Shown here: piece after piece, positions 1 to 27,672 of the stretch
Position numbering within the stretch: position 1 is the stretch's first letter
Layout: each line of letters opens with the position of its first letter
Virus record (IMG/VR): IMGVR_UViG_3300025759_000541
Span: 1 to 27,672 of that record
DNA from: a virus
Reading direction: 5' to 3' (one strand)
DNA: 27,672 nucleotides
Notes under the pieces: generated by a model
Database searches by the model: none
Seen by the model: the letters and a program-made list of their open reading frames with translations, nothing else
What the model was told of the DNA's origin: nothing
Position numbers and translations under genes: made by a program

Positions 1-319
1 TTAAGTTAGCATCTAATATCGGTTTTATGAAATAGTCAAATGAAACATCAAAATATTCCGATAATTTTTTAAGGTTAATTGCCTTACATTCATTAGTTCC
101 ACGTTCATATTTTTGAATCTGTTGGAACGTAATATTAATTGCTTTAGCTACCCTAGTTTGAGTATAACCTCTCATAAGCCTAATCTTCTTTAATTGTAAT
201 CCTACAATCTTAGTAAAGATTAACTCATCATCTTTTTCACTTATTCTCCATTGAGCCATTAACTCAATAAGTGATTGGTTGATTTCTTCGATAGTCGTAT
301 TAGTTCTTGGTTTGTGCAT
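1..319 (-). CDS. XRE/Cro-CI family DNA-binding protein, 3' end off the window
   Basis: The reading frame opens at an ATG (317-319) behind an AAGGAGAAAG ribosome binding site and is still open after 106 codons at the left edge, so the C-terminus is missing. Residues about 41-96 form a Cro/CI-type helix-turn-helix: a first helix (VGLQLKKIRLMRG), TQTRVAKAI, then the recognition segment FQQIQKYERG and a following SEYFDVSFDYF helix. The FQQ(V/I)QKYERG wording is typical of the XRE regulators common in alphaproteobacteria. Family membership is clear; the role is inferred. It may repress or tune the divergent control region at 2040-2351, but as the last visible gene of the leftward operon it would then act by feedback. 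It overlaps the preceding gene by 20 bases. Confidence 0.88.
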   Translation of the reverse strand, partial: MHKPRTNTTIEEINQSLIELMAQWRISEKDDELIFTKIVGLQLKKIRLMRGYTQTRVAKAINITFQQIQKYERGTNECKAINLKKLSEYFDVSFDYFIKPILDANL

Positions 320-449
320 TTTCTTTCTCCTTATTTAGTTTGTTATCAATTTCTTTTATTAATCTATTATTTTCATTAATTTGGGTTAATAGAATAATTT
401 TGTAAGCATATAATTCAACACTACTTGCTTCTTCTAGATTAAGCTGCAT
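300..449 (-). CDS. Small hypothetical protein (49 aa), leftward operon
   Basis: A 49-codon frame starts at ATG 447-449 with an excellent AGGAGAG ribosome binding site 5 bases upstream, and its stop lies inside the start of the XRE gene, so translation of the two is coupled. The N-terminal half is mildly hydrophobic and helical (YAYKIILLTQ) and the C-terminal half is charged, with a pattern rich in N, K and E that could form a short coiled coil. I do not recognise a family. The evidence that it is real is the strong ribosome binding site, the tight packing with neighbours on both sides and a continuous frame with no better alternative. It also overlaps the upstream gene by 11 bases. Confidence 0.6.
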   Translation of the reverse strand: MQLNLEEASSVELYAYKIILLTQINENNRLIKEIDNKLNKEKENAQTKN

Positions 450-666
450 TGTTCTCTCCTATATAGTTATATTTGTTGTTGATTCGTTCAAGCCAATCAG
501 AATAGAAATCTAATCTATAATAGTATTCATTATAGAAATTAACCTCGTCTTGAATAAGATCAGGGTTAGTATTAGTGGACATTTCTTCTCTGTATTTAAG
601 GTCTAAGTATTTAAACTTTAACTTTTCCATTAAATATTTGTATTGGTGTTTTTTAATTAAGGACAC
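439..666 (-). CDS. Hypothetical protein (75 aa), GTG start
   Basis: The frame begins with GTG at 664-666, preceded by GAGAGG six bases upstream inside the end of the lipoprotein gene. An in-frame ATG at residue 13 (628-630) lacks a ribosome binding site, so the GTG is preferred; the other choice would give 63 aa. The protein is soluble, rich in Tyr, Asn, Lys and Glu, with a predicted helical N-terminus (EKLKFKYLDLKYREEM) and the tail FYSDWLERINNKYNY. No family is recognised. It overlaps the lipoprotein gene by 14 bases and the next gene by 11, which supports a coupled polycistronic message. A function cannot be given from sequence. Confidence 0.6.
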   Translation of the reverse strand: MSLIKKHQYKYLMEKLKFKYLDLKYREEMSTNTNPDLIQDEVNFYNEYYYRLDFYSDWLERINNKYNYIGENNAA

Positions 667-931
667 TATGACCTCTCGATAAAACGCATTTTCTCATAAT
701 AGACTCATACTTTGTGTCCATTGTTGGGCTAACTGACCAAAATAAAATATTACTAACAAAATTAGAATTTTCTTTTTCTAGTGTTTTACAATGTTGTAAA
801 TCATTAGTTATTTCTTTTGCTTGGTCTGTATCAAAAGTTCCTGATCTTCCAGCAGTATCTATTAAAGGTTTATACGCACACGCAGATAATAGAGTGCAAG
901 AGATCGCTAGGGTTAGTATCGTTTTTTTCAT
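653..931 (-). CDS. Small lipoprotein (92 aa)
   Basis: The N-terminus is a textbook type II signal sequence: MKK, a hydrophobic stretch to residue 14, and the lipobox LSAC with the lipidated cysteine at residue 18. The mature part is about 75 aa, contains Cys48 and Cys82 that could pair in the periplasm, and begins AYKPLIDTAGRSGTFD; a C-terminal RKCVLSRGHSVLN segment resembles small glycine-zipper-type lipoproteins seen in bacteria and phages. The product should be attached to a periplasmic membrane face. Phage lipoproteins of this size are known to act in superinfection exclusion or lysis, but that is only a possibility here. The ribosome binding site (GAGAGG) stands about 12 bases from the ATG, longer than for its neighbours. 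Confidence 0.72.
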   Translation of the reverse strand: MKKTILTLAISCTLLSACAYKPLIDTAGRSGTFDTDQAKEITNDLQHCKTLEKENSNFVSNILFWSVSPTMDTKYESIMRKCVLSRGHSVLN

Positions 932-968
932 ATCTATTTTTTTCCTCTCTATAAAGTTGGTTGATGGT

Positions 969-985
969 ACTTCAAATTATGAAGT
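969..985. repeat. 6-bp inverted repeat (hairpin) directly after a stop codon
   Basis: ACTTCA (969-974) and TGAAGT (980-985) are perfect inverted repeats around a 5-base loop. In the leftward message the hairpin follows immediately after the stop codon of the 986-1276 gene, in the only gap (54 bases) inside this operon. There is no T-run after it, so it is not a classical terminator; an attenuating or RNA-stabilising role is possible. The repeat is short and A/T-rich and may be chance. Confidence 0.35.
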
Positions 986-1276
986 TTAAATGCCAACTCC
1001 TTTTTTTTCTGTTTCAATTTGAACAGTTTTTCCAGTAACACTTTTTCCTTGTGTGTACTCTTGTCGTACTGCTCTTGAACCTGAAACATTTTTTTTGGGT
1101 TCATTAGCTTTCCTTATTTGAGCCACTTGGTTTTCCAAGTAACTATCTACAGGATTGATTAAATCAATTTCGTCCTGTAAATCTTGTAATCCACCAAGAG
1201 TCATATCTCGGTGGAAAATCTGTTTAAACTTTTTAGCAATCTCTTTACTAAAGTTTGAGTTGTTTGGTATTCTCAT
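986..1276 (-). CDS. Hypothetical protein (96 aa)
   Basis: A 96-codon leftward frame starting at ATG 1274-1276, overlapping the preceding stop as TAATG, with GGAAAAC upstream as a modest ribosome binding site. The N-terminal half is helical (FSKEIAKKFKQIFHRDMT then GLQDLQDEIDLI); the C-terminal 40 residues are polar, basic and probably disordered (EPKKNVSGSRAVRQEY). No signal peptide, membrane segment or recognised motif. The location in a coupled operon with other very small genes suggests an accessory, early-expressed role such as host modulation, but this is inference from context only. Confidence 0.6.
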   Translation of the reverse strand: MRIPNNSNFSKEIAKKFKQIFHRDMTLGGLQDLQDEIDLINPVDSYLENQVAQIRKANEPKKNVSGSRAVRQEYTQGKSVTGKTVQIETEKKGVGI

Positions 1277-1431
1277 TATTTGTTTTCCTTTGTTACTTTT
1301 TCTGTAGCCTTAACAAATATATCTAAAAATTCTTTTAAATCATTATCAGTTAAGTTTTTCATACTTGCAGAATGTTTATCTGCTAATTTTCTAACTTCAG
1401 TTAATGTTTTGTTATCCCAATTATTTTTCAT
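1276..1431 (-). CDS. Small hypothetical protein (51 aa)
   Basis: A 51-codon frame with ATG at 1429-1431 behind GGGGAGAGAAGTA, one of the best ribosome binding sites in the operon. It starts by overlapping the stop of the 21-residue upstream frame (TAATG) and ends by overlapping the next start in the same way. The protein is charged and helical, beginning MKNNWDNKTLTEVRKLADK, with a C-terminal ATEKVTKENK tail; it looks like a compact two-helix protein. No family is recognised. Being wedged between two one-base stop/start overlaps makes a real gene much more likely than chance. Confidence 0.55.
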   Translation of the reverse strand: MKNNWDNKTLTEVRKLADKHSASMKNLTDNDLKEFLDIFVKATEKVTKENK

Positions 1432-1496
1432 TACTTCTCTCCCCATATTAAAGTTATTACTATAGATAATGCTAAAGCTAAATATAAATGTTCCAT
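1431..1496 (-). CDS. Tiny single-pass membrane peptide (21 aa)
   Basis: ATG at 1494-1496 opens a 21-residue frame, MEHLYLALALSIVITLIWGE plus K, that is almost entirely one hydrophobic transmembrane helix. It begins one base after the stop of the 1498-1854 gene, with GGGGG about eight bases upstream, and its TAA overlaps the next ATG. Its own 3' end (GGGGAGAGAAG) supplies the ribosome binding site of the following gene, so this stretch could also be only a leader. Tiny membrane peptides are frequent in phages; no specific role can be assigned. Confidence 0.4.
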   Translation of the reverse strand: MEHLYLALALSIVITLIWGEK

Positions 1497-1497
1497 T

Positions 1498-1854
1498 TTA
1501 ATTTTCCCCCACAACATATGAGTAATGATTTTGAGGGTGTGGATATAATCCTAAATCTGTAAAAAATTTTACAAATTTTACTTCAAGTTCCTGACCCAAT
1601 GTCCAAAAATACTCGCTGTCATGTGATAGATAATCCCATGAGTTAGCACCGTCCATTGATAAATGAAATTTATTTTTATCATTAAGCCAGTAATAAAACC
1701 AAACCTTACGACCTAATACTTCATCAGTTGCTGAAACTTCTTTTACACTTTCTGAATTAGGACACGTTCTAACTTGAACACTTTTCTTATCCCAACCGTC
1801 AGGTAATATTTCAGTTAAGATTTTAATTAATTGTTTTTCTGTAAGTTTTTTCAT
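1498..1854 (-). CDS. Hypothetical protein (118 aa)
   Basis: The frame starts at ATG 1852-1854, overlapping the previous stop (TAATG), with GGAGAGAG eight bases upstream. It encodes a soluble, aromatic-rich protein: a helical N-terminus (MKKLTEKQLIKILTEILPDG), a central segment with DEVLGRKVWFYYWLNDK and a C-terminal part with YLSHDSEYFWTLGQELE and FFTDLGLYPHPQNHYSY. The alternation suggests a small alpha/beta fold. I do not recognise the family. It is the largest gene of the leftward operon and has no membrane or secretion signal. Confidence 0.65.
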   Translation of the reverse strand: MKKLTEKQLIKILTEILPDGWDKKSVQVRTCPNSESVKEVSATDEVLGRKVWFYYWLNDKNKFHLSMDGANSWDYLSHDSEYFWTLGQELEVKFVKFFTDLGLYPHPQNHYSYVVGEN

Positions 1855-2039
1855 TATGCTCTCTCCTTGTTATTAATTAAATGGAAATAATCACTTGGGA
1901 TATAATTTTTTGGATATACACCAACTTTGTCATGGTGCGTATCTCCATGTTTTTCCATACATGGTTTGCAAAAGCTATTTGAAAAAGGGTGTGTCCAAAT
2001 TTCTTTTGGTTGATCGTTACAAATTAAACATTTCTTCAT
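1854..2039 (-). CDS. Small zinc-ribbon-like protein (61 aa), first gene of leftward operon
   Basis: Residues Cys4, Cys7, Cys24 and Cys27 (CLIC and CKPC) make a CxxC-N16-CxxC pattern typical of a small zinc-binding knuckle; His17 and the HGDTHH run may help. The chosen start is ATG 2037-2039 because it has AAAGGAGAGAGA directly upstream; an earlier in-frame ATG at 2073-2075 would add 12 Asn/Lys-rich residues and consume that ribosome binding site. The gene heads the leftward transcription unit and its stop overlaps the next start (TAATG). Zinc-ribbon mini-proteins in phages often bind nucleic acid or host RNA polymerase, but no such role is shown here. Confidence 0.6.
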   Translation of the reverse strand: MKKCLICNDQPKEIWTHPFSNSFCKPCMEKHGDTHHDKVGVYPKNYIPSDYFHLINNKERA

Positions 2040-2104
2040 TCTCTCTCCTTTGTTATTGTTTTTTTTAATTAACATATTTAAGTATTTAACTATAAAACAA
2101 GTTG

Positions 2105-2114
2105 TATTGCAATA
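2105..2114. promoter_or_regulatory. Perfect 10-bp palindrome, operator candidate
   Basis: TATTGCAATA is a perfect dyad lying 66 bases upstream of the leftward operon's first start codon. The weak -35 element of the leftward promoter (TTGCAA) is its core, so a repressor bound here would block that promoter. No second copy was seen nearby, and operators of Cro/CI proteins usually occur in sets, so this remains a candidate. Confidence 0.35.
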
Positions 2115-2242
2115 GCTTTATTTATCGCATAAAACCTAGCTTTTTTAACTAATTTAACCCTTACAAGTTTTATTTCTTGTTTTATTTTCAAATCAGATAT
2201 AAAAAACGAATCAATAAAGATATGAATATAAAAAAAAAAATG

Positions 2243-2346
2243 CTAGAGAGAACTGTCGCAAGACAAGTATTTATATTTTCATATCATAATACTTCGGCTG
2301 ATCTGAATACCTCTCTCTTATTTGGGTCAGCCATTAATAGGGAGAA
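2243..2346 (+). promoter_or_regulatory. Structured 5' leader RNA candidate with possible pseudoknot
   Basis: Upstream of the start at 2352 four pairing elements follow each other. TGTC-GCAA-GACA (2254-2265) is a 4-bp stem capped by a GNRA tetraloop. AAGTATT (2265-2271) pairs with AATACTT (2288-2294), with an inner ATAT-TTTC-ATAT stem (2273-2284). GGCTGA (2296-2301) pairs with TCAGCC (2327-2332). AGAGAG (2245-2250) can pair with CTCTCT (2311-2316), which crosses the GGCTGA stem and would make a pseudoknot. The same CTCTC can instead pair with GGGAG (2340-2344), the ribosome binding site of the next gene. This is the layout of a translational switch, but it is read by eye only and I recognise no named riboswitch class. 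Confidence 0.4.
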
Positions 2347-2351
2347 TAGAG

Positions 2352-2648
2352 ATGAAGCAACTAGATATATTTGATACTGACTACGAGTCTTGTAATTATA
2401 CTGACACAAGCCAACAAGCACTTGCCACAATAAAACCTAAAATAAAAACTAAAAGAGAACAGGTTTATGATTTTGTAAAACTACAATCATCTACTAATTA
2501 TGAAATATCAGATGAATTAGAAATGCCTTTGAGTTCTGTTTGTGGTAGGGTTAGAGAATTACAAATTTTAAATTTGGTAGAGGACTCTGGTTTAAGACGA
2601 GAAACTAAATATGGAAAACAAGCGATAGTATGGCAAAGAAAAAAGTAG
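2352..2648 (+). CDS. Winged-helix DNA-binding protein (98 aa), first rightward gene
   Basis: The start is ATG 2352 behind AGGGAGAATAGAG; an upstream TTG at 2322 in the same frame would overrun that ribosome binding site and the leader hairpin, and is rejected. Residues about 36-95 form a small winged helix: KTKREQVYDFVKLQ, TNYEISDELEMPLSSVCGRV as helix-turn-helix with the recognition helix at SSVCGRVREL, and a wing ending KYGKQAIVW. This pattern (SSV-GR-REL, GxxRxTKYGxxAIVW) is frequent in phage early proteins, presumed regulators. It leads the rightward early genes and overlaps the nuclease gene by 19 bases. The first 30 residues are polar and probably unstructured. Confidence 0.75.
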   Translation: MKQLDIFDTDYESCNYTDTSQQALATIKPKIKTKREQVYDFVKLQSSTNYEISDELEMPLSSVCGRVRELQILNLVEDSGLRRETKYGKQAIVWQRKK

Positions 2649-2962
2649 CTACAAAGGACGAGAGAGAGCATATGAGCAAGGTTGCTAGTTTAGGGTGTTG
2701 GGTATGTCAAAGACCAGCTAATGTGCATCACATACGTCCCATTGGGCTAGGAATAGGCAGAAGATCAAGCCACTACGATACCATTCCACTTTGCTACGAA
2801 CATCATCAAGGACAATTCAGTATTCATAACTGTAAGCAACAGTTTGAAGATATGTATGGGAAAGAAACTTTTATATTACAGGAAGTAAAAAAATTAGTAG
2901 CAGACATGGAACAAGCAAACGACTTATTTAATTTTTACAACAAACATAAGGGAGAACTATAA
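2630..2962 (+). CDS. Ref-like / HNH-type nuclease (110 aa)
   Basis: The protein shows the ordered metal-binding and catalytic pattern of Ref-type recombination nucleases related to phage P1 Ref: Cys23-x2-Cys26, the His33-His34 pair in NVHHIRPIGLGIGRR, SSHYDTIPLC with Cys55, His58-His59 in the EHHQG motif, and His66 in SIHN, followed by QFEDMYGKET. In that family the nuclease is RecA-dependent and cuts DNA at displaced strands; by inference it helps phage recombination or host DNA breakdown. It begins ATG 2630 inside the preceding gene and ends with a TAATG overlap into the next. An alternative name would be a DUF968/HNH protein; the HH-x23-HH layout favours Ref. Confidence 0.75.
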   Translation: MAKKKVATKDEREHMSKVASLGCWVCQRPANVHHIRPIGLGIGRRSSHYDTIPLCYEHHQGQFSIHNCKQQFEDMYGKETFILQEVKKLVADMEQANDLFNFYNKHKGEL

Positions 2963-3126
2963 TGGCAGAAATGAGAGATGAACACTTTGAGGTAATATCT
3001 AACAATAGAGCAAGAGAGTATGAGAAACAAAAAAAGACCACAAATATAATTAAGACTCTGTTAAACAGATATTCAAAAAAACAATTAATCGAGATGATCG
3101 AGAAAGAGAGCAATAATGGAATCTAG
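2962..3126 (+). CDS. Small helical hypothetical protein (54 aa)
   Basis: A 54-codon frame opened by ATG at 2962-2964, overlapping the previous stop as TAATG, with GGGAG about six bases upstream. It overlaps the next gene by 11 bases. The sequence is charged and helix-forming (EHFEVISNNRAREYEKQKKT then NIIKTLLNRYSKKQLIEMIE). No family is recognised. Small proteins of this kind lie beside replication genes in many phages, but the role here is unknown. Both flanking overlaps support it as coding. Confidence 0.6.
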   Translation: MAEMRDEHFEVISNNRAREYEKQKKTTNIIKTLLNRYSKKQLIEMIEKESNNGI

Positions 3127-3685
3127 AAAGTCGGGCTATTTTTTAGTCTATCGTGATGTTTGGAAACACAAAGTCTTTAAGAATTTAATTCAATCTAGTA
3201 TTTGGCTTTATATGATTAGTTCAGCTAGTCATCAGGATAAAACTCTAAGATTTTTAGATAGTCCAATATTTGTTAAGAGAACTGAATTAATATTTCCATT
3301 AAGAAAGAACTCTACGATTTGGGGAATAAGCTATTCTGAAATGAGAACTTTAATCCTAAGGTTGAAAAGACGAGGCATGATTAGCACTCGTTTGCACCAC
3401 CTACAGCCCAGCAACAACCACCCTAGCCGAAAAATAACGATAATAAGTGTTATAAACTACGACAAATTTCAGTACGTAGATGACACGCAACCACCTACAG
3501 CCCACCTATCGCCTCATACTAATAAACAAGTAACTAATAAACAAATACTAACTAGTGAGATTAAAAAGTCTAGCAAGGAAGATTATGAAAAAGTAGGAGA
3601 AGAAGGTCATTACGTTATACTCCGAAAAGACAATAAGAAGTATTTGAAACATAAATTTAAAGATGAACCTTTGAAAGCCTATTAA
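3116..3685 (+). CDS. Helix-turn-helix replication-type protein (189 aa)
   Basis: The N-terminal 95 residues resemble the winged-helix domain of phage replisome organisers and primosomal proteins: GYFLVYRDVWKHKVFKN, then SIWLYMISSASHQ, a segment FPLRKNSTIWGISYSEMRTL, and RLKRRGMISTR as recognition helix and wing, ending in a beta segment KITIISVINYDKFQ. Residues 120-165 are a polar linker rich in Thr, Asn and Lys, and the C-terminus GHYVILRKDNKKYLKHKF is basic. In related phages such proteins bind the origin and recruit the replicative helicase; that is inferred, since no helicase or polymerase gene is in the window. It starts inside the previous small gene and ends with a TAATG overlap. Confidence 0.65.
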   Translation: MESRKSGYFLVYRDVWKHKVFKNLIQSSIWLYMISSASHQDKTLRFLDSPIFVKRTELIFPLRKNSTIWGISYSEMRTLILRLKRRGMISTRLHHLQPSNNHPSRKITIISVINYDKFQYVDDTQPPTAHLSPHTNKQVTNKQILTSEIKKSSKEDYEKVGEEGHYVILRKDNKKYLKHKFKDEPLKAY

Positions 3686-3819
3686 TGAAAAATATACTTC
3701 GTATTTTTAAATATTGCAGAAAACGTATAATTGCTTTAAGTATTGAAAATAGACAACTTAAAATGCAAATTGAATATCTTAGAGCAATAATACAATCTGA
3801 CGACAATGTTAAACATTAA
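3685..3819 (+). CDS. Small basic coiled-coil-like protein (44 aa)
   Basis: ATG 3685 overlaps the replication-type gene's stop (TAATG) and the frame ends at TAA 3817-3819, again overlapping the next ATG. The 44-residue product begins with a basic amphipathic stretch (MKNILRIFKYCRKRIIALSI) and continues with ENRQLKMQIEYLRAIIQSD, which has a leucine/isoleucine heptad pattern suited to a short coiled coil. No family recognised. Its evidence is the exact one-base coupling on both sides rather than homology. It may be a partner subunit of a neighbouring DNA protein, but this is a guess. Confidence 0.55.
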   Translation: MKNILRIFKYCRKRIIALSIENRQLKMQIEYLRAIIQSDDNVKH

Positions 3820-4127
3820 TGCCACAATTAGAACACATTTCATATGGGAGAAAAAAGATTAAGGTTAGCTTTGAAATCCTAGAACAAATGTATGCTTATT
3901 ATGAACCCAATAAAAACTTGCTTGTGATTGATAAGAGAGTAAAAGGATTAAAGCTATTCAATACGATCATGCACGAGTTATTTCATATTATAATTAATCT
4001 AGCTGATATAAATGTTAATAAACGAGGAGAAGAACCTATTGCACAGGCTATTGGAGATGGCTATGAGAAAGTCTTTAGACAGAACCCTAAACTATGGACA
4101 TTACTCACAAAATTACTAAAAGTATGA
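3819..4127 (+). CDS. HExxH metallopeptidase-like protein (102 aa)
   Basis: The centre carries the zinc-protease motif His52-Glu53-Leu-Phe-His56 in MHELFHIIINLADI, preceded by a beta strand NLLVIDKRVKGLKLFN, and followed by Glu71-Glu72 in KRGEEPIAQAIGDGYEKVF, which supplies a likely third zinc ligand. This HExxH...E layout is that of small gluzincin-like peptidases such as the ImmA/IrrE group and SprT-like proteins. ImmA-type enzymes cleave phage repressors, and an XRE regulator does exist in this window, so regulated proteolysis is one idea; it is inference. At 102 aa it is a minimal catalytic domain. It overlaps the methyltransferase gene by four bases (ATGA). Confidence 0.68.
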   Translation: MPQLEHISYGRKKIKVSFEILEQMYAYYEPNKNLLVIDKRVKGLKLFNTIMHELFHIIINLADINVNKRGEEPIAQAIGDGYEKVFRQNPKLWTLLTKLLKV

Positions 4128-4666
4128 AAAGCACAACTTTATCTTACATTGGACATAATGCTAATAACGATAGAAACGAAAATGATTTTTACGAAACACC
4201 ATTAGACGCAATACAAGATTTAATTAAACATGAAAAATTTGATGGTAAAATTTGGGAATGTTCTTGTGGGAATGGTGCTATTTCAAAACCTTTAATTGAT
4301 AATGGTTATAATGTTTATAGTTCAGATTTAATTGATAGAGGTTATGGAGATATAAAGGACTTTTTAAAAACAAATGAAAAACATGATAATATTATAACTA
4401 ACCCACCTTTTAATATTGCTACAGAGTTTGCTTTACATGGATTAAATTCTATTAATAACAAAATGGCTTTATTGCTTAAATTATCATTTTTAGAAGGTAA
4501 AAAAAGATCATCTGTTTTATTTAGTCAAAATAATTTAAAAAAAGTATTAGTATTTTCAAGAAGATTAGGTTTTAAGAAAAAAGATAAAAAAGGTGGACTA
4601 ATGGCTTTTGCTTGGTTTATATGGGAAAAAGATTATAATGGAAAACCTAAAATTGAATGGTTATGA
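4124..4666 (+). CDS. DNA N6-adenine methyltransferase-like protein (180 aa)
   Basis: Motif I (S-adenosylmethionine binding) is ECSCGNGAIS at residues 45-54, an acidic motif II is SSDLIDRG around Asp68, and motif IV is NPPF at residues 93-96, the signature of amino-methyltransferases that act on adenine N6. The opening DFYETP (21-26) is common in phage Dam-like enzymes. I prefer ATG 4124, which gives the usual ATGA overlap with the previous stop; ATG 4094 in the same frame would add 10 residues. No restriction enzyme partner is visible, so this is an orphan methyltransferase that may protect phage DNA. No target-recognition domain is obvious; the C-terminal part is lysine-rich. Confidence 0.82.
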   Translation: MKSTTLSYIGHNANNDRNENDFYETPLDAIQDLIKHEKFDGKIWECSCGNGAISKPLIDNGYNVYSSDLIDRGYGDIKDFLKTNEKHDNIITNPPFNIATEFALHGLNSINNKMALLLKLSFLEGKKRSSVLFSQNNLKKVLVFSRRLGFKKKDKKGGLMAFAWFIWEKDYNGKPKIEWL

Positions 4667-5043
4667 AAAACGACATAAATAAGACAAATGACACAATTCA
4701 AACACAATCTATAGGACGACCTAAGAAAGAACTAGATGAAGATGTTATTGCAAAACTTAGTCAGATAGGTTGCACACAAGAAGAAATAGGTGCTGTTGTT
4801 GGAATATCTGCTAGAACACTACAAAGACGATATGCCGATCTAATACAGGATAATAAAAACATTGGTAGAAGTTCACTTAGAAAAAAACTATGGTCTAAAG
4901 CTATGAGAGGACAAGGAAACGATAAACTACTTATTTGGTTATCTAAACAAGAACTAGGTATGCAAGATAGAGTTCACACTACATCTACTGTTGAACCATT
5001 ACCATTAATCATAGAAGCTAAAGCAGAAGATATAGATGGCTAA
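4663..5043 (+). CDS. terS: Small terminase subunit-like DNA-binding protein (126 aa)
   Basis: The start is ATG 4663, overlapping the previous stop (ATGA); an ATG two codons upstream is possible. The protein has GRPKKELDED at residues 18-27, then a helix-turn-helix (TQEEIGAVVGISARTLQRR, about 38-56), then a helical part RSSLRKKLWSKAMRGQGNDK and the short motif LLIWLSKQELGMQD. This order (GRPKK, helix-turn-helix with TLQRRYAD, then KLLIWLGKQxLGQxD) is that of small terminase or DNA-packaging proteins in many alphaproteobacterial phages. It would recognise the packaging site and deliver DNA to the large subunit. The large-subunit gene is 3.4 kb away rather than adjacent. Confidence 0.72.
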   Translation: MKNDINKTNDTIQTQSIGRPKKELDEDVIAKLSQIGCTQEEIGAVVGISARTLQRRYADLIQDNKNIGRSSLRKKLWSKAMRGQGNDKLLIWLSKQELGMQDRVHTTSTVEPLPLIIEAKAEDIDG

Positions 5044-5173
5044 ACAAAAATTTACACACTTTATTCCAAGAGATAAACCACCTAAAAGAGGTGCTGGAAA
5101 ACATAAGAAGAATAAATCAAAACACGAAAAACGACAACAAAAACAAACAAGGTATAAAGGACAAGGGAGATAA
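5036..5173 (+). CDS. Small highly basic protein (45 aa)
   Basis: A 45-codon frame begins ATG 5036, inside the last codons of the small-terminase gene, and ends TAA 5171-5173, just before the next start. The protein is strongly basic (FIPRDKPPKRGAGKHKKNK) and contains no acidic residue except one Asp and one Glu. The opening FTHFIPRDKPPKRG is a wording I associate with small proteins in marine phages. A role in binding nucleic acid is chemically plausible. The reading frame is not broken by its very high Arg/Lys content and the coupling to both neighbours supports it. Confidence 0.6.
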   Translation: MAKQKFTHFIPRDKPPKRGAGKHKKNKSKHEKRQQKQTRYKGQGR

Positions 5174-5174
5174 T

Positions 5175-5348
5175 ATGGAAGATATAGGAGAGAATACTTT
5201 TCTTAAATTAAGAGAAGAAAAACTAAGACTCAAAGAAGAACTAGAGCAAGTAAAAATACAAAGAGATATTGCTCTTAAAAGACTTAAAAAAATATCAACA
5301 ACATTAGCATCAGTAGTGGAGTATATCAATGGAAGTAAAAAGAAGTAA
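5175..5348 (+). CDS. Small coiled-coil protein (57 aa)
   Basis: The start is ATG 5175, directly after the previous stop and behind AAGGGAGATAAT; a more upstream ATG in the same frame (5091) would read through the whole basic gene and lacks a ribosome binding site. Residues 8-45 are one long charged helix (FLKLREEKLRLKEELEQVK and on) with a clear Leu/Ile heptad, then TTLASVVEYINGSKKK. It should form a coiled-coil dimer or trimer. No family recognised. It overlaps the next gene by 20 bases. Confidence 0.6.
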   Translation: MEDIGENTFLKLREEKLRLKEELEQVKIQRDIALKRLKKISTTLASVVEYINGSKKK

Positions 5349-5538
5349 TTTCTATCCAAATGGTGAGATAATAGATTATTCATTACCTCAATCATTTAAA
5401 AAGAGTTTAACAAAAGAAGCCTGTGGAAACTGTGGTTTATATTCTAACAGACGTAGCTTCTGTGGTAGATGGGGAAGCAAAGGTGTTAAAGATAGTTATA
5501 TTTGCCATGAGTGGAGAAAAAGGTTCTTTCAAAGATAG
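5329..5538 (+). CDS. Four-cysteine zinc-knuckle-like protein (69 aa)
   Basis: Cys32 and Cys35 (ACGNCGLYS), Cys45 (SFCGRW) and Cys59 (YICHEW) make a compact four-cysteine array suited to one zinc ion or an iron-sulphur cluster. Aromatic and basic residues surround the cysteines, and the C-terminus is basic (WRKRFFQR). Proteins with this CxNC...YCxxW...C..W pattern are common as small hypothetical genes in marine phages; their role is not known to me. ATG 5329 lies inside the preceding gene. The 20-base gap after it is the first unlinked junction for about 2.3 kb. Confidence 0.6.
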   Translation: MEVKRSNFYPNGEIIDYSLPQSFKKSLTKEACGNCGLYSNRRSFCGRWGSKGVKDSYICHEWRKRFFQR

Positions 5539-5558
5539 TTTTGTGATATTTATGCCAC

Positions 5559-5831
5559 ATGGCTAAATATAAAAACAGAACTGTAAAACTTAACAAACCA
5601 ATGCGTGGAGATGTTAAGAAGTTTAAGGTATTCGTAAAAGACAGAAGTACAGGCAGAGTTAAGAAGGTTAATTTTGGCTCTAAGACTATGTCTATCAAGA
5701 AGAATATTCCAGCTAGGCAAAAAAGTTTCTTTGCTAGATTCAGACCTATATTAGCTAAAGTTAAAGGTCAGAAGAATTTAAGTCCAGCATATTGGGCAAT
5801 ACAATCATGGAAAAAAGGGTTTAAAGTATGA
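5559..5831 (+). CDS. Basic phage protein of the KLNKPMRGDVKK family (90 aa)
   Basis: The beginning VKLNKPMRGDVKKFKVFVKD, followed by TGRVKKVNFGSKTMSIKK and ARQKSFFARF, matches a family widespread in marine and T4-like phages, usually written ...NFG(D/S)xxMxIKxxxPxRRKSFRARHxC...YWSCKxW. Here both cysteines usually found in its C-terminal half appear to be replaced (FARFRPIL and YWAIQSW). The family is small and very basic; its molecular role is unknown, with virion or DNA-associated placement suggested by its neighbours. It starts ATG 5559 with no strong ribosome binding site and overlaps the next gene by four bases (ATGA). Confidence 0.68.
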   Translation: MAKYKNRTVKLNKPMRGDVKKFKVFVKDRSTGRVKKVNFGSKTMSIKKNIPARQKSFFARFRPILAKVKGQKNLSPAYWAIQSWKKGFKV

Positions 5832-5923
5832 TTGATAGATTTTTATATAAATTCTTTAGCTTATTAGATGATTTCTTTGATAAGTTTATTTCAGATGCAC
5901 CTAAAAAAAGGAAAAAGAAATGA
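5828..5923 (+). CDS. Tiny amphipathic protein with basic tail (31 aa)
   Basis: ATG 5828 overlaps the previous stop as ATGA, and TGA 5921-5923 overlaps the next ATG. The 31 residues start with an aromatic amphipathic helix (DRFLYKFFSLLDDFFDKF) and end with PKKRKKK. The A/G-rich codons of that basic tail (AAGGAAAAAG) serve as the ribosome binding site of the next gene. The pattern, amphipathic helix plus cationic tail, could associate with membranes. No family known; coupling on both sides is the main evidence. Confidence 0.5.
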   Translation: MIDRFLYKFFSLLDDFFDKFISDAPKKRKKK

Positions 5924-6084
5924 GAGATAACAAAGTATTAGAGTCGTTTAAAAAAAAACTAGAAAAGAATTTAAAAGAAATGAATATCTTTAAGCATTTA
6001 AGACAAGAAGTAAATCATGGTGCTAATGGTACACAAGGCTATGTAATTAAAAAAGGTATTAACAAAGGTAAAGTTGCTAAATGA
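5920..6084 (+). CDS. Small hypothetical protein (54 aa)
   Basis: This 54-codon frame starts ATG 5920 with AAGGA upstream and overlaps its neighbours by four bases on both sides (ATGA). It is lysine-rich (KVLESFKKKLEKNLKEMN) and then has HLRQEVNHGANGTQGYVIKK, a Gly-containing segment that looks like a folded end. No recognised family or motif. Its position just before the exported-protein cluster and its exact coupling support expression. Function unknown. Confidence 0.55.
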   Translation: MRDNKVLESFKKKLEKNLKEMNIFKHLRQEVNHGANGTQGYVIKKGINKGKVAK

Positions 6085-6716
6085 GGTTAAACATGAATTA
6101 TTATTTTACAGGTGTTTTGATTGTTCTGATGTTTCTTCTAACTTTGTTAGAACCAGCATATCCTGACTCTACACAATCAAATGTAAGTGGTAGCAATACT
6201 GCAATCGAGGGTGGATATACATCTTCATCTAGTACAACTTTTCAATCAGGTTCATCATCAAACACTACATCTAATTCTACCAATCATTCTAATATTAAAT
6301 CAGCACCACCAACAGCTTCTGCACCATCATTCTCTGCTCAATCACAAGACGTTTGTGCAACAGGAGTATCAGTAGGTATTCAAACATTTGGTACAGGATT
6401 TTCAGGGGGTAAGACTAATAGAGATATGAACTGTGAAAGAATTAAGTTAGCTAAAGTTCTTTATGACTTTGGAATGAAAGTAGGAAGTGTGGCTTTATTG
6501 TGTCAAGACGAGAGAGTCTTTGAAGCTATGATTAATGCTGGAACACCTTGTCCTGTAGATGGTAAGATAGGTAATGAAGCATTAAAGATTTGGAATAGAT
6601 ATGAATTTGAAAGACCAGATTATGAAACTTATGTTAAAAGAATTAAAAAGAGAGAAGTAATAGATAATAAAATAAACAAAGAAGAAGCTAAAAGATTAGA
6701 ATTACATACTAAATGA
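6081..6716 (+). CDS. Membrane-anchored or secreted protein, Ser/Thr-rich stalk (211 aa)
   Basis: Residues 8-24 are a hydrophobic anchor or signal segment. Residues 28-75 are a low-complexity Ser/Thr/Asn stalk. A conserved-looking domain starts at SAPPTASAPSFSAQSQDVC and has Cys92, Cys118 (NRDMNCERIKLAKVLYDFGM), Cys141 (ALLCQDERVFEAM) and Cys157 (AGTPCP), which could form two disulphides. This cysteine domain belongs to a family repeatedly seen in marine phages but without known function. The charged C-terminus (YVKRIKKREVIDNKINKEEA) is helical. The gene overlaps both neighbours by four bases. The topology suggests action in the periplasm or on the particle surface; neither is shown. Confidence 0.7.
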   Translation: MRLNMNYYFTGVLIVLMFLLTLLEPAYPDSTQSNVSGSNTAIEGGYTSSSSTTFQSGSSSNTTSNSTNHSNIKSAPPTASAPSFSAQSQDVCATGVSVGIQTFGTGFSGGKTNRDMNCERIKLAKVLYDFGMKVGSVALLCQDERVFEAMINAGTPCPVDGKIGNEALKIWNRYEFERPDYETYVKRIKKREVIDNKINKEEAKRLELHTK

Positions 6717-6826
6717 TTTGGATAATAACATTAATAATAGGATTTGCTTATGCGAATTATCTCTCTGATAAGTGGGCTAATGCTCTTAACCCTTACAATT
6801 TCAGCAGAAGAAATAACAACAGATAA
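6713..6826 (+). CDS. Possible nested membrane peptide (37 aa)
   Basis: ATG 6713 makes an ATGA overlap with the preceding stop and opens a 37-codon frame that ends at TAA 6824-6826, running 77 bases into the next gene in a different frame. The product starts with one hydrophobic segment (MIWIITLIIGFAYANYLSD) followed by a polar basic tail (SRRNNNR). Nested small membrane proteins occur in phage lysis cassettes, but none of the expected neighbours is adjacent. It may simply be a leader that couples translation of the 6750 gene. Confidence 0.35.
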   Translation: MIWIITLIIGFAYANYLSDKWANALNPYNFSRRNNNR

Positions 6827-7994
6827 TCTAATTAGCCAAGACTTCACAGATGGCTCATGGAATAATCCTGTAAATAGTTGGCACGCACCAAACGACTTAG
6901 CTGGTTGGAATGGATTAGAACATACAACAGAAGTTACTTACACACCTGAAACAGAAGCATTAAAACAAAATGGATTTGAGATGAATGCTGGTGGAGAAAT
7001 ATTTCATTGGTACAACGGACAAACAGTTCATGTTAATCAATCAGTAACATTAGATAATGGAACTGTATTTGAGCAAACAAAAAGCTATACAGCTTCAAGA
7101 GGTACAGTACATGATGTAGAAAATACTATTGTTATTAATTCTAATACAAGTGAGTCTTATGATTTAGGTATGGGAATATTATTTGAAGATACTAGAGGTC
7201 AAGTAGGACATTACTCTGCTGATTTCCGTGACCCTTTTATAACCCTTACTTATGATGACACAGTATTTCAATTAGATGAAGTTGTAGAACAAGAACTAAC
7301 AGATTTATTTACTGAATTTAAACCAGAAAAAGATTTAAAATTAGAGGAAACATTTAAAGTAGTTGAGTTGTTTAATGACCCTATTGAAATGAAAGAAGAA
7401 TTAAAGATTGAAGAATTTACAGAGATAGTATCTATGCCAGAAAAAGAGCCTGAAGTAATTGAAGAAATGCCAAATGTTACAGAAGAAATTGTAGAAGAAA
7501 AACCAGAAGAAGAAGTAATTACAGAAGAAATTATTCAAGAAGCTAAAGAGGAAATACCAGAAGAAACTAAAGAAGAAGAAGTTATTGAGGAAGCACCAAA
7601 GGAAACCACAGAAGAAACACCTAAAAAAGAAATTAAAACAAAGGTAGCAAGTAAGAAAAGCAAGAAACCTAAGATAGATAAGATTATGGCTAAAGTAGAT
7701 GCACAAGTAAAAGATAGTGCTAAAAACTTAGTTATTAAAAACATTATTAAATTAGATGCTATGCAGAACGATCAGGCTTCATTAGTTGATTACAATAATG
7801 CTGTATTTTATACACCTAAAGATATTTATTTGAATCAGATTGAGATATTTGATAATAGGTCTATCTATAAGAATGTTGATTTAGTTCAATATATTGATAA
7901 TGATATAATGGAGATCAAGATTAAAAAATTAAACGAAATAAAGTATAAGAAAAGAATATTACTTTTAGAATTACAGGAGTTGAAAAATGGTTAA
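6750..7994 (+). CDS. Secreted protein with Glu/Pro-rich low-complexity region (414 aa)
   Basis: ATG 6750 is chosen over TTG 6744 because AGGA lies about eight bases upstream and the product then begins with a clean signal peptide (MRIISLISGLMLLTLTISA, cleavage before EE). Residues 20-170 are a beta-rich domain with many Asn, Thr and aromatic residues (GWNGLEHTTEVTY, FHWYNGQTVHVNQSV, YDLGMGILFEDTRGQVGHY). Residues about 180-300 are an acidic, repetitive Glu/Pro/Val/Ile stretch (EEKPEEEVITEEIIQEAKEE), then a Lys-rich link and a C-terminal helical part. The order is signal, globular domain, spacer, C-domain, as in surface or periplasm-spanning proteins. No named family. The end overlaps the next gene by eight bases. 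Confidence 0.68.
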   Translation: MRIISLISGLMLLTLTISAEEITTDNLISQDFTDGSWNNPVNSWHAPNDLAGWNGLEHTTEVTYTPETEALKQNGFEMNAGGEIFHWYNGQTVHVNQSVTLDNGTVFEQTKSYTASRGTVHDVENTIVINSNTSESYDLGMGILFEDTRGQVGHYSADFRDPFITLTYDDTVFQLDEVVEQELTDLFTEFKPEKDLKLEETFKVVELFNDPIEMKEELKIEEFTEIVSMPEKEPEVIEEMPNVTEEIVEEKPEEEVITEEIIQEAKEEIPEETKEEEVIEEAPKETTEETPKKEIKTKVASKKSKKPKIDKIMAKVDAQVKDSAKNLVIKNIIKLDAMQNDQASLVDYNNAVFYTPKDIYLNQIEIFDNRSIYKNVDLVQYIDNDIMEIKIKKLNEIKYKKRILLLELQELKNG

Positions 7995-8259
7995 AAATAT
8001 TAAAGATAATCTAACAAACATAGTAGTCATCTTAGGACTTATAGCTTCTATTGGTGCTGGATTTACAAAGTTTGCTAAGATGGAATCTACAATCGAGCAA
8101 CTATCAAATCAAACTGCACCAGATTTACAAGGCATAGATAATAATAGTTTTGCTATCATAGATATAGATAAGCAAGTGGCTATATTACAAAAAGAAATTG
8201 AAGTATTAAAATTAGAAATATCTGAGATTAAAGAAAGCAACAAAAACCCACTTCAATAA
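7987..8259 (+). CDS. Single-pass membrane protein with coiled coil (90 aa)
   Basis: After a short basic start (MVKNIKDNLT) comes one transmembrane helix (residues 11-27, NIVVILGLIASIGAGFT), then a linker and a heptad-patterned helix at residues 55-85 (IDIDKQVAILQKEIEVLKLE). The layout, short cytoplasmic N-terminus, one membrane span and an outside or inside coiled coil, is common in phage accessory and lysis-related proteins but is not diagnostic. A ribosome binding site CAGGAG lies upstream inside the previous gene. The stop overlaps the next ATG by one base. Confidence 0.65.
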   Translation: MVKNIKDNLTNIVVILGLIASIGAGFTKFAKMESTIEQLSNQTAPDLQGIDNNSFAIIDIDKQVAILQKEIEVLKLEISEIKESNKNPLQ

Positions 8260-8480
8260 TGCACTATGTATTAGCCTTTAGTATCTGCTCTGCAATCACA
8301 GGCTTTTGTAATAGTACATCATTAGTTCCTGTGAAGTTTAATACATGGTCTGAATGTGTTATAGGTGGAAGTCAATTAACTATTGAATATACAATTAAAA
8401 TGGAAGAAAAAATAAATAAGGATAAACTCTATATCACTTATTTCTGTAATGAAAATATCTCTGACAAAACCCCAACTTAA
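8259..8480 (+). CDS. Small exported four-cysteine protein (73 aa)
   Basis: The first 17 residues (MHYVLAFSICSAITGFC) are hydrophobic, consistent with a signal sequence. Cys10, Cys17, Cys33 (NTWSECVIGG) and Cys63 (YITYFCNEN) could form disulphides in the periplasm. A similar arrangement, hydrophobic start, WxECxxxG and a FC near the end, recurs in small marine phage proteins placed next to terminase genes; their role is unknown. Its last 32 bases overlap the large terminase gene in another frame. Confidence 0.62.
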   Translation: MHYVLAFSICSAITGFCNSTSLVPVKFNTWSECVIGGSQLTIEYTIKMEEKINKDKLYITYFCNENISDKTPT

Positions 8481-9684
8481 AGTATCATCTAGTCAAGCAA
8501 GGTTTAGAGTTCTTATAAGTGGTCGAAGATTTGGTAAAACTTATCTATGTATTACCGAGATGATGAAGTACGCAACAAAGCCTAAACAAAAGATATGGTA
8601 TGTTGCACCTACCTTTAAGATGGCGAAAGAAATCGTATGGGCTAATCTAAAAGAAATGCTTAATCAGTTTAACTGGATAGAAGATATAAACGAAACAAGC
8701 ATGACTATCACAATAAGACAATCCAATAGCACAATCTCATTAAAGGGTGCTGATAATTATGATTCATTAAGAGGTAGTGGATTAGACTTTTTAATTTTAG
8801 ATGAGTTTGCAGATATAGATAAACGAGCATGGTTTGAAGTATTACGTGCTTCTGTTGCAGATACTTTAGGGAAAGTTCTTATGTGTGGAACTCCAAAGGG
8901 ATATGGTAATTGGTCTTATGAAATGTATTTAAAAGGTAAGCAAGATAAGGAATGGGATAGCTATCAATATACTACTATTCAAGGTGGTATGGTGTCTAAA
9001 GAGGAAATAGAACAGGCTAAACAAGATATTGATATTAGAACTTTTAGACAAGAGTTTGAGGGTACATTTGAGAACTATGCTGGTTCAGTTTATTATAACT
9101 TTCACCCAGTTGAGAATGTAGTTAAAAAAGAAATTGATTGGGAGAAGCCTTTACATATTGGAATGGACTTTAATGTCGATCCCATGAGTGCTTGTGTTGC
9201 ACAATTAGACAAAGATAAAATATACTTTCTTGATGAAGTTATTATTTATGGAAGTAATACAGATGAAATGGTGCAAGAATTAAGAGATAGATATGGCACA
9301 AAGATTCCAATAATCATATATCCTGACCCAGCTTCTAAACAAAGAAAGACATCTGCTGGAGGTAGAACTGATTTAAGTATCTTACAAAATGCTGGTTTTA
9401 AAGTTAAAGTTAAGAATAAACACCCAGCTATTAGAGATAGGGTCAATGCTGTTAATAGTAAGCTAAAAGATTCTAATGGCGAAAGACATATTTTTGTTTC
9501 ACATTCTTGCAAAACATTGATAAAAGGTTTACAAAGACAAATATACAAGGAGAATACAAATATTCCTGATAAGGAAGATGGCTTCGATCATATGAATGAC
9601 GCACTTGGTTATATGATTGATTACTTAAAGCCATTAACTACACAGGTAAGATTTAACCCTCCTTCAAGATGGACAATGAAATAA
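8449..9684 (+). CDS. terL: Terminase large subunit (411 aa)
   Basis: This is the DNA-packaging motor. The ATPase domain has Walker A GRRFGKT (residues 25-31), Walker B FLILDE (114-119) and a coupling motif MCGTPKGYG (145-153). The C-terminal RNase-H-like nuclease has GMDFNVDP with catalytic Asp240, YPDPAS around Asp302, and GFDHMNDALGY with Asp384. Length is normal for compact phage terminases, and no domain is missing. ATG 8449 lies inside the previous gene. It would pump DNA through the portal and cut it. The small-subunit-like gene sits 3.4 kb upstream, so the two may still be on one message. Confidence 0.96.
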   Translation: MKISLTKPQLKVSSSQARFRVLISGRRFGKTYLCITEMMKYATKPKQKIWYVAPTFKMAKEIVWANLKEMLNQFNWIEDINETSMTITIRQSNSTISLKGADNYDSLRGSGLDFLILDEFADIDKRAWFEVLRASVADTLGKVLMCGTPKGYGNWSYEMYLKGKQDKEWDSYQYTTIQGGMVSKEEIEQAKQDIDIRTFRQEFEGTFENYAGSVYYNFHPVENVVKKEIDWEKPLHIGMDFNVDPMSACVAQLDKDKIYFLDEVIIYGSNTDEMVQELRDRYGTKIPIIIYPDPASKQRKTSAGGRTDLSILQNAGFKVKVKNKHPAIRDRVNAVNSKLKDSNGERHIFVSHSCKTLIKGLQRQIYKENTNIPDKEDGFDHMNDALGYMIDYLKPLTTQVRFNPPSRWTMK

Positions 9685-9687
9685 ATT

Positions 9688-11094
9688 ATGGCATACACTA
9701 GAGATCAAGCAATCGAAACCCACAAAGATTACGCAGAAACAATTAATAATTGGGAATACTATATCCGATCTTATAATGGTGGTTATGACTATATGACAGG
9801 ACAGTATCTTAGCAGATACAATTTAGAATTAGATAACGAGTTCAATCAAAGACTAGCTAACACTCCATGCGACAATCATTGTAAAAACATCATTCAAATA
9901 TACTCATCATTTTTATTTAGAGTTAGACCAAGTAGAGATTTTGGTTCTATGCAAGACGAGGCTTCATTACAAAACTTTTTAAAAGACGCAGACTTAGAAG
10001 GTAACAATTTAAACGCAGTAATTAAACAGGCTCAAAACTATGCTTCAATCTATGGTCAATGTTTTATGATTTTAGATAAGCCTAATATTCAAACTAATAC
10101 AGCAGCAGAAGAATTAGACCAAGACATCAGACCTTACTTATCAATCGTTACTTCTGAAAATGTTTTAGATTGGAACTATGTTAGACAACCTAATGGTAAA
10201 TACGAACTAGACTATTTAAAAATTAGAGAAGAAGTTGATAGAGATGGTGGTACTTACATGAGGATTTGGTACTTAGATAGAATTGATACTTTGTATATGC
10301 CAGAAAGAGAAGAACCTAAATTAATTGATAGTGTTCCTAATACGATTGGTAAAATACCAGCAGTTATTTTATATAATTCTAAATCACACAAAAGAGGAAT
10401 AGGTCAATCAGATTTAACTGATATAGCTGATCTACAAAAATCTATTTACAATGAATACTCTGAAATGGAACAATTAATCAGATTAACTAACCACCCATCT
10501 TTAGTTAAGACTCCAAGTGTTAATGCAAGTGCTGGTGCTGGTGCAGTTATTGAAATGCCTGATGAATTAGAACCAAACTTAAAACCTTATTTATTACAAC
10601 CATCAGGTTCTAGCTTACAATCAATAATGGATTCAATTAACAACAAAGTTGAATCTATAAATAGAATTGCACACACAGGTGCTATTAGAACTACAAAGAC
10701 AGGGATTAGTTCAGGTGTTGCATTACAAACTGAATTTGAATTACTTAATGCTAGACTATCTGAAAAAGCTGACAACTTACAAATTGCAGAAGAACAATTA
10801 TTTAATCTATATGCTATGTTCCAAAACACTACATTTGATGGTGAGATTAATTACCCAGATTCATTTAACATTAGAGATTACGCAACTGATCTTATGTTCT
10901 ATCAACAAGCAAAAGCAATCAATGTTCAATCTCCTACATTAATGAAAGAGATAGATAAAGAAATAGCTAGAGCAGTAGTTGATGATGATGAAAAACTAAA
11001 TGATATATTTAATGAGATAGATAGTAATTCAGAAGTTGGAGAATTTACACAAGACGAAGTAGAACAAGAATCTGTAGCTGAAGAACAGATATAA
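9688..11094 (+). CDS. Portal protein (468 aa)
   Basis: Placed directly after the large terminase, with length and composition normal for a portal. Visible elements are an N-terminal helical region (NWEYYIRSYNGGYDYMTGQY), a core segment with NHCKNIIQIYSSFLFRVRP, the wing with PYLSIVTSENVLDWNY, a conserved-looking GQSDLTDIADLQKSIYNEYS helix that would line the channel, and a long helical C-terminus including GISSGVALQTEFELLNARLS. This is the portal type related to SPP1 gp6/DUF4055-like proteins. It forms the dodecameric ring for DNA entry, exit and tail attachment. The C-terminal 40 residues are acidic. It ends next to a terminator hairpin. Confidence 0.88.
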   Translation: MAYTRDQAIETHKDYAETINNWEYYIRSYNGGYDYMTGQYLSRYNLELDNEFNQRLANTPCDNHCKNIIQIYSSFLFRVRPSRDFGSMQDEASLQNFLKDADLEGNNLNAVIKQAQNYASIYGQCFMILDKPNIQTNTAAEELDQDIRPYLSIVTSENVLDWNYVRQPNGKYELDYLKIREEVDRDGGTYMRIWYLDRIDTLYMPEREEPKLIDSVPNTIGKIPAVILYNSKSHKRGIGQSDLTDIADLQKSIYNEYSEMEQLIRLTNHPSLVKTPSVNASAGAGAVIEMPDELEPNLKPYLLQPSGSSLQSIMDSINNKVESINRIAHTGAIRTTKTGISSGVALQTEFELLNARLSEKADNLQIAEEQLFNLYAMFQNTTFDGEINYPDSFNIRDYATDLMFYQQAKAINVQSPTLMKEIDKEIARAVVDDDEKLNDIFNEIDSNSEVGEFTQDEVEQESVAEEQI

Positions 11095-11118
11095 AAAAGG
11101 CGACCATTAAGATCGCCT
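11093..11118 (-). terminator. Rho-independent terminator for the leftward gene (possibly bidirectional)
   Basis: AGGCGA (11098-11103) and TCGCCT (11113-11118) form a 6-bp stem with a 9-base loop. Read leftward, the stem is followed by six T residues (complement of the A run at 11093-11098), a classic intrinsic terminator 22 bases past the stop of the 11140-11577 gene. Read rightward, the stem is followed by ATTTCATT, a weaker T-tract, so some rightward termination after the portal gene is possible. Confidence 0.8.
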
Positions 11119-11139
11119 ATTTCATTAGTTAGTTAATTA

Positions 11140-11577
11140 TTAAGAATTAAATTCTAAAGTTCTAACACCATTTACAGGCTCAGAAAATTTACCAATTTCA
11201 GAAAATAATAAATTTTTTTGTGTCCAATTTTTCCAAGTATCAGATAAATATTTACTACATTCATTAAAAGTATAAGTGTCATTTAACTTTTTAGTAATGC
11301 TTTTAGATTTATCTATATGATTTATATAATCCATATAACACACACTATCTTCTTCATCTCTATTTTGACTTGTAGCTTGATTTACTTTTTGACCATTTAA
11401 AACAATCTTTTGTTCAGTACCTTTTATGTAATTTTTAATACTAATTGTTTCTCCTGTATTTTTGTAAAAGTGAGTTGTTTCTTCTTTTTGAACAACTCTT
11501 ACCCAACCATAGTTGTATGTTCTTACAGTATTTCTTCTGCTGATTATTTTATTGTTTAGTTTTATTAAGTATTTCAT
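11140..11577 (-). CDS. Inverted accessory gene (moron-like), hypothetical protein (145 aa)
   Basis: This is the only leftward gene within more than 25 kb of rightward genes, and it separates the portal and head-morphogenesis genes. It has its own strong-looking promoter, an AAGGAGAGAGA ribosome binding site and its own terminator. The product is soluble with no signal or membrane segment: MKYLIKLNNKIISRRN, GWVRVVQKEETTHFYK, a Lys/Gln-rich centre, and SKYLSDTWKNWTQ near the C-terminus. No family is recognised. The autonomous unit inside a late operon matches the definition of a moron, commonly used for host modification or exclusion of other phages; its actual role is unknown. Confidence 0.75.
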   Translation of the reverse strand: MKYLIKLNNKIISRRNTVRTYNYGWVRVVQKEETTHFYKNTGETISIKNYIKGTEQKIVLNGQKVNQATSQNRDEEDSVCYMDYINHIDKSKSITKKLNDTYTFNECSKYLSDTWKNWTQKNLLFSEIGKFSEPVNGVRTLEFNS

Positions 11578-11604
11578 TTTCTCTCTCCTTTTATTTATCT
11601 ATAA

Positions 11605-11633
11605 AATCTATAAAAAATTGATATAAAGGTCAA
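11605..11633 (-). promoter_or_regulatory. Sigma70-like promoter of the inverted gene
   Basis: On the minus strand TTGACC (11633-11628) matches the -35 consensus at five of six positions. It is followed after 17 bases by TAGATT (11610-11605), or after 15 bases by TATAGA (11612-11607), and then by an A/T-rich leader with AAGGAGAGAGA before the start at 11577. This is the best promoter match I see in the window and supports separate expression of the inverted gene. Confidence 0.65.
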
Positions 11634-11646
11634 ATAAAAACGAGCA

Positions 11647-11694
11647 TAGTATTTACTAGCTTTTTGGAGTATATATTAGAACATAATTAGAACA
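11647..11694. promoter_or_regulatory. Palindrome and 11-bp-spaced direct repeat upstream of the head genes
   Basis: TAGTA-tt-TACTA (11647-11658) is a perfect dyad. Further right, ATTAGAACA occurs twice (11675-11683 and 11686-11694), spaced 11 bases, about one helical turn, ending right before the ATG at 11697. A weak -10-like TATATT (11672-11677) overlaps the first copy. This could be an operator for the divergent pair (inverted gene and head-morphogenesis gene). No good ribosome binding site is present just before 11697. Confidence 0.35.
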
Positions 11695-11696
11695 AA

Positions 11697-12725
11697 ATGG
11701 CAGACATAATCAAAGAGGCAACTGAATACCGAATCAAGCAAATAGAACTTGCAGAAGCTAAATATTACGAAACCTTAATTAAAACATTAGACAAGATAGA
11801 AGCAGAAGTAGTTTCACTTGCTGGAAGATTACCTACAACAGATGGCAAGTTAATAGAACTACAATCAGCTATTGCTATTAGACCACAGATAAAAGCTATT
11901 CTTGAAAGAGAATATTTAGCATGGTCAGATACAGTTGTTAGAGAAGGCTTTAACAAACAAGCTAAAAGAGTTGAAAAATCATTTAAAGCAATATTAGAAA
12001 AAGCTAGAATAAGAAATAAACTTTCAGCAGAAGATTTAGCAAAGTTTTCTGAATTAACTAAAGGCGATTTAGCATTAGTTCAAAATTTAAAACAACAATA
12101 CTTTACACAGTTCAAAGATGTATCAAATACATTTACAAGAAAGCTATCAGAAAAAGTTTATCAGAATACATTAGTTGGTTCAGATTTTACAGTATTAGAA
12201 AAAGAACTTAGACAAACTATTAATGGAATATATGCTAGTTCTGATGACCCTGAAATTCAAAGATTAGTTACTTATATTAAAAGAAATCAAAATTCAGACA
12301 ATGCTACAATTCAAGCTAAAGTTGATAAGTCTGTTCAAACATTACAATCTAAATTTGCTAGAGATCGTGCTGGAGAGAACATGAAACGATATGCTGGACA
12401 AATTTTAAATGATTCTTTAAGAGATTTTGACGCAACCTTAAACCTTAACAAGTCGCAAGATGCTGGTTTAACTTATGTCAAATACTATGGAGATGTAATT
12501 CCAACAACTAGAGAGATTTGCAGAAATGTAATTAATGGAGTATATAACAAACGACAAGGTGGACTTTTTACCATTGATGAAGTGAACGCACTTTGGAATA
12601 GTAGAAGTTGGAAGGGTAAGAAGTCTGGTAATCCTCTAATAGTTCGTGGGGGTTATAATTGCAGACACCAATGGAGTTATGTCAATCCTGATTGGTATGA
12701 CGAAGCTGGAGAACTAATAATATAA
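11697..12725 (+). CDS. Head morphogenesis / minor capsid protein (342 aa)
   Basis: The protein follows the portal in order (with the inverted gene between) and has the features of the SPP1 gp7/Mu gpF-type head protein: a long helical N-terminal part, and a C-terminal domain with GLTYVKYYGDVIPTTREIC, a GGLFTIDEV segment, and the closing motif RGGYNCRHQWSYV with a Cys/His pair. Proteins of this type attach to the portal and are needed for capsid assembly and DNA injection. An in-frame stop at 11688-11690 limits the start to ATG 11697, yet no clear ribosome binding site precedes it, unusual in this window. The following gene has a good one. Confidence 0.85.
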   Translation: MADIIKEATEYRIKQIELAEAKYYETLIKTLDKIEAEVVSLAGRLPTTDGKLIELQSAIAIRPQIKAILEREYLAWSDTVVREGFNKQAKRVEKSFKAILEKARIRNKLSAEDLAKFSELTKGDLALVQNLKQQYFTQFKDVSNTFTRKLSEKVYQNTLVGSDFTVLEKELRQTINGIYASSDDPEIQRLVTYIKRNQNSDNATIQAKVDKSVQTLQSKFARDRAGENMKRYAGQILNDSLRDFDATLNLNKSQDAGLTYVKYYGDVIPTTREICRNVINGVYNKRQGGLFTIDEVNALWNSRSWKGKKSGNPLIVRGGYNCRHQWSYVNPDWYDEAGELII

Positions 12726-12743
12726 ACAAACAAGGAGTCTTAC

Positions 12744-13451
12744 ATGACGCAAGAAAACGAGGTTGTTCAACCGATAACTGAACAAACAGAAGCACCTACT
12801 GAAACAAAAGTAGAAGCAACACAAGAAGTAAAAGAAATGAAATTTACACAAGAGCAACTTGACAAAGTAATTTCATCAAGACTTGAAGCTGAAAGAAGAA
12901 AATACGAAAAGAAACTTCAAGAAGAAGAAAACCAAAAAGCTGAAATAATTAAACAGAAACAATTAGAAGAAGCTAAAACTAAACAAGACCTTGAAAAGAT
13001 TATGCAAGATAGATTATCTGAAAAAGAAAAGGAATTGCTTACTTATAAAAATCAAATCAAAAAAGAAAAGGTTGATAACTCTATTCTATCTGTTGCTTCT
13101 TCAAACAAAGCTATTAGTCCAGCACAAGTAGTTGCTTTATTAAAAGATGAAGTAAAATATACTGATGATGGAAGAATAGAAATAGTTGATAATAATTCTA
13201 ATGTGAGATATAACTCACAGGGTGAACTTTTGACAATCGAAGATAGAGTAAAAGAGTTCTTAGATAGCAACCCACATTTCCGTCAAGGGTCGTTGTCTGG
13301 TTCAGGAAGCCAGAGTGCTATCGGTGGTAAAACTGTTAAACCCTTCAATTTACAGGACTTGGACTTAACAAAGCCAGAAGATCGTAAAGCCTATCAAGAA
13401 TATAGGAAGAAACGAGATTCAGGTGCTGTTGAGATTAACTTAAACAAATAA
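12744..13451 (+). CDS. Capsid scaffolding protein (235 aa)
   Basis: It lies immediately before the major capsid gene, is highly charged, and is dominated by helix: an unstructured Glu/Thr/Pro start, then KFTQEQLDKVISSRLEAERR and a long coiled coil to about residue 110, then a compact part (SPAQVVALLKDEVKY) and a Gly/Ser-rich stretch before KPFNLQDLDLTKPEDRKAY. FTQEQLDKVISxRLxxE is the hallmark of SPP1 gp11-type (DUF4355-like) scaffolds. It should assemble inside the procapsid and be removed before packaging. A strong AAGGAG precedes the ATG. Confidence 0.88.
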   Translation: MTQENEVVQPITEQTEAPTETKVEATQEVKEMKFTQEQLDKVISSRLEAERRKYEKKLQEEENQKAEIIKQKQLEEAKTKQDLEKIMQDRLSEKEKELLTYKNQIKKEKVDNSILSVASSNKAISPAQVVALLKDEVKYTDDGRIEIVDNNSNVRYNSQGELLTIEDRVKEFLDSNPHFRQGSLSGSGSQSAIGGKTVKPFNLQDLDLTKPEDRKAYQEYRKKRDSGAVEINLNK

Positions 13452-13466
13452 TAATAGGATAATATC

Positions 13467-14309
13467 ATGGCTAACGAAAGCACAAGTTCTACACTATCGG
13501 AACTATACACAGAGATAGTAGCAGAGGCTCAATTTGTAGCATCTGAAAAATCCATTATGAGAAACTTAGTTAAAAACTATGCGATCTCTGGTGGTGGAAA
13601 AGCAGTTGAAGTTCCTGTCTATGCACAAGTAAGTGCAGCAGCAGTTTCTGAAGCAACTGACTTATCTAATACAGCGATTGACCCAACATCTGTAACTATT
13701 ACAGCATCAGAAGTTGGTGTTATGACTACTCTAACTGACTTAGCAAGAAACTCTGCACCAAGAAATGTTGCAGCAGACATTGGTAAGTTATTCGGAGAAG
13801 CACTAGCAAGAAAACAAGACGCAGATTTAATTGCATTGTTTGATGGCTTTAGTGTAACTCTTGGAGATGGTACAACAGCAATCTCTCCAGCAGTAATCTT
13901 TAATGCTCTTTCAACTTTAAGAGCAAACGCATTACCAGCTAACGAGTGTGCAGTTGTAGTTCACCCTAAAATCGCTTACGATCTAAAATCTGGCTTAACT
14001 AATACTTTTGCTGGTTTAGATACTGAAACTTCAAACGAAGCACTACGTGCTGGTTTTGTTGGTACTCTTGCTGGTATGAGAATATTTGAAACTTCAAATA
14101 TGGCTAATACTGGTACTGCTGGTGATTACAAAGGTGGTGCGTTCCATAAAGATGCACTAGCAATCGCAATGATGCAAGACGTTAAAATCGAAACTCAAAG
14201 AGATGCTTCTCTAAGAGCAGACGAAATCGTTGCTACATCAGTATATGGTGTTGGAGAAATCCATGACTCATATGGTGTAGAATTACATCACGATTCATCT
14301 ATTCAATAG
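13467..14309 (+). CDS. Major capsid protein (280 aa)
   Basis: Directly downstream of the scaffold, 280 aa, with the composition of a coat protein: Ala, Thr, Ser-rich, few Cys, with many Asn/Asp turns. The opening STLSELYTEIVAEAQFVASE is the helical arm; VEVPVYAQVSAAAVSEATDL, then ASEVGVMTTLTDLARNSAP and DADLIALFDGFS follow; NECAVVVHPKIAYDLKSGL and GTLAGMRIFETSNM are typical of the A-domain of HK97-fold coats. The GC content is visibly higher than its neighbours, as often in highly expressed capsid genes, and it is followed by a very stable hairpin. The HK97 fold is inferred from these motifs. Confidence 0.88.
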   Translation: MANESTSSTLSELYTEIVAEAQFVASEKSIMRNLVKNYAISGGGKAVEVPVYAQVSAAAVSEATDLSNTAIDPTSVTITASEVGVMTTLTDLARNSAPRNVAADIGKLFGEALARKQDADLIALFDGFSVTLGDGTTAISPAVIFNALSTLRANALPANECAVVVHPKIAYDLKSGLTNTFAGLDTETSNEALRAGFVGTLAGMRIFETSNMANTGTAGDYKGGAFHKDALAIAMMQDVKIETQRDASLRADEIVATSVYGVGEIHDSYGVELHHDSSIQ

Positions 14310-14321
14310 TAATTGAATACT

Positions 14322-14349
14322 TTGTGGGGGCTAGAAATAGCCCTCGCAA
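14322..14349 (+). repeat. 12-bp hairpin with GAAA tetraloop after the capsid gene
   Basis: Positions 14322-14333 pair with 14338-14349 without a gap: twelve base pairs, two of them G-T wobbles (14325/14346 and 14327/14344), closed by the GNRA tetraloop GAAA (14334-14337). The core is GGGCTA against TAGCCC. It starts 12 bases past the capsid stop. The sequence after it (TTAACTTATAG) has no T-run, so it is not a normal intrinsic terminator; protection of the capsid message from 3' exonucleases or partial attenuation is the likely use. Confidence 0.75.
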
Positions 14350-14369
14350 TTAACTTATAGGAGAATAAA

Positions 14370-14615
14370 ATGGTAAAATTAGTATTATCAAATGAGAAGA
14401 TGGTTACTTTAAAAAGAGGTAACAAAACAATCACTAGAAGTCAGTTAGATTATGAAACTAATAAAGTGATGTATGATTTTAGAGGTTTTAAACCTGTTCA
14501 AGATGTTGTAAAAGAAGTTAAAGAGGTTAAGCAAGAAATTATCGAAGAAGTTAAACCTAAGAAACGTAATACAAGAAAGAAAAAAGATGAACAAGTGGAT
14601 TTGGCTAAAGACTAA
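14370..14615 (+). CDS. Small hypothetical protein of the head module (81 aa)
   Basis: This 81-codon gene begins with a strong ATAGGAGAATAAA ribosome binding site. The first 50 residues look folded (MVKLVLSNEKMVTLKRGN then SQLDYETNKVMYDFRGFKPV), and the rest is a charged Lys/Glu/Val tail (KEVKEVKQEIIEEVKPKKR) that is probably a disordered extension. Its place between capsid and connector suggests a small head accessory protein (decoration or joining), but no family is recognised. It overlaps the next small gene by 29 bases. Confidence 0.65.
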   Translation: MVKLVLSNEKMVTLKRGNKTITRSQLDYETNKVMYDFRGFKPVQDVVKEVKEVKQEIIEEVKPKKRNTRKKKDEQVDLAKD

Positions 14616-14709
14616 AAAGAAAGTTAAATGGATTTGGGTTAAATCTAAAAATAATCCAATGTATTCTATTCCTTTAGCTTGTTTAATAATTTATTTAATT
14701 TGGAAGTAA
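14587..14709 (+). CDS. Small Trp-rich membrane protein (40 aa)
   Basis: ATG 14587 opens a 40-codon frame in the shadow of the previous gene's end and closes at TAA 14707-14709, four bases before the connector ATG. It begins MNKWIWLKTKKKVKWIWVK, a twice-repeated Trp/Lys pattern, followed by NNPMYSIPLACLIIYLIWK, a short transmembrane segment. The product looks like a small inner-membrane peptide. Similar Trp-rich mini-genes are familiar from marine phages, but no function is known to me. Confidence 0.5.
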   Translation: MNKWIWLKTKKKVKWIWVKSKNNPMYSIPLACLIIYLIWK

Positions 14710-14712
14710 CAT

Positions 14713-15198
14713 ATGGCTAATTATACAGGTGCTGACGTAATAACTGCAAGTGATGTAACTAAATATCAACCAGACGCATTTGATTTTGGTATTGCTTCAA
14801 CTGACACAGAAGCAGTTAATTTCTTTGTACAAACTACTAACGATATATTCAGACAATTAAGAATAGAGTGGTGGCAAGTATATAAGACTAACATATTCAC
14901 AGACATCACAGTTCTTAATACTGCTGAAATGGTAAATACAAAAGTTAATTTAGATCAGTTTGAACGTGCTGGTGTTTATCTATTTTTGGGAAGATTCTTT
15001 TTACCAGCATTAACTAAATTCAGACCAGAAACAGAAAAAGATAGATTTGAAAGAATGGCAGAATATTACATGAGTCAATACAACATGGAATGGAGAATGA
15101 TCTTAGAAGATGGTGTTGAGTATGATACTGATGCAGATGGAACTATTGTATCAAACGAAAGAGAGCCTTTGCATGGATTCAGAAGATTGATTAGATAA
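14713..15198 (+). CDS. Head-tail connector / adaptor protein (161 aa)
   Basis: Its position, right after the capsid group and before the tail-completion genes, and its length fit the adaptor that caps the portal. It is helical with several long amphipathic stretches (TEAVNFFVQTTNDIFRQLR, RIEWWQVYKTNIFTD, FERAGVYLFLGRFFLP, KDRFERMAEYYMSQYN) and a short acidic tail. This all-alpha arrangement resembles SPP1 gp15/HK97 gp6-type adaptors, although I could not match signature residues. It would bridge portal and tail terminator. GGAAG precedes the ATG, and the stop overlaps the next ATG by one base. Confidence 0.6.
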   Translation: MANYTGADVITASDVTKYQPDAFDFGIASTDTEAVNFFVQTTNDIFRQLRIEWWQVYKTNIFTDITVLNTAEMVNTKVNLDQFERAGVYLFLGRFFLPALTKFRPETEKDRFERMAEYYMSQYNMEWRMILEDGVEYDTDADGTIVSNEREPLHGFRRLIR

Positions 15199-15680
15199 TG
15201 GCAATAGAGTTAAAAATCAAAACTAATTCAGATTTGGTTAAAAAGCGATACGCAAGAATACAAAAGAAATTTAAAAGCATTATAGAAAAAGGAATACTAC
15301 AAGCTGGTTTTCAATTACTAGATATTATCAGAACTAAAACTTCAAAAGGATTAGACTTTAGAGGCAGACCTTTTGCACCTTACTCACAAGGGTATATAAA
15401 CCACTTACAAAAAAAAGGCTATCCAACAAAAGTAGATTTATTTTACTCTGGTAGAATGTTGAGTGCTTTAACTCCATCTGGTAAAACTATAAGAAAAACA
15501 GGGACAAATAAAGTTAGTGTTAATTTTAGTAATTCACAAATGCGTCAAAGAGCAATATTTAATCAAGTATTAGGTAAAACAAAACGTGAATTTTTTGGAT
15601 TTGATGATAAAACTGCTAATATAATAAGAAAACAATTTAATAGATTTGTAGCAAAAGAATTTAGGAAAGCAAGAATATGA
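15198..15680 (+). CDS. Tail completion / virion morphogenesis protein (160 aa)
   Basis: The protein resembles the phage virion morphogenesis (Mu gpG/P2 gpS, Phage_tail_S) family: an N-terminal helix, then GILQAGFQLLDIIRTKTSKG, the typical DFRGRPFAPYSQGYINHLQK segment, the LFYSGRMLSALT motif, and a late part with RAIFNQVLGKTKREFFGFDD, in which R(E/P)FFGF is a good family mark. Such proteins act at the head-tail joint. It is 160 aa, normal for the family, strongly basic and without signal sequence. ATG overlaps the previous stop; four-base overlap with the next gene. Confidence 0.78.
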   Translation: MAIELKIKTNSDLVKKRYARIQKKFKSIIEKGILQAGFQLLDIIRTKTSKGLDFRGRPFAPYSQGYINHLQKKGYPTKVDLFYSGRMLSALTPSGKTIRKTGTNKVSVNFSNSQMRQRAIFNQVLGKTKREFFGFDDKTANIIRKQFNRFVAKEFRKARI

Positions 15681-16114
15681 GTGTAAGAGAAAACATAGCA
15701 GCTAATTTATTAACAGTAATATCTGGTATATCTAGTCCAACAATTAAGAAGGCTACTAGACAACCTTTTATTTTAGATGAATTATCTGAACAACAATATC
15801 CAGCAGTAATAGTTCAAACATCAGAAGAAAATAGAGATGATAGTGAACTTGGAAGTGGTGCTAAAACAAGACATGGTACGATTGATTTTGTAATACTAGG
15901 TTTTGTAAAGGGTGCAGATATTAATATAGATACTAAAAGAAATGAATTAATAACAGCTATTGAAACTGCAATAGAAACTGATATTACCAGAGATGGTAAT
16001 GCACTTGATTCGGAAGTCATACAAGTAGAAACTGACGAGGGTAGTTTATTTCCTGTTGGTGGAATAAGAATGACAATCAGATGTATGTACGAATATCAAT
16101 CAGGAACACCATAA
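15677..16114 (+). CDS. Tail terminator-like protein (145 aa)
   Basis: Between the tail-completion and tube genes, with the length of tail terminators (gpU-like, about 130-150 aa). Features are RENIAANLLTVISGISS at the start, a strand YPAVIVQTSEENRDDS, GTIDFVILGFVKG, a long helix NELITAIETAIETDITRDG and the strand MTIRCMYEYQ at the end; this alpha/beta order is that of tail-terminator and minor-tail-U proteins. It would cap the finished tail tube and mate it with the head. No catalytic residues are expected. Assigned by order and pattern. Confidence 0.62.
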   Translation: MSVRENIAANLLTVISGISSPTIKKATRQPFILDELSEQQYPAVIVQTSEENRDDSELGSGAKTRHGTIDFVILGFVKGADINIDTKRNELITAIETAIETDITRDGNALDSEVIQVETDEGSLFPVGGIRMTIRCMYEYQSGTP

Positions 16115-16125
16115 GGAGATAACCA

Positions 16126-16353
16126 ATGAGCCAACTAGATAAATTACTAGATAAAATTACTAAGAAAGTAGATCAAGTAGAAAAACTGCATGATAAAGAA
16201 TCATTACTTTGTGAAGAAGTTAAAGATTTAATTGAAGAAATAAGAGAAAACCATGTAGAGGAAGATCATACTTGGGAAGAAGATGACGATAACTTAGAAG
16301 AAGATTTTGATGAAGAAGATGAGGAAGATATTGACGAAGAAGAAGATAAATAG
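16126..16353 (+). CDS. Small acidic protein (75 aa)
   Basis: A strong AAGGAGATAACC precedes ATG 16126. The first 45 residues form a helix (LDKLLDKITKKVDQVEKLHD then LCEEVKDLIEEIREN), and the last 30 are almost only Asp and Glu with one Trp (a D/E-rich tail). Extremely acidic tails can mimic DNA or bind basic partners, and several basic mini-proteins are encoded in the window. Its place between the tail terminator and the tube gene does not give a role. No family recognised. Confidence 0.65.
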   Translation: MSQLDKLLDKITKKVDQVEKLHDKESLLCEEVKDLIEEIRENHVEEDHTWEEDDDNLEEDFDEEDEEDIDEEEDK

Positions 16354-16364
16354 TAAAAGGACTT

Positions 16365-16535
16365 ATGGCTAAAGACATTAAATTATATAAAGGTAATTCA
16401 GAGATTACGATTAATGAAACAAACCTTGAACATTATTTAAAACTTGGCTATAAGCAAGAGCAAGAAACTAAACAAACTAAATCTAACAAGGACAAAAAGA
16501 CATGGCAACACATCACGGAAAAGAAGGAGTTGTAA
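16365..16535 (+). CDS. Small protein with short beta-type domain (56 aa)
   Basis: ATG 16365 follows AAAAGGAC and the frame runs 56 codons to TAA 16533-16535, overlapping the tube gene by 34 bases. The first 33 residues (MAKDIKLYKGNSEITINETN, LEHYLKLGYK) resemble a short unit seen in marine phage small proteins, in which a KxYKGNxExxV strand pair is followed by a (L/F)LKxGY helix. The rest is polar (QEQETKQTKSNKDKK). It may be an accessory piece of the tail; not certain. Confidence 0.5.
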   Translation: MAKDIKLYKGNSEITINETNLEHYLKLGYKQEQETKQTKSNKDKKTWQHITEKKEL

Positions 16536-16888
16536 CAGTAGGTGGAACAGCAGTTGGGGAACTAACTAGCTTTACACTTGAAACTACAGGAGATGTTGTA
16601 GAAGATACTGCTTTATCAGATGGAACTAAATCATTTGTAACAGGTAGAACTTCATTCTCTGGTACTTTAGAAATGCACTTTGACGAATCTGACGCACAAC
16701 AAGAAACTTTACTTGCTGGTGCTTCTATCTCATTTGTTTTATTACCAGAAGGTAATACTTCAGGAGATGCAAGTTACACAGGAACAGGTATTGTTACTGG
16801 TATGAGTATCAATAACTCAATGGACGCAATCGTTTCAAGAACTGTAACTTTTCAAGGAACAGGTGCTTTAACAATAGGAACTGTATAA
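16502..16888 (+). CDS. Major tail tube protein (128 aa)
   Basis: This is a beta-rich protein of 128 aa with the wording of a phage tail tube subunit: GKEGVVTVGGTAVGELTSFT, LETTGDVVEDTALSDGTK with FVTGRTSFSGTLEMHFD, then SFVLLPEGNTSG and the closing ISRTVTFQGTG type strand (VSRTVTFQGTGALTIG). Gly/Thr/Ser-rich composition and the place immediately before the tail chaperones and tape measure support it. Hexameric rings of this protein stack to form the tail. AAGGAC lies 11 bases upstream of the ATG, a rather long spacing. Confidence 0.85.
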   Translation: MATHHGKEGVVTVGGTAVGELTSFTLETTGDVVEDTALSDGTKSFVTGRTSFSGTLEMHFDESDAQQETLLAGASISFVLLPEGNTSGDASYTGTGIVTGMSINNSMDAIVSRTVTFQGTGALTIGTV

Positions 16889-16897
16889 ATCTAATTT

Positions 16898-17251
16898 ATG
16901 TCAGTTATTGATAGAGTAAAAACTCATTTTGAAACTCTTAAAACTACTACTATTGAAGTAGAACAATGGAAAGACGAGCATGGAAATGCTAGTGTATTCT
17001 ATTCAGAGCCATTAACCCTTGAAGAAAAAAACATTATCTTTAAGAAGTCTAGTAATTTTCAAGACTTAACTGTTCTTGTTGATTTACTTATAATGAAACT
17101 CCAAGTCAAAGATGACAAAGGAGAAATGATTAAAGCCTTTAGTCCTGAAGATAAATTTGCTTTAAGAAAAAAAGCAGACTCAAATGTTATATCTAATATT
17201 GCCAATCAAATACTTTTAGATACTAATTACGAGGACGCAGAAAAAAAGTAG
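16898..17251 (+). CDS. Tail assembly chaperone, short form (gpG-like, 117 aa)
   Basis: In tailed phages the gene between tube and tape measure encodes a chaperone made in two forms. The short form here ends at TAG 17249-17251. It begins MSVIDRVKTHFETLKTTTIE and includes YSEPLTLEEKNIIFKKSSN, FQDLTVLVDLLIMKLQVKD and FSPEDKFALRKKADSNVIS, a wording close to lambda-gpG-type chaperones of alphaproteobacterial phages. It coats the tape measure during assembly and is absent from the particle. The ribosome binding site before ATG 16898 is poor. Its last codons are the frameshift site. Confidence 0.82.
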   Translation: MSVIDRVKTHFETLKTTTIEVEQWKDEHGNASVFYSEPLTLEEKNIIFKKSSNFQDLTVLVDLLIMKLQVKDDKGEMIKAFSPEDKFALRKKADSNVISNIANQILLDTNYEDAEKK

Positions 17252-17427
17252 ATAGCGACCCTGATGTTAGGTCGCTTTTAATTATAGCAGAACGATTACA
17301 TCTCACAATCCAACAAGTTCTTGATATGCCAGTAAGCCATTATAATCTTTGGTTAGCATACTTGAAAAAAGAACAAGAACAGTATAAAACAAAACAATCG
17401 TTATCAGAAGCAAGGAAATTTAAGTAA
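16898..17427 (+). CDS. Tail assembly chaperone, frameshifted long form (gpGT-like, 176 aa)
   Basis: A -1 shift on A-AAA-AAG (17242-17248) carries translation past the TAG into an open frame from 17248 to TAA 17425-17427. The extension of 59 residues has no start codon of its own: it begins VDSDPDVRSLLIIAERLHLT and contains QQVLDMPVSHYNLWLAYLKK, which is the usual gpT-type C-terminal domain (DMPxxxYxxWLAYxK). The fusion length of 176 aa and the place before the tape measure are those of gpGT proteins, whose ratio to gpG controls tail assembly. The stop overlaps the tape-measure ATG by one base. Confidence 0.82.
17242..17276 (+). promoter_or_regulatory. Programmed -1 ribosomal frameshift signal
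   Basis: The zero frame reads GAA-AAA-AAG-TAG. The slippery heptamer is A AAA AAG (17242-17248). Five bases later the perfect 7-bp stem AGCGACC (17254-17260) and GGTCGCT (17270-17276), with a 9-base loop, forms a stimulatory hairpin. A slip by -1 joins the two chaperone domains. The stem is followed by TTTT, but here it lies inside coding sequence, so it is read as the frameshift stimulator rather than a terminator. Confidence 0.85.
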
Positions 17428-19208
17428 TGGCAAATCAAAAATTATTAATTGATATAATCGCAAATGATAAATCTAAACAAGCCTTAAATGGTGTTCAAAA
17501 AGGTTTATCAAGATTAAAAAATTCTGTCTTTAATCTTAGAAATGCTTTTTTAGGTTTAGGTGCTGGATTAGTAGTTAGAAATTTAGTTAATACAGGAAAA
17601 GAATTAGAAAATTTAAGAGTAAGATTAAAGTTCTTACTTAAAGATACAAACGAGGGTGCAAAGGCATTTGATAATATGACCAAGTTTGCATCTAAAGTTC
17701 CATTCTCATTAGAACAGATTCAATCAGGTGCTGGTATTCTTGCAACAGTAACAGATAATGCTGATGACTTACAAGAAATGTTAGAGATAACAGGTAATGT
17801 TGCAGCAGTTACAGGATTAGATTTTAGAACAGCTTCAGAACAAATACAAAGATCATTTAGTGCTGGTATAGGTGCAGCAGATTTATTTAGAGAAAAAGGT
17901 GTTAGAAATATGCTTGGATTCCAAGCTGGTGCAACTGTATCTATCGAAGAAACAGTAAAAGCATTTGAAAAAATATTTGGTAAAGGTGGAAGATTTGGAA
18001 GTGCAACTGATGAATTAGCAAATACATTTGAAGGTACTCTATCAATGATTGGAGATAAAATATTTAACTTTAAAAAAGTATTATTAGAAGCTGGATTCTT
18101 TGAAGAACTTAAAAATCAATTTGGAGATTTAGATAAATTCTTGGAAAATAATTCTCAAAAGATAGATGAAGTAGCAACAGCAGTTGGTAAAAATTTAGCT
18201 AATGCAGTTGTGGGTGCAGTAAAACTAGGGAAAGATTTAGTTCCATTTTTATCAAAAGTTAAAGATCAGTTAATAGGACTTAAAGAAACATTTGATACTT
18301 TACCAGCAGTAATGAAACAAGCTGGTATTATAGGTGCTTTGATGCTTGGTAAAAAAGGAATACTAGGTTTAGGTTTAATATTAAAAGCAATAGAAAAAGC
18401 AGATGAATTTGGAGAAAAATATGGAAACAAACCTTTAGTATTTCCTGAAATAAAACCATTTGAAAGTGAATTATCAATACCAATAGAACAAGAAGCAATT
18501 AAAAAGATAAATGAAGAATTAGAATATACTAATATGATGATGAGAGAATTTGAACATGAAATGTCTGTTAGTGTTCCTTCAGCTACACAAAAAGCATTAG
18601 AAAGATTTAAAGAATTAAATTCTGGTGCATTAGAAAAATTTAAAACTAAAACAGAAAACATTAGAGATATTATTATAGATACAGTTGATAGTGGTATTAC
18701 AAATATGTCGAGAGGTTTAGCAGTAGCTTTTGCAACAGGAAATAAATTAACTGATGTATTTAAAAACATGGCTAGAACTTTAGCAATAAATGTATTAAGT
18801 GCTTTAATAGAAATAGTTGCAAGAAAAGGTGTTGAACTTGCTATTGAAAAACTAATTACTAAAGAAAAACAAAAACAGAGGGCTTATTCAATGGGTGGTG
18901 GTGCAGATATAGGTGGTTCTTTATTTGGTATGGCTAAATCATTTTTAGGCTTTGCAAAAGGTGGTGCAGTATCTAAAGGACAACCAATCGTAGTTGGAGA
19001 ACAAGGTGCTGAATTATTTATACCTAACTCATCAGGACAAATTACACAAAATGCTAGAGGAACAGGTGGTGGTGCAACAACAGTTAATTTTAATATCAAT
19101 ACAGTAGATGCTTCAGGCTTTGAAGATTTATTAGTTAGATCAAGAGGAACTATTACACAATTAATTAATAGTGCTGTAAATGAAAGAGGGAGTAAAAATT
19201 TAATCTAA
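17427..19208 (+). CDS. Tail tape measure protein (593 aa)
   Basis: The longest protein between chaperones and distal tail genes, mostly helical. It has an N-terminal domain with KSKQALNGVQKGLSRLKNSV, a hydrophobic segment AFLGLGAGLVVRNLVN, a repeated helical middle (LEQIQSGAGILATVTDNADD, RSFSAGIGAADLFREKGV, FGSATDELANTFEGTLSMIG), a second hydrophobic zone (MKQAGIIGALMLGKKGILG), and the end FAKGGAVSKGQPIVVGEQGA then ELFIPNSSGQI, typical of tape measures. Its length sets tail length: with 0.15 nm per residue about 90 nm, a rough estimate. The final residues overlap the next gene by one base. Confidence 0.93.
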   Translation: MANQKLLIDIIANDKSKQALNGVQKGLSRLKNSVFNLRNAFLGLGAGLVVRNLVNTGKELENLRVRLKFLLKDTNEGAKAFDNMTKFASKVPFSLEQIQSGAGILATVTDNADDLQEMLEITGNVAAVTGLDFRTASEQIQRSFSAGIGAADLFREKGVRNMLGFQAGATVSIEETVKAFEKIFGKGGRFGSATDELANTFEGTLSMIGDKIFNFKKVLLEAGFFEELKNQFGDLDKFLENNSQKIDEVATAVGKNLANAVVGAVKLGKDLVPFLSKVKDQLIGLKETFDTLPAVMKQAGIIGALMLGKKGILGLGLILKAIEKADEFGEKYGNKPLVFPEIKPFESELSIPIEQEAIKKINEELEYTNMMMREFEHEMSVSVPSATQKALERFKELNSGALEKFKTKTENIRDIIIDTVDSGITNMSRGLAVAFATGNKLTDVFKNMARTLAINVLSALIEIVARKGVELAIEKLITKEKQKQRAYSMGGGADIGGSLFGMAKSFLGFAKGGAVSKGQPIVVGEQGAELFIPNSSGQITQNARGTGGGATTVNFNINTVDASGFEDLLVRSRGTITQLINSAVNERGSKNLI

Positions 19209-19807
19209 TGTCTGGTGCTTTTCCAATATCAACTGCTAAGTTTGGAACTTTAGGAATAAAGTCAATTCAAAATACTATTATCTCAAAAACTGTTTCAGGT
19301 AAGAAACTTGCAAGACAAATAGACAATCAAAGATGGGCATTTTCAGTTCAAATTATTACAGCTAAAAGATCAGATGTTTATGGAGAGTTAATGGCATTTA
19401 TAATTAAACAAAGATCAGGCAAAGAAAACTTTACAATTATCCCACCAGAAGTAGAAGATGCTAGAGGCACAGCATCAGGTACTCCACATGGTACAGCAAG
19501 TGCTGGAGATACTTCAATTACATTAGGTGGTACAGGTACAGGCACATTAAAAGCTGGAGATATGATTAAATTTGCTAATCATTCTAAAGTTTATATGGTC
19601 GTTGCAGATCAATCAGATATTTCAACAGGAACTTTAACAATAGAGCCACCTTTAACAACAGCAGTTTCTTCTTCAGATATTCAATATGATAATGTTCCAT
19701 TCACAGTACACTTAACAAATGATGTTCAAGAATTTGGTGTATCTGGTGCAGATAAAGATGGTAATTTATATTATGAGTATCAATTTGATGTTGAAGAATC
19801 CTTATAG
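19208..19807 (+). CDS. Distal tail protein (199 aa)
   Basis: Follows the tape measure, where the distal tail (Dit/gpM-like) component normally lies. The N-terminal half (FPISTAKFGTLGIKSIQNT, SGKKLARQIDNQRWAFSVQI, ELMAFIIKQRSGKENFTIIP) fits proteins that trim to a fixed tail-end ring; the second half contains a beta insertion, ASAGDTSITLGGTGTGTLKA then GDMIKFANHSKVYMVVAD, a compact unit that I associate with marine phage tail proteins, before VPFTVHLTNDVQEFGVSG. Assignment to a distal tail/DUF2460-like role is by position and pattern. The ATG overlaps the tape-measure stop (TAATG). Confidence 0.68.
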   Translation: MSGAFPISTAKFGTLGIKSIQNTIISKTVSGKKLARQIDNQRWAFSVQIITAKRSDVYGELMAFIIKQRSGKENFTIIPPEVEDARGTASGTPHGTASAGDTSITLGGTGTGTLKAGDMIKFANHSKVYMVVADQSDISTGTLTIEPPLTTAVSSSDIQYDNVPFTVHLTNDVQEFGVSGADKDGNLYYEYQFDVEESL

Positions 19808-20032
19808 ATGAAATACAAAGTAAAATATTGGATTAGTGTTGATTTTTTAGCAGAAGAAATAATAGAAGCTGATGATTTTAATGCTCAATCCTTGAATCAA
19901 GGTAAGTATAGTGAACCATCTAAAAATGCCACTTATACTGTCAATGATGCAATAAAAATTAATAGAAGAACATTTGAGGAATATGACGAGAAGCCTAACA
20001 ACAGCGATAAAGAACGAACTAGCAACAAATGA
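19808..20032 (+). CDS. Small hypothetical tail-region protein (74 aa)
   Basis: It starts one base after the previous stop. The sequence opens with a strand-like MKYKVKYWISVDFLAEEII, then EADDFNAQSLNQGKYSEPSK, and ends polar (EEYDEKPNNSDKERTSNK). The first 40 residues fit a small folded domain of the kind that begins with KYxVxYWVxxxxxxxxIVEAD in phage proteins; the tail is probably disordered. It overlaps the next gene by 50 bases, a fairly large overlap, so the end may be non-essential. There is no strong ribosome binding site; coupling to the previous gene is likely. Confidence 0.5.
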   Translation: MKYKVKYWISVDFLAEEIIEADDFNAQSLNQGKYSEPSKNATYTVNDAIKINRRTFEEYDEKPNNSDKERTSNK

Positions 20033-20549
20033 TATTAGACCAATCCATCTTATCACTATTGGGTTCTCTACTCCTATTAACATTACTGATTGTTCTTTTC
20101 CATTAACCTCATCAGTATCAGGTTCATCAGTTACTTATAATGCTTCAGATCATTTATTAGGTATATCTGACTTTTCCGAACAAACAGATGTAAGTAAATC
20201 TAGTATTACTTTAACTTTATCTGGTGCAGATCAAACTTATATATCAACAGTATTAAATGAAAATGTTATTAATAATACTGTAACTATTTTTAGAGGTTTA
20301 TTAGATGATGATAATACAATATTTAATGACCCTTTTTTACTTTACAAAGGAAGTATAGAAAACTTTGAAATACAAGAACAAACAAAATCAAGCACACTAT
20401 CATTATCTATTGTATCTCATTGGGCAGATTTTAATAAGAAGAATGGTCGTAAAACAAATAACACTTCACAACAAAGATTCTTTAGTACAGATGTTGGAAT
20501 GGATTTTAGTTCTCAAACAGTACAAGATATTAAATGGGGTAGATCATAA
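19983..20549 (+). CDS. Tail hub/baseplate protein, DUF2163-like (188 aa)
   Basis: ATG 19983 is chosen over TTG 19974; GAGGAAT is just upstream. The protein has the phrases of the DUF2163/GTA gp13-like baseplate protein: a helical start (SLTTAIKNELATNDIRPIHL), a first beta domain GFSTPINITDCSFPLT, YNASDHLLGISDFSEQTDVS, SSITLTLSGADQTYIS, then LYKGSIENFEIQEQTKSST and the closing SQQRFFSTDVGMDFSSQ with VQDIKWGRS. It should form part of the tail-tip hub between the distal tail ring and the tip protein. Length is slightly short of the usual 200-290 aa. The stop overlaps the next gene by one base. Confidence 0.75.
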   Translation: MTRSLTTAIKNELATNDIRPIHLITIGFSTPINITDCSFPLTSSVSGSSVTYNASDHLLGISDFSEQTDVSKSSITLTLSGADQTYISTVLNENVINNTVTIFRGLLDDDNTIFNDPFLLYKGSIENFEIQEQTKSSTLSLSIVSHWADFNKKNGRKTNNTSQQRFFSTDVGMDFSSQTVQDIKWGRS

Positions 20550-20950
20550 TGCAAGACATTATCTCTCTTTATAGAAATTATAACAGATACAATGATTGTT
20601 CAGATAATGATTTGATTAACCATCTTATGCCAAGCATATCTTTAAATCAGTTTAAGAAACACTATGATAATAATAAATTAATAGGATTTACTAATTGGGG
20701 TTTATTATCTGATGAAGCACATAATCAATTTAAACAAACAGGATTAATAGATAGTAAGGATTGGAAATCAGGAAATAATCTTTGGCATATAGAAACAATA
20801 TGTAAATATAATCTTAAAAATATTATTAAGTGGACTAAGTCATTTTTAACTAAACAATTTGGAATAGGTAAAGAGATTAATTGGATAAGAATTAAAGATA
20901 ATAAAATTGTTAGAATTGTAACAAGAACAACTAAAGAGGCTTGGTTATAA
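20549..20950 (+). CDS. HlyC-like (toxin-activating lysine acyltransferase family) protein in the tail-tip cluster (133 aa)
   Basis: The segment KLIGFTNWGLLSDEAHNQ (residues 43-60), followed by DWKSGNNLWHIETICKY (71-87), lines up with E. coli HlyC (PVAYCSWANLSLENE and DWTSGDRKWFIDWIAPFG). HlyC transfers a fatty acyl chain from acyl carrier protein to a lysine of a toxin. HlyC uses His23 and Asp92; by the alignment, the His23 position is a Tyr or Asn here (near residues 14-15) and Asp92 is Glu82, so the enzyme may be altered or inactive. It sits where an NlpC/P60 peptidase gene is normal in related phages. The name is fold-level only; whether it acylates a tail component is unknown. Confidence 0.62.
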   Translation: MQDIISLYRNYNRYNDCSDNDLINHLMPSISLNQFKKHYDNNKLIGFTNWGLLSDEAHNQFKQTGLIDSKDWKSGNNLWHIETICKYNLKNIIKWTKSFLTKQFGIGKEINWIRIKDNKIVRIVTRTTKEAWL

Positions 20951-23823
20951 TGGGTGGATTTGTAGGTAAAGTTGTAGGTACTGTCGCTAAAGCATCAAAA
21001 TTCTTTGGAAACATGAATCCTTTAGTGTCTTTAGGTATAACTTTATTTATATCATGGGCATTAAGACCTAAAGTTCCTGACATTCCTGATTTTGGAACTA
21101 ATCAATTTGATGATTTTGAAAGAGGTATCTTACTTAACAAACAATCTAATGACTCAAACATTCCTGTTATTTATGGAGAAAGACTTACAGGTGGAACTAG
21201 AGTATTCATGGAAACTTCTGGAACAGATAACACCTATTTATATATGTCTATCGTTATGGCAGAGGGAGAAATAAACGATATAGAGGAAATATTAGTAGAT
21301 GATAAAGTAGTTACTTGGGCAAGTGCCTTATCTGATGGAACAGAAGTAGAAGTAAATAGTTCAGATTCTAATTTTTATAAAGACTCAACAAGTTTAATTA
21401 GAGTACAACCTTTTTATGGAACAGATGGTCAATCAGCATCTAGTTTATTATCAACATTGGATAATTGGGGAACTAACCATAAACTATCTGGTCTTTGTTA
21501 TCTAGCTATAAGGTTTAAATGGAATCAAGACGCATTTACAGGAGTTCCAAAAGTACAAGCTAAAATTCAAGGTAAAAAAGTTAAAACATATAATGCAAGT
21601 TTAGTTGAACAAACTGCAAGTTATTCTACAAACCCATCATGGTGCTTATTAGATTATTTAACAAACGCAAGATATGGAAAAGGATTAGCAATTAGTGAAA
21701 TAGATTTACAATCTTTTTATGATGCTTCTTTAATTTGTGAAACACAAGTTACACCATATTCTGGTGGTAGTGATATAAACATATTTGATATTAATACTGC
21801 AATAGATACATCAAGAAGTATTTTAGATAATGTTAGAGAGTTCTTAAAAGGTTGTAGAGGTTATTTACCATACAATGCTGGTAAGTATAATTTAATTATA
21901 GAAACAACAGGCACAGCATCTATTACATTAACAGAAGATAATATTATAGGTGGTTATTCATTATCTACTCCAACAAAAAATGACAGATATAATAGAGTTA
22001 TAGTTGGATTTGTAAATCCTGATAGAAATTATCAAGTTGATGAAGTTCAATTTCCACCAATAGATGATTCAGGATTACCAAGTGCAGATCAACATGAAAC
22101 AATGAAAACTGCTGATGGTGGTTTTTTATTAGAGGGTAGATTTGATTTCACAACAATAACTTCACAATACCAAGCTGAAGAAATGGCAGAGGTAATACTT
22201 AGAAGAAGTAGAGAAGCATTATCTTTAGGTATCAATGTTGATTTTAATGGTTATGATTTAGCTATTGGAGATATAGTTAATATTACACATTCAAGTATTG
22301 GTTTTTCTGCTAAACCTTTTAGAGTGATTGGAATTACTTTTAATCAAGATTTAACTGTAGGTTTATCATTGGTCGAATACCAAGCTAGTCATTATACTTG
22401 GGCAACAAAAGTACAAGCAACAACAGTACCATCAACTAATTTACCTAATCCATTTAATGTTCAACCACCAGCAAGTGTAACACTAGATGACCAATTAATT
22501 GAATACAATGATGGAACAGTTATTGTAGCTTTAGATGTTACTATTGGTGCAAGTCCAGATAGCTTTGTAGATTTTTACCAAGTAGAATATAAATTAAGTT
22601 CAGATTCAAATTATATTATTTACGCACAAGGTTCAGGATTAAATCACAGAGTCTTAAACGTAATTGACCAACAAACTTATGATGTAAGAGTTAAGGCAGT
22701 TTCAAGTTTAGGTACATCTTCAACTTATGTAACAGCACAAAGAACAATCATTGGTGCTATTGCACCACCAAGTGATGTAGAAGATTTTTCATGTAATATT
22801 GTTGGACAAGAGGCTCATTTAAGCTGGAATCAAATACCTGATTTAGATTTAGCATACTATCAATTAAGATTTAGTGAAGAAATAGATGGAAGTGCAGATT
22901 GGCAAAACTCCGTTAATTTAGTTTCTAAAGTATCAAGACCAGCAACTTCAATTTCTGTACCAGCTAGGGCTGGAACTTATCTTATTAAAGCTGTAGATAA
23001 ATTAGGAAACTTTAGTTCTAACGCAACTGCTATTATTTCTAATGTAACTGATGTTGTTAATCATAACGCAGTAGCAAGTCAATCAGAACACCCTGACTTT
23101 TTAGGAACTTTAACAAATACAGTTATAGCAGATGATTCAATTAGATTAGATTCTTCAGAATTGTTTGATAGTGGTAGTGGTAACTTTGATGATGAAACAA
23201 CTAGATTTTTTGATTCTGGTGTAAGTAATGCTGACTTCTTTGCAACAGGTAATTATGAATTTGCAGATGTTATTGATATTGGTGCAAAACATACAGCTAG
23301 AATTACAGCATCATTAACTCAAAGTTCAGATAACCCTGATGACTTATTTGACAATAGAACAGGATTATTTGATACAGCTTCATCTAACTTTGATGGAGAT
23401 ACACCAGCAAACTGTGATGCTCATTTAGAAATAGCAACTTCAGATGATAATATAACTTATACTGCGTTCCAAAATTTTGTAATAGGAAACTATACTGCGA
23501 GATATTTTAAATTTAGAGTATTCTTAACGTCAAGAGATTTAGCATCAACTCCTGTTGTTAGCCAAGTATCTGTAACAATAGATATGCCTGATAGAATATT
23601 TAGTGGAAATGATATAACTTCTGGTGCTGGAACATATACTATAACATTTACAAACCCATTCAAATCTGTTAATTATGCAGTTGGAATTACAGGCGAAGAT
23701 TTAAACACAGGAGATTTTTTCGTTGTAGAAAATAAAGCAATAGATTCATTTGATGTAACATTTAAAAATTCAGGTGGTACAGCAGTAAGTAGAACCTTTG
23801 ATTTTATTGCAAAAGGCTTTTAA
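20950..23823 (+). CDS. Tail tip host-specificity protein, gpJ-like (957 aa)
   Basis: ATG 20950 overlaps the previous stop (TAATG); an upstream TTG at 20941 is rejected. The N-terminus has a hydrophobic stretch (FFGNMNPLVSLGITLFISW), then the gpJ-type core: IPVIYGERLTGGTRVFMETS, CYLAIRFKWNQDAFTG, then NPSWCLLDYLTNARYGKGL. Residues about 505-600 and 605-697 are fibronectin-III-like domains (APPSDVEDFSCN then HLSWNQIPDLDLAYYQLRF). The last 65 residues (from 893) look like an H-type-lectin-like strand set (AGTYTITFTNPFKSVNYAVG). It forms the tip of the tail and contacts the receptor. The lectin-like end would be the binding surface; inferred. Confidence 0.9.
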   Translation: MGGFVGKVVGTVAKASKFFGNMNPLVSLGITLFISWALRPKVPDIPDFGTNQFDDFERGILLNKQSNDSNIPVIYGERLTGGTRVFMETSGTDNTYLYMSIVMAEGEINDIEEILVDDKVVTWASALSDGTEVEVNSSDSNFYKDSTSLIRVQPFYGTDGQSASSLLSTLDNWGTNHKLSGLCYLAIRFKWNQDAFTGVPKVQAKIQGKKVKTYNASLVEQTASYSTNPSWCLLDYLTNARYGKGLAISEIDLQSFYDASLICETQVTPYSGGSDINIFDINTAIDTSRSILDNVREFLKGCRGYLPYNAGKYNLIIETTGTASITLTEDNIIGGYSLSTPTKNDRYNRVIVGFVNPDRNYQVDEVQFPPIDDSGLPSADQHETMKTADGGFLLEGRFDFTTITSQYQAEEMAEVILRRSREALSLGINVDFNGYDLAIGDIVNITHSSIGFSAKPFRVIGITFNQDLTVGLSLVEYQASHYTWATKVQATTVPSTNLPNPFNVQPPASVTLDDQLIEYNDGTVIVALDVTIGASPDSFVDFYQVEYKLSSDSNYIIYAQGSGLNHRVLNVIDQQTYDVRVKAVSSLGTSSTYVTAQRTIIGAIAPPSDVEDFSCNIVGQEAHLSWNQIPDLDLAYYQLRFSEEIDGSADWQNSVNLVSKVSRPATSISVPARAGTYLIKAVDKLGNFSSNATAIISNVTDVVNHNAVASQSEHPDFLGTLTNTVIADDSIRLDSSELFDSGSGNFDDETTRFFDSGVSNADFFATGNYEFADVIDIGAKHTARITASLTQSSDNPDDLFDNRTGLFDTASSNFDGDTPANCDAHLEIATSDDNITYTAFQNFVIGNYTARYFKFRVFLTSRDLASTPVVSQVSVTIDMPDRIFSGNDITSGAGTYTITFTNPFKSVNYAVGITGEDLNTGDFFVVENKAIDSFDVTFKNSGGTAVSRTFDFIAKGF

Positions 23824-23841
23824 AAGGAGTATAAGAAAATT

Positions 23842-24822
23842 ATGGCACAAGGCGATTATTTAATTCAGAACCAATCATTCCCAAGTTTCAGATCAGATTT
23901 AAACTCTACTTTAGAGGCTATCAATACATCTAATTCAGGAACATCAAGACCAAGTTCAGCAGTTGCTGGAACTGTTTGGCTAGATACTACTTCAGCAACT
24001 ACACCTACTTTAAAATTCTATGATGGTGCTGATGATATTTCTTTGGCACAATTAGACTACACAGCTAACACAGTTAATTGGTTAGATTCAACAGTAGCAA
24101 CAGATTTAGTAAATGACACAACTCCACAATTAGGTGGTAGTTTAGATGTTAATGGTAATTCAATCGTTTCAGTTTCAAATGGAAATATTTCAATCACACC
24201 TGATGGAACAGGAAAAGTTATTTTAGATGGTTTATCACACCCAACAGCAGATGGAACTAATGGTCAATTTATGAAAACAGATGGTGCTGGAAATTTAAGT
24301 TTTGATACAGTAGATTTAACAAACTTATCAGCATCAAATTTAACAAGTGGTACTTTACCAGATGCTAGATTTCCTAGTGTACTTCCAGCAGTTAGTGGTG
24401 CTAACTTAACTAACTTGCCTAGTGGTGGTAAAGTTTTACAAGTTCTTCAATCTACTTTGACGAGTGATATTAGTACAAGTGCTGGTTCTTATGTAGATAC
24501 TGGTTTGTCTTTAGCTATTACTCCAGCTGCTACAGATAGCAAAGTATTAGTTTCTATGAACATGAACTTTGTAAGAAAAAATGGAGATACTAATGTGTCA
24601 TTTAGAATAATAAGAGCCTCTACAACAATCGTTTCAGATATTGGAAACATGGATACTGGAGATGGTCAGCAAATTACAGATGTTGTTAATTTTCAATTTT
24701 TAGATGCTCCAAGCACATCATCAGCAGTAACTTATAAAATACAATATAAAGCTGGTAATGCTTCTGTAAGTAGTGGTTCTGGTAGAATAAGCACTTTAAT
24801 TTTAACAGAAATAGGAGCATAA
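23842..24822 (+). CDS. Tail fibre protein (326 aa)
   Basis: Located right after the tip gene, with typical fibre parts: an N-terminal attachment domain (MAQGDYLIQNQSFPSFRSDL, NSTLEAINTSNSGTSRPSSA, GTVWLDTTSATTPTLKFYDG), a repetitive shaft with DDTTPQLGGSLDVNGNSI-like phrases (TPQLGGSLDVNGNSIVSVSN), GNISITPDGTGKVILDG, and a C-terminal beta domain (LQVLQSTLTSDISTSAGSY to SGRISTLILTEIGA). Similar GTxWxDTT and TPQLGGxLDxNG elements are frequent in marine phage fibres. AGGAG lies 12 bases before the ATG, longer than usual. Probably trimeric and involved in host attachment. Confidence 0.85.
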   Translation: MAQGDYLIQNQSFPSFRSDLNSTLEAINTSNSGTSRPSSAVAGTVWLDTTSATTPTLKFYDGADDISLAQLDYTANTVNWLDSTVATDLVNDTTPQLGGSLDVNGNSIVSVSNGNISITPDGTGKVILDGLSHPTADGTNGQFMKTDGAGNLSFDTVDLTNLSASNLTSGTLPDARFPSVLPAVSGANLTNLPSGGKVLQVLQSTLTSDISTSAGSYVDTGLSLAITPAATDSKVLVSMNMNFVRKNGDTNVSFRIIRASTTIVSDIGNMDTGDGQQITDVVNFQFLDAPSTSSAVTYKIQYKAGNASVSSGSGRISTLILTEIGA

Positions 24823-24823
24823 A

Positions 24824-25099
24824 ATGATTATTGATGCAATTTTAAAAATAAATCCAAATGCAAAAGTAATTGTAAAAGGTAGTGATGTTGATACTTGTAC
24901 TATCGAATGGTTAGAAGGTACTACTGAAATTTCTAAAGCAGATATACAAGCTAAAATAAATGAAACTCAATATCAAAAAGATAGAGTTTATCCATCAATT
25001 CAAGACCAGTTAGATATGCAATACTGGGATAATGTTAATGGTACTACTACTTGGGAAGATGCTATTGCTAAAGTTAAAGCAGATAATCCTAAACCATAA
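24824..25099 (+). CDS. XkdW-like tail-associated protein (91 aa)
   Basis: The first 45 residues form a small alpha/beta unit (MIIDAILKINPNAKVIVKGS, TIEWLEGTTEISKADI), and the second half has the pattern YQKDRVYPSIQDQLDMQYWD then NGTTTWEDAIAKVKADNPKP, which is that of the XkdW family of small phage proteins encoded beside tail fibres (YPSIxDQLDxxYWDxxNGTxxW). In related phages it may help fibre assembly. AGGAGC gives a good ribosome binding site, and the stop overlaps a tiny frame. Confidence 0.78.
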   Translation: MIIDAILKINPNAKVIVKGSDVDTCTIEWLEGTTEISKADIQAKINETQYQKDRVYPSIQDQLDMQYWDNVNGTTTWEDAIAKVKADNPKP

Positions 25100-25143
25100 T
25101 GAATGATAAAATTCTTAAATTTACTAAAACATTGGAAAAGTAA
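25099..25143 (+). CDS. Possible 14-residue leader peptide before the lysozyme gene
   Basis: ATG 25099 overlaps the preceding stop (TAATG) and reads MNDKILKFTKTLEK before TAA 25141-25143, three bases before the lysozyme ATG. It could be a coupling peptide that carries ribosomes to the lysozyme start, whose own ribosome binding site (GGAAAAG) lies in these codons. The product is too short to claim a function. Confidence 0.3.
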   Translation: MNDKILKFTKTLEK

Positions 25144-25146
25144 TTT

Positions 25147-25575
25147 ATGGAAGAAATCAAAGAACGAATTAAACAACATGAGGGGTTTAGGGATACTGTG
25201 TATTCCGATAGTTTGGGTTTCGCTACTATTGGCTATGGTCATCTTGTATTATCCTCTGACAATTTCGTTGAGGGTGTTGCTTATCCTAAAGAAATTCTTG
25301 AAAAAGTTTTTGATAATGATTTTAAAATAGCATTAGATTCAGCTAGAGAATTATTAAGAGGAATAGAACATAATCATATAGTTTTTGGTGTAATCGTTGA
25401 AATGTGTTTCCAATTAGGCAAACCACGAGTTATGAAATTCAAAAAGATGTGGGAAGCATTAAAAGAAAAAAACTATTTAAAAGCTAGTGAAGAAATGATA
25501 GACAGTAATTGGCACAAACAAACCACAAAAAGATGTGAGAGTTTGGCTAGTACAATGAGAAACGCAAACCAATAG
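25147..25575 (+). CDS. Endolysin: T4-type lysozyme, glycoside hydrolase family 24 (142 aa)
   Basis: Residues 11-32 carry the active-site signature of T4 lysozyme: Glu12 (HEGFR), Asp21 and Thr27 in LGFATIGYGH; spacing of 9 and 6 residues equals E11-D20-T26 of T4. Later parts (KEILEKVFDNDFKIALDSAR, FGVIVEMCFQLG, MKFKKMWEALKEKN, SNWHKQTTKRCESLASTM) follow the family. It cleaves the N-acetylmuramic acid-N-acetylglucosamine bond of peptidoglycan. There is no signal peptide, so it should need a holin; 26679-26909 encodes a membrane candidate. Length is slightly shorter than T4 (164 aa). Confidence 0.92.
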   Translation: MEEIKERIKQHEGFRDTVYSDSLGFATIGYGHLVLSSDNFVEGVAYPKEILEKVFDNDFKIALDSARELLRGIEHNHIVFGVIVEMCFQLGKPRVMKFKKMWEALKEKNYLKASEEMIDSNWHKQTTKRCESLASTMRNANQ

Positions 25576-25584
25576 GAGAATATT

Positions 25585-25677
25585 ATGCCAATGGGAAAAG
25601 GAACTTACGGAAGTAAAAAAGGTCGTCCACCTAAAAAGAAATCTAAAATGATGACTAAAAAGAAGAAAAAGAAGTAA
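25585..25677 (+). CDS. Tiny lysine-rich protein (30 aa)
   Basis: An AGGAG precedes ATG 25585. The 30 residues begin MPMGKGTYGSKKGRPPKKK and end with six consecutive lysines; the MPMGKGTYGSxxGRPPKK wording recurs in marine phages. The TAA overlaps the next ATG by one base. The codons of the lysine tail (AAGAAG...) are purine-rich and stand where the ribosome binding site of the next gene should be. Possible DNA-binding or small structural role; unknown. Confidence 0.6.
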   Translation: MPMGKGTYGSKKGRPPKKKSKMMTKKKKKK

Positions 25678-25871
25678 TGAAGAAGAAGCCTATATATGCC
25701 AAATCTAGACCAAAAAGTTTAGGAAAGCCTAAATCTTTTAATAAGAAGTCTAAAGCATATAAGTCAGCTAAAAGAACAGCAGATAAAAAGTTTGGTAAAA
25801 AGGTTTCTTTGTATAAGAACATATTTATTTCTAAAGCTATTAAGAAATATAAACCGAGAAAGAAAAAGTAA
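25677..25871 (+). CDS. Small basic protein (64 aa)
   Basis: A 64-residue protein with very high Lys content (KKKPIYAKSRPKSLGKPKSF, KSAKRTADKKFGKKVSLYKN, IFISKAIKKYKPRKKK) and almost no acidic residue. It is coupled by one-base overlaps on both sides. The KRTADKKFGKKxSLYKNxFISKA segment looks like a short conserved helix. Such basic mini-proteins may bind DNA or the negatively charged capsid interior; no proof. It lies between endolysin and a probable virion protein. Confidence 0.6.
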   Translation: MKKKPIYAKSRPKSLGKPKSFNKKSKAYKSAKRTADKKFGKKVSLYKNIFISKAIKKYKPRKKK

Positions 25872-25966
25872 TGAACGGATATACAACAACAAAAACTTTA
25901 AGTGAGTTTATTAATAAACGACCAATGAAGAAAAAGAAGAAGAAGAAAAAAGGTAAAAAGAAATGA
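25871..25966 (+). CDS. Tiny lysine-rich protein (31 aa)
   Basis: ATG 25871 overlaps the previous stop (TAATG); the 31 residues read MNGYTTTKTLSEFINKRPMK and then a run of eight lysines, Gly and three more lysines. TGA overlaps the next ATG (ATGA). Its tail codons (AAAAAAGG) supply the ribosome binding site of the next gene. Probable real but short; third in a row of basic mini-genes. Confidence 0.5.
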   Translation: MNGYTTTKTLSEFINKRPMKKKKKKKKGKKK

Positions 25967-26679
25967 GTTTATTCGATAACACATTTGCACCAATAGGATT
26001 ATCTATTCAAAGAGGTAATGTTGGTAATTTTAGTGGAGTACATAAATTTGGATTAAATACTGCTGTAGGAAGTGGTGCATTTGAAACAGTATGGGACGGG
26101 AATAACACATACACCTATCCATCTTCTTCTGGTACTGCTACTGCAACTTCATCAGATACAGATGACAATACAGGAACAGTTAAAATATTTGGTTTAGACT
26201 CTAATTATGATTTTGCAGAAGAAACTTTGACTATTGGTGGAAGTGCTGGAACAATTAATTTTATCAGAGTATTTAGAGCAGTAATGATAACTGCAAATAC
26301 AGGAACTGCAAATGTTGGAACAATTACAATAACAGTATCAACTACAACTGTTGCTCAAATTCGTGTTGGTTATGGTCAAACTTTGATGTGTGTTTATACA
26401 ATCCCTAGAAACTATAATGCTTATTTAATGCAAATAGATTTAGGTAGTTCTAAAGATTTAGAAAATGAAATTAGATTTATTTCAAAAGAAATAGATAATG
26501 GTAATGTTTGGAACACAAGAGCATTTATAACTACAAGAGGTGGATTTATAGAAAAGAATTATGCTGTTCCTGTTAAATTTACAGAAAAGACAGATTTAGA
26601 ATTAGTTGCTAAAGCTAGTGCAACATCATCAGTTAGTGCTGGGTTTGAATTAATACTAGAGAAAGTAGTTCAAAGCTAA
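25963..26679 (+). CDS. Probable virion structural protein (238 aa)
   Basis: The protein has a distinctive, repeatedly seen marine-phage pattern: GNVGNFSGVHKFGLNTAVGS, then AFETVWDGNNTYTYPSSSG, FGLDSNYDFAEETLTIGG, NFIRVFRAVMITAN, and GQTLMCVYTIPRNYNAYLMQ, followed by RFISKEIDNGNVWNTRAF and a beta end (LELVAKASATSSVSAGFELI). It is beta-rich, Gly/Thr/Asn-rich, without signal peptide. In related genomes this family lies with lysis and fibre genes and is suspected to be a virion or particle-associated protein. Function not proven. Confidence 0.7.
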   Translation: MSLFDNTFAPIGLSIQRGNVGNFSGVHKFGLNTAVGSGAFETVWDGNNTYTYPSSSGTATATSSDTDDNTGTVKIFGLDSNYDFAEETLTIGGSAGTINFIRVFRAVMITANTGTANVGTITITVSTTTVAQIRVGYGQTLMCVYTIPRNYNAYLMQIDLGSSKDLENEIRFISKEIDNGNVWNTRAFITTRGGFIEKNYAVPVKFTEKTDLELVAKASATSSVSAGFELILEKVVQS

Positions 26680-26909
26680 TGACTAAAAGACCAAAAAATA
26701 CTTCTGAACATTTAATAAGTATCTATGGTCATATAGAAGGTCTAAAAAAATCAATTACAAATTTGAAGTCAAATCATATTTACCACTTGCATCAAGATGT
26801 AGAAAAGATCAACGATAAATTTGATAAACTTTTATTTTGGATAGTTGGTGGAGTTGGTGCTGTAGCTTTAGTGTTTATAACGCAAGTGCTTTACTTTCTA
26901 TCTAAATAA
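26679..26909 (+). CDS. Holin/XhlA-like membrane protein (76 aa)
   Basis: The N-terminal 45 residues are a charged helix with a heptad (SEHLISIYGHIEGLKKSIT, HLHQDVEKINDKFDKLL), followed by one transmembrane segment (LFWIVGGVGAVALVFITQVL, residues 51-70) and the short end YFLSK. This order, cytoplasmic coiled coil then a C-terminal membrane helix, is that of XhlA-type lysis proteins and other small phage membrane proteins. With a lysozyme without signal peptide in the window, a lysis role is reasonable. A single membrane span alone does not prove a holin. It overlaps the previous stop (TAATG). Confidence 0.6.
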   Translation: MTKRPKNTSEHLISIYGHIEGLKKSITNLKSNHIYHLHQDVEKINDKFDKLLFWIVGGVGAVALVFITQVLYFLSK

Positions 26910-26927
26910 TATACAACAAATACTTGT

Positions 26928-27629
26928 ATGAAGAATAAACGAATCCTTGTTATATCCGATATGCACATTCCTTATCATCATAAGGACTCAATCAAATTTT
27001 TAAAAGAAATCAAAAAAGAATTTAAGCCAGATAGAATTGTTAATATCGGTGACTCAATCGATTTTCACAATATATCTATGCACGACTCTAACCCAGACTT
27101 ACCTAGTGCTGGAGATGAACTTAATTTAACAAGAAAATATATTAAAGAATTAGAGGGTATATTTCCAGATGTTACAGAAGTAGATAGTAACCATTCTAGT
27201 TTAGTATTTAGACGAGCATTAAAGTTTGGAATGAGCAAACAATTTATTAAATCTTATGGAGATTTCTTAGGTACTAAAAAATGGAAGTGGGTAGATAATT
27301 TAACCTTAACTATGTCTAATGGTCAAAGGTGTTTTTTTACTCATGGTATGAGTGCTGATATATTAAAAACAAGCCAAGCTATGGGAATGAGTGCTGTTCA
27401 AGGACACTACCATACTAAGTTTGTAATCTCTTGGTGGGCTAACCCAGATAATCTATTCTTTGGAATGAACGTAGGTTGTTTAACAGATCAAAAATCAATG
27501 GCATTTGAATATGCTAAAAATTTTAGAACTAGATTTATACTTGGTTGTGGAATTATCTTAGATGGTATTCCTAGACTACTTCCAATGGTTTTAGACCGAA
27601 AAGGGGATTGGATAGGTAAAATTGTCTAG
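26928..27629 (+). CDS. Calcineurin-like metallophosphoesterase (233 aa)
   Basis: The metal-binding motifs are in order: SDMHIP with Asp11 and His13, GDSID with Asp42, SNHSS with Asn88-His89, His139 in FFTHGM, and GHYHT with His160 and His162. In the common family the third motif is GNH; here it is SNH. The enzyme is expected to bind two metal ions and hydrolyse phosphoesters; substrate unknown, with phage members thought to act on nucleotides, DNA ends or host second messengers. Length is normal for a single domain. It starts 18 bases after the previous gene, without a strong ribosome binding site. Confidence 0.86.
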   Translation: MKNKRILVISDMHIPYHHKDSIKFLKEIKKEFKPDRIVNIGDSIDFHNISMHDSNPDLPSAGDELNLTRKYIKELEGIFPDVTEVDSNHSSLVFRRALKFGMSKQFIKSYGDFLGTKKWKWVDNLTLTMSNGQRCFFTHGMSADILKTSQAMGMSAVQGHYHTKFVISWWANPDNLFFGMNVGCLTDQKSMAFEYAKNFRTRFILGCGIILDGIPRLLPMVLDRKGDWIGKIV

Positions 27630-27672
27630 TTTAAAGCCCCATAGAGCCATTTTAAAGGCTACTGATAAGCAA
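27622..27672 (+). CDS. Possible start of the next gene (TTG start), cut by the window edge
   Basis: A TTG at 27622 overlaps the metallophosphoesterase end and opens a frame of 17 codons to the window edge (SSLKPHRAILKATDKQ after the start). GGATAGG lies seven to ten bases upstream. The overlap style matches other junctions, but 17 codons and a TTG are weak evidence. Confidence 0.35.
   Translation, partial: MSSLKPHRAILKATDKQ

Follow-up and report, generated by a model that had tools for sequence, protein, structure and literature searches.

Sequence comparison indicates that, in a group of phages related to cultured phages of the abundant ocean bacterium Pelagibacter, an operon begins at its 5′ end with a conserved structured RNA of approximately 130 nt. 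The element consists of three hairpins (P1, P2, and P3) and two crossing long-range pairings (PK1 and PK2). The sequence analyzed, here called the window, is virus record IMGVR_UViG_3300025759_000541, positions 1 to 27,672 (27,672 bases), and its features are listed in Table 1. The best matches of window 1500-6700 among phage records are Pelagibacter phages HTVC202P, HTVC111P, HTVC026P, and HTVC112P. Viral contigs and the genomes of three cultured pelagiphages, HTVC111P, HTVC202P, and HTVC026P, yielded at least 100 distinct leaders, including that of the window. They comprise 70 leaders of the HTVC111P type (the window among them), 25 of the HTVC026P type, 4 of the L353 type, and L402. The comparison of 100 leaders strongly supports the structured, pseudoknotted leader proposed in a first-pass annotation of this DNA, and all four pairings proposed there were found in place. 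However, the start given there (2243) is too late, and the 5′ strand of PK2, which lies upstream of it, was missed. A conserved RNA heading an operon in cultured HTVC111P, HTVC202P, and HTVC026P represents a concrete, testable regulator.

TABLE 1 Features of the leader and its surroundings (window positions unless a locus is named)
Feature	Position	Strand	Remark
Conserved stretch CAAATCA-TATAAA-CGAATCA, possible promoter core	2189..2213	+	Identified by eye
PK2 5′ strand GAUAUGA, containing AUG (2222-2224)	2219..2225	+	Pairs with 2279-2285
Possible upstream reading frame	2222..2374	+	Runs through PK1 and past gene start
PK1 5′ strand AGAGAGA	2245..2251	+	Complementary to P3 loop
P1 hairpin UGUC-GCAA-GACA	2254..2265	+	GNRA loop in 93 of 100 leaders
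P2 A/U-rich hairpin	2265..2294	+	AAGUAUU 2265-2271 with AAUACUU 2288-2294
PK2 3′ strand UCAUAUC, within P2 loop	2279..2285	+	Pairs with 2219-2225
P3 hairpin, 14 bp	2296..2332	+	2296-2309 with 2319-2332; loop CCUCUCUCU, 2310-2318
Ribosome binding site (RBS) GGGAGA	2340..2345	+	Alternative partner of P3 loop
First gene of rightward operon, MKQLDIFD..., 98 aa	2352..2648	+	phrog_1123, function unknown
CTCTCTC-loop hairpin after second RNA	L073, about 1214	-	Similar in L019, L021, L063, and others

A search with the first-gene protein returned 98 relatives, of which 80 loci were kept. The P2 pattern is present in 72 of these 80 loci. Also among the 80 are two loci in which the leader is present with a shorter P2 (L046 and L066), one with the leader on the other strand (L078), two that are incomplete (L039 and L050), and three in which the leader was not seen (L076, L077, and L079). 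Additional relatives were obtained by scanning viral contigs with P2, upstream, and P3 patterns and by a search with the HNH gene; chance matches from two of these pattern scans (L092 and L094 among them) were excluded, since neither the purine strand nor the P3 hairpin is present in them. Since the leader set was partly selected on the CTCTC or poly-T loop, loop conservation was judged on the 72 P2-anchored loci, whose choice is blind to the P3 loop sequence. CTCTC is found downstream in 71 of them, and the remaining one (L055) has a poly-T loop. Matches of the P2 pattern in genome contigs had, among the matches listed, mostly unrelated bacterial titles and were not used as evidence. A descriptor scan of the loci collected by that stage gave 163 matches, in which contigs may count twice; in 300 loci whose sequence had been block-shuffled (60 bases per block), it gave no match.

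A model built without the window (R1) detected the leader of the window at an E value of 7e-11. It found one leader per record in all 17 records, three of which have an additional weak match that overlaps the leader in the opposite orientation. No leader was found with R1 in two genomes titled Pelagibacteraceae or in 297 genomes of the order of a genome with that title, the latter being a weak negative (E limit of 0.001, stricter filters, and no positive control). Likewise, R1 found none in HTVC100P, Greip, Baldr, HTVC027P (1-49000), and HTVC112P (1-9000), where other matches had E values of 1.1 or worse, and none in HTVC112P 4067-12843 at an E limit of 1.

The fold energy of the window leader alone is not exceptional (z score of -1.14, with 23 of 200 shuffles folding equally well), so the single-sequence fold is uninformative and the proof of structure is comparative. 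The GNRA-capped stem and the A/T-rich hairpin of the first-pass annotation correspond to P1 and P2, respectively. GGCUGA/UCAGCC (2296-2301 with 2327-2332) does pair but is merely the base of the longer P3, and the possible pairing AGAGAG/CTCTCT is corrected to one between a hairpin loop and an upstream strand (PK1). P1 stems range from 3 to 8 bp and vary in sequence and length; one of the 100 leaders gave no stem in a search that carried a small bonus for GNRA loops. P2 is weak alone (-2.4 kcal/mol in the window), and its own 3′ side pairs over a mean of 6.4 bp versus 4.7 bp when shuffled (44 distinct cases), with no two-sided covariation. The P3 stem is 10 to 15 bp long across the leaders, its loop displays CUCUCUC, and in the window it is an unbroken stem with three G-U pairs (-16.4 kcal/mol).

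Because P1 and P3 come from best-stem searches, their complete pairing is partly by construction, and re-dealing and shuffling serve as the controls. Among the 100 leaders, P3 has 46 distinct arm pairs. When its 3′ arms were re-dealt to other leaders, pairing fell from 100%, a value given by construction, to 48% and reached at most 59% in 500 trials, a drop that is not given by construction. MAFFT misaligns the P3 of unlike stem families, so P3 was counted by arm and on 43 leaders with alignable P3 stems, in a MAFFT alignment not fitted to the structure. In this alignment, the cells paired, the two-sided changes, and the covariation score were all above those of all 500 shuffles, and the number of further pair types was reached by 3 of the 500. 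Slid pairing registers dropped to 35 to 61% paired. The eight basal pairs of P3 are 99.1% paired, with two-sided changes at six. With RNAalifold on 22 diverse leaders, PK2 was the only consensus helix and was found unprompted, with two-sided changes at one pair and a small covariation term (-0.09); P3 was missed, probably because unlike stems do not align. The check for covariation suggested in the first-pass annotation, run by means other than R-scape, was thus passed by P3 and PK2, and the variation of P1 is compensated. Comparative evidence of this kind indicates that P1, P3, and PK2 are conserved structure and that PK1 is a near-universal complementarity. In some leaders, P2 and P3 are separated by an additional hairpin or insert with the rest kept (L012, L021, and L053 [insert AACTTGGTAACAAGTT]), and L029, L038, and L166 have longer inserts there with the remaining leader intact. 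P3 was also considered as a terminator and rejected, as it has no U-run and the terminator scan lists none there.

PK2 occurs in two versions, GAUAUGA/UCAUAUC and GUUAUGA/UCAUAAC. Its second pair is A-U in 68, U-A in 25, G-U in 3, U.U in 3, and C.A in 1 (L402) of the 100 leaders and is therefore kept in 96. In the 43 aligned leaders, 98.0% of the PK2 cells are paired, with 16 two-sided changes at the second pair (A-U 22, U-A 16, G-U 2, other 2). The two-sided change is confined to this one pair and may go back to one or two events in evolution. Relative to the other helices, PK2 is nested with P1, and it crosses both PK1 and the stem of P2. In the minimum-energy fold of 2219-2372, PK2 is formed in place of P2, which suggests that the two may be alternatives or form a true knot. 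The inverted repeats of the leader are also palindromic DNA, and the conserved unit might be an operator or a cruciform, with TATGAT in the PK2 5′ strand, which we take to resemble a -10 hexamer, serving as a -10 box. Such a DNA-level element is very improbable, since it is at odds with the 93 GNRA loops in 100 leaders, with the G-U wobbles that make up 189 of 1,265 tabulated P3 pairs, and with the spacing between the PK2 strands, which differs among leaders; nor would a -10 box account for the swap between A-U and U-A, which involves both ends.

The GAGAG strand of PK1 and the P3 loop can form at least 5 bp (wobbles included) in all but one of the 100 leaders, and in the window the duplex of AGAGAG (2245-2250) with the loop has a predicted energy of -9.6 kcal/mol. 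PK1 is 94.9% paired in the 43 aligned leaders, with two-sided changes at two pairs in one leader each; its covariation is thin because both sides are nearly invariant. One clear compensated replacement is found in L055, in which the 5′ strand, the loop, and the RBS have changed together (CAAAA, UUUUUU, and AAAGG, respectively). When the strands were re-dealt with L055 included, the observed value was reached by 2 of 500 trials with Watson-Crick pairs and by none of 500 with wobbles. Without L055 the test is not passed, as 57 of 500 trials do as well, which indicates that the covariation of PK1 rests on this leader.

In all 100 leaders, the start codon of the first gene lies 15 to 21 nt past P3. 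The genes that follow encode 89 distinct proteins, which fall into 14 single-linkage blastp clusters, that is, unrelated families. The two largest clusters contain 48 and 25 leaders, together 73 of the 100. As the second cluster equals the HTVC026P group in size, independence from the gene is shown mainly in the group of the window. The description of the window's first gene as a winged-helix gene is unsupported, as it has no Pfam match up to an E value of 0.01 and belongs to a PHROG of unknown function. It is followed by an HNH-like gene, and similarity to DnaD-like helicase loaders is seen for the gene at 3116. The leader precedes the rightward operon in HTVC111P and HTVC202P and the leftward operon in HTVC026P. 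By eye, the possible promoter core can be seen again ahead of many leaders in the window's group, and CAAATCA is also found upstream in the HTVC026P group. In addition, a block, TTTATCGCATAAAACCTAGCTTTTTTAAC, lies upstream of the leader at window 2121-2149 and has a similar form in both leader groups; it is possibly a regulator site of the divergent promoters.

A riboswitch appears unsupported, since the first genes belong to 14 blastp families, although two of them account for 73 of the 100 leaders. A leader responsive to the product of its own gene, which the first-pass annotation had also considered, is unsupported as well, since the same leader stands directly before 14 unrelated families and on either operon. 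No conserved unpaired core beyond the GNRA loop was noticed among the leaders. The first-pass annotation could name no matching riboswitch class; at the gathering score, Rfam 15 gave no matches in the window and none in 10 relatives, and a relaxed search gave none up to an E value of 5 in window 2080-2380.

A promoter-proximal RNA that acts on RNA polymerase by antitermination or antipausing, like the put RNA of phage HK022, would be tied to the start of the operon and indifferent to the gene. Consistent with this, the leader is present in a single copy in each of the 17 records, heads the rightward operon in some phages and the leftward one in another, and precedes first genes of 14 families; it recalls the HK022 put sites, which the available part of the source describes as structured RNAs near early promoters (PMC9378689). 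However, window 1800-12800 has no more terminator-like sites than chance predicts (3 versus 3.2 expected on both strands), and an RNA of this kind would not need the fixed distance of 15 to 21 nt to the start codon. This explanation appears unlikely. A 5′ structure that stabilizes the mRNA or shields it from RNases, without any switch, would be in keeping with the stable hairpins and long-range helices found close to where the transcript probably begins, ahead of several gene families. It leaves the conserved CUCUCUC loop and the fixed start-codon distance unexplained and is improbable.

The leader is probably a control element for protein synthesis. The explanation that we consider best, with about an even chance of being correct, is a cis-acting leader that tunes the translation of the first gene, with PK1 as the ON state and the freed loop on the RBS as the OFF state. 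We infer control of translation in cis from the fixed start-codon distance before different genes and from the complementarity between loop and RBS in the window's group. An element bound to the promoter might equally act on transcription. P3 would fold as a rigid stem and present CUCUCUC, which matches purine-rich Shine-Dalgarno sites. In the ON state, the upstream GAGAG strand would hold the P3 loop (PK1) and PK2 would connect the P2 loop with the far 5′ end, leaving the downstream RBS free. Occupation or melting of the 5′ strand by a ribosome, a protein, or an RNase would release the loop, which in the window's group could then bind the RBS and give the OFF state. If true, such a loop-RBS switch would be a portable on-off module.

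The alternative pairing of the loop with the RBS (GGGAG, 2340-2344) proposed in the first-pass annotation is possible in the window, with a duplex energy of -8.7 kcal/mol. In the window's group, the loop and the RBS pair over at least 6 bp in 64 of 70 leaders; by comparison, loop pairing of at least 6 bp is found at 3 of 37 picked ORF starts in the window, the leader's own included. Besides the first gene, these comprise the gene at 2962, whose RBS region (2942-2961) is complementary to the loop over 7 bp, and the gene at 3116, whose RBS region (3096-3115) is complementary to it over 6 bp. In the HTVC026P group, the loop pairs with the RBS over at least 6 bp in 9 of 25 leaders and over at most 4 bp in 12, and 5 of the 25 have no Shine-Dalgarno-like motif. 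Overall, at most 4 bp are formed in 17 of the 100 leaders. The poor RBS pairing and the missing Shine-Dalgarno motifs of the HTVC026P type imply that the OFF state cannot be the sole function. Thus, the two exclusive states proposed originally are compatible with the window and with most leaders of its group, although they are not conserved across the leaders as a whole.

The 5′ strand of PK2 contains an AUG. The reading frame that begins there has no stop codon up to the end of PK1 in 98 of 99 leaders (approximately 40 expected if the frame were random). Of the 74 leaders without the UCAUAAC loop, 52 keep the frame open between PK1 and the start of the gene (26 expected). In 22 of the 25 leaders of the HTVC026P group, it has exactly 11 codons and ends just past PK1. 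The deposited genome of HTVC202P has a hypothetical protein, gp12 (L084:1588-1776), whose annotation spans the leader. This protein is in frame with the PK2 AUG and begins 45 nt upstream, and it is either the upstream reading frame extended by these 45 nt or a misannotation. A coding origin of the conservation was considered, but changes in P1 length shift the frame and the amino acids past PK1 are unconserved. The openness of the frame is not accounted for in this way and is treated as a rival explanation.

The frame might be explained by a translation-coupled attenuator, in which a ribosome on the frame starting at the PK2 AUG would switch the leader by melting both PK2 and PK1. Both counts of open frames above expectation, the 11-codon frames of the HTVC026P group, and the gp12 annotation in frame with the AUG agree with it, although the counts are not independent since the leaders are related. 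On the other hand, no Shine-Dalgarno sequence was seen by eye before the AUG, the phase of GAGAG relative to the AUG varies among leaders (63/23/13), the peptide past PK1 is unconserved, only 2 of the 25 HTVC026P-group frames are open beyond PK1, and the AUG is also fixed by the PK2 pairing. We regard an attenuator of this kind as distinctly unlikely. An equally doubtful extension is a translation-sensing double-pseudoknot leader, in which a ribosome starting at the PK2 AUG would unzip PK2 and then PK1 within approximately 10 codons, and the freed anti-Shine-Dalgarno loop, CUCUCUC, would close the RBS of the first gene and perhaps also those of other genes with GAGAG sites (at 2962 and 3116 in the window). 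If true, the leader would be a portable RNA control module that reports on the supply of ribosomes as infection begins.

A second conserved RNA candidate was observed in the relatives (...GCTCCC...GA[CCCA]TCAGGGAGACTTGG[TGGG]TC; L366:3022-3108 on the plus strand and L073:1287-1373 on the minus strand). It has 34 distinct copies, 33 of which were aligned, and no match in the window. Its 6-bp stem is paired in all 198 cells, with two-sided changes at five of the six pairs. The cells paired and the covariation score are above those of all 500 shuffles, but the count of changed pairs (reached in 102 of 500 shuffles) and the number of pair types (409 of 500) do not exceed them. In L366, the second RNA lies between converging ORFs downstream of the leader, and it has no Rfam match at the gathering score. 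A hairpin such as ACTAGGGTGGT-TTCTCTCTCTT-ACCACCCTAGT follows 3′ of the second RNA in HTVC111P-type relatives, and its loop displays CTCTCTC, as in P3 of the leader.

Pelagiphages are described as ubiquitous and highly abundant in the portion of PMC10504331 at hand. In the open-licence literature, neither a description of this leader nor work on pelagiphage RNA regulators was found, which does not prove absence from print. The accessible portion of an article on structured RNAs of Pelagibacter (PMC2704228) contains no occurrence of the word “phage,” and the phage RNAs named in the available section of a survey of structured RNAs are c4, c4-a1b1, Lacto-int, manA, and wcaG (PMC2864571). The SAM-II and SAM-V riboswitches are likewise compact, pseudoknotted leaders near a start codon; unlike them, the present leader has no Rfam match, no metabolic gene context was seen for it, and its RBS pairing is not conserved. 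The manA and wcaG RNAs of marine cyanophages are Rfam families, whereas the window matches no Rfam family. They resemble the leader in being structured RNAs of marine phages, and the same section of the survey places them in T4-like cyanophages, wcaG together with exopolysaccharide genes (PMC2864571). In the split ribosome binding site of T4 gene 25, RNA structure likewise lies between a purine-rich strand and a phage start codon; according to the excerpt available, the structure there brings a distant Shine-Dalgarno sequence near (PMC3014915), whereas the RBS of the present leaders usually adjoins the start.

The T4 gene 32 leader (the gp32 operator) is, in the same excerpt, the leader of a phage mRNA in which a 5′ pseudoknot precedes the ribosome binding site; the pseudoknot lies 67 nt upstream of the start of one gene, whose product binds it (PMC3014915). 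Unlike that leader, the present one precedes 14 gene families and has a loop complementary to the RBS. Control of the gp32 type requires one fixed gene, which the present leader does not have. The put RNA of HK022, as far as the available text goes, is approximately 70 nt long, has two stem-loops, and acts on RNA polymerase (PMC9378689). It lies near early phage promoters and is not tied to one gene; the present leader, likewise a structured RNA, appears independent of the gene that follows, and the operon that it heads is probably early. The present leader differs in having three hairpins and two long-range pairings over approximately 130 nt and in abutting the start codon. Antitermination by HK022 put and the control of T4 gene 32 are the nearest known comparisons.
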